A stretch of 64,000 bases of DNA from a virus. The number at the start of each line of letters is the position of its first letter. Position 1 is the first letter of the stretch. The notes beneath the pieces are model-generated. The model saw only the letters and a list, made by a program, of their open reading frames with translations, ran no database searches and was not told the DNA's origin. The DNA lies in the IMG/VR virus record IMGVR_UViG_3300007735_000883, positions 1 through 64,000 of that record; one strand, given 5' to 3'. The position numbers and the translations under genes are program-made. Positions 1-64,000 of the stretch are shown piece by piece.

Positions 1-2
1 CT

Positions 3-560
3 TGTTCAAGGACTGGCAATGAATCACGAAACATCATTGATCACTACCATTACTGGAAGCATGAAGCGATTCTCGCAGACCTTGACACACGAGCGAATAA
101 CTTCTCTGTTCTTTGCAGCAATCTATATAACGACTTTAACATCGCTACTTGCATTAGGAACAGTAACGCTTTTTTGGCTAAGAAAGTGGTTATCTACGGG
201 TCTAAGCAATATGATCGTCGTGGCACTGTTGGTACTCACCACTATGTGCGTATGCTACACGCTGGAACGTTTCCGGGGCTGGTGCAAACGCTGGATTCCC
301 TGAGACAAGAGGTAGGGATGCCTCTCCATCTTGTGGCTGTTGATAATGTGCCAGGAGCCCATAGGATCGATTCGTACGCGTGGCCCAAGGAGAAGCACGT
401 AGTTATGATGTTTGGTCAGGAACAGGTGGGCCTGCCCGAAGAACTGCTACAGATTGCAGACGATGTGGTGTACATTGCACAGTACGGTTCCGTTCGTAGC
501 CTGAACGTGGGAACCGCATCAGGTGTGGTGATGTACGATTACTGTTCCAAGGTTCTGTAA
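3..560 (+). CDS. SpoU/TrmH-family RNA 2'-O-methyltransferase (5' end outside window)
   Basis: The reading frame is open from the left edge to the stop at 558-560, so this is the 3' part of a longer gene. A TTG at 174 is not the true start, because homology continues upstream of it. Visible SPOUT motifs are motif 1 (NIATCIRNSNAF, encoded just before 174), motif 2 (FGQEQVGLPEE) and motif 3 (GSVRSLNVGTASGVVMYDY), the last forming the knotted SAM-binding region. Family members 2'-O-methylate tRNA or rRNA; the substrate here cannot be told. The gene runs into a two-way terminator and converges with a tiny minus-strand gene. Such enzymes are not part of the T4 core, so acquisition from a bacterium is likely (inference). 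Confidence 0.85.
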   Translation, partial: CSRTGNESRNIIDHYHYWKHEAILADLDTRANNFSVLCSNLYNDFNIATCIRNSNAFLAKKVVIYGSKQYDRRGTVGTHHYVRMLHAGTFPGLVQTLDSLRQEVGMPLHLVAVDNVPGAHRIDSYAWPKEKHVVMMFGQEQVGLPEELLQIADDVVYIAQYGSVRSLNVGTASGVVMYDYCSKVL

Positions 561-579
561 ATAAATTTATTCTAAAAAG

Positions 580-618
580 AATAAGGGCTCCGACCGTCAC
601 AGGTGGGAGCCCGTTATT
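580..618. terminator. Bidirectional intrinsic terminator between convergent genes
   Basis: The stem GGGCTCC (585-591) pairs with GGAGCCC (606-612), extended by AATAA/TTATT with one bulged base. Read on the minus strand the hairpin is followed by TTATTCTTTTT, so it is a good terminator for the minus-strand gene at 638-754. On the plus strand the T-tract is weak, but it lies 20 nt after the methyltransferase stop. The GGGCTCC/GGAGCCC core recurs in the terminator after gene 23. Confidence 0.7.
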
Positions 619-637
619 CCATACTTAGTTGTTCTAT

Positions 638-754
638 TTACTTTTTCTTGGTTTTACAGCAGGTTTTCTTTTTACAGACCGGGGCAGACTTAATGCCTAG
701 TTTGATTAAAAGTGGGTTTACTTTGGATTTAATCCATTTTAAAACGTTTTGCAT
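638..754 (-). CDS. Small lysine-rich protein with a CC pair (38 aa, unknown)
   Basis: The minus strand reads ATG at 754 to TAA at 638 and gives 38 residues starting MQNVLKWIKSKVNP. It ends in a basic, cysteine-containing tail (VCKKKTCCKTKKK). A strong ribosome site, AAAGGGGG, lies about 7 nt upstream of the ATG, and a late-promoter-like GATAAATA lies further upstream at 777-784. The stop is followed by a hairpin with a T-rich tail. Start, ribosome site, promoter and terminator together argue for a real gene despite its size. The N-terminal half could form an amphipathic helix. Function is unknown; a basic DNA- or RNA-binding peptide is only a guess. Confidence 0.6.
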   Translation of the reverse strand: MQNVLKWIKSKVNPLLIKLGIKSAPVCKKKTCCKTKKK

Positions 755-776
755 AAACACACCCCCTTTCGTACAG

Positions 777-784
777 TATTTATC
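777..784 (-). promoter_or_regulatory. T4-type late promoter motif (GATAAATA) for the 38-aa gene
   Basis: GATAAATA on the minus strand differs from the T4 late consensus TATAAATA only at the first base. It lies about 20 nt upstream of the start codon, with a strong ribosome site in between. Confidence 0.4.
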
Positions 785-832
785 TAAAACGGAAATTGCA
801 TAGATACTGTGTATCCCCCACCGGGTGCATTA

Positions 833-844
833 TATACTGAGAGG
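833..844 (+). promoter_or_regulatory. -10-like element fused to ribosome site before the 850 gene
   Basis: TATACT (833-838) is followed at once by GAGAGG (839-844), 5 nt before the ATG at 850. The same TATACT-NAGAGG arrangement precedes gp33 at 7205-7216. No convincing -35 is seen. Confidence 0.3.
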
Positions 845-849
845 ATCAC

Positions 850-1200
850 ATGGTAGACAAACTCCTAGGCTTACAAAACCAGTTACGTATCTTCCACTGG
901 CAGACCCCTAGTTACGCAGAACACAAAGCGTTAGGAAAAGCGTATGAAGCCTTAGACGGTCTGATAGACACGTTTGTGGAATCGTGGATGGGAGCCACAG
1001 GCGAAAAGATCCAAGCAGGATTTAAAATTACTCTGGTAGACCACAAGAACAAAGCTGCTGTAGACCTTATGAATCAAGCGTACACGTTCCTTACCGGAGA
1101 ACTGGAAGAAACCTTAAAAGGTCGTAGTGAGCTCCTAAACATCCGTGACGAGATGCTGGGCGTGGTACAACAAACCCGATACCTGTTGACCCTGGGCTGA
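850..1200 (+). CDS. Conserved small phage protein, DUF5856-like (116 aa)
   Basis: The N-terminus LQNQLRIFHWQTPSYAEHKA resembles a family of about 110-130 residues found in T4-like marine phages (DUF5856-like, recalled, not searched). The pattern of His/Glu-bearing helices (IFHWQT, AEHKALGKAYEALD) is reminiscent of Dps/ferritin-like helical bundles, but a full metal-binding site is not evident. The start at 850 is supported by GAGAGG 5 nt upstream. The next gene begins 14 nt after its stop, so the two may be co-transcribed. No function can be assigned with confidence. Confidence 0.6.
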   Translation: MVDKLLGLQNQLRIFHWQTPSYAEHKALGKAYEALDGLIDTFVESWMGATGEKIQAGFKITLVDHKNKAAVDLMNQAYTFLTGELEETLKGRSELLNIRDEMLGVVQQTRYLLTLG

Positions 1201-1213
1201 TACATACTAGTGT

Positions 1214-4200
1214 ATGAGTACTACTTCTGCATCATGTTGCTGTGATCCTGTATCTGGCGGCCTTTACGGTGGTTACTACGTTAAAGGCTCTGGTAATGAA
1301 AAACTTTCATCTGATGATACCTTTGGCTTTAATGGTAACAGTTTAAATTTAAATCTAGCAGAGGTAGACAAATGTATACCTTGTACAGCAGGAATTCACG
1401 GAGCAATTCGAATATGGATTGGTCGTGGACGATTTAATGAGCCTATTGGAAAACCACAACGAATATTTATAGAAGGATACGGAAACGTCTTCGGACAAGA
1501 CGCTAATGCTTATCCGCAAATTTATCCTGTCCTTGTGAATTACGGTCAGGAAAACGACAGTTTAGAAGAAAAAGGTCTTTTAATAAGCAAATTTCCGTCG
1601 CTTGAATCTATGGGATGGACAGAAAGCGGTGCATGGTTTACCCCTGTACCTACCACAATAATTTTAGAGCCTGCTGGCCTACCGCCTTTACCAACACCCG
1701 AACTGCCTAATATAAAAGACGGTTCTTTTGACAACCACTACAAAACACTAATAAACTTAATAAAACAAAAACCATTAGAGTTAGATGAAGACGGAAATCC
1801 TTTTAAAATATGTGACTGTTTTACCGATAATTTGTATACTAGTCCAGATAAAACAGAAAAAGAAAACAATAGAGCAAGAAGATTGCAACTTTTATGTGAA
1901 CAATATAATGTAGGAATAAACTCGGCACATATAGAGTGGAAACCCTCCAAATACATCGGTAAACACGATACTACTATTATTTCTCCATTAAAAACTTTAG
2001 AACCAGGAGAATTAGCGTTAGCTAAATGTATAAACACAAACGGTAAAGACGGTTGTTGTGAACTACCACAACAAACAAAACACGCAACAAGTATAATTTT
2101 ACCTAAAAAATTAGAAAACCAAAGAATTGAACCGCCTATAATGATGAATCTTCCGTATATTGTCGGTAAATATAATGAAGATCCATTTTTTAAAGTAAGA
2201 CCAACCCCCGCCGATTATTCCTATAATTCCGCGTGTACAAATTTTTATGAACCGCGTACACCACACAACACTGACCGCATGAAAGCCCCTATAATAGCTA
2301 ATCTCAGGGCGTTCTTACAAGTGATGTATCTTGCACCGGACGGATTTAACGGATATCCGTTCCAAGGAATTAAAGGGTTTGAAAGTGCTGTGATTGTACC
2401 AGGAATGTTTGATAACGGGTGGATATTCATGTGGCCTCAAGAAGCCAAGTCTGGAGAATACAATGAGGCTATAAGCCAGCTGTTAACACCAGACGCTAAA
2501 ACTTGGGAGAGATGTAAAAAAGTTTTAAAAGAACCATCAATAACCGGAACTGCTGTTGGTGCTGCTCCAGGATGTCCTGATTGTATTACTGACCCGTGTT
2601 TAGGCGGCGGCAGAGGATCACAACCATGCGAAGGTAGTGGAACATTAGTTCGTGATCCGGGAGAGATAATAACACTTCCTGCTCTTCCGGGAACATTTGT
2701 TCCAGCACAAAAAGCAAACATATATTATTCTGGAGCCAGCGATTCTGAACTTTCTAAAATATCAAAAAGAAGTTTGATGTATTTTACTTTAAACGGAGAA
2801 ACAAAATTTGCTTCTTGTCCTTTAGATGGAGGTTCTAGTAATGATTATACAATAACCTCGTGTGGTGGAACGTTTATATTCGGTAGATGTTGTTTTGGAG
2901 GTGGTAGTGTTGCTACTCCCAGATCAAACGGAGAACCGGTTTGTCCAAACAGATCTGGAACATCGTTTCTAACAAAATATACAATGGGAGAAATTATATA
3001 CGATATACAAAAAATTAAAACAAACGATCCATTTATACGATTTTATATAAATCCAACAGGTCGTGGTTTATATTTTGGAGATCCCGCATATAAAACATCA
3101 TCTAAAGTTTATAATATACAATCAAAAATATTAGAACAAAAAAGTGGATGTGGTAAATGGTTAGGACCGGCAACACATGCAATATTAAACGACAATGCCA
3201 TCTATAATTGGTGGAATATGGATGATGCAGAACTGTTGATGCCAGAGAAAGACACAACAACCACATTAAATTTAATAGAACCCAGACCATTACTGTGGCA
3301 AGGAACACAGGCCGTATTAGAACCGGGCTTACAAAATTCAGAAGGCACGTGCACATGTTGCGACAAAACGTGTCAGGCGCGTAAAGGATGTGTTGGTAGA
3401 GCGTGTATAGAAGCAGAAATAGTTTCTGGACAAGGATGTGGTGAAGAACCCACTTCTAGTATAACTTACAGATACGGAACACCAACTTGTACTGGGTGTG
3501 TACAAAAAGAAGGAAGATCAGAAACTGGAGATTGTGGTTCTGATGGCGGGACGTGGAAAACTGAAGTAAGTTATAGTTACACTATAACAACATATTGTGG
3601 TGCTGCACAGTTCTTCCATAATCAGTACTGTCTACGAAATCCAGATTTGTGTGATCCATTTTGCGAGTCTGGGGACGGTCCGTGTTGTTGTTGTGCAGAT
3701 GATGGCGACGATGACTGTGAAAGTGATGCCCCTCCAGAAGGTTTTTTTTGTAACCAGAAACCGGATAAATGGAAAAACAATCCTGGTGTTATTCATACAG
3801 AAGATGGTTATACTAATTATGGAGCAATGTTATCTGGAATAGGCAGTATGTACGCGATCAAAACGTTTAATAAAAAAGGTTATAAACAAACAAGTCCATA
3901 TAATGGAATTGTATTGTCTATCACAACCAGACAATACAAACAGACATTAATTACAAGTTTATACGGGAAAGATTTAGAATTTGGAAGTATAGATCTTCAA
4001 ACATTTGCTGCAGATGAAACAACATTTAGAAAAAATTTATCTTCGCCTAGAGGGGGTGTAGGAGAAGCTGAAATTATTACATCGACTATTGGGATAGGAA
4101 CAGATCCATTTTCTCTTTATTGGAGACAGAATTGGGGTAGAGGTGTATTTGGAACAACAAAATATTTACGTAAACGTAGTTGGCCACAAGGAGTTATGGT

Positions 4201-4597
4201 TGATCCTATAAAGAAAAAACCAGCCTCGGCACAACCACTTCCAAACGAACAAGAATTTATACAAAACGTGAAAGAAATTCTTAAAAATAGAGTTTCTAAA
4301 TATCCCACACAATCAATTAGAGGCGGAGATGATGATGGTTGTGATTTTGGAGAAGTTACTACTTATTGGAAAGAACGAGCAATATACGAACTGGCTGATA
4401 TTTTTGCGATAAAATCGGATCCCACAGTGAAAACCGACTATTATCCTGCAGGAATACCTGATCTTAGTTCTACTTCTGTAAAATTAGTAGTAAAAGGTAA
4501 TGGTATAGTTACTATTAGTTCGGGATATGAAGAATATGATTTAAATTGGTTTTTTACATCATATAAAAATATGTTAGATTTAACACCACTAGTTTAA
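1214..4597 (+). CDS. Giant cysteine-rich putative virion protein (1127 aa, unknown)
   Basis: No family is recognised. The protein is rich in Gly, Asn, Thr, Tyr and Cys. Cysteines cluster at the N-terminus (SASCCCDP), around residues 455-470, 540-580, 710-740 and 810-850 (including CCCCADDGDDDCESD). There is no transmembrane stretch or Walker motif. Composition resembles the adhesins at 32428-41691, with CC pairs and long polar beta-like segments, so a large exposed virion or fibre protein is the best inference. It converges with the minus-strand gene at 4600 with only 2 nt between the stops. No clear ribosome site is seen before the ATG. Confidence 0.6.
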   Translation: MSTTSASCCCDPVSGGLYGGYYVKGSGNEKLSSDDTFGFNGNSLNLNLAEVDKCIPCTAGIHGAIRIWIGRGRFNEPIGKPQRIFIEGYGNVFGQDANAYPQIYPVLVNYGQENDSLEEKGLLISKFPSLESMGWTESGAWFTPVPTTIILEPAGLPPLPTPELPNIKDGSFDNHYKTLINLIKQKPLELDEDGNPFKICDCFTDNLYTSPDKTEKENNRARRLQLLCEQYNVGINSAHIEWKPSKYIGKHDTTIISPLKTLEPGELALAKCINTNGKDGCCELPQQTKHATSIILPKKLENQRIEPPIMMNLPYIVGKYNEDPFFKVRPTPADYSYNSACTNFYEPRTPHNTDRMKAPIIANLRAFLQVMYLAPDGFNGYPFQGIKGFESAVIVPGMFDNGWIFMWPQEAKSGEYNEAISQLLTPDAKTWERCKKVLKEPSITGTAVGAAPGCPDCITDPCLGGGRGSQPCEGSGTLVRDPGEIITLPALPGTFVPAQKANIYYSGASDSELSKISKRSLMYFTLNGETKFASCPLDGGSSNDYTITSCGGTFIFGRCCFGGGSVATPRSNGEPVCPNRSGTSFLTKYTMGEIIYDIQKIKTNDPFIRFYINPTGRGLYFGDPAYKTSSKVYNIQSKILEQKSGCGKWLGPATHAILNDNAIYNWWNMDDAELLMPEKDTTTTLNLIEPRPLLWQGTQAVLEPGLQNSEGTCTCCDKTCQARKGCVGRACIEAEIVSGQGCGEEPTSSITYRYGTPTCTGCVQKEGRSETGDCGSDGGTWKTEVSYSYTITTYCGAAQFFHNQYCLRNPDLCDPFCESGDGPCCCCADDGDDDCESDAPPEGFFCNQKPDKWKNNPGVIHTEDGYTNYGAMLSGIGSMYAIKTFNKKGYKQTSPYNGIVLSITTRQYKQTLITSLYGKDLEFGSIDLQTFAADETTFRKNLSSPRGGVGEAEIITSTIGIGTDPFSLYWRQNWGRGVFGTTKYLRKRSWPQGVMVDPIKKKPASAQPLPNEQEFIQNVKEILKNRVSKYPTQSIRGGDDDGCDFGEVTTYWKERAIYELADIFAIKSDPTVKTDYYPAGIPDLSSTSVKLVVKGNGIVTISSGYEEYDLNWFFTSYKNMLDLTPLV

Positions 4598-4599
4598 AT

Positions 4600-5913
4600 T
4601 TATGCTTTTATTAAAACAACAGAAGATACAGACAAATCATTTTCTGTTAAAAGATATAGAGTGTCTATGGTATCCTCTGTTATTTTAAGATAGAGCTCAG
4701 AACCAATACCTTCTGGATTAGTTGTTCCAAATACACTATCGTAATAATATTGAATGTCTTTTCTGTCTGTTGTGTTTGGTGTTTTGGTAATTCTGATAGG
4801 AAGACCCAAATTAGTAGAATCGTTCTGTATAATTTTATAAATTTTTCCTGTTTCTACTAAAATTACATCTACAACTTTTCCGTTTATCATTATTTTATTT
4901 TCGCCATCAAAAGAAATATACAGATCTTCTTGAAGTGTCGAATCAAACAAAGTATATTCTAATTTTGTTGTTTCTATAATTTGGCTGTTTACTGTAATTG
5001 TACTTAAAATAATAGGATCAGGAATTGCAGTACAAATACCGGGAGAAAATTGAAATAAACTATTGCTCCTTACATCACACTCATATTCTGTTGTATTATT
5101 AATGTATTTTTTTTCTGTTAAATTATAACAACAGCCAATTGTGGTTTTATTTAAACTACTTGCTCTGGTTTTATTTTTTGCTTTTGTGTATACATTTATA
5201 AGAGTGGGAGAGCCCAGCAATGATTCGTTTGTAGCTTTAGATTTTAATTTTAGTACTTCTTTGTTGTTTATAGTTGTAAATTCTAATACTTCAAATTTTT
5301 TATTATTATTTTGAGAATTTAAATTAATAATCTCTATTAAATCTCCTTCTTGAAAATAATAATCACTTAATGAATTTTTTGTATTAGGATTTACACCAAC
5401 CACTAAAGAATTTTTTATTGCATTTATATCAGACCAAGAAGCAGAAGATGGAGTCAGGATTGGAGAAGATATAAAATAATCTCCCAAAAATACTTTTTGT
5501 AAATCTGTGGAGTTTATACTTGTTGTGGTTTTTGCAAAAAGAATATTGTCTTTAAATTCTCTAAAATACAAATCTAAAGTAAAAGTTTTGTCGATATTTT
5601 TGGTTTCATCTAGATACGATGCATTTGAAAACGATAATCCTGATAAATTGTTTAAATTTTTAAATAGTATTTGTAAATATGTTTTGTCTTTATCCGATGC
5701 GCCACTATAATCCAACATAACTTTTGTTTCTGCATCTTCTGTATAAAATACTAAATTTGGTTTAGATTCTAATGGTCCATCAGAATTAAATAATTCACGT
5801 TCATTGTCTGTTATTTGGATATAGTGAAATACACCACCACGAACTAAAATATATTGATCTGGTTCTTGTTCAATACTATTAGCTAACAGTATATTTGTGT
5901 TTTGAATTGGCAT
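4600..5913 (-). CDS. Putative virion/fibre protein with one Cys-rich module (437 aa)
   Basis: No named family is recognised. Asn/Thr/Ser-rich, beta-like sequence surrounds one cysteine-rich motif in the middle (IGCCYNLTEKKYI, then single Cys at EYECD and PGICT). This GCC-x(n)-C-x(n)-C pattern is the same type of module repeated in the adhesin cluster at 32428-41691. It starts 1 nt after the stop of the fibre-like gene 5915-7153 and must be co-transcribed with it. A role as a fibre or adhesin subunit is inferred from composition and neighbour only. Confidence 0.6.
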   Translation of the reverse strand: MPIQNTNILLANSIEQEPDQYILVRGGVFHYIQITDNERELFNSDGPLESKPNLVFYTEDAETKVMLDYSGASDKDKTYLQILFKNLNNLSGLSFSNASYLDETKNIDKTFTLDLYFREFKDNILFAKTTTSINSTDLQKVFLGDYFISSPILTPSSASWSDINAIKNSLVVGVNPNTKNSLSDYYFQEGDLIEIINLNSQNNNKKFEVLEFTTINNKEVLKLKSKATNESLLGSPTLINVYTKAKNKTRASSLNKTTIGCCYNLTEKKYINNTTEYECDVRSNSLFQFSPGICTAIPDPIILSTITVNSQIIETTKLEYTLFDSTLQEDLYISFDGENKIMINGKVVDVILVETGKIYKIIQNDSTNLGLPIRITKTPNTTDRKDIQYYYDSVFGTTNPEGIGSELYLKITEDTIDTLYLLTENDLSVSSVVLIKA

Positions 5914-5914
5914 A

Positions 5915-7153
5915 TTACGATGCGATATAGTTTATAGTTACAGGATATGTTCCAGAACTACTGAAGAAAAGATTTTGTAGATTGTTGGTTTCGATGAAAA
6001 TACTCTGGCCAGAACTAAGTGGATATCCTGTGCCGTTACTTTCTCCGTTTCCTTCAATAACTACATCTTTTCCGGTGTTGGTTGCTGAAGCTTTAATAGT
6101 TATACCAGAATAAAGAGCTGTAGACGTATCAAATGTTGTCATGGGGCTGTTTATTGTTAACGTTCCAATATAAACTTGTCCTGGTTTTTGAGATACTGTG
6201 CTTACTCCGGTAGCAACCTTGTTGTAGATGGACTCAATGCTGGAACACTGTGTTTGCAGATCTGTTAGCTGACTTTGAACCACTTGTAAAGATGCGTATA
6301 GTGCATTAAGATCTACAGACACTGCACCATCTATGGATACCGGCATAGAAGTAGACCATACTACAGGAACAGCATCGCTGGCACCCAATCCTTTAATACG
6401 AACAGCTGGTCCGGTGGTAGCTCCAGCCACGAATAAAGGAATTGCTTGATTGGCTTGACAAATACCAATAATAGTACCTACAGACACGGTTGCAGTAAAT
6501 CCAGATCCCACTAGATTTACATTTAATGCCCCTGAGGTGGAGTTAATTGCGTTTCCAGAACCGTCACGCAGAGTGACTGGAATCATGGTTTCGCCATTGT
6601 TTCCCCCGTAAACCCTGACACCATCGTATCCAGGTAGCAGGTATCGACCACCAGTAACACCAATGGTTCCTGAAACGGTTACGCTATCTGTGGTGGAATT
6701 TAGTCTACGACCACCGGTAATGCCTATTTCGATTCCTCCGGTAACGCCCTGAACATACACATTACCTAATACGCTAACATTTCCGGTAACGCCAAGACGC
6801 ACGCCGTTTGTTACGCCTTGAACGTACCCGTTAATTTGCACTGGAGTATACGAAGTAGAAGTTGTGCCAGATACTACCAACGGAATGGTGCTGCTACCAG
6901 ACAGCCCGTTTACCATACGGAAATTTCCAAGTCCTCCAACGCTACCAGTAATTCCTAAAGTCGCTGTTACGGTACGAATATCTACTGGAAGTGGAGCACT
7001 TGTGGTTACTCTGGAACTAGTATTTGCTGGGCCCCAAGCAAGTTTTACTATTTGTACGTGGCCGTTTGTGATGCCTGTACTGCTGTAATCTGTGGCTATG
7101 GAAGCGGTATTTCCTGTTATATCTACTGTTAAATTTTCGTCTATGTCTGGCAT
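5915..7153 (-). CDS. Fibre-like protein with Gly-Val-Thr-Gly repeats (412 aa)
   Basis: The middle part is built from short repeats of the type GVTGNVSVLGN, GVTGGIEIGITGG and VSGTIGVTGG, as in trimeric beta-structured phage fibres. A coiled-coil-like helix follows (LNALYASLQVVQSQLTDLQTQ), then a compact C-terminal domain (FDTSTALYSGITIKA... VTINYIAS). There is no signal peptide and a single Cys. The ribosome site GGAG lies about 9 nt before the ATG at 7153. It heads a two-gene minus-strand operon with the gene at 4600. It is a structural protein by composition; attachment site and receptor are unknown. Confidence 0.65.
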   Translation of the reverse strand: MPDIDENLTVDITGNTASIATDYSSTGITNGHVQIVKLAWGPANTSSRVTTSAPLPVDIRTVTATLGITGSVGGLGNFRMVNGLSGSSTIPLVVSGTTSTSYTPVQINGYVQGVTNGVRLGVTGNVSVLGNVYVQGVTGGIEIGITGGRRLNSTTDSVTVSGTIGVTGGRYLLPGYDGVRVYGGNNGETMIPVTLRDGSGNAINSTSGALNVNLVGSGFTATVSVGTIIGICQANQAIPLFVAGATTGPAVRIKGLGASDAVPVVWSTSMPVSIDGAVSVDLNALYASLQVVQSQLTDLQTQCSSIESIYNKVATGVSTVSQKPGQVYIGTLTINSPMTTFDTSTALYSGITIKASATNTGKDVVIEGNGESNGTGYPLSSGQSIFIETNNLQNLFFSSSGTYPVTINYIAS

Positions 7154-7191
7154 TTATTTCTCCGGAGGTAATGGAAAAAGTGTGGTGTAAC

Positions 7192-7205
7192 ACCTATATA
7201 TAGGT
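7192..7205. promoter_or_regulatory. 14-bp perfect palindrome abutting a -10 element (possible operator)
   Basis: ACCTATATATAGGT is a perfect inverted repeat. It lies in the 70-bp space between the divergent genes 5915-7153 (minus) and gp33 (plus). Its last base is the first base of TATACT (7205-7210), followed by the ribosome site AAGAGG. The position would suit a repressor site or a DNA-bend element; no binding protein is known. Confidence 0.35.
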
Positions 7206-7223
7206 ATACTAAGAGGTTTATAT

Positions 7224-7454
7224 ATGGTCTTATATTTTGATGAAGAAACCCAAAACGATTTTTGCCGCCAGATAGAAAAATATGTTGAAAAGTGGGGTGT
7301 TCGTTATATGGATGCGGTTATCGCTATCTGTGAAACCAAAGACATTCCTGTGGAAGGTGTGGCAAAGGTGTTGTCTAAGCCCATAATAGAAAAAATTAAA
7401 GAAGAGGGAGAAAATTTAAATTTTCTTCCAAAAACAACAAAATTGCCAATTTAA
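7224..7454 (+). CDS. 33: Late promoter transcription accessory protein gp33
   Basis: This is a 76-residue protein of the size of T4 gp33-type co-activators. The core FDEETQNDFCRQIEKYVEKWG with MDAVIAICE, and the C-terminus NFLPKTTKLPI, match the gp33 family of T4-like marine phages as I recall it. gp33 bridges host RNA polymerase and the gp45 sliding clamp so that gp55-dependent late promoters fire. The ribosome site AAGAGG lies 7 nt before the ATG. Gene 32 follows, as in related phages. gp55 is also encoded in this window (59110); gp45 is not seen. Confidence 0.8.
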   Translation: MVLYFDEETQNDFCRQIEKYVEKWGVRYMDAVIAICETKDIPVEGVAKVLSKPIIEKIKEEGENLNFLPKTTKLPI

Positions 7455-7455
7455 T

Positions 7456-7483
7456 TTGACTTTGTTGATACGTGTTGTATATT
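7456..7483 (+). promoter_or_regulatory. Sigma-70-like promoter of gene 32 (TTGACT-N16-TATATT)
   Basis: The -35 TTGACT (7456-7461) and -10 TATATT (7478-7483) are 16 bp apart. A TAGGAG ribosome site and the gene 32 ATG (7502) follow. The same hexamers and spacing recur at 41695 and 63511. Confidence 0.6.
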
Positions 7484-7501
7484 TGCATTATAGGAGATTA
7501 T

Positions 7502-8371
7502 ATGGGATTTAAAGATCTAAAGAAGAATTCGTCGTCAATGGCCTCCAAGCTCCAAGAAGAGCTAGAGAAGAGCAACAAGACCAATGAGTATAAGGATGAC
7601 CGTTTTTGGCGTCCTACTCTGGACTCTGCTAGTAATGGATACGCGGTTATTCGATTCCTTCCTGCAGTTGAGGGTGAGGATATTCCGTGGGTTAAGCTGT
7701 ACTCTCACGCGTTTAAGGGCAAGGGTGGTTGGTTTATTCACAACTGTCCTACAACTCTTGGCGAGAAGTGCCCGGTTTGTGAAGCAAACTCTGAACTTTG
7801 GAATAGTGGTACTGAAAGCGATAAGCGTATTGCTCGTGATCGTAAGCGTAAGCTTAATTACGTGTCTAATATTCTTGTTGTGGAAGATCCTGCTGCTCCT
7901 CAAAACAAGGGCAAGGTGTTCCTGTTCAAGTACGGCAAAAAGATCTTTGAGAAGATTCAAGAGCAAATGAATCCGGAATTTGATGACGAGACTGCGGTTA
8001 ATCCGTTTGATTTCTGGAAGGGCGCAAACTTCAAGCTTAAGATTCGCAAGGTTGAAGGTTACGTAAACTACGACAAGTCAGAGTTTAGTGCTGCCACAGA
8101 ACTGTTTGATGGTGATGACGCCAAGCTTGAGGCTCTGTGGAAGAAGCAATACGCTCTCAAGGAGTTTATTAATCCTAAGGAGTTTAAGAGCTACCCTGAA
8201 CTCAAGACCAAGCTTGTTGATGCTCTTGGTGGCGATCTACGTGCGTCTGGTGGTAATGATGAAACAGTAGAAGACGAGCCAGTGGTTCGTTCAAGCCGTA
8301 AGCCCCTGCCAAAGTCAGAACCTGACGAGGATGTTGATGTAGAATCGTATCTAAAGTCTCTGGAAGACTAA
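7502..8371 (+). CDS. 32: Single-stranded DNA-binding protein gp32
   Basis: The 289-residue product matches T4 gp32 in layout. A basic N-terminal co-operativity region (MGFKDLKKNSSSMASK) precedes an OB-fold core with zinc ligands H69, C82, C90 and C93 (HNCPTTLGEKCPVC). The C-terminal tail is acidic (DETVEDEPVV... PDEDVDVESYLKSLED) and recruits partner proteins in the family. It coats ssDNA during replication, recombination and repair. The ATG at 7502 is chosen over an upstream one at 7472 because TAGGAG lies 6 nt before it and MGFK is the family N-terminus. Codons are richer in G/C endings than in neighbours, as in gp22 and gp23, which fits high expression. Confidence 0.97.
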   Translation: MGFKDLKKNSSSMASKLQEELEKSNKTNEYKDDRFWRPTLDSASNGYAVIRFLPAVEGEDIPWVKLYSHAFKGKGGWFIHNCPTTLGEKCPVCEANSELWNSGTESDKRIARDRKRKLNYVSNILVVEDPAAPQNKGKVFLFKYGKKIFEKIQEQMNPEFDDETAVNPFDFWKGANFKLKIRKVEGYVNYDKSEFSAATELFDGDDAKLEALWKKQYALKEFINPKEFKSYPELKTKLVDALGGDLRASGGNDETVEDEPVVRSSRKPLPKSEPDEDVDVESYLKSLED

Positions 8372-8374
8372 AAG

Positions 8375-8402
8375 AAAAGGCCCCGTAAAGGGGCCTTTTT
8401 TA
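8375..8402. terminator. Strong bidirectional terminator after gene 32
   Basis: AAAAGGCCCC / GGGGCCTTTT with a 5-nt loop is followed by a T-tract. It lies 3 nt after the gene 32 stop and 3 nt before the end of the convergent minus-strand gene. The stem is flanked by A and T runs on both sides, so it serves both strands. Confidence 0.9.
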
Positions 8403-8405
8403 TTT

Positions 8406-9065
8406 TTAACCCATTTCTACACGCCAAGACGGTAAACTTCTCATTGTATTTTTTATACCCGCTAAAGGATCTCCACGATTCACAGATCCTCTTGGTGCTT
8501 GGCTGTTACTGTAGTTATTAATTATGGCTGTTGGTTGTGGTTTTTCTATACCAGCTCTTTGTTGAGACTGTTTCATTTTTTGATCTAAATTCATTATTTC
8601 TTTATTTTTTTGTTGTATTTCAGAAATATTAAAAACCGCTTTACTAATGCTTTCAGTTTTTAATAAATTTTCTCTGGTTACATTTCCACTCATTATATTA
8701 CTTTTTTGATCCATTTTAAACGATTGACCAAGATTTGTGTTTAATGAACTTGTTGGTGTTAGTTGTAACGGAGTAGAGGATTGATTTACGTTTGATTTTG
8801 TTGGTGCTGATTGTACCGGCGTAAACGATTGATTTACGTTTGATTTTGTTGGTACCAATTCTACTGGAGCAGAACTACCGTAACTAATTTTTGTTTTTTG
8901 TGTGTCTTTGGTTTCAGTTTTTGCTGTATTGTCTAAATTTTCATAAAATTTATTTCCGGTTAGCTCTTTAGTATTGTTGTTAAAGAATTTATTGTTCTTT
9001 GCTATATCCGGAAGTTCGTTTATTTTTTCGGTGCTTGTATATGTTTTGACGTCTTTGGTGGTCAT
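8406..9065 (-). CDS. Unknown polar protein with tandem TKSNVNQS repeats (219 aa)
   Basis: No family is recognised. The sequence is Asn/Thr/Lys/Gln-rich and probably largely disordered. A tandem repeat of about 18 residues occurs twice near residue 80 (APTKSNVNQSFTPVQ and APTKSNVNQSSTPLQ) and is preceded by a degenerate third copy. A predicted helix occurs near residue 150 (ISEIQQKNKEIMNLDQKMK). It is the last gene of the minus-strand block with gp26, the tube-fold protein and gp4, 1 nt after gp26. A virion or baseplate-assembly role is inferred from that operon only. Confidence 0.6.
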   Translation of the reverse strand: MTTKDVKTYTSTEKINELPDIAKNNKFFNNNTKELTGNKFYENLDNTAKTETKDTQKTKISYGSSAPVELVPTKSNVNQSFTPVQSAPTKSNVNQSSTPLQLTPTSSLNTNLGQSFKMDQKSNIMSGNVTRENLLKTESISKAVFNISEIQQKNKEIMNLDQKMKQSQQRAGIEKPQPTAIINNYSNSQAPRGSVNRGDPLAGIKNTMRSLPSWRVEMG

Positions 9066-9066
9066 A

Positions 9067-9963
9067 TTATCCCTCTATTCCTTGATATTTCATGTTTCTT
9101 TCGTCGTTTAGATGTTCTTTTATCTGTTCTACGTAGATTGTTTTTTCCCAAGGAATCATGCTTTCAATCTCTGATGCATCATAATTATGATAATATTTTA
9201 ATTGAAAGAATTGTTTGTACAGATTTTCTATAGTTAGGTGTTCAAAAAAAAAATTTATATAGTTGAAAATGCCTTTTATTGTTATAGAACGTGTAGTTCC
9301 GTCACTGGTTTTATACTCTTTTATTATTTCGGTTCTAGAAATGTTTTCAAAATATTCTAAAACGTGTTTCATTTGTTGAGTGGTTAAATTTTTAACAAAA
9401 TCAATAATTTCGTCTATGCTTATTTCTTTACAGTCTTTTATTTCATTTATTGTTTGTACTTGTTTTAAACACAACGCTATAAACTTATAAAATCCGTCTT
9501 CGTTTAAATCGTATTCGGTGGCATTCAACAAGGTTTCTACATTTGGTTCTGTCATTACTAACAAAAGATTGTCTGATAATTTTATTTTGTTGTTTGCCGT
9601 TCTTTCTTCTGCTTTAAGATCTTTTAATACGTCTATTTTTAAAGAAACATCTTCACCTGTATACGGGCATTTTAAATTAAACCCTTCTACTTCTCCTATA
9701 GATTTTGCTCGAAGTAGTAAAAATAGATACTCTAAATCCGATATCTTTAATTTTTTATAGTCTGCCTTTTTTAGATCTGTACAGCACGCTAACACTATAT
9801 TTTCTAAAGTTTTAAGAATTCCAAGTCTGTCACTAGTATTCTTAGAGATAAGTAAAGCTTTCTCTTCGGACACAACCATAGGACGAAAACACACCTTTTT
9901 ACCTGACGGTAAATTTTCACAATATTGAGGTAGGCTTGAAAGTAGTACGTCTTTTAAAGGCAT
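9067..9963 (-). CDS. 26: Baseplate hub protein, T4 gp26-like
   Basis: The N-terminus (LPQYCENLPSGKKVCFRPMVVSEEKALL) has the form of the T4 baseplate protein family that includes gp26: a lead-in, LPSGK, then FRP..V.EEK.LL. The rest is helical (TLENIVLACC, LEYLFLLLRAKSIGE) with CPYTGEDV in the middle. At 298 residues it is longer than T4 gp26 (about 208). In T4 the protein is needed to assemble the central baseplate hub. It sits between the minus-strand gene at 8406 and the tube-fold gene at 9969. Assignment is from pattern memory. Confidence 0.75.
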   Translation of the reverse strand: MPLKDVLLSSLPQYCENLPSGKKVCFRPMVVSEEKALLISKNTSDRLGILKTLENIVLACCTDLKKADYKKLKISDLEYLFLLLRAKSIGEVEGFNLKCPYTGEDVSLKIDVLKDLKAEERTANNKIKLSDNLLLVMTEPNVETLLNATEYDLNEDGFYKFIALCLKQVQTINEIKDCKEISIDEIIDFVKNLTTQQMKHVLEYFENISRTEIIKEYKTSDGTTRSITIKGIFNYINFFFEHLTIENLYKQFFQLKYYHNYDASEIESMIPWEKTIYVEQIKEHLNDERNMKYQGIEG

Positions 9964-9968
9964 AATAA

Positions 9969-10490
9969 TTATATTAATCTATAGTATCTATAGTTAAAAT
10001 CCACCATTAAACTCAAATATTGATTAGGAACATCGTTTGAAAATTGAGACGGTAATATAAGTTTTGGAAACGCTTCGTACAGTATAAACGTTGCATTCAC
10101 TGCACTGTCTTCTCCTATGGCCTTTATGGTTATATTTGACAGATTTCCTGATCCGTTTCTGTAATCCATAGTTTTAGATTTTCCGGCTAACAGTGGAGAA
10201 AACATGCCATCAATCCAGGTTTCAAAGTATTTTCTGACTTGCCAGCCGGTCTCTACTATAAAACTGATAAGAAACTGTTTGTCGTATTCTCTTTTTACGG
10301 GTATTTGAATAGTAGGCCCGGACGGAGACATGGTGGTGTCTTGAAACCACTCCACTGCTTGTTCTGGTATCTGACATTCTGACGCCCAAAACTTTGCGTT
10401 TCCTCTAGAAAATGTTACTTCAAAACGATTTACTTTTTGAAATCCTCTTGAAAAGTAACTGGTTATTTCACTTATACTGTTATTTGGCAC
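9969..10490 (-). CDS. Tail-tube-fold protein, possible tube initiator (gp54-like)
   Basis: The 173 residues show tube-protein features: NRFEVTF near the N-terminus, then WASECQIPEQA, a P-x-G loop, FLISFIVETGWQVRKYFETWID, and a C-terminal strand segment (NQYLSLMVDFNYRYYRLI). T4 gp19 and gp54 share this fold. The true tube protein is probably the product at 47749, and gp48 is at 10958, so this may be the gp54-type tube initiator (inference; T4 gp54 is about 320 residues). Its start overlaps the end of gp4 by 11 nt, so the two are translationally coupled. Confidence 0.65.
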   Translation of the reverse strand: MPNNSISEITSYFSRGFQKVNRFEVTFSRGNAKFWASECQIPEQAVEWFQDTTMSPSGPTIQIPVKREYDKQFLISFIVETGWQVRKYFETWIDGMFSPLLAGKSKTMDYRNGSGNLSNITIKAIGEDSAVNATFILYEAFPKLILPSQFSNDVPNQYLSLMVDFNYRYYRLI

Positions 10491-10926
10491 TTTTTTGACC
10501 TTTAAAAATATCTTCTTCCGTTAATATTTTAAATATCCACCCGTTCTTTTTACAATAATCGTTTGCGGCATTCCATTTACACGTATTAGTCTCAAAAGTT
10601 ATACATTCGTTCAGATATGCTCGCTTGTTTTTTCGCGTTTTAGGCCGCAGAGTTTGCTTTTTGGGTTTTATTTCTACAATAAATGTTTGAACGTCTTGCT
10701 CTTTACGGGCCTCAAACACAAAATCTGGATAATAATGATGAATTTGGTGGTCTATTGTGGAATAATACGGTATTTTTAATTCTTCGCTGGACCAGCGCAT
10801 AATTGTTTCATTTTTATCCAAATATTTACAAAACTTTCTTTCCCAGTTTGATCTGCAAATAATATTATTAACGTTACCTACGTATTTATGAGGAAATTCT
10901 GGAATATATTTGGTTTTATACGCCAT
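10480..10926 (-). CDS. 4: Head completion protein gp4 (TnsA-like nuclease fold)
   Basis: The 148-residue protein matches T4 gp4. It starts YKTKYIPEFPHKYVGN and shows IICRSNWERKFCKYLD, YYPDFVFEA and IVEIKPKK. These supply the E...D...E-x-K pattern of PD-(D/E)XK nucleases of the TnsA type. In T4, gp4 (also called gp50) acts at head completion before tail joining. All presumed catalytic residues appear intact. It is the first gene of the minus-strand block 8406-10926 and diverges from gp48, leaving 31 nt for both promoters. Confidence 0.9.
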   Translation of the reverse strand: MAYKTKYIPEFPHKYVGNVNNIICRSNWERKFCKYLDKNETIMRWSSEELKIPYYSTIDHQIHHYYPDFVFEARKEQDVQTFIVEIKPKKQTLRPKTRKNKRAYLNECITFETNTCKWNAANDYCKKNGWIFKILTEEDIFKGQKSAK

Positions 10927-10957
10927 AAAACTTAAATATATATGTTAGAAAACAAAA

Positions 10958-11686
10958 ATGGGAACAACAATTTTATTTCCTGGAGACACAGACGCTAACG
11001 AAATACCAGTATTTCTTAATTTTCATTGGGGAGATTATAGCAAATACAATTCCGACAGAACTACCGATAAAATTATCGGGAAGGGTAATGTCATATCTGT
11101 TCCGTATCCCAGTAAATTCAATGTGATGAATGATGTTCCGTACACCAACAGTGCCAGCATATCTGGTGGTCCTTTAGACAATTTAAAGATGGCGTTTGAT
11201 AACATCACATTTAATCTAGAAAAGGGGCTAAACTACTTTTTTGGAGGCGGTAGTAGTTTTACGTATGATAATATGGAATCGGTTTTAACGCCAGGTGCAC
11301 GCCGAGTATACGACGTTACTATAGATTTAGTAGCAAAGTCATTGATACAGTCTACCAACACAAAAACAATAGTAGACACGTTTCAAAAAAATGCTTTTTC
11401 TTCTTGGTCTGGTGGAAATCGGTTATTGTGGAAGCATCCTCCACTTTGGGTTATAACAGCTAGTACTACTGCATCGGGTAGTGGAACCGCTCCTGGCTGG
11501 GATCCTGTGGGTCTCCCGTGTGTTTTAAGAAAAGTTCAAATAAACAGAAATCCTGTATTAGATATTCCGTTTAATTTACCTAATAACCATCCACTGGCAG
11601 TACGTTTAGATCTTACGTTTGTTGAGCTAGAGCCTGCAGTTAATACTACAGCAGGACTCAAGAACCGAGCTTGGACGTTTACTTAA
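10958..11686 (+). CDS. 48: Baseplate tail-tube cap, gp48-like
   Basis: The 242-residue protein ends with LPCVLRKVQINRNPVLDI and PLAVRLDLTFVELEPAV. This is the pattern of tube-associated baseplate proteins in which a conserved strand pair (v.i...p......P..v.l.L.f.E) closes the domain. A Gly-rich helix region (FFGGGSSFTYDNM) sits in the middle. In T4, gp48 caps the baseplate and starts the tail tube with gp54. The place just before gp53 agrees with related marine phages. The divergent promoter region is only 31 nt; TTAAATA lies upstream at 10932-10938. Confidence 0.7.
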   Translation: MGTTILFPGDTDANEIPVFLNFHWGDYSKYNSDRTTDKIIGKGNVISVPYPSKFNVMNDVPYTNSASISGGPLDNLKMAFDNITFNLEKGLNYFFGGGSSFTYDNMESVLTPGARRVYDVTIDLVAKSLIQSTNTKTIVDTFQKNAFSSWSGGNRLLWKHPPLWVITASTTASGSGTAPGWDPVGLPCVLRKVQINRNPVLDIPFNLPNNHPLAVRLDLTFVELEPAVNTTAGLKNRAWTFT

Positions 11687-11700
11687 AGATAATATATACT
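11671..11700 (+). promoter_or_regulatory. Possible internal promoter (TTGGAC-N18-TATACT)
   Basis: TTGGAC (11671-11676) and TATACT (11695-11700) overlap the end of gp48 and lie 5 nt before the ATG at 11706, with no ribosome site between. In AT-rich DNA this could be chance, but the short gap recurs at other starts in the window. Confidence 0.25.
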
Positions 11701-11705
11701 TTACC

Positions 11706-12176
11706 ATGAGATTAACAAGTCCGTTTAGTACACAATTAAATCTTGGTGGTTCAACCACAGATAATATTAAATCGGTTTATTCATTTAAAGACACATTTTT
11801 ATACAGTTCTCCAGCAACTTTGGCTGGTGTGTCGATATCTGCGTTGAATAATTTGTCTGCTGGACTTACTTTTTTTGCAAAAGCAATGCGTGAACACCAT
11901 AAGCAAAAAATGTTAAATTTTATAGATGGTTTTTTTGGTCCAAGTGGTCCCGGATACAATTACGGAGGACTCACATCAGATTCATATGAAAATTTAAATT
12001 TAAATACTTTAGGTTCTCAAACATCAAATATGGAATTGACCACATTTAGAGCAATTTATAGATCATTAACGGATGGAATTACAAGTTCAGCAGAACATTT
12101 TCGTACTCTGTTTAACAGCAGAAATACTTATGTACCAAATGGTTCTCAATCAACAATACCAATACAAATAATATAA
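11706..12176 (+). CDS. Unknown baseplate-region protein (156 aa)
   Basis: No family is recognised. Visible features are a Ser/Thr/Asn-rich sequence, a helix-like stretch SALNNLSAGLTFFAKAMREHHKQK, a Gly/Pro loop (FFGPSGPGYNYGG), and a conserved-looking end (LFNSRNTYVPNGSQS). There is no Cys, signal peptide or membrane segment. It lies 3 nt before the gp53 N-terminal ORF and 19 nt after gp48, within the baseplate operon, so a baseplate-associated role is likely by position only. Confidence 0.55.
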   Translation: MRLTSPFSTQLNLGGSTTDNIKSVYSFKDTFLYSSPATLAGVSISALNNLSAGLTFFAKAMREHHKQKMLNFIDGFFGPSGPGYNYGGLTSDSYENLNLNTLGSQTSNMELTTFRAIYRSLTDGITSSAEHFRTLFNSRNTYVPNGSQSTIPIQII

Positions 12177-12179
12177 TAT

Positions 12180-15100
12180 ATGTTTGAAAACTTTTCTAAA
12201 ATTAATTATTATTTAAACGGTCAAACTTTAGAATTGACTGATATTTTTAAATCTATAAAAATAGACACAACCAATACTTCTGCTGTCAGTACAACAACAA
12301 ATACTAATCAATCACGACCGGATCAACTAGCAAAAAAATTATACGATGATCCTAAATTATTTTGGATTAATTTTGCAATAAACGGTATTAAAAATCCATT
12401 TAGAGAATGGAATCAATCTAGCACATCTTTAGTTGAACAAAATTCTGAAGATTATGATACTAAAGTATTTCAATTTGGTAATACTAGCAAATATTTACCA
12501 ACTGTTGAAACCTATTTTAATCCAGAACAGATTGATTCTTATTCTGGAATTTCTTTGGCCAATATTCAACAGGACGATGTTATTATATTTGAAACCGGTT
12601 CAGGAGTATTTGAATTAAAAACATACGGTGCAGGCCAAATCGAAGCACTAAATTCCTGCGGCTATCCTCATTTTGGCCAAACCGATATTCCTGATAATTT
12701 TTTAAACAGAAATAATATTATACAGATATCTTGTGGTAAAAATTTTACAGCATGTTTGGACGACACCGGATATATCTGGGCGTGGGGTCAGGATATAGGA
12801 CTGGAATCTAGTGGATTTATTGTTAATGGTAGGCTGTACAATTCACCACGTGGTGGTTATAAACATATTGATACCACACATAATAAAATTATTGCCGTTA
12901 CTTATAATGGAGGATTAGAGTGTTTTGGTACGTGTGGTGATTTTACGTATACTAGTGAAACCAGTGTTGCTAAAAGTGCGTGGATGGGCGGACTAACGTT
13001 GGCAGGCGTAGTTATTAAAACAGACAATACCGTAACTCCTTTAGGGCCTATTGTTTCTACCAATCCTACTCTTCAATATTGTTCTGATGTTTCTTGTGCT
13101 GACGATTATTGTTTAGGCGTAGTAACTGGTCCTGTCTCAAACGGAACTGTTATTGGATTTGGTTCTACTGGTTATTTTTCTCAGATAGGCCAAAACACAT
13201 TTTATTCTAAAGAACTTACCAAATTAGGTTCTGTTTCTACAACAAATCCGGTTTATCCGTTTACAGACAACAATAATAAAATAATAAAAGATTACGAAAA
13301 TGGCGTATTAGAAGTATCAATAAAAGATCTACAGCCGTTTACATCTCCAAGCGGAAATTCAGATGAAGGATATAGAGCGTATTATAATCAAGTGTACGCA
13401 TCACAAGATGAAAATAAAATATTAATAGGTATCACTGATTTTGACACGTACAGCAAAGAAGGATATATTATAAACAATCCCAAAACATTTGCTGGTGCTG
13501 GGTATGAACCATATGCTTCTAACACTTACGATTATACACAATCATATGATAAAAATTTAAAACCAAATAGAAATTATAATTTATTTAAAGATTCTATTAG
13601 AAAATTTCCTGGAATCACTTCATTAACTGGTATAAATTTTTATCCAACAGCTGTTCCAGTATTAACCGGACCATTTAGATGGACTGTACTTCCTTCATTT
13701 AAATTTAATTATCTAAATGACAGTAGTTCTTATTTTAGTTCTTCAATAAATTATCGTAATTTATTTGGAATATCGTTTGTAAATCAAATCGGAACAGATA
13801 TGTTTACTGATAACCTTGGTTTAAATACAAACTATTCAAACAGCGGAATAACAGCAATTACTAATATTATAGATGGTGTAGGTCATTATATCGAAATAAC
13901 TAATGACAAAAAAATAAAAATATATACAAAATATTCGGTTATTGACGGTACAGAAAGTGATTATTCTCCCAGTAGGAGATACGTTAATGTTGCATCGTAT
14001 AGAGATCAACCATCAGGTTTAACTGTTGATTTTCATAGTGATTATTTTGAAACATCTTTTGGTTCAATTGATTATTGGGGAGAAAACACGTCTCGTGGTT
14101 TGTGGGTTTTAAAAGACAATGGTGTTCCTTATCTTATTCGTCCCGCAGAAGATCATATAAAAATACTAGCAGAACTAGAGCCAGAAACATGGGGATATGC
14201 GTATAACTTTAAACAAGACTGCCTTCCGCCCCCAGGTACTACTTTCAAAAAAATAGACTTTGCTTCTTGCTCTGCATTTTGGGCGGCTGGTTTAAAAAAT
14301 AACGGCGAAATTATGATATGGGGAGTAACATCGGATTTAAATTGGTTGATGGGAATAACAAATCCACCATACACAATTCCCGGAATTACAGCAAAAGACA
14401 TAACAATAAATGGCGATAATATTGTTGGTATAAGAAATAATGGCACAATTTTTACGTTTGGTGGAACCACATTTGATGCGTTACACACATTTAATAATTT
14501 TTATGGAGGTGTAACAGTAACTAATGCGGTTAAAGTGGTTGGACCAAGCTTGAAACAGTATCTTGACCCCATGACTGTTTTAACGTCAGATAATAAACTT
14601 ATTCATATGTTTCCGGATGCTAATTATTTTGGCCTGGAAACAAATTTATGGAAAGCGTTTTTGGGAATTACTCTAGGTGGATTTGAATTAAAATACAATA
14701 AACCTATATCAGAACATCTAGATGATGTGTTCCGTGTTGAAAAATTAAATATTTCTTATATTTTAAATGCAGATACACAAATAAAAGATATTTCAGGAAA
14801 CTCTCATAATCTTATAATAACAAAATTAGATGATACCAAAATATTCACACAGCACGATCCTTCTGGAGTCTTTGGTACCATTCAATCGTGGTATGCTAGT
14901 GGAATAAAATTGCATACAGCCTTATACGGTCTGGATGTTAGTAAATATAAGAGAACAAAAGGAGAATATTGGCTAGACAATTATTTCTTAAATAAAGATA
15001 CCGGTCATAAAGTTTTAATTAATGTTTTTGATATAAATTCTATAAATAATAAAACTGGTTATTCATCCGTACAAAATAGAAATGAATATCCGGTATTAGG

Positions 15101-16121
15101 TTTGGGTGTGTACAATGATATATTTACAGCTAATACTGAATTGAATGCAAATTCAAATAACGGAATTCGCAGAATATCGCTTGAAGCAGAATGGAATCCT
15201 AATTTTTGGGCTACAAATGTAGACTATTTTTCACAAATTGATAATGTTATAAATGGAGGATATACTCTTTCCGATTATATCACAACACAGTATGGTGTAC
15301 TTTGGTTGTACGAAACATACTCTAAACAAAAAAAACCACTTATAATACATACTCCAAATTTAAATTATGGTTATCTTTCTGAATCAACACTGCAAACAAA
15401 TAAAATAATTTTAGGTAATGGATTCATAATTAATTTACATCCCAATAATAAATTAACATTTATATCTGGCGATAAACAACCATATAATATTGTGAAAGAT
15501 TTTTCAAATCTTTCAACACTTTATACAGTTGATTTTAATAATGAGGACGATTTTAAGTTTTGGGAAAACAGTATTGTTGAAAAAATAGCTATAGGAACAA
15601 ATAGATTTTATACGTATAAACCAAGATATGTTGAAAATTCTGTTAATTATTGGGGATCTAAGGGAGAAAATATAGAACCTAAAGGATTAACCTACACACA
15701 AATAGATTGTTTTAGTACACACTGTTGTGGTATACGTCTAGACGGTAAAATTGAATGCTGGGGTTCAGATGATTCTGGTATCTGGGTGGAAATGCCCGAT
15801 GGAACGGTTTTAAGTGGAGGATTAGCAGTTCCGCCTTCGCTGGGAGTTTGTAACAAAGTTTCTGTTGGTTATGACCACAGCTGTGCAGAAGACGTATCGG
15901 GAAATATAGTTTGTTGGGGTAATAATAATTACGGCCAAGTTACTGTTCCTTCGTATATAAACGATGGAACACCAAATCAAATTTTAGACTGTAGTAAATA
16001 TTTTAGTGCAGTGCAAAAAACTGATGGAAGAATACTGATTTGGGGCAGAGCAATAACGGGCCCAGCAGAAATTATAGATTTAGGAAATTCTGTGCCCACA
16101 GAATTAACATTAGAGAGCTAA
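12180..16121 (+). CDS. 53: gp53-type baseplate wedge N-terminal domain followed by RCC1-like repeats (1313 aa)
   Basis: Residues 1-110 look like T4 gp53: LELTDIFKSI, then RPDQLAKKLYDDPKLFWINF (47-66) and NPFREW. T4 gp53 is about 196 residues and has RPEELA..IYGNPQLYWV at this place. From about residue 178 the sequence turns into RCC1-type repeats with blades such as IIQISCGKNFTACL... GYIWAWG, FKKIDFASCSAFWAAGL... IMIWG (about 689), YTQIDCFSTHCCGIRL (about 1171) and NKVSVGYDHSCAED (about 1224). Non-propeller stretches lie between, for example 850-1150. The gp53 C-terminal part is missing here and appears at the end of the next ORF. The next start lies 4 nt after the stop, in another frame. Confidence 0.8.
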   Translation: MFENFSKINYYLNGQTLELTDIFKSIKIDTTNTSAVSTTTNTNQSRPDQLAKKLYDDPKLFWINFAINGIKNPFREWNQSSTSLVEQNSEDYDTKVFQFGNTSKYLPTVETYFNPEQIDSYSGISLANIQQDDVIIFETGSGVFELKTYGAGQIEALNSCGYPHFGQTDIPDNFLNRNNIIQISCGKNFTACLDDTGYIWAWGQDIGLESSGFIVNGRLYNSPRGGYKHIDTTHNKIIAVTYNGGLECFGTCGDFTYTSETSVAKSAWMGGLTLAGVVIKTDNTVTPLGPIVSTNPTLQYCSDVSCADDYCLGVVTGPVSNGTVIGFGSTGYFSQIGQNTFYSKELTKLGSVSTTNPVYPFTDNNNKIIKDYENGVLEVSIKDLQPFTSPSGNSDEGYRAYYNQVYASQDENKILIGITDFDTYSKEGYIINNPKTFAGAGYEPYASNTYDYTQSYDKNLKPNRNYNLFKDSIRKFPGITSLTGINFYPTAVPVLTGPFRWTVLPSFKFNYLNDSSSYFSSSINYRNLFGISFVNQIGTDMFTDNLGLNTNYSNSGITAITNIIDGVGHYIEITNDKKIKIYTKYSVIDGTESDYSPSRRYVNVASYRDQPSGLTVDFHSDYFETSFGSIDYWGENTSRGLWVLKDNGVPYLIRPAEDHIKILAELEPETWGYAYNFKQDCLPPPGTTFKKIDFASCSAFWAAGLKNNGEIMIWGVTSDLNWLMGITNPPYTIPGITAKDITINGDNIVGIRNNGTIFTFGGTTFDALHTFNNFYGGVTVTNAVKVVGPSLKQYLDPMTVLTSDNKLIHMFPDANYFGLETNLWKAFLGITLGGFELKYNKPISEHLDDVFRVEKLNISYILNADTQIKDISGNSHNLIITKLDDTKIFTQHDPSGVFGTIQSWYASGIKLHTALYGLDVSKYKRTKGEYWLDNYFLNKDTGHKVLINVFDINSINNKTGYSSVQNRNEYPVLGLGVYNDIFTANTELNANSNNGIRRISLEAEWNPNFWATNVDYFSQIDNVINGGYTLSDYITTQYGVLWLYETYSKQKKPLIIHTPNLNYGYLSESTLQTNKIILGNGFIINLHPNNKLTFISGDKQPYNIVKDFSNLSTLYTVDFNNEDDFKFWENSIVEKIAIGTNRFYTYKPRYVENSVNYWGSKGENIEPKGLTYTQIDCFSTHCCGIRLDGKIECWGSDDSGIWVEMPDGTVLSGGLAVPPSLGVCNKVSVGYDHSCAEDVSGNIVCWGNNNYGQVTVPSYINDGTPNQILDCSKYFSAVQKTDGRILIWGRAITGPAEIIDLGNSVPTELTLES

Positions 16122-16125
16122 TACC

Positions 16126-19100
16126 ATGAGCGGAGTATACAAAGTATCTGTAGGATATAGTCACGGCCTCTTGATAAAAGACGGTAATTTATATGCTTGG
16201 GGTTATAATTATGACGGTCAATTAGGATTAGGAAATCCTGGCTTAACGTATCAACACAATCCAAAATTAGTATCTGGTTCTGGTAATTGGACTGATATTT
16301 CTGCTGGTTACGATCATTCGCTGGGAATATGTGGTGGATATCTGTACTCGTGGGGTAGTAATTATTACGGACAATTAGGTTTAACGTATGTGCACGATGA
16401 TCTTGCGACGCTTGGTTTAAGTGGTTATGGTCATTCTGCTCTGGGAAAATCAGCTGCCAAAGAATATTCACCCCAAAGAATAGGCGGGGGTTCTAATTGG
16501 TCTAAAATATCTGCAGGAAAAGAAATTTCTTTTGCCATAAGAAACGGATATCTTTACGGTTGGGGAAATTCAGGTGGTCCAAATTTTAATGATCGTTTAG
16601 GTGTTCGTTTCTCGGAAGATAATGGTCCATATACAAAGATTAATGTTCTTACTCAGTTTGTTCCTGTTCCTATTAGAGTATCTACTTTAAGTACTTGGTC
16701 TGATATTTCAACAAATTGTGCTAATAATGATAACTCTATCGGAATTGCCGGTGGTAAATTGATGTCTTGGGGGTTGGAAGTGTTAGGAAAATTAGGAAAT
16801 GGTGTTAATGCAACAACTAATAGATCACTAACTAAAATTAACCCTTCTTTGTTGGTATCATATTTAAACAACGAGAATGGGTTTTTTAACTGTTTGTATG
16901 ACCGCTCTTTTACCAATCCGGTTCCAACAAACACAACCTGGTCTGCTGTTTCTGCGGGGCGGTTACACGCACTAGGAATATCTGGCGGCGATCTGTACGC
17001 TTGGGGGAGTAATAATGGTGGTGCTTTGGGCGACGGAACTACTTTAGATAGATATGTTCCAACTTTAATAGATTCTGATCCAACATACGATTGGGTTAAA
17101 GTTTCTGCAGGAGCAAACTACTCTCTAGGTTTGTTAGAACCTGGGGGAGTAGGTTATTATGAACCGTGGGCATGGGGATCCAATTTAAACGGACAGCTAG
17201 GTGACGGAACTCTTAATAGTTCTCCTAGACCTAAACCAATATCAATCACAGAAACATATCAGGATATAAGTGCTGGTTATAATTATGCAGCCGGTATAGA
17301 ATCTTCTTCAGGAACTTACAAAACATACGCGTGGGGATTTGATACATTTAAACCTGTATCGCAAGCTCCAAACGTTTTAACTAATCCTAACGATAAAATA
17401 CCAGCACAATATAAAAGAGCAAACACAAAAGTAAAAAAAATATCTGTTGGGTGGAATGATATTTACATTTTAGATAAAACAGGAAACTTAGATTATATTC
17501 CAATAAATGGAAATGATATAATTAGTCCAGCCGTATTACGAGAATTTAATTATACTTCTTATGGACCAACAAAAATATATCAACCTATAACAGATATAGC
17601 GGCAGGATTTAATACTGCTATAGTATCTAAAGCAGACAATACAATTAATATAGACGCTCGTGGATACAATTCACAGATACCCGTACCATCACCATATTAT
17701 GCACAAACACCGGAATTGGAAAATATAACACAAAGAGCATGGATTAAATTAAACAGAAGAGACACCATTACCGCTGTTTTCTGTGGTGGTAGTAATTACG
17801 CAATAGTGTTTGGTGATGGTACTGTAGAAACTTGGGGTAAATATAAAGACTGGAGTAACTATCAACCAATACACATTAAATGGAAACAGGTAGTTAGTGG
17901 CGGTAACCATATTGTCATATTAAATACAAACAATCAGGTATATTGTTTTGGAGATAATACGTATAGTCAATGTAATGTACCGTCTGGTTTAACTGGAATC
18001 AAATCTGTTTTTGCTACAGCAACAGCTTCTGGAGCATTATTAGAAAACGGAGATGTTGTTTATTGGGGTGCATGGGATCGTTTTGACGGAACAGATCAAT
18101 TAAGTTTATACTCCGTATTACAGACATCATATCCACATACAACCGCTGCTCTTCCACTAAACAGAAAATATAAACATAACCTTATAGGTTACACTTTTGA
18201 TGGAGATTGGGGAGAAACGTTATACAAGAATTCTATAAAAACAAAACTCCAAGAATACTATACCCAAACAGGAAGTTATCCTAAAAAATTAATCCTTAAT
18301 ATACAAGACGGAACAAACAATCCTCTACGGTGGTTTAATGAGCCTGCAACCATTAAATACTTGGGTTTTACTTTAAATGCTTCAGGCATTTCTTCTGCAA
18401 ACGATGGAGTAACGTATCAAAACTTAGTTTCAAACAATTATTCTGTTGCCCCCACACGTTACGAAGATTTTACAAAAGTTTTACAAACAATCACGGATTT
18501 TTATAGTCTCGGTTACACTTTGGCAAAACAAGCAATCTACGAACTGTCCGGCGATAAAAATACAACAGCGGTAGGATTTAATACAGGGCAGCTATTACCT
18601 GATTATACGTTCTTAGGATTTAGTGCCGCCAGCAGTAGCTATACACTAAATTATAAAAACAGTTGGTTAACCGGAAACACTCTTGTTAATTACAAAGAAT
18701 ATTCTAACGATACTGAATGGGCTCCGTATATTATACAAGGACCAGATTCGTATCTGCCTATTTCTGGTTTTGATGTATCAAATAAATCGTATAAACCGTA
18801 TTCTGGTACTACTGCTACCAATAATTATCATGTTAATTCTGTTGGTATTACCAGTGCAGTTTATACTGCGTACTACAACAGATGGAAAGAATTCTTAAAT
18901 AGTGTAGATTTTGATTTTGTTATCGATAATAATATAAGTAAATTTATTCTGCCAGATGAAACGTCTAATACTCCAATACTGTGGGCTAAAACCAAACAAA
19001 TACTAAAAGATTACGAAACAAGTACAGGAACGATACTAAATAAAAACTTACTCACAAATTTTGCCAACTATTCAGATTCTAACATAGGAACAACTCTTGG

Positions 19101-20298
19101 CGTTGTGGATAAAGGTCCCGTTCTTATACAGGGTGCTACGGGTATACGTGTAAATCTGGACCAATTTAAATCTTCTGTCACTACTTCAAAAGCTGCACCG
19201 TACAACTACAATACTGTAATTAATAATTTAAATATTTTTGATCTGGGAATACTGGCAATTCTGGGCTCAACTCTAGAGCAAAGAATTTTAGATCAGTGGT
19301 ATTACTATGGAATACGTGGTGGTACTTTTAATTGGTCTAATAAAACAACCGATCCTGGGTTTACGTATATTGATTGGTCTACCATACAAACAGAACTGGT
19401 AAATGAGACGTATTCTGTATTTGGTTCGTCTAAACCTAATGTTAACAAGTTTGTTAGTTTATTAAATTATTTTAATGCGTTAAATTTATTACCCAATCAA
19501 CAGTTTGATTTTTATAATCTTAAGGATGTAATAAAAATTAAATCCGGTAAAGATCACAGCATACTTTTAAATAAATTAGGTAAACTGTATTTCTTAGGTG
19601 CAACTTCTGATAATAGACAGAATCTGCCAGACGGAGAATACACGGATATTTCTGCAGGCGATCTACACTCTGCTGCAATAAGCACTACTGGTGCTTTATT
19701 TACCGCAGGAAAACTTATAACAGATTCTGGAGGATGTTCCGGTTCTACTCTAACTGTAGACCTTACTCCTATTTCTGGTGTGTTTGATACTGTAGAATCT
19801 GGAGGTAACCATCTAGCACTGTTTGAAACCGGGCAAAATAAAAAATACTACGGAACTGTTGATCGTGTTGACGAGATATTCAAGAGAATATATGTTAAAA
19901 ACTACTCTGCTGCAGACGAAACCAATATATCTTTTGGTGATCCGTCTGGAACAAACGTCACAATAATACGAGACGGAACCGTAATAAAAAATATACAACA
20001 TAAATTATTAAGTATAGACTCATACGTTTACACTGTACAGAATATTATTAATGGTTCTGGTGTTGTGCAAGACGTTTCTGCTAATAATGGAGCTGTTTGG
20101 AAAACGTATTTTATAAATTCATATAAAAATGCAGAAAATAATCCATATTTGGTCACCCCATTTAAAGTACAAATAGAGACTATACAGGCACAAGACATTA
20201 AGTATCTAAATAAAGAGGTATTGTACACATTTGAAAACAAGTTTAAAGACCTAATAAAAACTGAAAATAAAATTGATATAAAAATATCTGACTTATGA
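16126..20298 (+). CDS. RCC1 beta-propeller protein ending in a gp53-like C-terminus (1390 aa)
   Basis: Residues about 5-405 contain seven RCC1-type repeats, e.g. VYKVSVGYSHGLLI... LYAWGYNYDGQLGLG, WTDISAGYDHSLGI and WSAVSAGRLHALGI. Seven is the blade number of RCC1. About eight weaker repeats follow (436-650 and 1136-1237), interrupted by a non-propeller insert at about 655-1135. The last 150 residues (YYGTVDRVDEIFKRIYV ... VQIETIQAQDIKYLNKEV ... FENKFKDLI) resemble the middle and C-terminal part of gp53-type wedges. With the preceding ORF this looks like one gp53 carrying a huge propeller insertion and now encoded in two pieces. The propellers probably face outward at the baseplate; the ligand is unknown. 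Confidence 0.75.
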   Translation: MSGVYKVSVGYSHGLLIKDGNLYAWGYNYDGQLGLGNPGLTYQHNPKLVSGSGNWTDISAGYDHSLGICGGYLYSWGSNYYGQLGLTYVHDDLATLGLSGYGHSALGKSAAKEYSPQRIGGGSNWSKISAGKEISFAIRNGYLYGWGNSGGPNFNDRLGVRFSEDNGPYTKINVLTQFVPVPIRVSTLSTWSDISTNCANNDNSIGIAGGKLMSWGLEVLGKLGNGVNATTNRSLTKINPSLLVSYLNNENGFFNCLYDRSFTNPVPTNTTWSAVSAGRLHALGISGGDLYAWGSNNGGALGDGTTLDRYVPTLIDSDPTYDWVKVSAGANYSLGLLEPGGVGYYEPWAWGSNLNGQLGDGTLNSSPRPKPISITETYQDISAGYNYAAGIESSSGTYKTYAWGFDTFKPVSQAPNVLTNPNDKIPAQYKRANTKVKKISVGWNDIYILDKTGNLDYIPINGNDIISPAVLREFNYTSYGPTKIYQPITDIAAGFNTAIVSKADNTINIDARGYNSQIPVPSPYYAQTPELENITQRAWIKLNRRDTITAVFCGGSNYAIVFGDGTVETWGKYKDWSNYQPIHIKWKQVVSGGNHIVILNTNNQVYCFGDNTYSQCNVPSGLTGIKSVFATATASGALLENGDVVYWGAWDRFDGTDQLSLYSVLQTSYPHTTAALPLNRKYKHNLIGYTFDGDWGETLYKNSIKTKLQEYYTQTGSYPKKLILNIQDGTNNPLRWFNEPATIKYLGFTLNASGISSANDGVTYQNLVSNNYSVAPTRYEDFTKVLQTITDFYSLGYTLAKQAIYELSGDKNTTAVGFNTGQLLPDYTFLGFSAASSSYTLNYKNSWLTGNTLVNYKEYSNDTEWAPYIIQGPDSYLPISGFDVSNKSYKPYSGTTATNNYHVNSVGITSAVYTAYYNRWKEFLNSVDFDFVIDNNISKFILPDETSNTPILWAKTKQILKDYETSTGTILNKNLLTNFANYSDSNIGTTLGVVDKGPVLIQGATGIRVNLDQFKSSVTTSKAAPYNYNTVINNLNIFDLGILAILGSTLEQRILDQWYYYGIRGGTFNWSNKTTDPGFTYIDWSTIQTELVNETYSVFGSSKPNVNKFVSLLNYFNALNLLPNQQFDFYNLKDVIKIKSGKDHSILLNKLGKLYFLGATSDNRQNLPDGEYTDISAGDLHSAAISTTGALFTAGKLITDSGGCSGSTLTVDLTPISGVFDTVESGGNHLALFETGQNKKYYGTVDRVDEIFKRIYVKNYSAADETNISFGDPSGTNVTIIRDGTVIKNIQHKLLSIDSYVYTVQNIINGSGVVQDVSANNGAVWKTYFINSYKNAENNPYLVTPFKVQIETIQAQDIKYLNKEVLYTFENKFKDLIKTENKIDIKISDL

Positions 20299-22292
20299 CA
20301 ACACAAATAACTGTTCCAAATATTGAAATTAAAGAAATCACTCTGATCAACAGTGATCCTAATATTGGTTCACAGATGGTTGCTTTTACAGTATTTCCAA
20401 GAGACAAAAACGAACCTGTAATATTTGATTCTTTAATTTTAGATGAAGATATGTTTGCAGAATCTGTGACCGGAACTTTGTATTTTTATGATCCTGCGTT
20501 TATAGTAGAACAATTAAATTTTACTTCGTATGATATTGTGCAGATACAGTATTCAACTGTTGGTGGTATAACTAAAAAATGTAAATTTAAAATTGTAGAA
20601 ATTGCATCAGAAGCTAATACTGTTTCTAAACAAATTCTTGGACCGTTTGGAAACACTATTCCTGTTGCTATTAAATTTACTTCAGATCAATTAATCTATA
20701 AGAATTTTGATACCATGTTATTGAAATCTTTTATAGGAAGAATTTCAAACGATTCTAAAACGTCTGCTCCATATACCAGTCAAGTTCCAGGACTAGAGGC
20801 GTGTGGTAAAATAGACAGTCCAGGATTTGTTCAGTACGTTTTTGAAGAGTTTGGATTTGGTAAAAATCAAGGCGATGAAGTTGCTAAAAAATTAGAAGCA
20901 GACGCCACATTTAATGACGTTTGGTTTAAAATAAATCCTAGTCATTATCCGTGGAGTAAAATTGGTGTACCAGCAAAAATTGGTCAGATGATGAATTACG
21001 TTTGCGAGTACGCATGTTATCTTAAAAATCCAAATGCAGTAAACTTTTTCTTCTGGGAAGATTTGGATAAGTTTAATTTTAGGTGTGTAGAGTCTCTGTT
21101 AGACAAACAACCAAAAGCAACATATACTCCATCATTAAATGAAAACGACACTGATGCTATAGTGGATCTACAGATTATTACAGAGACTCCAGTATCTAAA
21201 CTGGTTGATAATGGAGCATTTAGTGGTGAATATATACGAGTTAAACCCGATTGGATAAACCCGTATAAATTTGTTGTGGATACTGCAGAATCGTTAAAAC
21301 GAACACAGGTTGTTTACGACTACTATACCGATAAAGGATTTAAAAAAATATCAACGTATCCGCCTGTAGACAGAAAAGACGTGTCGTTGGTGTATTCTCC
21401 TAATAGAATTTCAGATTCTAATTACGGCTATTTTCAAGACGCATACGGTCAGGGAAATAGACCTTGGTGGAATTATTGGGATTCTTCGTATAAGCACTTT
21501 GAAGGAGAAAAAATAGGAGGAGTAACGTCCGAAGTAGAACGAATAGAAGGTAACTATTGGCAAGCTCAGTTTGATTTTTGTGAACTTCCTGGTTCGTGTT
21601 TAAAGAAAATTTACGAAAAAATTAAATGGCCTAGATCGTCCGCCAGAGCAGCGTACTCTGCAATGAAACGAGCAGACACAAAATGGAAATTTTATAGACA
21701 GACCATTTTGGGCGAAAGAAACCAACCTACAAGTTTTTATGCACTGTTATTGAGTGCAACAAACATATACGATAATGGTGCTGGCGGTATATATGAATAT
21801 TATTTTGAAGAAGTAGAATTCTGGCCTAAACGAACAAATGGATTTAGAAGTGTTAAATCGGTTCAACGAGTTATTTCTGACCCAAACTATCCGTTTACCA
21901 TAGTCTCTGTTCCTTGGGGGATTAAAGGAAACGCCTATAATTTGAACGAACTTTTAAATAGCGGATTACCCAGATCAAAAGAAGATGATGCATCTATAAA
22001 AACAGCACTAATATCGCCAGGAGCGTCCAGCAAAGTAACAAGCGATGGCGTAGACGGTATAATAATGCAACCTGTTGGTGGATTTAGAGTTAGATCTACT
22101 CCAGAAGATGGAACGCCCAAAGACGTATACGTTGGTAGAGTAGTAAAAATTGATGTAGTTAGTTCAAAAATGGTAGACATGTTAACACCTGCCACTAGTT
22201 TTCCGTGCGGATTCCCTATAAAACAAGAAGTTGGGCCGATTTATATGTTTGATGTAGAAAATTCAGGAGTTTGCTCTACTACAACACCATAA
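20295..22292 (+). CDS. Baseplate hub-like structural protein (gp27-type candidate, 665 aa)
   Basis: The N-terminal part has hub-like features: a strand-rich segment with LILDEDMFAESVTGTLYFYD and LNFTSYDIVQIQYS (the s-i.E....g.l.l.D...l pattern of gp27-type hub domains). SPGFVQYVFEEFGF and an IGQMMNYVCEYACYLK helix follow. The C-terminal region (GGFRVRSTPEDGTPKDVYVGRV) is beta-rich. No lysozyme domain is seen, unlike T4 gp5. It overlaps the preceding gene by 4 nt and is followed by a second hub-like gene. The hub call is inferred from pattern and position. Confidence 0.5.
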   Translation: MTTQITVPNIEIKEITLINSDPNIGSQMVAFTVFPRDKNEPVIFDSLILDEDMFAESVTGTLYFYDPAFIVEQLNFTSYDIVQIQYSTVGGITKKCKFKIVEIASEANTVSKQILGPFGNTIPVAIKFTSDQLIYKNFDTMLLKSFIGRISNDSKTSAPYTSQVPGLEACGKIDSPGFVQYVFEEFGFGKNQGDEVAKKLEADATFNDVWFKINPSHYPWSKIGVPAKIGQMMNYVCEYACYLKNPNAVNFFFWEDLDKFNFRCVESLLDKQPKATYTPSLNENDTDAIVDLQIITETPVSKLVDNGAFSGEYIRVKPDWINPYKFVVDTAESLKRTQVVYDYYTDKGFKKISTYPPVDRKDVSLVYSPNRISDSNYGYFQDAYGQGNRPWWNYWDSSYKHFEGEKIGGVTSEVERIEGNYWQAQFDFCELPGSCLKKIYEKIKWPRSSARAAYSAMKRADTKWKFYRQTILGERNQPTSFYALLLSATNIYDNGAGGIYEYYFEEVEFWPKRTNGFRSVKSVQRVISDPNYPFTIVSVPWGIKGNAYNLNELLNSGLPRSKEDDASIKTALISPGASSKVTSDGVDGIIMQPVGGFRVRSTPEDGTPKDVYVGRVVKIDVVSSKMVDMLTPATSFPCGFPIKQEVGPIYMFDVENSGVCSTTTP

Positions 22293-22300
22293 GGATTTAT

Positions 22301-23137
22301 ATGAGCCAAGATCAAATAAACACTTCTAATTTTAATGCAGACGACTACAGTGGATTTACTCCTCATAAATTTAGTATTAGTTCCAGAGAACACAGTAAAT
22401 TTGGCCCGTCTTTAAATCCTGATTATTTTATATCCAATCCTAAACTAGTTCCGTATGCTACCACCCCCCCAGCACATCTCTCAAAATATAGACCAAATGA
22501 ATCAGAACCCAACGAAGACCAGTTGCTGTGCGCTAAAAATGCAGCAACAGAGTGTCCTGCAATTAAAACAGAACTGGGTTCTGAGTGGTTAGGTATAGAT
22601 TACAGCGATCCTAATGCTGCTTATAATTGTTTTTGTTCTGATGTTAGAGATAGACCGGATGCTTCATGGTGGTCCACAAAAGGACATATAAGTGAAGGAG
22701 AAGCTGGAAGACTGTCTAAATTACCCTCAGAAATACCAGTAGATCGATATGTTCCTGCCTCGTACCCTTCAGGAAATTGTGGTACACAATTTGAAAAATA
22801 TGTAGAATATTCTAAAACAAATGCAACATTTTGGAATACTCCTCCAAAAACGCCACTGTATAGAAGAGCTCAAATGGCCCTACTCATGTACAATCGTATA
22901 CGAATTTTAGTCCATGGAGATTTTAATATTAAACCGGGAGATCTAATAAACATAGCGTATAGTGTAAACATGCAAAATAACACACAAATTAAAAAATCTC
23001 GCCACGACGGTAAATGGATGGTGTATAAAGTTCAAAGAGTTTTAACCGCAGTAAAACATTCCATGTTTTTATATTTAATGCGAGACGGATCAGAGGTTGA
23101 TCCAAAAGCATACAGAACAGTTGTATTAGAAAATTAA
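22301..23137 (+). CDS. Hub-associated baseplate protein (278 aa)
   Basis: The ATG at 22301 is chosen because AAGGATTT lies just upstream; an in-frame ATG at 22271 lies inside the previous gene. The C-terminal third carries MALLMYNRIRILVHGDFN, KPGDLINIAYSV and DGKWMVYKVQRVL. This matches the closing domain of phage baseplate hubs (an i.v.Gd..i.pGdlI.i strand pair, then a G.w.V..v.H motif). The N-terminal part has a Cys-containing region (CAKNAATEC, NCFCSD). Together with the gene at 20295 it may make up one functional hub divided over two genes (inference). Confidence 0.5.
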   Translation: MSQDQINTSNFNADDYSGFTPHKFSISSREHSKFGPSLNPDYFISNPKLVPYATTPPAHLSKYRPNESEPNEDQLLCAKNAATECPAIKTELGSEWLGIDYSDPNAAYNCFCSDVRDRPDASWWSTKGHISEGEAGRLSKLPSEIPVDRYVPASYPSGNCGTQFEKYVEYSKTNATFWNTPPKTPLYRRAQMALLMYNRIRILVHGDFNIKPGDLINIAYSVNMQNNTQIKKSRHDGKWMVYKVQRVLTAVKHSMFLYLMRDGSEVDPKAYRTVVLEN

Positions 23138-23145
23138 TAGTTTTA

Positions 23146-23153
23146 TATAAATA
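23146..23153 (+). promoter_or_regulatory. T4 late promoter (TATAAATA) for gene 25
   Basis: An exact match to the T4 late consensus ends 6 nt before the gene 25 ATG at 23160, with no ribosome site between. Transcription would start at or next to the start codon. Confidence 0.6.
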
Positions 23154-23159
23154 CCATAA

Positions 23160-23525
23160 ATGCCGTATTATTCAGATATAGATTTTTTTTTAACAAAAAA
23201 CGAGTTAACAAGCGACATTTCGTTTAAACTCGGAGTTTACGCTATTAGCCAAAGCATAGGAAATATAGCATTAACACGTAAAGGCGAAAGAGTATTTAAT
23301 CCAGAATTTGGTTCTGATTTAATTGTGGGATTACAAACAAAAACCACAGATTTAGATCTTATTATTTTAAAACAAATAGTTAAAGCCCAAATACAAACAC
23401 AAGAACCCAGAGGAGTAATAGATAATATAGAATTTACTAGATTACCCGAGGGGTATAAAGTTGATATAACATTTCATCTAGCAAATGATGAAACAGCAAC
23501 AGGAACATTAAGTTTAACGGTTTAA
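23160..23525 (+). CDS. 25: Baseplate wedge protein gp25
   Basis: The 121 residues match the gp25/GpW family. DISFKLGVYAISQSIGNIALTRKGERVFNPEFGSDL is typical of the first helices and strands (positions about 20-55), and the conserved core motif EPR is at TQEPRG, followed by VDITFHLA. gp25 holds the inner baseplate core bundle with gp6 and gp53 and starts sheath assembly. The exact late promoter lies directly upstream and gene 6 follows after 10 nt, as in T4-like marine phages. Confidence 0.95.
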   Translation: MPYYSDIDFFLTKNELTSDISFKLGVYAISQSIGNIALTRKGERVFNPEFGSDLIVGLQTKTTDLDLIILKQIVKAQIQTQEPRGVIDNIEFTRLPEGYKVDITFHLANDETATGTLSLTV

Positions 23526-23535
23526 AGGCAAATAA

Positions 23536-25272
23536 ATGGCAAACCCTCCACCACAAATAAACATTTCTTCTTTGGACTTTGAAGGTCTAAAAGCATCGTT
23601 TAAAGAATATTTAAAAACTTTACCAGATTCAGCTTTAAATAGTTATAATTACGACGGTTCTGCAATAAATTTATTATTAGACGTTTTTGCATATAACACA
23701 TTATATTATGCGTACTACGCAAATATGATTGCAAATGAAAGCTTTTTAGCTACAGCGCAATCTGAAAATAATTTTGTTTCTCTTCTAAAACCACTAGGAG
23801 TACTTTTACCCAGTAGAACATGTTCTGTAGCAGAAATTACAGGTACTTCTTCTGTAACTAGTTCATCAATAACTGCTTATTCTGATACTTTTGTAGGCAC
23901 AAGCAGTACTGGTTTAGTGTATCAGTTCTATACTATAGAAAATATTGATTTAGACGCACAACCAAAAACATTTAAAGTATACGAAGCAACTACAGTAGTA
24001 AAAGATCTAACAGTTTCTGTAGATTTAACGGAACAAAAAGCATTTATAGCAACTAAAAATTTAGATATTAATACTTTAACAGTTAAAGTTACTTCTGGTG
24101 GAGTGGAAGAAACCTGGGAATACGCACAAAATACACAAACTGTTGGTCCTGATGCCAAAGTTTACTTTTTAGACAGAACAAATACGGGATTTTATTTAAT
24201 CTTTGGTAAAAGAAGTATAAACGATTTTGATAATAATTACGGTAAAAATATTCAAACTGGCGATACTGTAAAAGTTTCATATCTTATTCCAAACGGAGAA
24301 TCCGCTAATAATGTGGTGTCGTTTAGTTCTTCCGCTAATATAAGTATAAGTCGAGTGGTTCCTTCTGCCGGTGGAAGAAGTTCTGCAGATTTAGAACTGT
24401 ATAGATTTTCTGCACCAAAACTATTTGCCGCAAACGACAGAGCCATAACAAAAGACGATTATTATGGACTTTTATTGAATTCTGGTTTATTGCCTTCAGA
24501 CATTACATCACAACAAGAAATAAACGTTTGGGGCGGAGAAGAAGCTACACCTCCTGCATACGGTCGAGTTTTTGTTTCGTTTGCAAACGAAGGATTGACT
24601 GCAGGTTCATATTCTGTAAGAAATTGTATTGCGTTTTTAAAGAAAAAATCAGCATTAACAATACTGCCAGAATACACACAACCACAAATTATAACAGCAA
24701 ACATTTATCTGACAGTATTAGGGCCAAATATCAATAATACTGCTGTAAAAAATCTTATTAATGATTATTATAACACAAACTATAAGTTTAATAATACTAT
24801 ATTTTTAGGAGATTTAAGAGGATTAATTTCTGACCGATACACCGTAACAGGTATAAATTTAAACTCTATAACTTTATCTCTTGGTGTTTACGGATCTGTT
24901 ACCGACCGAATAGTGTCATTTAAAAATGAATTTGCAAACGCTGCAGTGGATTCTGTTTTTACCGTAGTTAAAACTACAGGAATTACTTATAACGGACAAT
25001 CTGCATTTTTAGGCGATTCTCCGGTAAAATTTGATGCTAGCGGTAATTCTATATTAGGTAAACTGTATCCATTTAAGACAGTGAATAACACAAAAATAGG
25101 ATCTGATGCAGTTGGTGATGTTGATTATTCTAGAGGGGTGATAACAATACGCGGTAATATTCTACCAGAAACACAATACACAACTGTAACAGTGGTACCA
25201 AAATATCAAGACGCGTTGGTGTTTAACAATGAATTTTTATTAAAATCAAATGCAATTGTAAACGGAACTTAA
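23536..25272 (+). CDS. 6: Baseplate wedge protein gp6 (baseplate J family)
   Basis: The 578-residue product starts with the typical wedge N-terminus. LDFEGLKASFKEYLKTLPD is followed by YDGSAINLLLDVFAYNTLYYAYYANM and LATAQSENNFVSLLKPLGVLL. The middle has DDYYGLLLNSG and GRVFVSF as in baseplate-J-like proteins. T4 gp6 is 660 residues, so this is somewhat shorter. gp6 forms the inner ring that links the wedges. It follows gp25 in the same operon and precedes the gp7-like gene by 3 nt. Ribosome site AAAGGCAAATAA upstream. Confidence 0.93.
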   Translation: MANPPPQINISSLDFEGLKASFKEYLKTLPDSALNSYNYDGSAINLLLDVFAYNTLYYAYYANMIANESFLATAQSENNFVSLLKPLGVLLPSRTCSVAEITGTSSVTSSSITAYSDTFVGTSSTGLVYQFYTIENIDLDAQPKTFKVYEATTVVKDLTVSVDLTEQKAFIATKNLDINTLTVKVTSGGVEETWEYAQNTQTVGPDAKVYFLDRTNTGFYLIFGKRSINDFDNNYGKNIQTGDTVKVSYLIPNGESANNVVSFSSSANISISRVVPSAGGRSSADLELYRFSAPKLFAANDRAITKDDYYGLLLNSGLLPSDITSQQEINVWGGEEATPPAYGRVFVSFANEGLTAGSYSVRNCIAFLKKKSALTILPEYTQPQIITANIYLTVLGPNINNTAVKNLINDYYNTNYKFNNTIFLGDLRGLISDRYTVTGINLNSITLSLGVYGSVTDRIVSFKNEFANAAVDSVFTVVKTTGITYNGQSAFLGDSPVKFDASGNSILGKLYPFKTVNNTKIGSDAVGDVDYSRGVITIRGNILPETQYTTVTVVPKYQDALVFNNEFLLKSNAIVNGT

Positions 25273-25275
25273 TAT

Positions 25276-26409
25276 ATGATTTTACTGTTTACAAATCAAC
25301 TTAGAAATATTGAACTCCAATTAGAAGAAGAATTGGGTGGAATAAAATCGCCTCCAATACAAGATTTACCTCCACCACTAAAACAGACTGTATTGGCATT
25401 TTACACACCACACGAACAACCGTCTCCCACATGTTCGTATCCCATGAATGTGGCAGATTTATTTCCATTTTGGTTGCGGCAAAACACAGAAGGAGAATCT
25501 AAACTAATATTAATGACCAAAGCGTACTACAACTGGTTGAGTTGTGGTATGTCTACTAATGATATTAGTTTTTTTAATTTAGAAGATCTGATCGATATCG
25601 AAACAACTCCAGATCGCCTGTTAAAATACCACCTGTATTCGTATATTAATTCTTTTCCTGTAGATGACATACTAACCACTGATACTCCTCAAGGTAACAT
25701 AGATCCTGCTGCCGTTAGAAAATTATTTGATAATGTAAAAATAAATTTATACTCTAAAAAAGGAACCGAAGAAAGTATACGATTTGTTTTAGAGTCTTTG
25801 TTTAATATAACACCAGATAGAGTATCGGTTTCATATCCTAAACGATATATTATGCGATTAAATGGTGGTCATTACGACTGGATGCGAGACGATCTCCAAA
25901 TACGTTCTACATATTCTTCCAATCCTAATTCATACAATCCACAATTAGTTGGAAGTTTTTTAAATTATTCTGTATTACAGGACAATGAGTTGTGGCAAGA
26001 ATATTCGTATGTTTTAAATATAACAGGTCTTTCTGCAGGTTATTATGAAAATGCAGTTAAACCTCTGGTTCATCCTGCCGGAACTAAAGATTTTTACGAC
26101 GCAATGCATCATGTTTTTAATAATGCTTCCGATTCTACTTCAAACATCTTTGTAGAAATACCGGTAATTAAAAATTACGCAAAATATAACTTATTTTCTT
26201 TTGACAGTTTAAATGTGTGTAGTGGGTGCAGCGGCAGTTCTGATAATCCTGGACCACAATTTAGATTTCCAACTTGGGATGTTGATATTAATACTAAATA
26301 CTCTGTGGGTGTCACATTTGGTGCTATAAAAGCAGTGGATTTTTTGCGTTTAAGCCCCGCTACTGGATTTACTTTTGTAAACGAAACTCTTTCTTGTATA
26401 GGTTGCTAA
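25276..26409 (+). CDS. Baseplate wedge protein, gp7/P2 gpI-like (377 aa)
   Basis: Located right after gp6, where T4 has gp7. The central part (AVRKLFDNVKINLYSKKGTEESIRFVLESLFNI, about 150-180) has the ...R.L......l...KGT..ai...l...f signature of the P2 gpI domain, which is embedded in T4 gp7. T4 gp7 is 1032 residues, so only the minimal core is present. A CSGCSGSS motif near the C-terminus may be a loop or metal site. It would join the wedge core bundle to the baseplate periphery. The assignment combines position and pattern. Confidence 0.65.
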   Translation: MILLFTNQLRNIELQLEEELGGIKSPPIQDLPPPLKQTVLAFYTPHEQPSPTCSYPMNVADLFPFWLRQNTEGESKLILMTKAYYNWLSCGMSTNDISFFNLEDLIDIETTPDRLLKYHLYSYINSFPVDDILTTDTPQGNIDPAAVRKLFDNVKINLYSKKGTEESIRFVLESLFNITPDRVSVSYPKRYIMRLNGGHYDWMRDDLQIRSTYSSNPNSYNPQLVGSFLNYSVLQDNELWQEYSYVLNITGLSAGYYENAVKPLVHPAGTKDFYDAMHHVFNNASDSTSNIFVEIPVIKNYAKYNLFSFDSLNVCSGCSGSSDNPGPQFRFPTWDVDINTKYSVGVTFGAIKAVDFLRLSPATGFTFVNETLSCIGC

Positions 26410-26415
26410 AATTCT

Positions 26416-27780
26416 ATGTCTAACAAATTTTCATTAACAGCATTAAACATACCCAAAGAACTGTTTTTAGTAACTGGAGGAATTTCTGGTGGAGCTAAAA
26501 CAGAATGGGAGCCACTCTCCGATTCATTTTTTGCTAAACGTATACCTGAAACCCAAAAACATTATATTGCGCCCATAAACACCTGGCAAACACGAATAAA
26601 GTATAACAGATACGTGTCGGTAGATAATTACACTACAGTTTACAATGAAGACAACCAAACGGTTTATCTGTGCCTTCACAATCACCCAGACTTTAGAGAC
26701 GATTTAGAGCCTGGTCTATCTGTTCAACAGCCATCACATTCGTCTGGGCGACAAACATATGAAGACGGATATACTTGGTTGCCCCTCTTTAAGGTAGATT
26801 TTACCGAATGGGAATTTATTGCTCCAGGAGAAATTCCTGTTCCAAAAATAGAAACGGAAACGGACTACACAACATTTTCACAAAAATATGAGCCATTATG
26901 TGGTCCTAAAGGAGTTACTTCATTTGGTTGTTGTTGTTTATACTTTAAAGAAAATAGTGTGGACGAAGTTACCGGAGAAGTTTATACTGCAGGTGACGTA
27001 ACAAATGAAAGTATTTTTTCTGATTGTTATGAATGCCAAAAACTAGCAGAAGCTTTAGACAGAGACGTTACGTTTTTAAGTGGAACTTTGCCTAGTGGAA
27101 TTACTTTAACTCACCCATTAGAAAATCCGTTATGCCCAGCAACAAAAACAATTAAAACGTTAAAAGAACAATTACAAGAACAACAGTACACTATTGTTCC
27201 CGGTTCTAGTAAAGAATATCAATTATTTTTACTAAACAATCATAACAACAAAGGAATAATGGCAGTAGGAATTGATCTAGACGGCCTAACCGACGCACAA
27301 AAAACAATCAGTGTAGACAATCCTGTTTTAAATGTTGCAGATCCTTCAGGGTCTGGCGCAACCGTTAAAATAAAAACTAATCCTATAGGCTTAAGTAGTC
27401 ATTTTATATACGGTATAGAACTGGTAACAGAAGGATCTGAATACGGCGAACTTCCGGTCGTGAATAACATTTCTAATGTTATTAGTTCTGTGGTTCAAGA
27501 CAGAATAACACTAATACCGTATGATTCTGAAATATACACTAATCCACAAACTTACGCCAAACCAAATAAACTAAAAGCGTCAATAACCGTAACAAACAAT
27601 GAAGTGGCATCCCTTGTTCCTGCTGCAGTACAACACACTAAAATTGCAGTAATGACGGATCCTAAATTTTTAAGTACTTCTGCTTTAGCAGAATATACAA
27701 AAAACGATAGCAGCACTCAAAGACTGCCAACGATAGTAACACTATACAAACCGTCAACCAAGGTTGATGTTGGAGCATAA
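26416..27780 (+). CDS. Baseplate wedge protein, gp8-like (454 aa)
   Basis: The pattern VYLCLHNHPD ... QPSHSSGRQTYEDGYTWLPLFKVD (about 95-135) is typical of gp8-type wedge proteins, where a v.y.c..n strand is followed by S..P and a DGY.W..ly motif. A Cys-rich segment follows (FGCCCLYF, DCYECQK), which T4 gp8 lacks. T4 gp8 is 334 residues, so the protein is enlarged. It lies 6 nt after the gp7-like gene. gp8 dimers connect the wedge arms in T4. Moderately confident. Confidence 0.65.
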   Translation: MSNKFSLTALNIPKELFLVTGGISGGAKTEWEPLSDSFFAKRIPETQKHYIAPINTWQTRIKYNRYVSVDNYTTVYNEDNQTVYLCLHNHPDFRDDLEPGLSVQQPSHSSGRQTYEDGYTWLPLFKVDFTEWEFIAPGEIPVPKIETETDYTTFSQKYEPLCGPKGVTSFGCCCLYFKENSVDEVTGEVYTAGDVTNESIFSDCYECQKLAEALDRDVTFLSGTLPSGITLTHPLENPLCPATKTIKTLKEQLQEQQYTIVPGSSKEYQLFLLNNHNNKGIMAVGIDLDGLTDAQKTISVDNPVLNVADPSGSGATVKIKTNPIGLSSHFIYGIELVTEGSEYGELPVVNNISNVISSVVQDRITLIPYDSEIYTNPQTYAKPNKLKASITVTNNEVASLVPAAVQHTKIAVMTDPKFLSTSALAEYTKNDSSTQRLPTIVTLYKPSTKVDVGA

Positions 27781-27792
27781 ACGGAGTAAAAA

Positions 27793-28191
27793 ATGGAAGA
27801 TCTAGGTTTAGGAAACGACACTGCTTTTTTTCAAATAGGATCACGAGCATTTGTGGTCGATACGAGTGCGAATCAGGTTGGTTATTTTGCGGATTCCATA
27901 GCAGCAGTTACCGGTGTCGGTGGATACGTTTGGCTAAACTCATCAAAAACACAGAAAGCTATAGGATGGGATTTGTATGTAAATGACGAGCCAGATTCGT
28001 ACACAACAGGAAAGATTGTTGAATTTGCAGGTGCTACCTACACGGTAGGACCAATACAAAAGCCAACATTAGACGTAAAATCTGCAAAATTCTTTAATGT
28101 TACTGATATATCGTCAACCCCTCTAGCAGGAACTACCAGCGCAAACACGACTAGAGGAACTGTTTTTAATATATCCATAAACTTATTATAA
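27793..28191 (+). CDS. Small baseplate-region structural protein (132 aa, unknown)
   Basis: No family is recognised. The sequence is Gly/Ala/Thr-rich and strand-like (FFQIGSRAFVVDTSANQVGYF, GGYVWLNSSKTQKAIGWDLYV, TTRGTVFNISINLL) with no Cys or helices, as in small virion decoration or wedge-cap proteins. The ribosome site GGAG is 8 nt upstream, 12 nt after gp8. A late-promoter motif for the next gene overlaps its stop codon. Position suggests a baseplate or fibre-attachment part. Confidence 0.5.
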   Translation: MEDLGLGNDTAFFQIGSRAFVVDTSANQVGYFADSIAAVTGVGGYVWLNSSKTQKAIGWDLYVNDEPDSYTTGKIVEFAGATYTVGPIQKPTLDVKSAKFFNVTDISSTPLAGTTSANTTRGTVFNISINLL

Positions 28192-28194
28192 ATA
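28187..28194 (+). promoter_or_regulatory. T4 late promoter (TATAAATA) overlapping a stop codon
   Basis: An exact TATAAATA ends 7 nt before the ATG at 28202. It overlaps the TAA of the preceding gene. Only A-rich sequence lies between, with no ribosome site. Confidence 0.5.
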
Positions 28195-28201
28195 ATAAAA
28201 A

Positions 28202-28885
28202 ATGACCATTCCTTCTCCATTTACATCCGATTTTCCGTTAAGACCTACTCCGTTTCGTAGTCGTGTAGAGCAACAGTTAGACTACAATAAAAATTATTAT
28301 GCTGTTGCGTTTAAACCAGGGTTTCCACTACAAGCTTCAGAGTTAAACGAAATACAAGAGATATTTTATGTTCAAAATACTTTGGACAAAAAATTACCAA
28401 GTGGGGGATGGACCGGTCCCGTTCCCTGGTCCGGAGCAACTCCTATGAATTGGAGTATGATTACAATGAATCTAACAGGCCCAGTTACTGTTGGAGCGGG
28501 ATGGTACCATATAATGGACACCCAAATTAACGGTGGAGTAGGAGTCTGGGTTTACAACGAGACTGCTCGCACCTTAACACCGTCCCACACAGAAAGTAGT
28601 TCTAGTTCTCCAGAATACGGATTAAAAGTAAAACCAGTAACTGTAGAATGTTCTAGGTCATCAACGCCCGGAACAAATGAAGATCCTAATTTGCAAGACC
28701 AGTCTAACTTTAATGTTATTGGTGGCCCGTGCGGAGCAGCACGTTTACAGCTACAAGTTACAGGAGTTGGCTCTACAGCTCCTGCAGGAGAATACGTTAT
28801 ACCGATGTTTACTGGTCCGTTTACTCGTGGCCCAGAAATTAGAGAAATTGTATTCAAAAATAACGATACCAAGCAACAAGTATAA
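28202..28885 (+). CDS. Baseplate/fibre connector with DUF4815-like N-terminus (227 aa)
   Basis: The N-terminal segment YNKNYYAVAFKPGFPLQASELNEIQEIFYVQN is the recurring y..y..v.F.PG...qa.Eln.lQ signature seen at the N-termini of phage baseplate-attached proteins (DUF4815-like). It is followed by a Trp/Gly/Pro-rich part (GGWTGPVPWSGATPMNW) and a strand-rich C-terminus. It sits between gp8 and the long fibre genes, where T4 has gp9-gp10, so a role anchoring fibres to the baseplate is likely. No ribosome site; see the overlapping late promoter. Confidence 0.55.
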   Translation: MTIPSPFTSDFPLRPTPFRSRVEQQLDYNKNYYAVAFKPGFPLQASELNEIQEIFYVQNTLDKKLPSGGWTGPVPWSGATPMNWSMITMNLTGPVTVGAGWYHIMDTQINGGVGVWVYNETARTLTPSHTESSSSSPEYGLKVKPVTVECSRSSTPGTNEDPNLQDQSNFNVIGGPCGAARLQLQVTGVGSTAPAGEYVIPMFTGPFTRGPEIREIVFKNNDTKQQV

Positions 28886-28896
28886 AGTAAAACGAT

Positions 28897-31311
28897 ATGC
28901 CCATAACACCACTAACAAATACAGATACTTTTCAAACTTGGTTTACCACAACCAACAGTGTTATTTCTGCAGTGAACGGGATGACTGTTTACAACATTTT
29001 ACCCGGTGACGGCATCAGTCTGACAAGCAGTGCTGGTGTATTTACAATTAAACACGGCTCATCTGTAGGAACTCCTGTTACATTTACCGGCCCGGTTTCG
29101 TTTACAAACACGGTTTCGTTCAGTTCTAATCCGTCAATTAATGCGGTAACTGTTTCTGTATCTCCTAAATTAACCGGTATCACAATAGGTAATGTGGTGC
29201 GTGTAACAGACAGTGGATTAACTTTATCTAAAGCAGATTCAGCAGAAAATGCAGAAGTTTTGGGTATAGTTGTGGGTGGTGATGCCACATCACACACGGT
29301 TGCCACATCAGGTTTAGTAAACAACTCCACATTTGCTAATACTATTAGTAATCTGTTGGGAGTAGCTGGCGGCACACTGTCCCTGGGATGTGCGTACTTT
29401 TTACGTGCAGACGTTGGTGGTGGAATCACTACTGTAGAACCAAATACATACGGACAAGTATCTAAACCAGTGCTGTTGGGTGTTACCGGTTCTGTCGGTG
29501 CCATACTTCCGTATCGTGGTATCATGATTGACGGCATTAGTGCTGGTATAACTGCAGAGCTAGACAATAAAATTATTATACAGGTAGAATACGGATACAG
29601 TTATAATGGTCCTGCCAGTGATTATTTTGCTCCCTTAAATAAGGGAGACGTTTTAGTATATGTTGGTGCCTCTACAGATATAGATTGGATGGGTCTATTA
29701 AATTTATCTGTAGGTGCCATAAAACTACTAGGAAAACTTGCAGGAGATGTTACGATTGATAATAGACCAAACGTTCTTGTTACACAGTATCCCGACCCTC
29801 AATTTACTGCATCGCCTGCTATGGTTTTAGGAATTGTTTCTGAGATTTTAAACGATACTGGTTCTGTTTTAACACTAGAAATCACAACTAGAGGTGGTGC
29901 GTTCACAGTAAAAAAATCAGAACTAGATCCCAACTATTACGATTTTACTAATACAATATCACCGTATAATACTATTAAGGGAGGAATATTTAAATATAAT
30001 ACAGATTTAAACAAATATGCTTCTTCTAGTGTTTCAATTCCTAAAACTTTGTTCGCTAATTTAATCTCACATAATGATGCCGAAGAAACGCTTACTTTTA
30101 TTTATCAAGGCACCGAATATTCTACCGAAGGTGGATCAGTAAGTCCATTTACTTCTCCTATGGGGTTTATTAGTACTAGTGGTGTAACCGGAGACATAGA
30201 ATACGATAATCTGATACCTAACGGATCGTTTACTATCTGGCAACGAGGATACACTCCATTTAATGGTGTAACTTTAGGCGATTTATCGTCTTCAAACACT
30301 CCAGTATGTGACCGTTGGTTTTATATGAACGATAAAAACGGAAACATATCGGGACTAACTTTGTATATTGAACGACACGATTTTGATACGTATCAGACAA
30401 CAGTTCCAGGTTCTCCTCGTTACTGGATAGACTTAAAACAAAACTACTCCAGTGTTACCGGTCTAAACTACAGACCTCGTTTTGAAAATATTCAGAGAAG
30501 TGCTCGTTTACTACAAGGCCAACAAGCAACGTTAAGTTTCTGGGCTCTCGCTGGCGTGTGTGGTGCAACAATGGATCTGATATACAACAGGTATCCTGAA
30601 TCTGAATATTACATTACAGTAAATGACGTTAGCGATGCGTTAGCGGCCAGAGAAACTATTGCAAGTGGAATAGAAATAAGTTCCGCGTGGAGCAAATACT
30701 CGTATACGTTTACTACCACACCAGAAAGCGTGTTAACCGATTCTGCAGATGAAGGTTGGTATGGAATAGGATTTGAGTTCCCATCATCAGGCGTAACTAT
30801 GAGTATAGCTCAAGTTCAATTAGAATTAGGACCAACGACCACAGAAATTGTGTACTCTTTACCCCAAAAAGAACTTGATCGTTGTTCTCCGTACTATCTC
30901 CGAACATACGATTGGGATCAATCAACAGGATTTACGGGAACATCGCAGTTAAACGAAGAATACGTAACTTTAGGTAATCTTCAATCACAAGACATATACG
31001 ATATTAAATTTCCGTTGGAAATGGTTGATACTCCAACAGTAACTTTATACTCTCCAACAGGTATGGCAAACGAGGCGTATAACGTAACCAAGAAAGCAGA
31101 TATGCGGTATCCTCGTTGTGAGGGGTGTCCCATACACGTAAATCTTCCATGGGATACAACCACGGTAAGAACTTCTCTGTCGTCTGGAAATATAACAGTA
31201 CCAAACACCAGTAAAAACGGAATGCAAATAAAAATTAATAATGGAGCTACGCATCTAGACACGCTTAAATTCCATTATGTAGCAGATGCAGACATTAAAT
31301 TAGAAGTATAA
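28897..31311 (+). CDS. Tail fibre/baseplate fibre protein (804 aa)
   Basis: The N-terminus (PLTNTDTFQTWFTTTNSVISAVNGM) has the LT..dTF..W...tN.ii..lN pattern of phage fibre trimers, as in gp10/gp12-like proteins of marine T4-like phages. The shaft has beta-repeat sequence (TFTGPVSFTNTVSFSS). The C-terminal third contains a receptor-type domain starting LIPNGSFTIWQRG ... CDRWFY (about 445-475), typical of carbohydrate-binding-like tips of phage fibres, and ends in a strand-rich region. Probably a short or side fibre. The ligand is unknown. Confidence 0.7.
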   Translation: MPITPLTNTDTFQTWFTTTNSVISAVNGMTVYNILPGDGISLTSSAGVFTIKHGSSVGTPVTFTGPVSFTNTVSFSSNPSINAVTVSVSPKLTGITIGNVVRVTDSGLTLSKADSAENAEVLGIVVGGDATSHTVATSGLVNNSTFANTISNLLGVAGGTLSLGCAYFLRADVGGGITTVEPNTYGQVSKPVLLGVTGSVGAILPYRGIMIDGISAGITAELDNKIIIQVEYGYSYNGPASDYFAPLNKGDVLVYVGASTDIDWMGLLNLSVGAIKLLGKLAGDVTIDNRPNVLVTQYPDPQFTASPAMVLGIVSEILNDTGSVLTLEITTRGGAFTVKKSELDPNYYDFTNTISPYNTIKGGIFKYNTDLNKYASSSVSIPKTLFANLISHNDAEETLTFIYQGTEYSTEGGSVSPFTSPMGFISTSGVTGDIEYDNLIPNGSFTIWQRGYTPFNGVTLGDLSSSNTPVCDRWFYMNDKNGNISGLTLYIERHDFDTYQTTVPGSPRYWIDLKQNYSSVTGLNYRPRFENIQRSARLLQGQQATLSFWALAGVCGATMDLIYNRYPESEYYITVNDVSDALAARETIASGIEISSAWSKYSYTFTTTPESVLTDSADEGWYGIGFEFPSSGVTMSIAQVQLELGPTTTEIVYSLPQKELDRCSPYYLRTYDWDQSTGFTGTSQLNEEYVTLGNLQSQDIYDIKFPLEMVDTPTVTLYSPTGMANEAYNVTKKADMRYPRCEGCPIHVNLPWDTTTVRTSLSSGNITVPNTSKNGMQIKINNGATHLDTLKFHYVADADIKLEV

Positions 31312-31324
31312 AGGAACATTATAA

Positions 31325-32428
31325 ATGCCTTCTTGCCGATCCAGTAGCAACCAAAACACACGCGTATTTGCACCTCACGTTATTTTTCAACAAGACACTA
31401 CGCGTCTGGCAATAACTCTTACTAGTGGTCAGGGGTATACTTTAGAAGGAATAACTGCTGGTGACGTTATTCGCTACGATCCTATAAACGGAAGTTATAA
31501 AAAGTCTTTAGCAAACACAGAAATAAACGCAGAAGTTTTAGGTGTTGTTGAAAGCGGTATAACTGCGCCGTATACTGTTGTTATATACGGGTCGATTAAA
31601 TATCCACAAAGTCGTTTAAATCAGATCGTGAGTGGTGCGGATGGTGGAATAGACGTTTTATTTTTAGACGATCAAGTAAGTGGTGGTCTAACAGGAAGTA
31701 TAGATTTAACAACAGGAGTAAAGATAGTTAAACCTGTTATGCAGGTTGCTCCACACGGAGTATATAATGGTGTTGTAACAAATTATATTGGTTATAAAAC
31801 CGGTAGTGCGCCTTCATCGGGGCCTGGGTTTGCACCACCCGATGGTGGAATTATTATGGGACCTAAAGGTTTAGACAACGAATACTGGTTAGATTTATCA
31901 TTAGATCAAACAATATCTGCCAGCGATTATCCTACAGTTTATCAGACATATGGAACCGATTACGGTCCGTATCAAGAACTGGTGACTGTTAGTAGTGGTA
32001 CAGTTACTAGTGGTCTAATCGGAAAACAAGCGTATCAACTGATTAATAATATAAAAAATTATGTGGGAGTTGTAACTGCTGTAGACATTATAGGAACAAT
32101 TACCGTAGAGAAGGCTTCAGGAACACAATTATACGATACATCAAAAACTTTATACGTTGATAAAACTCCTTTTGGCATTTCTAGTACCTCTGTTTCTTCG
32201 TTCTTTGTACCAAAAGTAAATATAAACGCAGAACAAAACGGAGAAACACTTACAGCGTATTTAAAGCTGTTTGATGATCCCAGAACAGTAACAATACCAA
32301 ACGAATTATCGGTCAACCAATTAACAGCGGAATCTACTTTAACTGTAAATGGTGTAGATGTTGGTGCTAAATTAGCGGAACTGGAAGTAAAAATAAATCT
32401 ACTGAACGCCAGGGTTAGTGCATTCTAA
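31325..32428 (+). CDS. Fibre protein with C-terminal coiled coil (367 aa)
   Basis: Strand-rich and low in Cys. The segment GITAGDVIRYDPINGSYKKS with NAEVLGVVESG resembles part of the preceding fibre protein (GITIGNVVRVTDSG ... NAEVLGIVVGG), so the two share a shaft domain. A Gly/Pro loop (SAPSSGPGFAPPDGG, about 160) precedes the second domain. The C-terminus (TVNGVDVGAKLAELEVKINLLNARV) is a short coiled coil that could trimerise. Its stop overlaps the next start. Structural fibre subunit by composition and position. Confidence 0.6.
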   Translation: MPSCRSSSNQNTRVFAPHVIFQQDTTRLAITLTSGQGYTLEGITAGDVIRYDPINGSYKKSLANTEINAEVLGVVESGITAPYTVVIYGSIKYPQSRLNQIVSGADGGIDVLFLDDQVSGGLTGSIDLTTGVKIVKPVMQVAPHGVYNGVVTNYIGYKTGSAPSSGPGFAPPDGGIIMGPKGLDNEYWLDLSLDQTISASDYPTVYQTYGTDYGPYQELVTVSSGTVTSGLIGKQAYQLINNIKNYVGVVTAVDIIGTITVEKASGTQLYDTSKTLYVDKTPFGISSTSVSSFFVPKVNINAEQNGETLTAYLKLFDDPRTVTIPNELSVNQLTAESTLTVNGVDVGAKLAELEVKINLLNARVSAF

Positions 32429-35217
32429 TGAATATTGTAGGATTTAGTTCTGTTAAACAACTAGGCAATGCTAGTATTAGTATTGGTAATACTGGCCCTA
32501 CTGGTCCTATAGGCAATACTGGCCCCATAGGATTAGGTTTAACAGGAAATACCGGATCGGGTATTGTTGGAATAACTTTAATTGATCGTTATTTAGTTAC
32601 TGCGTTTTCTAATGGAACTACGTATTCAACACCGAATAAAATATACGGAGCTACTGGCGGATTTACTTACATAGTAGATTTTTTAAATGCCGGTTCTGGT
32701 ATTTCTATAGGTTATGGAATTACCGGTTCTAATGGGTTGATTTTACGACCAATACGTATAGTAAATAATACAGCCAATAATTTATCTGTAACTTCTACAT
32801 CTAGTGACGTGACCGTAAATCTGGCTACTGTAGGTGGTGCTGGGGTTACGCTTGTTCCTAACTCTACTTTTACTGACGCGTATCTTTTAAAATTTAAAAA
32901 TAAAAAATTAAAAAGAATTGCGGCCACTAAAGGAGTAACTTCTGGAGCATCTTCATATTATGGTTTAGATTTTATAAATTCAAATTTATTTGAAAGAGTA
33001 CGTGGAATGGGTTGGACTGGTTCTACTGGTTCAGTTAATTGTGTTATTTCTGGTGTCGGTGTTACATGTGATATTGATCCGTTTGAAAAAGAATATGATG
33101 AATTAATGTACGGATTGACTTCTAAAATATTTGTTGGTGATTTTAATGGCCGAACTGCTAGTATCAATATTGCTACATGCCCAACAGACGGAAACGCTTA
33201 CGGTTTTGAAATGTACATTCAGAACGCAAAAAACCCAATAAATTTAAATAATAGATTTACGTCTACAAGCCCCATAAAATGGCCATTAAACAGAACTCCG
33301 TGTTTTAGTTCTGATGGGGCAACTTGCGATATCAGAGTATCTTTTTTTGGTATTCAAGGAATTTGGTATGCTACCGCAAAACATATTGGTGTAAATTCTG
33401 TATGTAATGATGAAGGACTATTTTATAGAACTTGTACATCTTCAGAAGGATTTGATGTTTTTATACCGGATCAACCACAAATTATAGGAGCATGCTGTAA
33501 ACCTGATGGTACTTGTACAGAAACTAGTGCAACAATTTGTACTGGTTATTTTCATGGAATAGGAACTACATGTGGTTCTGTTTATAATTCTATATGCAAT
33601 AAACCTGGTGCGTGTTGTGTGGTTCCTCCGGGACAACTAAATTTTTGTTTTGAATTAACATCTAGTGAATGTTTGGGTATATCTTTTTCGCATTTTGCAG
33701 GAAACAGCACTAATTGTTCTGGAGTAAATTGTGGCCAAATTACTGAAAGACTAGGAGCTTGTTGTGACGGTTTAGGTGGCTGTTCTCAAACCACAAAAAC
33801 TGATTGTGTTAATAATTCTGGTTATTTTCAAGGAGTAGGGTCTGAATGTGTTAGTAAATATACTGGGTTATCCATATGTTCTGGTGGAACTGGTCCGTGT
33901 TGTATAAATGGTGTGTGTTCCACTAATTCTGGTTCAGAATGTCTTGCAAATAATGGCTATTATCTGGGAACTGGAAGAAGCTGTTTTGAATTTGTTTGTC
34001 CTGCTTCAGTTTCTTGTCTTGGCTATGTAAACGGAATTCCTGTCCGTAGTGGTCAAGAATATGGTGGTGGTATAATTGTTGGTAGATTTGAACCAGGAAA
34101 AAGTAAAATATTAGGAGCAAGCAGTCTATTTAATCCCACAAATATTGATACTATAGGTGGCACTACAGTATTTGATTGTGAATTTTATACTTCATTTTTA
34201 GACCATACAGCATACGGCATAACAAAAGATTGTGGATTTAATAATGAAGCGTATATTATTATAGTGTACCCAGAAGATGTTGTTATAAATGGAAACAAAA
34301 CATTTTTATGGGGAATTACAGGTTCTTCTTGGGGTCCGTTGTTAGACAGTGGAGGAAATTATTCTGATTTTAGTTTATTATCAGATCCCTCTGATCCCAA
34401 TTCAACACCTATACAGTATTACGATACTCATTTACGTTATAGCGAAGGATTTTGGTCTACACAATCCACCGAACCTTTACAAAATTTAATTGTAAAAACA
34501 TTTCCAACTTGCTCTAGTTCTGTTGTGTATGGTAATGGTGGTGTTGCCAGAGTATTTTCTAAATCACCATATGGACTTCACGGATCCTGGCATCATTCTT
34601 GGGGCTTGTATAATACAGTAAGAGCAATATCAGCAAACAATACGTATGTAAAAAATGTATCATTAGCTGGTGTATTTAAGTTTAATGAATTTGAATACAC
34701 TAGTGGTTATAACGCATTTAAAGCTGTAAGAACCATACCGGACGGACTAACTTCTCCGGTTCAAGGAATTACAGCAAATTCTGCCAGTTTATCTGGTTGG
34801 TATCTACCAAGTCATGACGAACTTGCGTTTATTGCATCTAGCACTGCTAACATGTACGGATTTAATATTAACACCCATTTGATGACTGTTTATGATGGTG
34901 AACCACTAAATGGAATTTATTGGTCTTCAACAGGAACTTTTGATTACGATAAAGACGAAGGCGTTTACGATACCACTACACCAAATCAAAAACCAAAACC
35001 AGGTTCTGTAGCAATTGCTATGGACATGGATGTAAATGGTAGTTCTTATAAAGCATATAAATCAGAAAGAACCAAAAAATATAAAGTTAGACCTATTCGT
35101 ATGTTGCGTTGCGATGCAACCATACCACAAAATAGATACTTATGGTTGATTCCTAGTGTATACGAATCAAAAATAAATCAAAGAAATATTGATACACTTA
35201 ATATAGAAGCAATATGA
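32428..35217 (+). CDS. Collagen-like, Cys-repeat adhesin with DUF1566-like C-terminus (929 aa)
   Basis: Domains in order: N-terminal tag ISIGNTGPTGP and a short collagen-like Gly-X-Thr stalk (about 20-45); beta-rich body (50-350); four disulfide-type repeats (about 354-530), each G-x-CC-x(2-4)-G-x-C-x(5-8)-C-x(n)-GxGxxC, e.g. GACCKPDGTCTETSATIC; and a C-terminal domain from about 540 starting GGGIIVGRF with GWYLPSHDELAFIA, YWSSTG and KVRPIRML. These are the hallmarks of DUF1566/Lcl-type domains with a C-type-lectin-like fold. It probably binds a host surface target at the distal end. The next gene overlaps by 4 nt. Confidence 0.7.
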   Translation: MNIVGFSSVKQLGNASISIGNTGPTGPIGNTGPIGLGLTGNTGSGIVGITLIDRYLVTAFSNGTTYSTPNKIYGATGGFTYIVDFLNAGSGISIGYGITGSNGLILRPIRIVNNTANNLSVTSTSSDVTVNLATVGGAGVTLVPNSTFTDAYLLKFKNKKLKRIAATKGVTSGASSYYGLDFINSNLFERVRGMGWTGSTGSVNCVISGVGVTCDIDPFEKEYDELMYGLTSKIFVGDFNGRTASINIATCPTDGNAYGFEMYIQNAKNPINLNNRFTSTSPIKWPLNRTPCFSSDGATCDIRVSFFGIQGIWYATAKHIGVNSVCNDEGLFYRTCTSSEGFDVFIPDQPQIIGACCKPDGTCTETSATICTGYFHGIGTTCGSVYNSICNKPGACCVVPPGQLNFCFELTSSECLGISFSHFAGNSTNCSGVNCGQITERLGACCDGLGGCSQTTKTDCVNNSGYFQGVGSECVSKYTGLSICSGGTGPCCINGVCSTNSGSECLANNGYYLGTGRSCFEFVCPASVSCLGYVNGIPVRSGQEYGGGIIVGRFEPGKSKILGASSLFNPTNIDTIGGTTVFDCEFYTSFLDHTAYGITKDCGFNNEAYIIIVYPEDVVINGNKTFLWGITGSSWGPLLDSGGNYSDFSLLSDPSDPNSTPIQYYDTHLRYSEGFWSTQSTEPLQNLIVKTFPTCSSSVVYGNGGVARVFSKSPYGLHGSWHHSWGLYNTVRAISANNTYVKNVSLAGVFKFNEFEYTSGYNAFKAVRTIPDGLTSPVQGITANSASLSGWYLPSHDELAFIASSTANMYGFNINTHLMTVYDGEPLNGIYWSSTGTFDYDKDEGVYDTTTPNQKPKPGSVAIAMDMDVNGSSYKAYKSERTKKYKVRPIRMLRCDATIPQNRYLWLIPSVYESKINQRNIDTLNIEAI

Positions 35218-36314
35218 CCAGAGTAGGAAATAGTACATTTGTTGTTGGGAACATATTTCTAGATACACAAAAGTATCGGGGAAATACTGGTCCTACTGGT
35301 CCTGTGGGAAATACAGGACCTGATGGTATTTCTGGACCAACAGGAAATACTGGTATAGGCGTTTCGTATATTCTATATGTAAATTCGGATGGTATTACAA
35401 TATTTTTAACAGACAGTACCGAAATATATGTAAACGGATTATCGGGAAATACATTTACAGATTTTACTTCAACAGGAACAGACGTTTATTATAAATTATC
35501 TGGCGCTACCGGAATTATCCCAAATCAGAGTTTTGAAATACGTGGTTCGGTATTGGGTTTTACTGGTTCATTCAAGCCTATAAAATGGCTTGGTGGTTTA
35601 ACGTCTGCTTATTCAGGCAACGATTTAATTATTTCTGGTGTAACAATTAGTGGTGGATACGCTCTAGGTGAGTTTGGTTCGGGACTGCGTAGTGATGGAA
35701 ATACCGCCTCTGTTTTTCCTGTAAATATTTTTAAATACGAAGAAAATACTGCAGGATTAACAACAGTTCATATTGCCAGAGTAGCTCTTTCACAATTTCA
35801 TCAAGGTTATGAAGCAAATAACACAAATATCACCGAATCTTTAAGCACTACAATCAACACATATCTAGGAAATACTGCAAATATTGCGTTTCAACAACAC
35901 CAATTTTCTTCTACTGATGGAACAATCGACAGACAGACACAAACTACTCTGTTTTCAGAATACGCCAAAATAGGAGCAATAACTGGCCCAAAGAAAATAT
36001 TTAGAACAGAAAAGACCTATAATGTTGACGGTGATGTAGGTGTTCCGTATAGCCCATTTGTATACGGTTCGTGTTGTTTTTGTGATGCTGATGGTCGTCC
36101 AAGATGTATAGATTACGTAAATTCAAATTTATGTGGTACTTTAATAAACGGAACGTATTCACAGCAATCATGCCAAGACAGAAAAACCGGAGACTGTAGA
36201 GACGTAGGAAAATGCTGTATTAATAATAAGTGCCAAAATCTTGATAATTTTACGTGTAAACGTTTAGGTGGAGTTTTTACGAGAAATCAGGTGTGTTCTG
36301 GGCCATCGTGTTAA
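35214..36314 (+). CDS. Collagen-like stalk protein with two Cys repeats (366 aa)
   Basis: The N-terminus (NSTFVVGNIFL) is followed by a collagen-like run GNTGPTGPVGNTGPDGISGP (about 23-42). A beta-rich domain with STEIYVNG and GFTGSFKPIKWLGGL comes next, then a helix-poor middle. The end has two disulfide-type modules from about residue 285 (GSCCFCDADGRPRC; GKCCINNKCQNLDNFTC). It overlaps its neighbour by 4 nt and shares N-terminal tag, stalk and Cys modules with the genes at 32428 and 36333, so the three are paralogous mosaics. Likely a virion adhesin. Confidence 0.65.
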   Translation: MTRVGNSTFVVGNIFLDTQKYRGNTGPTGPVGNTGPDGISGPTGNTGIGVSYILYVNSDGITIFLTDSTEIYVNGLSGNTFTDFTSTGTDVYYKLSGATGIIPNQSFEIRGSVLGFTGSFKPIKWLGGLTSAYSGNDLIISGVTISGGYALGEFGSGLRSDGNTASVFPVNIFKYEENTAGLTTVHIARVALSQFHQGYEANNTNITESLSTTINTYLGNTANIAFQQHQFSSTDGTIDRQTQTTLFSEYAKIGAITGPKKIFRTEKTYNVDGDVGVPYSPFVYGSCCFCDADGRPRCIDYVNSNLCGTLINGTYSQQSCQDRKTGDCRDVGKCCINNKCQNLDNFTCKRLGGVFTRNQVCSGPSC

Positions 36315-36319
36315 TACTA

Positions 36320-36327
36320 AATAAATA
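36320..36327 (+). promoter_or_regulatory. Late-promoter-like AATAAATA
   Basis: AATAAATA, followed by TAATT, ends 5 nt before the ATG at 36333. One base differs from the T4 late consensus; no ribosome site lies between. Confidence 0.4.
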
Positions 36328-36332
36328 TAATT

Positions 36333-39300
36333 ATGCCATCCATATCCATAGGTAACAGCACAATATCAGGAAATGCGTTTTCTCTAACAGGACCAACCGG
36401 TAATACTGGTCCTAGAGGTATTACAGGAAACGTTGGCCTTATAGGTATTACTGGTGGCCCCACCGGTTCTACAGGTATTTACATAAAAAATGTTGTAAAA
36501 ACTGATGCTGGATTTTTATTTTCGATGTTTGGTGGAACTACTATTGGTCCGATATCTGGATTCACGGGCCCTAATATATTGTATTATTCGTCCAAGGGAA
36601 TAAGTGCTGCATTCGGTACCGACTACTCTAGTGTATTTTTATACGCAACTGGAGGCATGACTTTTGCGTTTAGAGGAATTTGTGGTGGTAACGAATACGT
36701 TACTTCTTCAGTGAGTTCAGATGGCAGAGAAGTATTAGTAACTGTTCAAAACCTCCCATCAGGTTCTGTCTTATACGGTATAAGCACAGATAATTTCTTA
36801 GCGTATACTAACAGTTCATACACTGCTACTAAAACTAAAATTAAAATTGAAAATCAAACAACAGAAGACGATACTAGTTCGTTTAAATCTTCTACAAATT
36901 TTGGAACATTAAATTTTGGTTTGACTGCAAATGCTGTTTCCAATAAAATAAACGATGTTGAAACGTATTTGGATTCTACCCATCCATTTTTACCTATATC
37001 AAGTTTAAACAGAAGTTTTAATCCTGTTAGCGTTTTAAAAACAAATGGAATACGTAGCATAGATTCTGGTGGTTACGTGTTGGATATGAATAAAGCTTCT
37101 GTTTTTAAAATTAGTACTCCAGTTGGTATAACTTCATTTTACGTAGACACAAACGCTCCACAAAAATTAAAAACTTGGTTATTTTTTATTGAAGGCAGTG
37201 ATGTTTGGAATTTTCCACAAAATGTGTACTTTGAAAATGGAATAACAGGTATACAAAATTACGCGTTTAGTCCAGGAATGAATATTCTTAGAATTGAATC
37301 AGATCCTATAAATAATAATTCTTTTTACGCATCATTTGTTGATCGTTTCTTTGGCGATTCTGGTGTTGGTATTAAATACGGTGGTATAGGTTCGTGTTGT
37401 AAAACAGACGGCACTTGTGAAGACTACACCACACAGTCTGTTTGTACTGATGTATATCGTGGTGTATTTACTCCTTTAGCTAGTTGTGCTAATACCTGTG
37501 ATGTTGGTTCGTGTTGTATAAACGGAACATGTTACGATACTGTTCAGCGCAGCGTATGTGCTGCCGCAGGTGGTGTGTTTGGATCTTCTAGCTGTAGTGT
37601 TCGTGGGCCGTGTAATCTGGTGTATACGGTAGAAACCGTGGATCCCCCAGAATCGTCTACAGTTATTGAATACTCTAATTCTGCATCTGTAGCAAATCCA
37701 CAGATAATAGCAACATTTAACGTAAAAACAAATCAAGCAAATTCAAAGGTAGAAATACCAAATGCAATTAATGATTCCCAAGGAGCGTTAGAAGGAGAAT
37801 TTTTCATCAAAGATCATCTGGGCGTACAAGATGTTTCTGGAGTATATACTATATCAACCCCTAATCTAAATCCGGGATTAACATTTACTCTACAATTTAA
37901 TAATTCTCAAGATGCAATGGTTCCGGGAACAGTTTATATTCCTACTGACTTTACTGTAAAATTAAAAGACAGTTCTGGTGTAGATAAATCTAGTTTAATA
38001 TACAACCTAAAACCCAGCGTGATAAATACGTGTGCTGGTGTTCCTAATAGTGTGCTGATAAAAACACACTATTTTGCTAATCGTTATTGTAGAGACTGTT
38101 ATAATAAATTATACAGTAGAACAACGTATTATCCTGTCCAAAAACAAAACGGATCTTTTGATTTTTGTGTAAATTTAACAAAAAATGAAGAAGGTAACTA
38201 CGTTACTACACCAGTTTGTACCGTAACATCTGATGTGGAACACGTTAATGACTGTAAAATTACAGCTTTAAATGAATACAGCTCAATGGGCGATACTGTT
38301 GCAGAACAGTGCCCACATATAGATCACCAATTTAATCCAGCAAACTGCAATACTCCATGTAATATTGCAGTTCCTGTCACGGCTTATAGTGGACCTGGAT
38401 CTGGATCACAAATAGATGTAGATAGCTGCAAAGGCATTTCTTTAGAAAATCAAACCAGATATCCATATTGGCATGAAGTTTCTATAGAAAACACATCACA
38501 ACTACAAAACGATCTTGTTAGAGCGGGAGTGACACTTTCTCAAGATATTGATTATATAATGAGCAGTATAAAAAACAGTATTAGCGACAGTTTAAATCCA
38601 GACAATAATCTTCAAGTTTTATTTAATTCCACAAATCAAGGTAAAGGTATAACATTTGTTAGCAATCCTGCTTACGCTAGTTGTTGCCCCGCCGATGTTA
38701 TAACCAGTCCTTCTGGTGCTTCAAGTTGTTTAGATTTTACTGGATCCGCAACTTCTAAACCTAGATTTTTTGTAATTTATACTGGGACTGTAGACAGTAT
38801 GTATTGTTCCGGTGATGGTGGTGTGCCAAGGCAGGTTCAGCGCTGCGCATTTAGAACAAGTACCAAGTACACTTATGCTATAATAATTAAAGCTTGGTTT
38901 ACAGTGGCAACAGACGGAACAGTTACAGATTTTATAGACGCAACAAAACCGGGGTGTGTAGTCGATATAATTTGTACCAGGCGTGAAGCAGAAAGAAGCT
39001 GTGGTTCTGGAGGCAGTTCAATTTGTACTGGTGTTTCTTGTGTTTCTGAACACGATAACGAATATTCTATAGACAGAATATCAGAAATTAAAGTTTCAAA
39101 TACCACCGGAGCCAGTTCGTGTAAAAAATTAATATTAACAAAAACCGAATATCAAGATGGTGCATGTTCTAGTGCTGGAACAAAATCTTTCAGAATAGAC
39201 ATAAACGAAACTACAAACTGGTACAGCAGTAGTCAGCAGTACGCACTTATAGAACAACAGTTATACGAACTTTTTTGGTATCCTTTATTTTGTTCTGATT

Positions 39301-40409
39301 GTGATGGGTCCGTTACTGCGTGCACTACCGGTGATTGTTTAAATCTTTGTTTTGGAAACGGGTCCCCGTATTCTTCTTCTATAACAAGCAGTAATGTTCA
39401 GTGTACAATGCAACCGTCTGTAAACAGAATAATAATAATAGAAAAAACAATAAGTGGAACAGATACAATACTGACTCCCAGAATTTATGGTCGTGGTGCT
39501 TCAGGGCTAGAAGAAAAAACAAACGAGTCTGTGTATTACGTGTTAGGTCAACCTACCGATCCATCAGATGTAAATACATTATACCGAGATTCGTGTAATA
39601 ACCCAGACAATACGTATAAATTTTTTAACTTGCCGCGAATTTTAAGTGGAACCCCCGTACAGATAAAATCTAATTTATTAGAAACAAATGAATTTACGGT
39701 GTATTATACCAACGGACAACAAAAAGAATTTTACGAATGGTATGCGTATTCTTGTGATGGGGGCGACACAAGAAATGCTCCAGTTCGTATAGTAAAAAAA
39801 CACAAAGAAAGCACTTCATTTTTGCCCGGTATAGACTTTAATTGTGTTGTAAACCCTAGGTCAGCAGACGAATTTGAAATTAACATAACAACAAAATGTG
39901 AAAATAATAACCCATCATGCATAGATGTAGAATATGACCAAGATATACCAGGATATGTTATAAAAAATACTAAATGGAAAATTGTAGAAATGCAGTCTAA
40001 TGTGTGGTACGAATATAAAGATACAGATGGAAAAAACACTAAAATTGTAAATTATACCGACAATGTTACAACATTTGGCCCAGATTACATTTCGTCTATT
40101 TACGATATGGACAGCCAATATATTTTAGATAAAAATAGATTCCCAACAGATAGGTACAGCACTCCCGGTAAAATTAATATGTTTATATCAGTTAGAGCGA
40201 ATCTATACTACCAACCGGTTGGATATAGACTAGTAGAAAAAACTAAAGTTATAAGCATAGATCGCAACACACTACGTCTTAGTTTAACTTCTTCTGGGTC
40301 TAGAAACACTAAATATAAATTAATAACAGACGAAGAAACAGGCAAATCTCAATGTGTGTTGATGGATTGTTCTGTAACTACCGATTGTAACACTCTTCCG
40401 GATTGTTAA
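36333..40409 (+). CDS. Giant collagen-like, Cys-rich adhesin (1358 aa)
   Basis: The N-terminal tag SISIGNSTISGN leads into a collagen-like stretch (SLTGPTGNTGPRGITGN, about 17-33). A beta-rich body follows, then two Cys modules near residue 352 (GSCCKTDGTCEDYTTQSVC; GSCCINGTCYDTVQRSVC), then about 900 residues with many single cysteines. CRDCYNK, CTRREAERSC and CSDCDGS stand out. No enzyme motif or membrane segment is seen. The cysteine density suggests a disulfide-stabilised extracellular protein, so it probably matures outside the reducing cytoplasm or after lysis. It is the longest of the paralogous adhesins; the function of the C-terminal two thirds is unknown. Confidence 0.65.
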   Translation: MPSISIGNSTISGNAFSLTGPTGNTGPRGITGNVGLIGITGGPTGSTGIYIKNVVKTDAGFLFSMFGGTTIGPISGFTGPNILYYSSKGISAAFGTDYSSVFLYATGGMTFAFRGICGGNEYVTSSVSSDGREVLVTVQNLPSGSVLYGISTDNFLAYTNSSYTATKTKIKIENQTTEDDTSSFKSSTNFGTLNFGLTANAVSNKINDVETYLDSTHPFLPISSLNRSFNPVSVLKTNGIRSIDSGGYVLDMNKASVFKISTPVGITSFYVDTNAPQKLKTWLFFIEGSDVWNFPQNVYFENGITGIQNYAFSPGMNILRIESDPINNNSFYASFVDRFFGDSGVGIKYGGIGSCCKTDGTCEDYTTQSVCTDVYRGVFTPLASCANTCDVGSCCINGTCYDTVQRSVCAAAGGVFGSSSCSVRGPCNLVYTVETVDPPESSTVIEYSNSASVANPQIIATFNVKTNQANSKVEIPNAINDSQGALEGEFFIKDHLGVQDVSGVYTISTPNLNPGLTFTLQFNNSQDAMVPGTVYIPTDFTVKLKDSSGVDKSSLIYNLKPSVINTCAGVPNSVLIKTHYFANRYCRDCYNKLYSRTTYYPVQKQNGSFDFCVNLTKNEEGNYVTTPVCTVTSDVEHVNDCKITALNEYSSMGDTVAEQCPHIDHQFNPANCNTPCNIAVPVTAYSGPGSGSQIDVDSCKGISLENQTRYPYWHEVSIENTSQLQNDLVRAGVTLSQDIDYIMSSIKNSISDSLNPDNNLQVLFNSTNQGKGITFVSNPAYASCCPADVITSPSGASSCLDFTGSATSKPRFFVIYTGTVDSMYCSGDGGVPRQVQRCAFRTSTKYTYAIIIKAWFTVATDGTVTDFIDATKPGCVVDIICTRREAERSCGSGGSSICTGVSCVSEHDNEYSIDRISEIKVSNTTGASSCKKLILTKTEYQDGACSSAGTKSFRIDINETTNWYSSSQQYALIEQQLYELFWYPLFCSDCDGSVTACTTGDCLNLCFGNGSPYSSSITSSNVQCTMQPSVNRIIIIEKTISGTDTILTPRIYGRGASGLEEKTNESVYYVLGQPTDPSDVNTLYRDSCNNPDNTYKFFNLPRILSGTPVQIKSNLLETNEFTVYYTNGQQKEFYEWYAYSCDGGDTRNAPVRIVKKHKESTSFLPGIDFNCVVNPRSADEFEINITTKCENNNPSCIDVEYDQDIPGYVIKNTKWKIVEMQSNVWYEYKDTDGKNTKIVNYTDNVTTFGPDYISSIYDMDSQYILDKNRFPTDRYSTPGKINMFISVRANLYYQPVGYRLVEKTKVISIDRNTLRLSLTSSGSRNTKYKLITDEETGKSQCVLMDCSVTTDCNTLPDC

Positions 40410-40410
40410 T

Positions 40411-41691
40411 ATGAGCATACATTTTAGATCAAGAATAACCAATCAACAGCTAAAACCAACAGTAATTACGACTGGTAGTGGTTGGTGTTGTTCTACATCA
40501 CGAGTGGTTGCTAACAGAACTCTTTGTCAAGGTGGATTTTTTATTCTCGGCGGAACAAATAATGCGTTTTGCCCACAAACTGCAACTTGCAGATCTGGGT
40601 TTATAGGTACAAATGGAGCGTGTTGTTATTGGGAAAAAAGCAATGATATCTATTCACAAGTGTGCGAAAATGTGGACAGTGCTATAGACTGTGCTGAAAA
40701 AAATCAAGGGTTAACAGACGGATTATACCCCACATTTACTCTGGGCGGATCGTGCATTGAGCAAGGTGGAAGTGTGTCGTGTGGTGGGGTGGAGAATTTA
40801 AATCCAGATCAAGTATTTTTAGACAACAGAGACGCCGATATAACGCAAGATGTACTTGTAGGCTATTGTTGTGGAGATGTAGGAGATTGTAGCAAAACAC
40901 TAGAAAGAAAGTGCAGTGGAACTTGGGCACCACCGCATAATACACAGTTATATTCGTGTGAATCTGATATTTGTTCTGGTATTTTAAGATCAATGACGGA
41001 CGATCCTCGAATACCACCAGTTATAACAACATACGAGTTAGAAAACACAACAAATGAACTTCAAAAAGTACCACAGATAGGACAGTATTATCAGGGTGGA
41101 ATTTATATTGGAACGTTTAGTGTTATAAAAAATAGTGAGTCTACAGTTTTTGGAAACACCAATACAGGTGATGGTAATCCGCATAAAGCAAGGTCCAGCA
41201 ATTCTTTTAATACTATAGGAAAATGGATTCTTATTGCTGATGATGAGGATTTAGAGTTTGAAATGCCGTTCAACGAGTCGGATGAAGCTCCAGCAAATAT
41301 AAATGTGTCGTATAGTGACGGCTTATACAATACACAAAACAACACTGAAACTAAACTGTTTAAAATAATAAAAAATTATAAGAAAAATGGATTTCAGGAC
41401 TGGTATCTTCCAAGTCAAGACGAACTTGCGTTTTATTTTAATAATATAAAACTGGACACAGAAATATACAAACAAGCAAATATGAAAGAAGGACTGTATT
41501 TGTCGTCTACAGGATTTAAATTGGGCAACACTCAACAAATACAATCCAACTATTATAATTACGCTCAAACTACACTAGAAACCGACACTTACGGAAAAGT
41601 GTCGTTATTAAACAGAAAAGCACCAGCAAAAATTCGTTTGTTTAGAAGAATTTATGTAATAGATCCAATTTTAGTGAGAGAAACAAATTAA
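40411..41691 (+). CDS. Cys-repeat adhesin with DUF1566-like C-terminus (426 aa)
   Basis: It starts 1 nt after the preceding stop. The N-terminal half has three divergent Cys modules (GWCCSTSRVVANRTLC, GACCYWEKSNDIYSQVC, GYCCGDVGDCSKTLERKC). The C-terminal half is a DUF1566/Lcl-type domain: GQYYQGGIYIGTF, QDWYLPSQDELAFYFNNI, LYLSSTG and AKIRLFRRI. The same block order closes the protein at 32428, but without a collagen stalk here. The two DUF1566 domains share WYLPS.DELAF. It is probably a second receptor-binding tip or a chaperone-like partner. Last gene of the adhesin operon, before a sigma-70-like promoter. Confidence 0.65.
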   Translation: MSIHFRSRITNQQLKPTVITTGSGWCCSTSRVVANRTLCQGGFFILGGTNNAFCPQTATCRSGFIGTNGACCYWEKSNDIYSQVCENVDSAIDCAEKNQGLTDGLYPTFTLGGSCIEQGGSVSCGGVENLNPDQVFLDNRDADITQDVLVGYCCGDVGDCSKTLERKCSGTWAPPHNTQLYSCESDICSGILRSMTDDPRIPPVITTYELENTTNELQKVPQIGQYYQGGIYIGTFSVIKNSESTVFGNTNTGDGNPHKARSSNSFNTIGKWILIADDEDLEFEMPFNESDEAPANINVSYSDGLYNTQNNTETKLFKIIKNYKKNGFQDWYLPSQDELAFYFNNIKLDTEIYKQANMKEGLYLSSTGFKLGNTQQIQSNYYNYAQTTLETDTYGKVSLLNRKAPAKIRLFRRIYVIDPILVRETN

Positions 41692-41694
41692 TTT

Positions 41695-41722
41695 TTGACT
41701 ATTAATTTTTTTGTTATATACT
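41695..41722 (+). promoter_or_regulatory. Sigma-70-like promoter (TTGACT-N16-TATACT)
   Basis: -35 TTGACT (41695-41700) and -10 TATACT (41717-41722) are 16 bp apart, identical in hexamer and spacing to the gene 32 promoter. A second TATACT lies at 41727-41732. The ribosome site TAGGAG precedes the ATG at 41748. Confidence 0.6.
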
Positions 41723-41747
41723 ACTATATACTATAGGAGTTTATATT

Positions 41748-42341
41748 ATGGGATGTGGATGCAATAAAAACAAAAATCAACAACCGGTAACTGAAACCAA
41801 TACTCAAGAACAGACTCCAACAACTAATTCTGTTCCTACTTTTAGAACTGTAAACCAAATTCCTCAAGAAAACGGTATCTTAAATAAGATGAGCATGGTT
41901 AAAAGCTTTGCCTCCGCTATGGCGTCTAGAGGAATAAATAATAAAAAAACAAGCATTCCAGTAAAACAATTACGTGTTTTAAGTTGTTTTGGTAATACAG
42001 ATCGTGGTGGTGAGCTGCCTCCATGTGAACATCTAAAACAAAGCCAGACTCCTGGTAAACATTTTTGTGGTGGTTGTGGTTGTGGTGATAAGCCTCATAC
42101 TTGGCTGATGGCAAAAGAATCAGAGTACAGTAAATTAGACTACCCAAATCTAAACTGTCCTTTAAATATGCCAGGATTTACCAACTACAAACAAAGCGAA
42201 CCGGATGAAGCAAATGAGCCTATTACTAGACGATACTATATTGAAAATATAGATTTTAATGAAATATTGGCAACACCAGTGTCGTCTCCGGATCCTAAAC
42301 AACCGCCACAGAATCCAGAAACCCAACAAACAAACCAATAA
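41748..42341 (+). CDS. Cys-rich, probably metal-binding protein conserved in marine T4-like phages (197 aa)
   Basis: The protein starts MGCGCNKNKNQQ, continues with a Gln/Thr-rich linker, then a compact Cys/His region (about 85-125): CFGNTDRGGELPPCEHLKQS, then HFCGGCGCGDKPHTW. YSKLDYPNLNCPLNMPGFTNY follows. The spacing C...C-x-H ... H-x-C-x2-C-x-C suggests zinc or iron-sulfur binding. I recall similar proteins of unknown function next to the neck genes of cyanophages. It has its own sigma-70-like promoter and TAGGAG ribosome site, so it may be expressed earlier than the late structural genes around it. Confidence 0.6.
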   Translation: MGCGCNKNKNQQPVTETNTQEQTPTTNSVPTFRTVNQIPQENGILNKMSMVKSFASAMASRGINNKKTSIPVKQLRVLSCFGNTDRGGELPPCEHLKQSQTPGKHFCGGCGCGDKPHTWLMAKESEYSKLDYPNLNCPLNMPGFTNYKQSEPDEANEPITRRYYIENIDFNEILATPVSSPDPKQPPQNPETQQTNQ

Positions 42342-42353
42342 ACTTTAAAATGC

Positions 42354-42361
42354 CATAAATA
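42354..42361 (+). promoter_or_regulatory. T4-type late promoter (CATAAATA) for gene 13
   Basis: CATAAATA followed by CG lies 14 nt before the gene 13 ATG and would start the neck-terminase-tail operon. Confidence 0.5.
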
Positions 42362-42375
42362 CGTATAGGTAATTT

Positions 42376-43176
42376 ATGGCAAATCCAAATTCTAGACAAA
42401 CTTTAATCGAATACTGCTTACGTAAGCTTGGCTCTCCCGTTGTTGAAATAAACGTAGACTGGCAACAATGCGAGGACCGCTTAGACGAAGCTTTAGATTT
42501 TTTTACAGAACGCCATTTTGATGGTGTTGAAAAGATATTTTTTAAATATCAAGTAACAGAACAAGATATAACTAATCAGTACATTTCCACAGAGAATATT
42601 TCGTATCCTAATGGAGTAGACGGACCCACAGGAAAAGAAATAGTCACTGTGGTTAAAGTTATGCAATTTGGTAATTTTGCAAACATCAACATGTTTGATA
42701 TTCGTTATCAGATGGCCCTAACCGATTACTTTGGTGTAAACAGAAATCTTCAAGGGACTCATTCTATGGGTCTTGCTAATTATGATGCCATGATGCGGTA
42801 CATAAAACTAATTGAAGATTATTTTCAACCAGAAAAAGCAGTTAATTTTAGTAAAGTAACTAATAAAATTCATTTAGACATGGATTGGGGGAAAGAAGTT
42901 GTACCAGGCGAATGGTTGGTTATACAAGCATACGCTGCTTTAGACCCACAAAAATATACAGAGATATACAATGACCGTTATCTTAAACGATATCTTACAG
43001 CGTTATTAAAAAAGCAATGGGGAGCAAACATGTCAAAATTTGACGGTGTTGCTTTGCCCGGTGGTGTAACTATGCGCGGCGGAATACTGTACGCCGAAGC
43101 TATACAAGAAATGGCACAAATAGAAGCAGAATTTATGAGTAATACTCAGCTACCGATAGATTTTATGACAGGTTGA
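42376..43176 (+). CDS. 13: Neck protein gp13
   Basis: The 266 residues match gp13 of T4-like marine phages. The N-terminal helix SRQTLIEYCLRKLGSPVVEINVDWQQCEDRLDEALDFF (about 6-43) is the family signature, with ALTDYFGVNRNL and VPGEWLVIQAYAAL... PQKYTEIYNDRYLKRYLTALLKKQWG later. gp13 forms the neck collar under the portal and seals the filled head with gp14. It is followed by gp14 after 1 nt. A late promoter lies upstream. Confidence 0.95.
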   Translation: MANPNSRQTLIEYCLRKLGSPVVEINVDWQQCEDRLDEALDFFTERHFDGVEKIFFKYQVTEQDITNQYISTENISYPNGVDGPTGKEIVTVVKVMQFGNFANINMFDIRYQMALTDYFGVNRNLQGTHSMGLANYDAMMRYIKLIEDYFQPEKAVNFSKVTNKIHLDMDWGKEVVPGEWLVIQAYAALDPQKYTEIYNDRYLKRYLTALLKKQWGANMSKFDGVALPGGVTMRGGILYAEAIQEMAQIEAEFMSNTQLPIDFMTG

Positions 43177-43177
43177 T

Positions 43178-43801
43178 ATGCCAGTAAATCCATATTTCAA
43201 AGATTATTCAGGAGAGCAGAATCTTGTAGAAGATCTGACCATTGAAATTATTAAAACAATGGGTAGAGATATGGTGTACATTCCCAGAGAAAAATACAAC
43301 CAAGATGTGCTATTTGGCGAGCAAACAGGAGTTAGTTTTAAAACCGGTATACCACTAGAAATGTATATTGATTCTGTTACTGGGTTTCAGGGTCAAGGAG
43401 ATATAGTAAGCAAATTTGGTATTGAAATCAAAGACAATGTTAATCTAACTGTATCTAAAAAACGTTTTATAGAAGAAGTTCAAACTCGTGTGCCATCAAT
43501 AACCAGACCACGCGAAGGTGATCTAGTATTTTTTCCGTTAGCCCGAGCTTTATTTGAAATAAACTTTGTTGAGCACGAAAATCCGTTTTATCAGTTAGGA
43601 AAACTGTATTCGTATAGATTGTCGTGTGAACTGTTCACTTACAATCAAGAGGATGTACATACCGGAAATACGGATATTGATGCTGCAGACACAGAAAATA
43701 AAGGTCTTACTGCCGAGAATGATGAGATTGAGCGTTTAGATAAAGATTTTGAAATTTTAGATTTTACTGAAACAGATCCTTTCTCTGAAGGAAACTACTA
43801 A
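43178..43801 (+). CDS. 14: Neck protein gp14
   Basis: The 207-residue protein matches gp14. N-terminal VNPYFKDYSGEQNLVEDL, then VYIPREKYNQDVLFGEQTG and EMYIDSVTGFQGQGDIVSKFG (about 65-85), then EGDLVFFPLARALFEINFVEHENPFYQLGKL. It acts with gp13 in the neck for head-tail joining. The acidic C-terminal tail (FTETDPFSEGNY) ends on the A of the next ATG (1-nt overlap), implying coupled translation with gp15. Confidence 0.93.
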   Translation: MPVNPYFKDYSGEQNLVEDLTIEIIKTMGRDMVYIPREKYNQDVLFGEQTGVSFKTGIPLEMYIDSVTGFQGQGDIVSKFGIEIKDNVNLTVSKKRFIEEVQTRVPSITRPREGDLVFFPLARALFEINFVEHENPFYQLGKLYSYRLSCELFTYNQEDVHTGNTDIDAADTENKGLTAENDEIERLDKDFEILDFTETDPFSEGNY

Positions 43802-44475
43802 TGTTTACATACTACAATAACGAATCGATACGAAAGCTTGTAGTTGGATTTGGTTCGTTATTTAACAACGTTCATATAATGCAAAAATACACTAATGGAT
43901 CTGACCGAGATTTTTTAGTGCCTCTAACATATTCCGCCAAAGAAAAATATGTTAAACGTTTAACACTACCTAGCTCTATTAGCGACAAAACTCGTGTGGA
44001 TGTAAATCTACCACAGTTAAGTTTTGAGATGACAAATATTACATATGATCCAGCAAGACATTTAAACAAAATACATAAAAAACAACAGAGCACCACTGGA
44101 TTGACTGGTGATACTTCTTATATGGAAGTTCCATATAATTTTACATTTGGTGTGTACGCGTATACCAGAAACATAGAAGAAAATCTTCAGATAATGGAGC
44201 AAATTTTACCAAATTTTTCTCCAGAATTTATTATAAGTTTAAATTTTACAAGTATTCACAGAAAAGTAGACGTTCCTATATCTTTGTTACAAACTAGTCT
44301 ATTAGAAGATTACGAAGGAGATTTTAGTACTAGACGTATGGTTGTTAGTTCGTTTATATTTAATGCAAAATCGTACGTGTTTGGTAGAGTAAAATCCGAT
44401 TACAATGTTACTTCGTATCAAGGTATTGGAGAAATTCTTATTGACGGAATTACATTTGGCATAACAGGACCTTAA
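43801..44475 (+). CDS. 15: Tail terminator / sheath stabiliser gp15
   Basis: The 224 residues match gp15. Early TYYNNESIRKLVVGFGSLFNN is followed by DFLVPLTYSAKEKYVKRL, VDVNLPQLSFEMTNITYDPARHLNK and YMEVPYNFTFGVYAYTRN. gp15 caps the tube and sheath top and connects the tail to the neck. It is in the usual place between gp14 and the small terminase, overlapping gp14 by 1 nt. Confidence 0.93.
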   Translation: MFTYYNNESIRKLVVGFGSLFNNVHIMQKYTNGSDRDFLVPLTYSAKEKYVKRLTLPSSISDKTRVDVNLPQLSFEMTNITYDPARHLNKIHKKQQSTTGLTGDTSYMEVPYNFTFGVYAYTRNIEENLQIMEQILPNFSPEFIISLNFTSIHRKVDVPISLLQTSLLEDYEGDFSTRRMVVSSFIFNAKSYVFGRVKSDYNVTSYQGIGEILIDGITFGITGP

Positions 44476-44479
44476 TTAT

Positions 44480-44926
44480 ATGAGTGATGATATTATTTCT
44501 AAATCATTAGGTATTGATTTTATTGGCCCAGTACAACCAATAACTTCCGAAGCCTTACCTGCTAAGGAAGAAAAAAATTTAGATAAAGATTTTGAGTACG
44601 CTAAAGACAATATAAAACTGTTAATATCTAACGGTACGGACGCAATAGAAGAAATATTAAAAGTAGCAAAAGCTGGCGACTCTCCTCGCGCATATGAGGT
44701 TGTGTCGCAGCTGTTAAAAACTGTTGCAGATATGAATAAAGACCTATTAGATCTGCACCAAAAAGCTAAAGCTGTTAAGAAAGAGACAGTAAACGTTAAA
44801 AACACAACCAACAATTCTATATACGTTGGTTCTACTAGTGAATTACAAGATTTGATTAACAAAGACCGTAGCCGTAAAAAGGCTTTGGATAGTCAAACGC
44901 TTTTTGATAATACCAATGGGCTATAA
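44480..44926 (+). CDS. 16: Terminase small subunit gp16
   Basis: The 148-residue product has the expected length and features: an acidic N-terminal part, a central helical pair (FEYAKDNIKLLISNGTDAIEEILKVAKAGDSPRAYEVVSQLLKTV) that forms the oligomeric ring in the family, and a C-terminal region that contacts the motor (STSELQDLINKDR). It recognises or regulates DNA for packaging by gp17. The start lies 4 nt after the gp15 stop. The end overlaps gp17 by 11 nt. Confidence 0.9.
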   Translation: MSDDIISKSLGIDFIGPVQPITSEALPAKEEKNLDKDFEYAKDNIKLLISNGTDAIEEILKVAKAGDSPRAYEVVSQLLKTVADMNKDLLDLHQKAKAVKKETVNVKNTTNNSIYVGSTSELQDLINKDRSRKKALDSQTLFDNTNGL

Positions 44927-46562
44927 AAAGAAAACAGGATATTTAGGCAATCCCAACTTGAAAGAAGTTGGGATGCAAATACAGTTCACAAAAGAACAGG
45001 TAGAAGAATACATTAAGTGTTCTAATGACCCTGTTTATTTTATTAAAAAATATATTAAGATAGTAACTCTGGATAAAGGATTAGAGCCTTTTGAACTATA
45101 CGATTATCAAGAAAAAATAGTCAATACAATACAAAATAATCGCTATGTTATAGCAAAATTGCCTCGTCAAACAGGTAAAACCACAACTACAGTTGCATGG
45201 ATGGTTCACTATCTTGTGTTTAATCAAAACGTTAATATTGCTATTCTTGCCAACAAACTAAAAACTGCCACAGAAATTATGAAACGCTTGAAAGAAGCGT
45301 ACGAATATCTTCCAAAATGGTTACAACATGGAGTTGTGGAATGGAATAAAACATCCATTTCTTTAGAAAACGGGTCGCGGGTAATGGCATCCGCAACTTC
45401 GGCGTCCGCTGTTCGTGGTGGTTCGTATAACGTTATATTCTTAGACGAGTTTGCTCACGTTCCACCAAATGTTGCTGACGAGTTTTTTAGCTCCGTGTAT
45501 CCCACAATTACTTCCGGTCAGACTACCAAAGTTATAATAGTATCAACTCCTAACGGATTAAATATGTTTTACAGTCTTTGGCAGGGGGCAAATCGCAGCC
45601 CCGGCGAAGAAGGCCGAAACGAATACATTCCTATTGAAGTTCATTGGGGCCAGGTTCCGCTGTATCCCGGTGGTCCTATGCGTGATCAAAAATGGAAAGA
45701 ACGAACCATTAAACAGTTAGGCGGGGGCTCTGGTGGTGAGCAAAAATTTCAAAGCGAATACGACTGCGACTTTATCGGTTCTTCTAACACATTAATATCG
45801 TCTGCAAAACTACACACCCTTAGCCCTCAGACTCCTCTGGGCAAAACCAAAGAAGGATTGTGGATCTACGAAGAACCTAAAGACAACAGAGTATACGTGA
45901 TGACTGTAGACACGTCTAGAGGTCAGGGTAAAGACTATAGTGCTATATTGGTTTTTGATATAACGGACGCCCCATACAAAGTGGTTGCAAAATATAGAAA
46001 TAATATAATATCTCCCATGTTACTGCCAACCATCATAGCAACCATGGGCAAAAAATACAAAGACGCATATGCTTTGGTAGAAGTAAATGATATTGGGGGT
46101 CAAGTTGCAGATATATTACACTATGACTTGGAATACGACAATATTCTTATGAGTATGAGTAAAGGTCGTTCTGGTATGGTGCTGAACGGTGGATTTGGAA
46201 AAGGAGAAGCTCTTTTTGGTGTTAGAACTACTGCAACAGTTAAAAAGCTGGGCTGTTCTATACTTAAAAGTTTAATAGAACAAGACAAACTACTAATACA
46301 CGACGAAGATATTATTAAAGAGTTATTATCATTTGTGGCAAAATACAATACTTTTGCCGCAGATGATGGCCATACAGACGATTTGGTTATGTGTTTGGTA
46401 TTATTTTCTTGGTTAACAAAACAATCGTATTTTAAAGAATTAACAAATATAGACATCAGAAAAGAGCTTTTTGACGGAGAAATTAAGAAAATAGAAGAAG
46501 AAGACTGGTTTAGTTTTGGTTTTATTTCCTCTCAAGACAGTGAAGAAGACTTAAATCTATAA
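44916..46562 (+). CDS. 17: Terminase large subunit gp17
   Basis: A packaging ATPase-nuclease of 548 residues. N-terminal YIKCSNDPVYFIKKYIKI; Walker A-type RQTGKTTTTVAW near residue 85; Walker B IFLDEFAHVP near 175; a coupling motif near VIIVSTPNG; and an RNase H-type nuclease domain with VDTSRGQGKDYSA near 330 and TDDLVMCLVLF near 490. The ATG at 44916 is preferred to an in-frame TTG at 44904 because MGYKKKTGYLGNPNL fits the family start. It cuts concatemers and drives DNA into the head. Confidence 0.97.
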   Translation: MGYKKKTGYLGNPNLKEVGMQIQFTKEQVEEYIKCSNDPVYFIKKYIKIVTLDKGLEPFELYDYQEKIVNTIQNNRYVIAKLPRQTGKTTTTVAWMVHYLVFNQNVNIAILANKLKTATEIMKRLKEAYEYLPKWLQHGVVEWNKTSISLENGSRVMASATSASAVRGGSYNVIFLDEFAHVPPNVADEFFSSVYPTITSGQTTKVIIVSTPNGLNMFYSLWQGANRSPGEEGRNEYIPIEVHWGQVPLYPGGPMRDQKWKERTIKQLGGGSGGEQKFQSEYDCDFIGSSNTLISSAKLHTLSPQTPLGKTKEGLWIYEEPKDNRVYVMTVDTSRGQGKDYSAILVFDITDAPYKVVAKYRNNIISPMLLPTIIATMGKKYKDAYALVEVNDIGGQVADILHYDLEYDNILMSMSKGRSGMVLNGGFGKGEALFGVRTTATVKKLGCSILKSLIEQDKLLIHDEDIIKELLSFVAKYNTFAADDGHTDDLVMCLVLFSWLTKQSYFKELTNIDIRKELFDGEIKKIEEEDWFSFGFISSQDSEEDLNL

Positions 46563-46565
46563 AAA

Positions 46566-46573
46566 TATAAATA
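46566..46573 (+). promoter_or_regulatory. T4 late promoter (TATAAATA) for gene 18
   Basis: An exact consensus lies just after the gp17 stop, 22 nt before the gene 18 ATG, with the ribosome site AAGGGGA in between. This is the conventional layout. Confidence 0.7.
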
Positions 46574-46595
46574 TAATGTATAGTAAGGGGAGAAT

Positions 46596-47735
46596 ATGGC
46601 ATATAACTTTAAAGCTGCAACTCTGTCTACCAATGGATTAATTCCTGCACTGGGGGTTACTGCAGAGATAGAACGTGGTCTGATGACCGTTCCCAGCAAA
46701 ACTGATTGGATTTCCAGACTAACCAATAAAAACTACACTACTGGTCCCACAGGGGCTTGGCGTGGTGAATGGCTTTCTGTGTATCAGTTTCTTGATTACG
46801 GATACGGAACCTGTTATGTTGGTGGCACGGGTTCTACGGGATCGTACACATCTTATAGCCTAACATCAACCCCCCTTCACAATTTAGGACTAGTTCCAGA
46901 ATTAGATGTAGTATTTGATTGCGGAAACACGTATTCTGCAGGTGGTGCGGCTAATATTGCTAATACCCGCCAAGACTGTGTTGCAATTATTGGAAATAAA
47001 TCTAATCTAACAGGTATTGATGCGTTATACGATTCCGAAGTGGAAGATTTTGGTGTTACTCTAGCCGATACCGAATACGTTTCGTTTATTGGTGGCAGAA
47101 AAACCATAGACACCAAAGTGTTAGCAACTTGGCCCAGTGCGTATCAGGTTGTAAACTGTAGTGCTGATATTGCTGGTTTAATTGCGTATAATGCTAATAT
47201 TTCAGACATATCTGCAATTGTAGCCGGAGTGGGAGCAACGAAAGCTATTAAAAATGTGGTATCACTTCCACAAATATTAACAGACATAGAAATTGGATAT
47301 TTAAAAACAAACAATATAAACCCGGTGGTTCAGTATGCAGGAATCGGCGTGTTCCTTATGGGCAATAAAACCTATAAAAATAACACAAGTTCTATACTAA
47401 ATCGGCTTAACGTTGTAGTAACTCTAAATTATATTAAACGAAACCTAAAAAGCATACTTAGAGAGTTTTTATATCAAGCAAACACCGCAACTCTGCGAGA
47501 AATCGTGACTCAGAGTGTAGACTCTTTCTTGAAGAGTTTATACGTGTTTTCTCCTGTTGCTGGTGGCACATATTCAGTATTGTGCAACGATACCAACAAT
47601 ACAACGTCAACAATAAGTCAGGGTCAACTTAGAGTAAATATATCACTAACACTGCCTGCATACACAGAAACTATAATACTCAATGTACTAAATGATGCTG
47701 ATGGAGAAACAGTATTTAGTGTCACAATAATCTAA
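46596..47735 (+). CDS. 18: Tail sheath protein gp18, much shortened (379 aa)
   Basis: Position between gp17 and gp19 and the C-terminal domain identify the sheath. LNVVVTLNYIKRNLKSILREFLYQANTATLREIV and GQLRVNISLTLPAYTETIILNVL match the conserved contractile core. T4 gp18 is 659 residues; here about 280 are missing, apparently the outer protruding domains. The usual SPGV motif near the N-terminus is not obvious (MAYNFKAATLSTNGLIPALG). The middle part SEVEDFGVTLADTEYVSFIGG may be a remnant of the insertion domain. A strong ribosome site and exact late promoter fit high late expression. Confidence 0.85.
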   Translation: MAYNFKAATLSTNGLIPALGVTAEIERGLMTVPSKTDWISRLTNKNYTTGPTGAWRGEWLSVYQFLDYGYGTCYVGGTGSTGSYTSYSLTSTPLHNLGLVPELDVVFDCGNTYSAGGAANIANTRQDCVAIIGNKSNLTGIDALYDSEVEDFGVTLADTEYVSFIGGRKTIDTKVLATWPSAYQVVNCSADIAGLIAYNANISDISAIVAGVGATKAIKNVVSLPQILTDIEIGYLKTNNINPVVQYAGIGVFLMGNKTYKNNTSSILNRLNVVVTLNYIKRNLKSILREFLYQANTATLREIVTQSVDSFLKSLYVFSPVAGGTYSVLCNDTNNTTSTISQGQLRVNISLTLPAYTETIILNVLNDADGETVFSVTII

Positions 47736-47748
47736 TAAAGGATTTAAA

Positions 47749-48339
47749 ATGGCCGGAAATCACTCCATTAACGACTTCATACAAAACTTTAAAGGTGGAA
47801 CACGTCTAAACAGATTTACTGTGGAAGGAAATGTTGGGCCAGGAACCAGCACCACAAACAGATTAACTCCGTTTCACGTAAGAAGTGCCAGCATACCAGA
47901 AGCTACTATTGGTCCCGTTTCTGTTAATTATAGAGGAAGAACCGTTACTTATTCTGGTGATCGTGTGTATCAGCCATGGCAGATTACTGTTTTAGATGAT
48001 CATGCAGGCGGCCAAAGCGATCCTCAGAATTTATTTAAAATGTTCCACGATTGGCACGACCAAATTAATTCACATACCGGAAATATTACCACATTTGAAA
48101 CCGGTATTGATTTAAGCAGTTTATGGAGTGACGTTTGGACTGTAAAACAATATCAGTTAAATTGCGATAGTGCTCTGTACGGTCGTGCATTTAAACTGTT
48201 TAATGTGTGGCCCATAGGAATCGGGCCTCTAGTTCTAGATATGAGCCAAGATAATGTTTTAGCTTCATTTGCAGTAACACTGGTGTATTCACACTATACA
48301 TATGAAGGTGCTCCGTATAGCACTCAAAGCGGTATCTGA
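47749..48339 (+). CDS. 19: Tail tube protein gp19
   Basis: The 196 residues fit gp19. NDFIQNFKGGTRLNRFTVEGNVG leads to PFHVRSASIPEATIGPVSVNYRGRTVTYSGDRVYQPW and a FKMFHDWHDQIN helix. The C-terminal strands contain YQLNCDSALYGRAFKLFNVWP and SFAVTLVYSHYTYE. Stacked hexamers form the inner tube through which DNA passes. It directly follows the sheath gene. Two further proteins of the same fold type occur at 9969 and 55894. Confidence 0.92.
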   Translation: MAGNHSINDFIQNFKGGTRLNRFTVEGNVGPGTSTTNRLTPFHVRSASIPEATIGPVSVNYRGRTVTYSGDRVYQPWQITVLDDHAGGQSDPQNLFKMFHDWHDQINSHTGNITTFETGIDLSSLWSDVWTVKQYQLNCDSALYGRAFKLFNVWPIGIGPLVLDMSQDNVLASFAVTLVYSHYTYEGAPYSTQSGI

Positions 48340-48353
48340 AATTAGGATATATT

Positions 48354-49940
48354 ATGGAATTTGAATTATTTGGATATTCTATAGGAAAAAAGAGAAAAGA
48401 AGAATCAAGACCATCAGGTGAAATTTTAACTCCTGATGCGTATGACGGTTCTTATATTTTAGAAACAGGTGGTGTTTTTGGAACATTTGTTGATTTTTCC
48501 GGAGCTATCCGTGATGAAAATCAGATGCTTGCACAGTATCGTGCAATGTCTTTATACCCAGAGGTTGATGCTGCCATAGAAGACATAGTCACCGAAGCAA
48601 TAGTATTAGACCAAGACCGAAAGCCTATTAAATTAAATTTAGACAGAGTTAATCTGTCTGATTCTATTAAAACAAAAATTTATACGGAATTTAATTACAT
48701 TTTACGTTTAATGGACTTTTCAAATAAAGGATCTGATATTTTTAGAAGATGGTATATTGATTCTAAACTTTTTTATTACAAGCGAATCGATAAAACCGAC
48801 ATTAAGAAAGGTATAGTAGAACTTGTTCCTGTAGATCCCATTAAGATAAAGAAAATTCGTAAAATAGAAAAAGATAAAGCTATATGGGGCGGTTCTGCTC
48901 CGTTTTCTCCTGTAAAGAAAATAGAAGAATTTTATCTGTATTCAGATACAGATAAAGATGCTGCGTATCCCACAACAAGTACAGGCTGGAGAATTGCGCC
49001 AGATTCGGTGGCGTATGCGTCTTCAGGTATTATAGACGCTACCACAAAACGTGTCGTGGGGTATCTGCAAAAGGCAGTTCGTCCATTAAATCTCTTACGC
49101 CAGATTGAAGATGCAGTTGCAATCTATCGCATATCTCGTGCACCGGAACGTCGTATTTTTTACGTAGACGTAGGTAATCTTCCCAAGCAAAAAGCAGAGC
49201 AATATTTACGCGAAATTATGAATCGTTATCGTAATAAAATTACGTACGATTCTGCAACAGGCCAGATTCGTGATGGTCGTAATCATATGCACATGTTGGA
49301 AGACTACTGGATGCCTCGTCGTGAAGGTGGTCGCGGTACGGAGATCACTACTCTAGACGGTGGACAAAATTTGGGTCAGATGGAAGACGTTCTGTACCTA
49401 CAACAGAAACTCTACCGAGCTCTTGGTGTTCCCCTGTCTCGTATGATGCCCGACACTGGATTTAATATGGGTCGTTCTGCTGAGATTACCAGAGACGAAG
49501 TTAAGTTTGGTAAATTCATTGACGCACTTCGTCAGCGTTTTAGTGTGTTGTTCTACGACATTCTAAAGACACAAGTGCTATTAAAAGGGCTAATGTCCGA
49601 AGAAGATTGGAACCGTATAAGCCAAGATATTGCTTTTACGTTCAATCAAGATTCGTACTTTACCGAACTAAAAAGAAACGATATTCTTCGTGAAAGACTG
49701 GATATAATTGCTGCTGTAACTCCATACGTTGGAAAATTCTTTTCTGAAGAATACGTGCGTAAACACTTCTTGATGCAATCTGAAGAAGAAATACTAGAAA
49801 TTAATGCCCAAATAAACAGAGAGCAACAACAACAAATAGAAGCTCAAGAAATGCAAATGTATCAGCAGATGCTTAGTGGTCAGACTCCTGAAGAAGGACA
49901 GCAAGACCAAGACCAAGGTCAAGAACAAGGAACACAATAA
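48354..49940 (+). CDS. 20: Portal vertex protein gp20
   Basis: The 528-residue product is a T4-type portal. DEDNQM-type N-terminal core (AIRDENQMLAQYRAMSLYPEVDAAIEDIVTEAIV), YYKRIDKTDIKKGIVELVPVDP, SGIIDATTKRVVGYLQKAVRPLNLLRQIEDAVAIYRISRAPERRIFYVDVGNLPK and EDYWMPRREGGRGTEITTLDGGQNLGQM are near-invariant in the family. The C-terminal tail is Gln/Glu-rich (EEGQQDQDQGQEQGTQ). The portal initiates head assembly and later anchors the motor and neck. Its last base overlaps the next ATG. Confidence 0.97.
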   Translation: MEFELFGYSIGKKRKEESRPSGEILTPDAYDGSYILETGGVFGTFVDFSGAIRDENQMLAQYRAMSLYPEVDAAIEDIVTEAIVLDQDRKPIKLNLDRVNLSDSIKTKIYTEFNYILRLMDFSNKGSDIFRRWYIDSKLFYYKRIDKTDIKKGIVELVPVDPIKIKKIRKIEKDKAIWGGSAPFSPVKKIEEFYLYSDTDKDAAYPTTSTGWRIAPDSVAYASSGIIDATTKRVVGYLQKAVRPLNLLRQIEDAVAIYRISRAPERRIFYVDVGNLPKQKAEQYLREIMNRYRNKITYDSATGQIRDGRNHMHMLEDYWMPRREGGRGTEITTLDGGQNLGQMEDVLYLQQKLYRALGVPLSRMMPDTGFNMGRSAEITRDEVKFGKFIDALRQRFSVLFYDILKTQVLLKGLMSEEDWNRISQDIAFTFNQDSYFTELKRNDILRERLDIIAAVTPYVGKFFSEEYVRKHFLMQSEEEILEINAQINREQQQQIEAQEMQMYQQMLSGQTPEEGQQDQDQGQEQGTQ

Positions 49941-50353
49941 TGGACACTAAAAAAAGACTAATTGAATTTGTTCTTCATGGCCATCCGGATAAATTTAAAG
50001 CAGTTTTAAAGGAAGAAATAACAAACAGAGCCACAGACATTTTATATAATACGTCTTTAATGGAACGCCAAAATATATTAAATACTTCTGAAACAGGTTC
50101 TGCTTGTAGTGAGAAAAAACAAGAAATAAAAGAAACTGTTCAAAAATTTTATCCGGATAAAACATACAGCTTAAAAGACGGAAATATAGGTATTTTAGAT
50201 GTGGAAGAACAAAATTGTGTCAGTAAACTCTATGAAAATCTAAATAATATTAACAAAGAAAGACTACTAAAATTACTGTCAGAATCACAAGAATCTTTCA
50301 ACAGAATAGTGAAACTGGCAAAAATAGAAAGTAAAAGGATGAACCATGAGTAA
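49940..50353 (+). CDS. Prohead-region protein of unknown function (137 aa)
   Basis: No family is recognised. Mostly helical and charged (KKRLIEFVLHGHPDKFKAVLKEEITNRA; ENLNNINKERLLKLLSESQESFNRIVKLAK). The first 35 residues resemble the start of the following core-like protein (HALINMIAEENLVQAQTLLKEQLNEK): both have a helix ending in a short turn, then a second helix before a Lys/Glu-rich segment. So the two may be related prohead core components. It overlaps gp20 by 1 nt and the next gene by 8 nt. Confidence 0.55.
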   Translation: MDTKKRLIEFVLHGHPDKFKAVLKEEITNRATDILYNTSLMERQNILNTSETGSACSEKKQEIKETVQKFYPDKTYSLKDGNIGILDVEEQNCVSKLYENLNNINKERLLKLLSESQESFNRIVKLAKIESKRMNHE

Positions 50354-50717
50354 TAAATCAATACACGCTCTGATCAATATGATTGCTGAAGAGAATTTAG
50401 TTCAAGCACAAACTCTCTTAAAAGAGCAATTAAACGAAAAACTTACACAAACTTTAAGTGAAAAGTTTGAATCGTATGCTCCAACCCTGTTTGAAAAGTG
50501 GGATATGGAAAAAGCCGATAAAAACAAAGACGGTGAAGTTTCGGATTGGGAAAAGGCTTCTACAGAATGGGCAAACAAAGAGGGCGATGATGAAGAAACC
50601 GAGAGTAAGAAACAACACGAAGAAGAAGAAGAAGACGACTCCGAAGACCAAGAAGATGAGGAAACTGATGAGGAGTCAGAAGAAGATGAAGAAACTGATG
50701 AAGAGGAAGACGAATGA
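50346..50717 (+). CDS. Acidic prohead core protein, gp67-like, with an EF-hand-type loop (123 aa)
   Basis: The N-terminal helix contains INMIAEENL, a candidate prohead protease site (IAE, after E15). At about residues 55-70 lies a textbook 12-residue EF-hand-type calcium loop (DKNKDGEVSDWE). The C-terminal 45 residues are almost only Glu and Asp, encoded by GAA/GAT repeats at 50598-50716. T4 gp67 is likewise a small prohead core protein with a very acidic tail and sits between gp20 and gp21. The gp67 call rests on position and composition. It overlaps gp21 by 4 nt. Confidence 0.7.
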   Translation: MSNKSIHALINMIAEENLVQAQTLLKEQLNEKLTQTLSEKFESYAPTLFEKWDMEKADKNKDGEVSDWEKASTEWANKEGDDEETESKKQHEEEEEDDSEDQEDEETDEESEEDEETDEEEDE

Positions 50718-51358
50718 AACTAATAACAGAAACAGTTGAAGAGGTAAAATTTCTAACTGAATCTGACGAGAACGGTGAAAAGACCTACTTTATTGAAGGT
50801 CCTTTCATGCAAGCAGATACCCTTAATCGTAATAAAAGAGTATACCCTAAAGGTATTTTGCTAAACGAGGTTGCTCGTTACAGCAAAGATTATGTTCAAA
50901 ACAATCGTGCGTTTGGCGAACTAAATCACCCTGCAAGTCCTACCGTAAATCTTGATCGTGTTTCACACATCATCAAAGAATTTAACACCAACGGTAATGA
51001 TGTTTGGGGTAAAGCCAAAATCATGAAAACTCCCATGGGCAACATTGTTAAAAATCTTATTGATGAGGGTGCTAAACTAGGTGTGTCTAGTCGTGGCATG
51101 GGTTCACTAAAACAACGTAACGGTTACAACGAAGTTCAATCAGATTTTATGCTTTCTGCTGTTGATATTGTTGCGGATCCTTCGGCTCCTGGTGCGTTTG
51201 TAAACGGTATCATGGAAGGTAAAGAATGGATCTGGAATAACGGAATTTTAGAAGAACGAACTATAGAAGAGTATCGACAAGAGATTAAAAAAGCGTCTTC
51301 ACGAAAACTAGAAGAAAAAGCAATAAAACTCTTTGAAGATTTCTTAAAAAGGATTTGA
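50714..51358 (+). CDS. 21: Prohead protease gp21
   Basis: A 214-residue serine protease of the herpesvirus-assemblin/T4 gp21 clan. Catalytic His72 lies in GELNHP, Ser125/126 in KLGVSSRGMG, and a conserved VDIVADPSAPGAFV follows. The N-terminus carries VKFLTES, a candidate self-cleavage site after E16. After prohead assembly the enzyme cuts scaffold, core and capsid proteins at L/I-x-E sites. It lies between the acidic core gene and an unknown 635-residue gene, with gp22 next. Confidence 0.95.
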   Translation: MKLITETVEEVKFLTESDENGEKTYFIEGPFMQADTLNRNKRVYPKGILLNEVARYSKDYVQNNRAFGELNHPASPTVNLDRVSHIIKEFNTNGNDVWGKAKIMKTPMGNIVKNLIDEGAKLGVSSRGMGSLKQRNGYNEVQSDFMLSAVDIVADPSAPGAFVNGIMEGKEWIWNNGILEERTIEEYRQEIKKASSRKLEEKAIKLFEDFLKRI

Positions 51359-51359
51359 T

Positions 51360-53267
51360 ATGCGAGTAGATCTTAGATTTTTAGTAGAACAAACCGATGT
51401 TAAAAAACCGGATTGGATTCCAGATGAAACCTGGAATGGTATGGATTCTAAAGATAAAGAAAAGATGGCTAAAACAGAAGAAACCATAGCCAATATTAAA
51501 AATCAAGATAAAAATGTAACACAAACAAGCCCTGGTTCTGATTCTGTTAAAGACTTTTTAAATAAAGTAGACGAATGGGGAAGGCAAGCACGAGAGACCG
51601 GCCAAGAGATTGGTGATGTTCGTAATCGTGAACTCGCAAAAGATCCTAACTACGGTCAAAGAATACCAACCGCAACAGACCCCACAACCGGTAGAAGCGA
51701 TACCAGCAGCACAGTTCTTGCTCCTAACACATCAGTCGTTGGTGGTCATTTAACCACTGTGGTTGGAACTCCTGAACAGTTTGCACAAGCAAAAGCGGAA
51801 ACAGAAGCCCGAGCCAAAGCGCGAGCTGAGGGAAAAAATAAAGTAGAATGGGAACCTGATCCCGAGCGTCCTGGTTTACAGCGTGCAAAACTTTCGCCAG
51901 AAGAAGCTAAAGCCAGAGAAGACAGGAAAGCCGGTCAAAAGGCTGTTGAATTAGAATGGGCAAAAAGACGTCAAGAAAAATTGGCAACACGTTCAGGAAA
52001 AGTAACTCTTCCAGACGGACAAGTAATTGATATGGACGAATTAAAGAAAGCCGATCCGTCTAACCGCGAAGTTCAACGTCAATTAGGATTATTACAGCGT
52101 CAGTGGAGCAAAGAAGATACAGCTCAACGGGAAGCAGAAGCAGAAGCAACCAGAGAAAAAAATAGAGCTGTACGCGAACGAAACATGAAGGCAACTGCTG
52201 TTCAAGCAGAAGTTGCAAAAAATCCAAAATTTGCTTTAGGTTTGGGTGGCGCATCCTCTGTTAGTCCACCAAAACGAGCACAATATTCTGATGCACAACA
52301 AACCCAACAATCTGAAACTATTCCTGTAGTTCCGGGTAGTACTCCATACGGTGAACGTGTTGACGGTGCTGCACCAAGTTCAAGCGGAGCAAGCGGCGTG
52401 TTTGGTGGAAGACAACAACCTGCCGTACCAGCTCCAACAAGCGCAACAGGGCAGCCGTTGTCACCAAGAGGTGCACCCCCAAGCCAAATTCCTATTTCTC
52501 CGATTACAAGCCGCACACCAGAGGATAAAATACAAATTAGAGCTATGGCAAATGCTGCTAAAGCACAACCAATTTTAACCACAGGTCTTGCAAATAGGGG
52601 AATGTCTGGATTAAATTCATACGGTCAGAGCACAGACAGCACCGGAGATGTTCGTTATAAAACTATGCGAGCAACAAAGACCGGACCTCAAGCAGTAGCA
52701 GAAACTTTTAATTTTAATCGTGGCGAATTAAAAGTTCTACTGGAAGCACCATACGGAAGTCCGTTTGGTGGGCCGTCTGGTATGGACTGGTGGAAACAAA
52801 AAATTTCTGATATTGGTACCGCAATTAAAACAAAACAAACTTCTACCGGTAAAACAGTAAAACGCACACCGTCTATAGCAATCCGCGACGTTTTAATGGG
52901 ATTAAATCCGTTACAACTTGCCCACCCTCAAGATCGTTGGGCGTTTACTCCGTCTCAAACAGGCTACTCTAAAGCCAAAGCTGAACGAACCATACAACAT
53001 ATGTTATCCAGACCAGGATTAACAAATATTATTGCCACTGCCGCAGGTGCTCCAAGCCCTGAATTGGTTAGAAAAGGAATAGGATTAGCCCAGACCGCAA
53101 TAGCAGGACCACTACTGACATCTAAATCTAAGGCACTTCGCCAGATAGGATCGGGAATAAATCTTGGCGGAAATATACTACAAAATATAGCCGCAAGTGC
53201 TGGTGGACCAGGTAGCGATCTAAACAGGGCTAGACTAGCCGCCAGTATTATAGGGGATGTACGCTAA
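51360..53267 (+). CDS. Unknown, probably packaged head protein encoded between protease and scaffold (635 aa)
   Basis: No family is recognised. It starts MRVDLRFLVEQTDVKK: a short basic leader ending in LVE (E10), the form of the capsid-targeting leaders of T4 internal proteins, which gp21 removes after L/I-x-E. A second site, VLLEAPYG, occurs at E462. Residues about 140-300 are Arg/Glu/Ala-rich coiled helix (AEAEATREKNRAVRERN), 300-420 are Pro/Ser/Gly-rich and disordered, and the C-terminal 170 residues are helical and basic. It may be an internal head protein ejected with DNA. The head role is inferred; the enzymatic role, if any, is unknown. Confidence 0.6.
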   Translation: MRVDLRFLVEQTDVKKPDWIPDETWNGMDSKDKEKMAKTEETIANIKNQDKNVTQTSPGSDSVKDFLNKVDEWGRQARETGQEIGDVRNRELAKDPNYGQRIPTATDPTTGRSDTSSTVLAPNTSVVGGHLTTVVGTPEQFAQAKAETEARAKARAEGKNKVEWEPDPERPGLQRAKLSPEEAKAREDRKAGQKAVELEWAKRRQEKLATRSGKVTLPDGQVIDMDELKKADPSNREVQRQLGLLQRQWSKEDTAQREAEAEATREKNRAVRERNMKATAVQAEVAKNPKFALGLGGASSVSPPKRAQYSDAQQTQQSETIPVVPGSTPYGERVDGAAPSSSGASGVFGGRQQPAVPAPTSATGQPLSPRGAPPSQIPISPITSRTPEDKIQIRAMANAAKAQPILTTGLANRGMSGLNSYGQSTDSTGDVRYKTMRATKTGPQAVAETFNFNRGELKVLLEAPYGSPFGGPSGMDWWKQKISDIGTAIKTKQTSTGKTVKRTPSIAIRDVLMGLNPLQLAHPQDRWAFTPSQTGYSKAKAERTIQHMLSRPGLTNIIATAAGAPSPELVRKGIGLAQTAIAGPLLTSKSKALRQIGSGINLGGNILQNIAASAGGPGSDLNRARLAASIIGDVR

Positions 53268-53321
53268 AAACAAATATCGTAAACGTTAAATAAACCGTAA
53301 TTTATTTAAAACAATAAAAAT

Positions 53322-53329
53322 TATAAATA
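53322..53329 (+). promoter_or_regulatory. T4 late promoter (TATAAATA) for gene 22
   Basis: An exact consensus lies in the 84-bp gap before gene 22, with ribosome site AGGGGAA at 53341. The rest of the gap is A/T-rich and holds no ORF. Confidence 0.7.
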
Positions 53330-53351
53330 ACAATAGTATTAGGGGAATAAT

Positions 53352-54287
53352 ATGCCAGAACAAAAACAACAAATGAAATATCCTACATTAATTGATGCCA
53401 GAACCTACACCAAAGACGCCTCAGGCAAAGGTGTATTTCTAGGCACTGAACAACCCGTTCACGATCAATCAGAAAACATCAGCAAACTTGGACCAGGCGT
53501 TGCTCCTGTGGAGGCTCCTGCCCCACTAGGCAGCAAGGTTGCTGTCGCAGAAGAACTAGAAGGTCTCTTCTCTGGCGAAAACCTTAGCGAAGAGTTCAAG
53601 ACTAAAGCTCTAGTAGTCTTTGAAGCTGCTCTCAACGAAAAAGTTAATCTTATTCGTGAGCAACTAATCAAAGAAAGTGCAGATCTTGTTGAGAACGAAG
53701 TTTCAAGCGCAGTTGAAGGTCTTGCTGGTCGTCTAGACGAGTACCTCAACTACGTTGTTGAAGAGTGGATGAAAGAAAACAAGCTCGCTGTTGAAGGCGG
53801 CATTCGTACCGAGATTGCTGAAAGTTTTATGAACGGCTTAAAGAATCTGTTTGAAAGCCATTACGTCGAAGTACCAGAAGCCAAGCACGATGTTCTTGAA
53901 GACCTGTTTGCTGAAAATCAACAGCTTGAAGCTGCTCTAAACGAACAACTTCAAGAAAATATAGCTTTCAAACAAGAGATTGTTAAAGGTCAAGCTCGTG
54001 CTGTTTTCTTAGAAACCACCAGCGATATGACTAGTGTAGACGCCGAGCGTCTTGCTTCTCTGGCTGAAAGTATTGAATTCAGTAACGCTGAAGAATTCAA
54101 AAACAAAGTTTTAATTCTCAAAGAAAACTACCTTAAAGCAGCACCAGTTGTTGCCAAGGAAACCGAAATTGCTACTACCGGCACACTAAACGAATCTGCT
54201 GGTATTAGCAACGATCTTGTAACAGACAGTGCTGGACCAATGTCTGTGTACATGAACACACTGTCTCGTCAAATGAAAAAAATCTAA
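53352..54287 (+). CDS. 22: Prohead scaffold protein gp22
   Basis: The 311-residue acidic, highly helical protein has the typical gp22 middle: FKTKALVVFEAALNEKVNLIREQL, then LDEYLNYVVEEWMKENKLAVEGGIRTEIAESFMNGLKNLFESHYVEVPE. An end-region coiled coil follows (LFAENQQLEAALNEQLQENIAFKQE). Candidate protease sites include EIAES and VFLET. The C-terminal basic tail (YMNTLSRQMKKI) likely contacts the shell. It forms the core around which gp23 assembles and is then degraded. G/C-ending codons fit high expression. Confidence 0.93.
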   Translation: MPEQKQQMKYPTLIDARTYTKDASGKGVFLGTEQPVHDQSENISKLGPGVAPVEAPAPLGSKVAVAEELEGLFSGENLSEEFKTKALVVFEAALNEKVNLIREQLIKESADLVENEVSSAVEGLAGRLDEYLNYVVEEWMKENKLAVEGGIRTEIAESFMNGLKNLFESHYVEVPEAKHDVLEDLFAENQQLEAALNEQLQENIAFKQEIVKGQARAVFLETTSDMTSVDAERLASLAESIEFSNAEEFKNKVLILKENYLKAAPVVAKETEIATTGTLNESAGISNDLVTDSAGPMSVYMNTLSRQMKKI

Positions 54288-54290
54288 AGT

Positions 54291-54297
54291 CTAAATA
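54291..54297 (+). promoter_or_regulatory. Possible late promoter (CTAAATA) for gene 23
   Basis: CTAAATATAT lies in the gp22-gp23 gap, 24 nt before the gene 23 ATG, with ribosome site AAGGAG at 54309. It is a weaker match to the late consensus. Confidence 0.4.
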
Positions 54298-54321
54298 TAT
54301 TTAACTCAAGGAGAAACTAAC

Positions 54322-55818
54322 ATGTCAATGGACTTTTCACAAAGCACACCCTACGATACCCTCGTAGAAAAATGGAATCCTCTACTAAATCACGAGGCCC
54401 TTCCTGAGATTGGTGACTCGTATCGTAAGAAGGTTACTTCAGTTCTACTAGAAAACCAAGAACGTGCCCTCAAGGAGCAATACCTTGCTGAGTACGGCAA
54501 CCAAATGGCCGGTAATTTTAGCGTTACCAACGTAAGCCCCGGCATCGGTGGCGGCGGTAATCTTGCTGGTTATGACCCCATCCTCATCAGCCTAGTTCGT
54601 CGTGCAATGCCTAACCTCATGGCTTACGATCTAGCTGGCGTTCAACCCATGACTGCACCAACCGGCCTAATCTTTGCCATGCGTAGCCGCTACGGCAGAA
54701 ATGACAGTCAAGGTCTTCTAACCGGTGGCCGCTTCGGTGACGCAGTCGGTAACGGTCGTGAAGCTCTGTTCCAAGAGCCTTACTCAGTATTTGGTGGTTC
54801 GGGTGGTACTGCTGCTGGTGCTGCATTCTCGGCAACCGGTGGCGTAGCTCCAATCGCTCCAACAGGTTGGACCCTAAGCGGTGGCGTAGGTAATCTTGGT
54901 GGTGGCGATGCTAAGAACAACTCTGCTGCATCTTTCAACGATTTCCGTGCAATGCTTACCAACACTGGCGAGCAACTTGGCAACAGCCGTGCATTCGGTG
55001 AAATGTCGTTCAGCATTGAGCGTGTAGCTGTAGAAGCTAAAACTCGCGCTCTAAAGGCTGAGTACACCACTGAGCTAGCCCAAGACCTCAAGGCTGTACA
55101 CGGACTTGACGCTGAGAGCGAACTTGCTAACATCCTTAGCACCGAAATTCTCAACGAAATTAACCGTGAACTGATCACCACCATTTACCGTGTTGCTAAG
55201 GTTGGTTGCCAACAAGGCGATCTCAGTGCAATGACCAACGGTTTCAACTACGGTGGCGTATACGATCTCAACACCGACTCTGACGGTCGTTGGAGTGCAG
55301 AGCGTTTCCGTGGCCTCATGTTCCAAATTGAACGTGAAGCTAACGTAATCGCCAAGGAAACTCGTCGTGGTAAGGGCAACTTCATTGTCTGCAGCAGCGA
55401 CGTTGCTTCAGCTCTCGCCATGGGTGGTTTCCTCAACCTGACCCCAGCCCTACAACCTCAACTAGAGGTCGATGACACCGGCAACACCTTTGCTGGTATC
55501 CTCAACGGCAAGTTCAAGGTCTATATTGATCCATACGCTCAATTAGGCGTTAACTTTGTTACCGTAGGTTATCGCGGAGCCAGCCCATACGATGCTGGTC
55601 TCTTCTACTGCCCATACGTTCCTCTACAAATGGTACGTGCAGTCGGTGAGAACACTTTCCAACCCAAGATCGGATTCAAGACCCGCTACGGCATGGTCGC
55701 CAATCCGTTCTCGGAGAGCATGGATCTTCTCACTGCTGGTAGTGCTACCGCTGGTAACGTGTACTACCGCATCTTCCGTGTAGACAACCTCCACGGTAAC
55801 ACCGGTTTCGGTCTCTGA
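54322..55818 (+). CDS. 23: Major capsid protein gp23
   Basis: The 498-residue HK97-fold capsid protein. The N-terminal delta region ends at YLAEYGNQ, a likely gp21 cut after E57 (T4 cuts after E65). Family blocks follow: YDPILISLVRRAMPNLMAYDLAGVQPMTAPTGLIFAMRSRYG, then RALKAEYTTELAQDLKAVHGLDAE, IYRVAKVGCQQG and YRGASPYDAGLFYCPYVPLQM. The gene uses markedly more C/G-ending codons than its neighbours, as expected for the most abundant virion protein. A ribosome site AAGGAG lies 7 nt before the ATG. A strong terminator follows. Confidence 0.98.
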   Translation: MSMDFSQSTPYDTLVEKWNPLLNHEALPEIGDSYRKKVTSVLLENQERALKEQYLAEYGNQMAGNFSVTNVSPGIGGGGNLAGYDPILISLVRRAMPNLMAYDLAGVQPMTAPTGLIFAMRSRYGRNDSQGLLTGGRFGDAVGNGREALFQEPYSVFGGSGGTAAGAAFSATGGVAPIAPTGWTLSGGVGNLGGGDAKNNSAASFNDFRAMLTNTGEQLGNSRAFGEMSFSIERVAVEAKTRALKAEYTTELAQDLKAVHGLDAESELANILSTEILNEINRELITTIYRVAKVGCQQGDLSAMTNGFNYGGVYDLNTDSDGRWSAERFRGLMFQIEREANVIAKETRRGKGNFIVCSSDVASALAMGGFLNLTPALQPQLEVDDTGNTFAGILNGKFKVYIDPYAQLGVNFVTVGYRGASPYDAGLFYCPYVPLQMVRAVGENTFQPKIGFKTRYGMVANPFSESMDLLTAGSATAGNVYYRIFRVDNLHGNTGFGL

Positions 55819-55844
55819 TCTAAACCGTAACTAAAACTAACGTC

Positions 55845-55876
55845 AAGGGCTCCCCCTAAAAAGGGAGCCCTTTTCG
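55845..55876 (+). terminator. Intrinsic terminator after gene 23
   Basis: AAGGGCTCCC (55845-55854) pairs with GGGAGCCCTT (55863-55872), then a T-run. It lies 26 nt after the capsid gene stop. Confidence 0.9.
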
Positions 55877-55880
55877 TTTA

Positions 55881-55888
55881 CATAAATA
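55881..55888 (+). promoter_or_regulatory. T4-type late promoter (CATAAATA) after the gene 23 terminator
   Basis: CATAAATA ends 5 nt before the ATG at 55894; no ribosome site fits between. It restarts transcription directly after the terminator. Confidence 0.5.
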
Positions 55889-55893
55889 ATAGT

Positions 55894-56415
55894 ATGTCAG
55901 GATTTACAGGTTCACATAATCCGTTATTAGCAAACTATTTTGAATTTACACTTAACCGTGTTTCTAATTTATCGTATTTTTGCCAAACAGTAAATCTTCC
56001 AGGAATTGTTACAGGAGTGGAACAGCAACCTACAACTTTTGGTTTGCCTGTGCAAATTCCTATAGGTAATTTTAGATTTGAAAATTTACAAATAACATTT
56101 AAAGTAGATGAAGACTTAAAAAACTGGTTAGAAATATGGAACTGGTTGAAAGGAATTGGTAATTTGGATCAGTCGTGTTCCTCAGACGTATTGCCGTATT
56201 CGCCTGGTGGATCTGGTCTAGGAAAAACTACATCTAACGGAGCATTATTGCTAACCAATAGTTCATTTAAACCAAAATTTAGAATTAATTTTAAAAATTT
56301 ATTTCCTGTATCAATATCCGGTCTTTTGTTTAGTTCTACACTACCAGAATCGTCAGAAGTAGTTGCTACAGCAGAATTTGCATTTACAGGATATAGCGTA
56401 GAAAGAGTTGTTTAA
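55894..56415 (+). CDS. 3: Tail completion/tube-fold protein, gp3 candidate (173 aa)
   Basis: Between gp23 and uvsY, where T4-like marine phages carry gene 3. The sequence shows a tube-like fold: LANYFEFTLNRVSNLSYFCQTVNLPG, a Q-x-P-T loop, VQIPIGNFRFENLQITFKVDEDLKNWLEIWNWLKGIG (about 48-88), and closing strands FKPKFRINFKNLFPVSISG. T4 gp3 (176 residues) ends the tail tube and stabilises the sheath. Length and place agree; the symbol rests mainly on synteny. Confidence 0.65.
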   Translation: MSGFTGSHNPLLANYFEFTLNRVSNLSYFCQTVNLPGIVTGVEQQPTTFGLPVQIPIGNFRFENLQITFKVDEDLKNWLEIWNWLKGIGNLDQSCSSDVLPYSPGGSGLGKTTSNGALLLTNSSFKPKFRINFKNLFPVSISGLLFSSTLPESSEVVATAEFAFTGYSVERVV

Positions 56416-56418
56416 TAT

Positions 56419-56447
56419 TTGTTTTGACTCTTATTTTGATGTATAAT
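56419..56447 (+). promoter_or_regulatory. Sigma-70-like promoter of uvsY (TATAAT 5 nt before ATG)
   Basis: A perfect TATAAT (56442-56447) lies 5 nt before the uvsY ATG. Two -35 options are visible: TTGTTT (56419-56424, 17-bp spacer) and TTGACT (56424-56429), whose 12-bp spacer is too short. No ribosome site lies between -10 and ATG. Confidence 0.5.
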
Positions 56448-56452
56448 ACAAT

Positions 56453-56887
56453 ATGAATTTTGATGAATTAAAAACAATGATTGCCAAAGATTTAAAGATC
56501 GATGAGACCGCTCTAGATCGTGAATCCGCAAACACGCCCCAACTCCACAACAAGTATCTCATCATGTATATGGACGAGAAGTTGCGTTTAAAGAAACTAA
56601 AATTGGAACAGTCTGGATTACGTCGTAACAAGTGGCTGTATTATACGGGGCGTCTTAGCAAAGAAGAATTAGAACAGTTTGGCTGGGAACCGTTTGAACT
56701 AAACGTGTTAAAGACCGAAGCAGACATTTTGATTGAATCTGATCCAGAGTGGTTAAAGTTAGAAGAACGTATCGGATTTCAAACTGAAAAAGTAGAGTAT
56801 CTGGAAAGTATAGTAAAAGTTATCAACAATCGCCAGTGGCAGATACGCTCCATGATAGACTGGCTTAAATTTACCCAAGGGGTTTAA
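56453..56887 (+). CDS. uvsY: Recombination mediator UvsY
   Basis: The 144-residue helical protein matches UvsY. NFDELKTMIAKDLKID opens the protein, NTPQLHNKYLIMYMDEKLRLKKL and RRNKWLYYTGRLSKEELEQFGWEPF are the conserved middle, and FQTEKVEYLESIVKVINNRQWQIRSMIDWLKF is the C-terminal helix that forms the ring. UvsY loads the UvsX recombinase on gp32-coated ssDNA. The stop overlaps the uvsW start by 1 nt. A sigma-70-like promoter directly upstream suggests expression before the late genes. Confidence 0.95.
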   Translation: MNFDELKTMIAKDLKIDETALDRESANTPQLHNKYLIMYMDEKLRLKKLKLEQSGLRRNKWLYYTGRLSKEELEQFGWEPFELNVLKTEADILIESDPEWLKLEERIGFQTEKVEYLESIVKVINNRQWQIRSMIDWLKFTQGV

Positions 56888-58413
56888 TGGTAGATATCAA
56901 GATCACACAAACCGATTCTGTAAACGTCAAGGTAGAGTGTGATCGTTCTCTGGCTAGGGAGCTAAACGGATATTTTACGTTTACTGTTCCTAACTTTCAA
57001 TACACTCCTGCGTTTAAAAAAAGATTATGGGACGGTAAAATTCGTTTATTTAATTTGTACACTCAGACCATTTTTGCTGGTCTAGTCGATCTGGTGGTAA
57101 AATTTGCCAAAGATCGTGGGTACACGTGGGAGCAAGAACTGCTACCGTACACCTCTCCTACTCCAAACGAAGTTAAAGGGTTTATAGACGGCCTGAGCAT
57201 TACCGCAGGGGGCAAAGACGTGCGCCCATACGATTATCAGGTACAGGCCGTCCAACACGCCCTGAGCCATTCTAGGGCCCTTCTGGTGTCTCCTACGGGC
57301 TCTGGTAAGTCGCTAATGATCTACCTGCTGTGTCGCTGGATACTGGACCACCACTCAACTGGAAAAATACTAATTGTGGTGCCTACCACCAGTCTGGTAG
57401 CCCAGATGTTGGCTGATTTTCGAGAATACTCCAAGCGCGACTCGTGGAAAGCAGACCGTAATATTCACACCGTAATGTCCGGTAAAGACAAAACATCCAC
57501 CAAACGTATAATTATTTCCACTTGGCAAAGTATTTACAACCAGCCGTACGAGTACTTTGACGACTTTATAGGAGTGTTTGGTGATGAGTGTCACTTGTTT
57601 AAGGCTAAGTCCTTAACATCAATCATGAGCAAAGCCAAGAAGACCGTGTACCGGATTGGTACAACCGGAACACTAGACGGCACACAAACACACAAACTGG
57701 TTATTGAAGGCTTGTTTGGTCAAACGTATCACACCACAACCACTAAAAAATTAATTGATCAAGACCTGTTATCGCAGATTAATATTGATTGTTTACAGCT
57801 TCAGTACTCACCTGAAGACATTCAAACCACCAAAAAAATGATGTACGTGGACGAGATACGCTGGGTTGTTAGCAATCCACGACGTAATCAGTTTATTAAA
57901 AACTTGTGCAATAAATTGCAAGGCAACACTTTAGTGTTGTTTAACTTTGTAGAACTACAAGGCAAACCGCTGTACGAACTAATACAAGCGTCATCACAAA
58001 AACCGGTGTACTTTATTCACGGAGCCACCGAAGTGGAAGAGCGTGAACAGATTCGTAAAGTTATGGATAAAGGATCGGACGCAATTCTTATTGCGTCGTA
58101 CGGCACATGTTCAACAGGCATAAATATAAGAAACATACACAACATTGTGTTTGCCTCTCCGTCCAAATCAGTCATTCGTGTACTACAATCTATCGGAAGA
58201 GGTTTACGTAAAAGCGACACAAAAGTTCAGATGAAACTGATTGATATTGCGGACGATCTTCGTTACAAGAGCTACACCAATCACGGTATGAATCACTTAC
58301 GCGAACGATTAAAAATATATACTAATGAAGGATTTCCTTACAAATTAATTTCTGTTCAGTTACCAAAGGAGACACATGAAACATTACAAGATCATAAAAC
58401 TCAAATCGGGTGA
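56887..58413 (+). CDS. uvsW: Recombination DNA helicase UvsW
   Basis: The 508-residue SF2 helicase has an N-terminal substrate-binding part (FTVPNFQYTPAFKKRLWDGKIRLFN). Motif I SPTGSGKS is near residues 135-143, motif Ia VVPTTSLVAQM, motif II DECH (about 231-235), motif III GTTGTLDG, motif V ASYGTCSTGINI, and motif VI QSIGRGLRKS. It branch-migrates recombination intermediates, unwinds R-loops and helps the switch from origin to recombination-dependent replication. Its last 38 nt overlap the next gene, so translation is coupled. Confidence 0.97.
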   Translation: MVDIKITQTDSVNVKVECDRSLARELNGYFTFTVPNFQYTPAFKKRLWDGKIRLFNLYTQTIFAGLVDLVVKFAKDRGYTWEQELLPYTSPTPNEVKGFIDGLSITAGGKDVRPYDYQVQAVQHALSHSRALLVSPTGSGKSLMIYLLCRWILDHHSTGKILIVVPTTSLVAQMLADFREYSKRDSWKADRNIHTVMSGKDKTSTKRIIISTWQSIYNQPYEYFDDFIGVFGDECHLFKAKSLTSIMSKAKKTVYRIGTTGTLDGTQTHKLVIEGLFGQTYHTTTTKKLIDQDLLSQINIDCLQLQYSPEDIQTTKKMMYVDEIRWVVSNPRRNQFIKNLCNKLQGNTLVLFNFVELQGKPLYELIQASSQKPVYFIHGATEVEEREQIRKVMDKGSDAILIASYGTCSTGINIRNIHNIVFASPSKSVIRVLQSIGRGLRKSDTKVQMKLIDIADDLRYKSYTNHGMNHLRERLKIYTNEGFPYKLISVQLPKETHETLQDHKTQIG

Positions 58414-59059
58414 AGATATTATTGGTACGGTAAGAACAAGTAAAGACGGAAACGTTAAAGTGTATCGTCCTATGATCTTTAAATCTATAGTTCAATCTGA
58501 TCTATTTGGTAACATGAAAGAACTGTTTATGTTAAAAAACTGGTTAATGTTGTCTGACGACAAATTAGCAATAATTTCTAAAGACGCTATTAATACTATT
58601 ATTAATGCTTCTGTGGACGCGTCTACTTTATATGAAGCAGAAAAAAATAAACAAAACGAACCCAAACAAAAAGCAAAAAAACCTAATCCTATGGAGCTAC
58701 CAGAAGCTCAAGCAGGATTAGATCCTTTTGACATAATAGACAAACATATACAAGAGTTACTCGAAAAGAGTGATAAAATGTACGAACAAGATTCTAATGT
58801 AAAAGATCTTGCAAAACGCAAACCAGATGATAAAATGGTGTTTATGAACATGATCTTTTCACCAGAAGTTTTAGTTGAACTGCTCCGTAGCGGTATTTTA
58901 GACCGTAAAGAGTTTGGTGAAATGATCAATCAAATTACTAATGGTAATGGTGAGGGTATGAATCCCGGTAAGTTTACCGGAAATAAGAAAGATAAAAAGA
59001 ATTTTGGTAATGATTGGACAGATTGGAATCCCGATCCGTCATCTGATGATTACAAATAA
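58376..59059 (+). CDS. Protein with Sm-like N-terminal domain (227 aa, unknown)
   Basis: The first 70 residues (YKIIKLKSGEDIIGTVRTS... KVYRPM) have the pattern of Sm/LSm-like strands: kL.sGe.iig.v, then a central strand pair, as in many phage proteins of this type. A Lys/Pro-rich linker follows (QKAKKPNPMELPE), then a helical part (FDIIDKHIQELLEKSDKMYEQ; MNMIFSPEVLVELLRSGILDRKEFGEMINQ), then an Asn/Gly/Asp-rich tail. RNA binding is possible but unproven. It overlaps uvsW by 38 nt and stands before gp55. Confidence 0.55.
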   Translation: MKHYKIIKLKSGEDIIGTVRTSKDGNVKVYRPMIFKSIVQSDLFGNMKELFMLKNWLMLSDDKLAIISKDAINTIINASVDASTLYEAEKNKQNEPKQKAKKPNPMELPEAQAGLDPFDIIDKHIQELLEKSDKMYEQDSNVKDLAKRKPDDKMVFMNMIFSPEVLVELLRSGILDRKEFGEMINQITNGNGEGMNPGKFTGNKKDKKNFGNDWTDWNPDPSSDDYK

Positions 59060-59109
59060 CTAATACTCTTTTTTACTCAGACAATATATTATAGCAGGAA
59101 TTTTACATC

Positions 59110-59709
59110 ATGTCAAGTGAAAAATCTAAAAAATCTAAAAAAGAAGAACCAAACTTAAAAATAATAAAACAAACTAAAAAAGCATCTAAAAAAGTAAACG
59201 ACGAACATTACGTCGATAACAAACAATTTTTAGATGAAATGATTAAATGGAAAAAAGAAATACGTGAAGCAGAAGAAAGCGGTGACGACCGGCCACCAGT
59301 ATCGGATTTTATAGGACAATGTTTTTTAAAGATAGCTGAAAGGCTGTGTTCTAAATCTAATTTTACAAAGTATTCATATAAAGATGAAATGATAGGCGAT
59401 GCAATTGAAAATTGTTTAATGTACGCTCATAATTTTAATCCCCGAAAATCCAAAAATCCATTTTCTTATTTTACTCAAATAATTTATTATGCGTTTTTAC
59501 GCCGAATAGAAAAAGAGAAAAAACAAGCTTATGTTAAATTTAAGTTGACAGAAGAGATGGATGATGGTACACTACATAAGTGGTTTAAAGAAAACTATTT
59601 TGAAAAAGATAATGAACGAGAAGCATTGGGTGAACTATTTCAAATATCAGAAAATGATATAAAGAAATACGAACCTAAGAAACGCAAAAAGCGCCGTAAG
59701 AAAATATGA
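59110..59709 (+). CDS. 55: Late-transcription sigma factor gp55
   Basis: The 199-residue protein matches gp55. A very basic N-terminal lead (KSKKSKKEE) precedes YVDNKQFLDEMIKWKKE; the sigma region-2-like helices are CFLKIAERLCSKSNF, YKDEMIGDAIENCLMYAHNFNP and NPFSYFTQIIYYAFLRRIEKEKKQ; the tail is basic (KKRKKRRKKI). It replaces host sigma and reads the NATAAATA late promoters found across this window, helped by gp33 (7224). The ribosome site CAGGAA lies about 12 nt upstream. It overlaps gene 47 by 4 nt. Confidence 0.95.
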   Translation: MSSEKSKKSKKEEPNLKIIKQTKKASKKVNDEHYVDNKQFLDEMIKWKKEIREAEESGDDRPPVSDFIGQCFLKIAERLCSKSNFTKYSYKDEMIGDAIENCLMYAHNFNPRKSKNPFSYFTQIIYYAFLRRIEKEKKQAYVKFKLTEEMDDGTLHKWFKENYFEKDNEREALGELFQISENDIKKYEPKKRKKRRKKI

Positions 59710-60743
59710 AAATTGCAGTTATTAGTGATACCCATTTTGGGGCACGAGGTGATTCTCCGCTGTTTTTGAATCATTTCTTGAAGTTTTTTGAAGATCAGTT
59801 TTTTCCGTACCTCAAAGAGCACGGAATTACAAAAGTTCTTCATCTAGGCGATTTATTTGACCGCAGAAAATTTGTAAACTTCAATACTCTTCACCACACC
59901 AAGAAACGATTTATTGATTGGTTTGATGCTAATAGAGTAGAACTTCACTGTATTCTTGGGAATCATGATGTGTTTTACAAAAACACAAACCGGTTAAACT
60001 CACCCAAAGAAGTACTAGCAGAATGCCATACCTCATTTCACTTATATGAGGACGTTCAAGAAGTGTGTTTTAACGGTGCAACTATTCTGATGGTTCCGTG
60101 GATCAACGAAGAAAACAAAGACCGCTTCATGCAAAAGATCAAGGACACCAAGGCAACCATACTAGCAGGCCATCTAGAACTAAGTGGTTACGAAGTTATG
60201 CCCGGTGTGAAGTTTGGTGAAGGCATGGACGACAAGTTCCTAGAGAAGTTTGATCTGGTGCTGTCTGGTCACTTCCACAAGAAGAGTTCCAAGGGAAACG
60301 TGCATTATCTGGGCACACAATACCAGATGACCAGTATTGATACCAACGAGATCAAGGGATTTCATGTGCTGGATACAGAGACCCGTGATCTTCAGTTTAT
60401 TCCCAATCCCATGAAGATGTTCCATAATGTGGAATGGCGAAACGGAACCCTAATTCAAGACTTTGATCCGTCTCGTTACAAGGGAACGTATGTAAAGGTG
60501 CTGGTGTACGAGAAGAAAAGTGAAACTAAGTTTGATCAGTTTATCGACAGCCTGTACGCTGCTGAACCAGCAAACGTTAGTATTATTGAAGATCTCACGG
60601 ATCGTACCAAAGAAGAGGGCGAACTGGATATATCCGAAGATACTCTGAGTCTTATCAATAAAGAAATTGACGGTATGGAAGCAGACAACAAGGAAGAGCT
60701 AAAGAATATTGTGCGTGAAATTTACATGGAGAGTTTAGAGTGA
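59706..60743 (+). CDS. 47: Recombination endonuclease subunit gp47 (Mre11-like)
   Basis: The 345-residue metallophosphoesterase shows all phosphoesterase motifs: D8-x-H10 (SDTHFG), D49 (HLGDLFDRR), N86-H87-D88 (LGNHD), GHLELSG and GHFHKKS. With gp46 it forms the Mre11/Rad50-like nuclease that processes DNA ends for recombination-dependent replication and degrades host DNA. Four-nucleotide overlaps with gp55 and gp46 show coupled translation. No catalytic residue appears to be missing. Confidence 0.97.
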   Translation: MKIAVISDTHFGARGDSPLFLNHFLKFFEDQFFPYLKEHGITKVLHLGDLFDRRKFVNFNTLHHTKKRFIDWFDANRVELHCILGNHDVFYKNTNRLNSPKEVLAECHTSFHLYEDVQEVCFNGATILMVPWINEENKDRFMQKIKDTKATILAGHLELSGYEVMPGVKFGEGMDDKFLEKFDLVLSGHFHKKSSKGNVHYLGTQYQMTSIDTNEIKGFHVLDTETRDLQFIPNPMKMFHNVEWRNGTLIQDFDPSRYKGTYVKVLVYEKKSETKFDQFIDSLYAAEPANVSIIEDLTDRTKEEGELDISEDTLSLINKEIDGMEADNKEELKNIVREIYMESLE

Positions 60744-62464
60744 TCACATTCAAGACTGTTCGTTTTAAAAACTTTGGTTCGTTTGGTAATACATTTACCG
60801 AAATCAACCTGAACAAAAACAACACAACTCTGGTGTGTGGTTCTAACGGTAACGGCAAATCGTTTGCGTTCTTAGACTCTATTAGCTTTGCCCTGTTCGG
60901 CAAACCGTTCCGCAACATGAACATTCCCCAACTTGTAAACAGCATCAACAAGAAAAATTGTGTGGTGGAATTAGAGTTTAGTATTGGCAAGACAGAATAT
61001 AAAATTGTTCGTGGTCTGGCTCCCAAAGTGTTTAAGATCTATAAGGACGACGAACTGGTAAACGAAGACGCCAAGAGCAAAGACTACCAGAAGATCTTAG
61101 AAGAACAGATCGTGGGCATGAACCACAAAACGTTCTCTCAGGTAGTTGTGCTAGGCTCGTCTTCGTTTATTCCGTTTATGCAGTTAACCCCTGCAGATCG
61201 TCGTCTGGTTATTGAAAATATCTTAGACATCGGTATTTTTTCGGAGATGAATGGTGTACTAAAAACCAAGATTGGTACTGCCAAAGGCAACCTACAGGCA
61301 GTAGAGTCTGAACTATTGTTAGTAAACGAGAAAGTTTCTGCAACCAAAGAGGTGTTGGAGTCGTACCAACGCAACACGTCAGATCGTGTGGCAGACCGTA
61401 AAAAAACTCTGGAAGAAAACACCGAAACCATCAAGGCCCTTTCCAAGGAGATCAAAGCTCTTCAAAAGACCATGAAGGAACTGGAAGTTGAAACAGAACC
61501 AGGTGATCAGATCAGTGCTGAACTTAAAAAACAACAAATTGTACTTTTTAAACTGGAAAGTACTATTGAGGGAGTTCAAGAAGACATCAAGTTCTTTGAA
61601 AAGAACCAAAGTTGCCCAACCTGCAAACAAACCATCAGCAAGGAACACAAAGAAACAGTTATTGCCGAAAAGACAGAAAAAGCACAAGAACATAACCGTT
61701 CACTGGAACGCATAAAAGAAGCAATCAATATGTCTAAGAATAATTTGAACAAGATTACCAGTGTTCAAAATAAACTTAATGATCTAATCATCAAAGCTTC
61801 TGCCAAAGAGCAAACAGTAGAGTCTCTGGTTAAACTAAACCAAAAGTTAGATCAGGAGATGCTGGCGGTTGTAGAAACCGCAGACACACAAGCCAAGATT
61901 CAAGAAGCACAGGAACGTCTTTCTGATCTGCTATCCAAACAAGAAAAACTTTTGGAAAAGAAACAGAAAGCTCTTGACACACTTCGTTCGTATGATAAAC
62001 TGGTATTCTTGTTCAAGGACAGTGGAATCAAAGCCAAGATTGTAAAATACTACATTCCACTAATTAACAAGTACGTGAACAAGTATCTGAACAACATGGA
62101 CTTCTACGCAAACTTCCATCTAGACGAGGAGTTTAACGAAGTCATTAAGAGCCGCCATCGTGACGAGTTCTGTTACGAGTCGTTCAGCGAAGGCGAGAAG
62201 ATGAGGATCGATCTGGCACTGCTTCTGACATGGCGAGAGATCGCAAAGTTGAAGAACAGTGTCAATACTAATCTGCTTATTCTGGATGAAGTATTTGATT
62301 CCAGTTTGGACAGTGGTGGAGTGGATGAGCTAATGAAACTGCTGTCTAGTTTTGGTGCCCGTGCAAACGTTTATGTCATTAGCCATAAGACGGACCAGTT
62401 ACTAGATAGATTCAATCACGTTGTTCAATTCGACAAGAAAAAGAATTTTAGCAGGATTGTATGA
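60740..62464 (+). CDS. 46: Recombination endonuclease subunit gp46 (Rad50-like SMC ATPase)
   Basis: The 574-residue protein has an N-terminal Walker A (CGSNGNGKS, near residues 33-41), a Q-loop-type region (SFIPFMQLTPADRR), and a long coiled coil interrupted by the zinc hook CPTCK (C292, C295). The ABC signature FSEGEKMRIDLALLL, Walker B NLLILDEVFD and H-loop ISHK follow. Length equals the T4 protein (560) within a few residues. It tethers and unwinds ends for gp47. It overlaps gp47 and the next gene by 4 nt each. Confidence 0.97.
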   Translation: MITFKTVRFKNFGSFGNTFTEINLNKNNTTLVCGSNGNGKSFAFLDSISFALFGKPFRNMNIPQLVNSINKKNCVVELEFSIGKTEYKIVRGLAPKVFKIYKDDELVNEDAKSKDYQKILEEQIVGMNHKTFSQVVVLGSSSFIPFMQLTPADRRLVIENILDIGIFSEMNGVLKTKIGTAKGNLQAVESELLLVNEKVSATKEVLESYQRNTSDRVADRKKTLEENTETIKALSKEIKALQKTMKELEVETEPGDQISAELKKQQIVLFKLESTIEGVQEDIKFFEKNQSCPTCKQTISKEHKETVIAEKTEKAQEHNRSLERIKEAINMSKNNLNKITSVQNKLNDLIIKASAKEQTVESLVKLNQKLDQEMLAVVETADTQAKIQEAQERLSDLLSKQEKLLEKKQKALDTLRSYDKLVFLFKDSGIKAKIVKYYIPLINKYVNKYLNNMDFYANFHLDEEFNEVIKSRHRDEFCYESFSEGEKMRIDLALLLTWREIAKLKNSVNTNLLILDEVFDSSLDSGGVDELMKLLSSFGARANVYVISHKTDQLLDRFNHVVQFDKKKNFSRIV

Positions 62465-63201
62465 AAAAGAAAAAGAAAAAGGTGTCACGTCGTATTGGTA
62501 GGGGAGACTCTGTAGACTCTCTGATTATGGGCAGTGAGCCTGCTTGGAAAGATACAGACAAACTAACTCCAGAAGAATACGACACCAAAATCCTTAAGGC
62601 TATTAATTGGTACAGTTATTCGTGTGATAATAATATGTGCAAGCCTTGGGTCATTGACTGGATGATGAAGAATGGTTATTCTAAAAAGGATATCAAGGCG
62701 GCTGCAGCATGCGATATCAATGCCATGGAGTTTATGTACATTGGTAGCCGCTGTCGTATCATGAATCTGGGAGCCAAACTACGACCAGAAACTCTGGATA
62801 TGATCAAGAAAAACGTAGACCAGATTATCCACCAAGGGCTGGTTCGTCCGGCCAAGGTTGAAGACCCTAACAAGGAAAAGGTAAATGTTCAAGAACGTAT
62901 TCTAAAGAAAAGTATAGAATACATGGCTGTGATTGAAGGCCGTATTGACCATTTTTACGATCTAGCAATTCACGACGGTTTAAAAAATGTAGACCATACC
63001 GAATGGCTTCGTAGTGAGGGCATCAAACCCGTACACCATAAGCGTCTAGCTAAAGTTCTAGACCCCCACATTAAAGAACTAAAAACTGCATATAAAGGAC
63101 AAGATGCAGATCTAAAAGAAGGGTTTTCGTTTCTCGGCAAACGTAAGATCAAACAAATCATAACTACTTTAGAGGAATTTAAGGACGTTTTAAATGGCTG
63201 A
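62461..63201 (+). CDS. Conserved unknown protein downstream of gp46 (246 aa)
   Basis: No function is recognised, but I recall similar proteins in the same place in marine T4-like phages. A basic start (KKKKKKVSRRIGRGD) is followed by a helical part with WYSYSCDNNMCKPWVIDWMMKNG, then NLGAKLRPETLDMIKKNVDQII, VNVQERILKKSIEYMAVIEGRID, WLRSEGIKPVHHKRLAKVL and GFSFLGKRKIKQIITTLEEF. The basic start suggests nucleic-acid contact. Four-nucleotide overlap with gp46 points to a role in the recombination module. Confidence 0.65.
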   Translation: MKKKKKKVSRRIGRGDSVDSLIMGSEPAWKDTDKLTPEEYDTKILKAINWYSYSCDNNMCKPWVIDWMMKNGYSKKDIKAAAACDINAMEFMYIGSRCRIMNLGAKLRPETLDMIKKNVDQIIHQGLVRPAKVEDPNKEKVNVQERILKKSIEYMAVIEGRIDHFYDLAIHDGLKNVDHTEWLRSEGIKPVHHKRLAKVLDPHIKELKTAYKGQDADLKEGFSFLGKRKIKQIITTLEEFKDVLNG

Positions 63202-63514
63202 TCTTCCACAAGTTTTTAAAGTTTCTGATTCATCAGGATCATGTATACAGTATATAAAAGGCGATATTGTATATAAAAAAGGGAAAGCATATATTGCAAC
63301 CAGAAACCCAGATCTGTGTAAATCGCCAGAACACATAGATTCTGGCTGGGCTCCCTTAAACAGTGAACGTGCAGGAAAATCTGTAATATTTTTTAGTTCT
63401 ACTACTCCACCAACTAGAGTAGACTCTGGTGACGAATGGTACAATCCAAACACTGGAAAATTATACAAATACATTGTTGATACAGATTCAGAACAATGGG
63501 TGCAAATATTTTGA
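63194..63514 (+). CDS. Small carbohydrate-binding-like protein (106 aa)
   Basis: Residues about 17-55 (QYIKGDIVYKKGKAYIAT ... DSGWAPL) follow the CBM5/12 chitin-binding pattern y..Gd.V.y.g..Y.A......P.....W. The C-terminal half (TPPTRVDSGDEWYNPNTGKLYKYI) resembles short modules of phage fibre tips. The combination would fit a capsid decoration or fibre tip, odd inside the recombination gene cluster. It overlaps the previous gene by 8 nt, and the RNase H promoter overlaps its stop. The function is inferred. Confidence 0.55.
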   Translation: MADLPQVFKVSDSSGSCIQYIKGDIVYKKGKAYIATRNPDLCKSPEHIDSGWAPLNSERAGKSVIFFSSTTPPTRVDSGDEWYNPNTGKLYKYIVDTDSEQWVQIF

Positions 63515-63538
63515 CTTTTGTTTTTTATGTGGTATAGT
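63511..63538 (+). promoter_or_regulatory. Sigma-70-like promoter of the RNase H gene (TTGACT-N16-TATAGT)
   Basis: -35 TTGACT (63511-63516) and -10 TATAGT (63533-63538), 16-bp spacer, same hexamer and spacing as at 7456 and 41695. The -10 ends 6 nt before the ATG at 63545. Confidence 0.6.
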
Positions 63539-63544
63539 TAAAGT

Positions 63545-64000
63545 ATGTTACTTATTGATAACAACCAGATTATTCTGGCTAATATTTTTCAGGCATCTAA
63601 AGATGGCGAACCTCTAAACGAAGATTACATTCGCCACACAGTTCTGAACACGTATCGTAAATATCGCACAAAGTTTCGTCAATACGGAGAGATGATTCTC
63701 TGTAATGACGGCAATAACTATTGGCGTAAAGATATTTTTCCGTATTATAAAGCCAACCGTAAAAAGCAGCAAGAAGCTAAAAAGGACGAGTGGAAAGCCG
63801 TCTTTGATGTGTTGGATACCATTCGTGAAGAAATCAAAGATATATTTCCGTATCCTAGTCTTCGCCTAAAGGGAGCAGAAGCAGACGATATTATCTATAC
63901 ACTTTGCAAGACGTATTCACAAAGTGAAAAGGTTCTTATTGTATCTAATGATAAGGATTTTCAACAACTACAAATTTTTCCTAATGTGGAACAATACAGC
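63545..64000 (+). CDS. rnh: RNase H / 5'-3' exonuclease (FEN-1 family), 3' end outside window
   Basis: The frame is open from ATG 63545 to the right edge (152 codons). T4 RNase H features are visible: MLLIDNNQIILAN (first acidic metal site), LCNDGNNYWRKDIFPYYKANRKK, LKGAEADDIIYTL (metal-binding acidic cluster) and IVSNDKDFQQL. The enzyme removes RNA primers from Okazaki fragments together with gp32 in the T4 system. It has its own TTGACT-N16-TATAGT promoter, with almost no leader. The full T4 protein is 305 residues, so about half is present. Confidence 0.93.
   Translation, partial: MLLIDNNQIILANIFQASKDGEPLNEDYIRHTVLNTYRKYRTKFRQYGEMILCNDGNNYWRKDIFPYYKANRKKQQEAKKDEWKAVFDVLDTIREEIKDIFPYPSLRLKGAEADDIIYTLCKTYSQSEKVLIVSNDKDFQQLQIFPNVEQYS

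Follow-up and report, generated by a model that had tools for sequence, protein, structure and literature searches.

The adjacent open reading frames at positions 12,180 to 20,298 of the window (the whole 64,000-nucleotide stretch of DNA that was analysed, from IMG/VR virus record IMGVR_UViG_3300007735_000883) probably encode one baseplate protein, a gp53 that carries an inserted RCC1-type beta-propeller and is divided over two polypeptides, ORF A and ORF B, which would associate on the baseplate wedge. The probability assigned to this account as a whole is roughly 0.7. An earlier note had proposed a domain insertion later divided into two proteins, and this is strongly supported by single-ORF homologues on 22 virus contigs and by a profile of these proteins that divides exactly over ORF A and ORF B.

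Locus and Gene Order

The closest named phages, as judged by the major capsid protein, are Synechococcus T4-like phages with about 53% identity. The genes of the locus are as follows.

10958..11686, plus strand: gp48-like baseplate tail-tube cap (phrog_230, E 4.6e-8)
11706..12176, plus strand: small gene, 156 aa, with a conserved FFGP(S/T)GPGYNYG motif and homologues in contigs L001 and L005
12180-16121, plus strand: ORF A, 1313 aa
16126-20298, plus strand: ORF B, 1390 aa
20295..22292, plus strand: gp5-position tail protein, the downstream neighbour of gp53 (phrog_350, 6.9e-11)

The coordinates, lengths, differing frames, and 4-nt gap reported earlier for the two ORFs were all reproduced from the sequence. 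The locus occupies the normal gp53 slot of T4-like phages, with the gp48-like gene upstream and the gp5-position tail protein downstream, and in the window gp25 and gp6 come after the gp5-position gene. gp48 is the usual upstream neighbour of gp53, and the same gp48-gp53 order is found in IME-SM1, S-MbCM100, and others. Homology and position identify this locus as the gene 53 of a phage of the T4-like kind. Alternatively, the pair could be a gp53 paralogue specialised for host contact, with the ordinary gp53 encoded in the unsequenced part of the genome, since the window record has 66 kb and is probably less than half of a T4-like genome. This is very improbable, however, as the pair sits in the normal gp53 slot from gp48 to gp5 and the 153,850-bp relative L046 features a propeller-bearing gp53 only. 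A separate full gp53 elsewhere in the genome, which the earlier note had named as evidence against its own proposal, was found neither in the 66-kb record nor in its relatives; the 16 related records, all partial or of unknown completeness, hold at most one gp53 each, and a second gp53 is unlikely.

The small 156-aa gene adjoins ORF A upstream in all three genomes with a divided gene 53. All 11 single-ORF genomes compared lack it and have gp48 directly next to gp53. The three genomes form one clade, so this counts as one event and the link of the gene with the split is suggestive only; its product is possibly a partner or chaperone of the ORF A protein. Downstream of the baseplate genes, at 26416-41691 of the window, lies a series of long ORFs, the largest with 1,358 aa; several have no Pfam match and no or a weak PHROG match, and the series probably consists of fibre or adhesin genes.

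The gp53 Core of ORF A

12180..12509, plus strand: gp53 body (conserved core), ORF A residues 1-110, from PF11246, hhalign, and PDB gp53 chains

The gp53-like domain that had been placed at the start of the first ORF is borne out. Pfam family PF11246 matches ORF A residues 2-92 with 33.3 bits, above its cut-off of 21, and reaches 37.5 bits when the genome is searched, phrog_232 matches ORF A with 1.3e-13, and hhalign of residues 1-110 with known gp53s gives a probability of 98.7 and an E of 3e-16. Solved gp53 chains match residues 2-93, 9f4a with 3e-11 and T4 gp53 (5hx2) with 1e-10, and the T4 length of about 196 residues given in the earlier note agrees with a 196-residue chain in the PDB. 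Residues 1-110 can be assigned to gp53 with high confidence in the homology.

A LysM domain is present in T4 gp53 (PMC10966104, PMC10811340). The protein shares the upper baseplate dome with gp6 and gp25, and its binding triggers the joining of six wedges (PMC3004832). The conserved gp53 equivalent features a LysM fold, has about 50 residues in Milano, and serves as glue between adjacent wedges (PMC10811340). The AlphaFold model of L007, a single-ORF relative, features a strand-helix-helix at residues 36-67; its N-terminal pLDDT is only 41-66. The core is the only part of gp53 that is detectably similar to other gp53s and it lies wholly in ORF A. Of the earlier description of gp53 as split in two, it holds that the protein is divided over two ORFs, whereas the conserved core is intact in ORF A and the cut lies inside the propeller.

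Single-ORF Relatives

The earlier note had proposed a check for single-ORF versions in related contigs. When IMG/VR was scanned with the C-terminal domain and the gp53 body, they turned up on 22 virus contigs as proteins of about 585-619 aa that consist of a gp53 body, a propeller of about 330 residues, and the same C-terminal domain as ORF B. The scan with the gp53 body also returned 22 propeller-less gp53s of about 87-357 aa, where the minimum is an alignment-derived ORF length that may be incomplete. The propeller-bearing gp53s form one group in the tree, separate from the propeller-less proteins (100/99; only 131 columns and several long branches). The fusion of gp53 and propeller is absent from the named phages (50,697 records), among which the queries L007, L042, and L040 match only the gp53 part or the RCC1 part, and the literature searched contained no description of a gp53 with RCC1 repeats. 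The propeller-bearing gp53s make up a new family.

The T4 gp53/baseplate wedge 4 ("glue") family (PF11246, PHROG 232) and the window protein are alike in the N-terminal ~100 residues, in being single copy, and in the gp48-gp53-gp5 order. The known gp53s compared have about 167-357 aa and no propeller, whereas the new family features an inserted seven-blade propeller, and the window lineage differs further by about 2,100 additional residues and the gene break. Three of the propeller-less gp53s (L084, L085, and L087, about 300-360 aa) have other inserts behind the gp53 body, which suggests that the site after the body tolerates insertions generally. A Foldseek search of viral models yielded RCC1 proteins that include some from uncultured Caudovirales, about 630-660 aa long, which may belong to the propeller-bearing gp53 family. 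Single ORFs of about 3,650-4,820 aa with RCC1 repeats were also seen on four viral contigs (L009, L012, L013, and L014); no gp53 body was found in them.

The Propeller and the Giant Insert

The RCC1 repeats noted earlier at the end of the first ORF and the start of the second are present, strongly so in ORF B. Pfam RCC1_2 matches ORF A with 58.6 bits, above the cut-off, and ORF B is matched by WD40_RLD (311 bits), RCC1 (144.7), and RCC1_2 (112.5). RCC1-type sequence is recognisable at about residues 165-337, 676-776, and 1151-1300 of ORF A and at residues 1-660 and 1131-1240 of ORF B. The estimate of about 2500 residues of RCC1-type propeller is overstated: 2,443 residues separate the two ends, but RCC1-type sequence accounts for only about half of them.

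The AlphaFold model of L007 (585 aa, pLDDT 75, about 80-95 in the propeller) is a closed seven-blade ring, and in the PDB it is matched by Foldseek to BLIP-II (1jtd, 3qi0; 9e-16) and to human RCC1 (about 1e-13 to 1e-14). A profile of 11 single-ORF proteins with 600 positions divides between the two ORFs. Profile positions 1-334 correspond to ORF A residues 1-337 (E 1.9e-119) without overlap with the ORF B part, and positions 335-600 correspond to ORF B residues 1131-1390 (E 2.3e-75; 4e-82 for ORF B of L005), so that nothing is lost or duplicated. Mapped on the L007 model, this division lies in the loop that connects blade 4 (305-333) to blade 5 (349-372). ORF A residues 338-1313 and ORF B residues 1-1130, about 2,106 in all, are read with high confidence as an insert between blades 4 and 5.

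12510..13190, plus strand: linker and blades 1-4 of the ancestral seven-blade propeller, ORF A residues 111-337, from the profile and the AlphaFold model of the single-ORF homologue
13191..16118, plus strand: A-side of the giant insert, ORF A residues 338-1313, with RCC1 at about 676-776 and 1151-1300; absent from single-ORF proteins
16126..18105, plus strand: about 12 RCC1 repeats, ORF B residues 1-660, from Pfam and a blade scan
18106..19515, plus strand: domain of no recognised family, ORF B residues 661-1130, well conserved in the split clade
19516..19845, plus strand: blades 5-7 of the ancestral propeller, ORF B residues 1131-1240, from the profile

The repeats of ORF B residues 1-660 are seven clear ones followed by five weaker ones that were read by eye. 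Residues 661-1000 are 77% identical to L001 at the amino acid level, and the conservation of residues 661-1130 in the closest pair is as strong as that of the gp53 body. This domain has no sequence relative in the PDB, where matches are at chance level only, or in PHROGs, and its AlphaFold model has a pLDDT of 29. All segments of ORF A and ORF B are under purifying selection. In the segments shared with the single-ORF family dN is 0.15-0.27 versus a dS of about 0.9 or more, and the fastest parts are ORF A residues 338-680 and 781-1150 with dN of 0.56-0.87; dS is near saturation and the dN/dS ratios are rough.

The sequence comparisons show a history that began when gp53 acquired a seven-blade propeller of the RCC1/BLIP-II type, placed between its conserved N-terminal core and a C-terminal domain in a single ORF of about 600 aa. 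They further show that a single lineage added about 2,106 residues to the blade 4-5 loop and that its gene was cut within this insert between RCC1 repeats, in either order.

The Break Between ORF A and ORF B

16119..16129, plus strand: fission point, with TAA at 16119-16121, TACC, ATG at 16126, and the first ORF B codons, in an inter-blade loop

The same two-gene split is found at the homologous residue in L001 and L005, which come from other datasets, and contig L033 starts inside ORF B. The three split contigs are 69-73% identical in the shared protein and each has its own ATG at the break. In the tree one clade (100/100) unites the three split genomes and is grouped with the single-ORF proteins L007, L037, and L066, and the split very probably arose once among single-ORF relatives. 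A sequencing or assembly error in one long gene would also give such a break, and the single-propeller gp53 of L077 (2322-4191), one of the 22 contigs, does have a propeller ORF that looks broken by a simple indel; its frames overlap and no new start is present, which sets it apart from the tidy split in the window. The recurrence of the split at one residue, with separate start codons in contigs of different datasets, argues against an assembly artefact, and the probability of an error is negligible.

In each of the three split genomes 29 residues lie between the blade motifs that flank the break, while the well-formed linkers in ORF B of the window have 30 and 30, and this spacing is that of an uninterrupted RCC1 array. 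It would be consistent with a joined product, in which programmed frameshifting, an intron, or a split intein yields one gp53 of about 2,700 aa. However, the frame of ORF B relative to ORF A is +1 for the window and L005 and +2 for L001, and a conserved programmed frameshift is thereby ruled out. In the window and L005 the overlap of the open frames is only a few nucleotides, without a slippery site (by eye), the gap is just 2-4 nt, there is no Rfam match at the break, and the RCC1 repeats reach the break directly and leave no space for an intein. A joined product is extremely improbable.

The C-Terminal Domain of ORF B

19846..20298, plus strand: C-terminal domain of the propeller-bearing gp53 family, ORF B residues 1241-1390 and stop, which ends every single-ORF homologue

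This domain is shared by all single-ORF homologues (E 1e-19 to 1e-63). The earlier note had described it as a gp53-like C-terminal part, and this was not borne out. Against 12 known gp53s hhalign gave a probability of 1.2% and an E of 0.044 over the last 39 columns only, and the scores of 18.0-19.8 are comparable to those of 60 control ORFs, which reach 18.6. A canonical gp53 C-terminus was also rejected with an enlarged joint set of 22 gp53s, of which 10 are propeller-less forms from viral contigs, and with three long gp53s alone; none of these comparisons was significant. The alignment of the last 30-40 columns or so with gp53 is co-linear but not significant. A sequence search of the PDB with the domain gave chance-level matches only, and no relative was found among the GTDB genomes searched. 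The domain is family-specific and is not demonstrably within the ancestral gp53 fold.

These results bear on the possibility that ORF A and ORF B stay apart, with A doing the job of gp53 with an open propeller and B being an independent RCC1-type virion or secreted protein derived from the C-terminal half. The conserved core lies wholly within A, no similarity to canonical gp53 is detectable at the C-terminus of B, and free-standing RCC1 proteins are found near tail-fibre genes in S-SRM01 and BUCT-ZZ01, all of which are compatible with separate proteins. Such a separation is unlikely, as one seven-blade propeller is partitioned in exact complement, both remnants are under strong purifying selection, the gene order is fixed in three genomes, and blades 5-7 and the C-terminal domain are undegenerated.

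Proposed Assembly

An association of the two chains is preferred. ORF A without blades 5-7 cannot close the ancestral ring, and blades 5-7 and the C-terminal domain are conserved on ORF B, which makes an A-B heterodimer the likeliest form; co-assembly as one two-chain propeller per wedge is quite probable. Adjacent and probably coupled genes would yield A and B, which would associate by completing the ancestral propeller with four blades from A and three from B. The contiguous RCC1 repeats at the end of A and the start of B probably also join the chains. A holds all of the detectably conserved gp53 sequence and should therefore dock as gp53, and its core would anchor the two chains to the wedge (gp6/gp25/gp7). 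Since that core is complete in A, B could in principle be dispensable for wedge assembly.

The position of gp53 is the inner ring that transmits the baseplate switch, and gp53 is not a known site for receptor-binding domains. In the proposed assembly the baseplate would be surrounded by as many as six large appendages rich in propellers, and the giant insert would project from one side of the ring. The fast-evolving insert would most likely serve as an outward surface that contacts the host or its surface polymers; host contact is proposed from the position and the fast evolution of part of the insert, at an even chance or slightly less. We tentatively suggest that a two-chain 4+3 propeller locks a heterodimer of about 2,700 residues on each inner-ring gp53 site as the base of a variable host-contact organ.

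Comparison with Known Propeller and Baseplate Proteins

The window family is like the RCC1/BLIP-II beta-propellers in its RCC1 repeats above the Pfam cut-off and in the match of its model. It differs in that a baseplate protein hosts the propeller as an insertion and, in the window lineage, two polypeptides share the ring 4+3. The free-standing RCC1 proteins of large phages (PHROG 4219, 7220, and 16766; GAP32 GAP_001 and W70_237-239) likewise have RCC1 repeats, but unlike the window family they are encoded by separate genes without a gp53 fusion. RCC1 proteins were detected in GAP32 and W70 virions by mass spectrometry (PMC5259590, PMC11370258), and according to the authors of the W70 study, similar proteins are suspected of being involved in DNA packaging (PMC11370258). 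ORF B matches phrog_4219, the family of the W70 RCC1 proteins. Fusions of BW4 are also known, in which the small LysM-fold gp53 equivalent is joined to other baseplate proteins (Milano gp25 and SPO1-like A511 gp102; PMC10811340). These differ from the window protein in being fused to baseplate components, without a propeller insertion, and in being unsplit.

Implications

The family forms a readable series from a gp53 without a propeller, to one propeller in one gene, to a split giant, which bears on the route from an internal structural protein to a viral surface organ. The split clade is a natural test of whether two chains can hold a propeller together. If the account is true, gp53, normally a small internal glue protein, would become the base of a variable host-contact organ.
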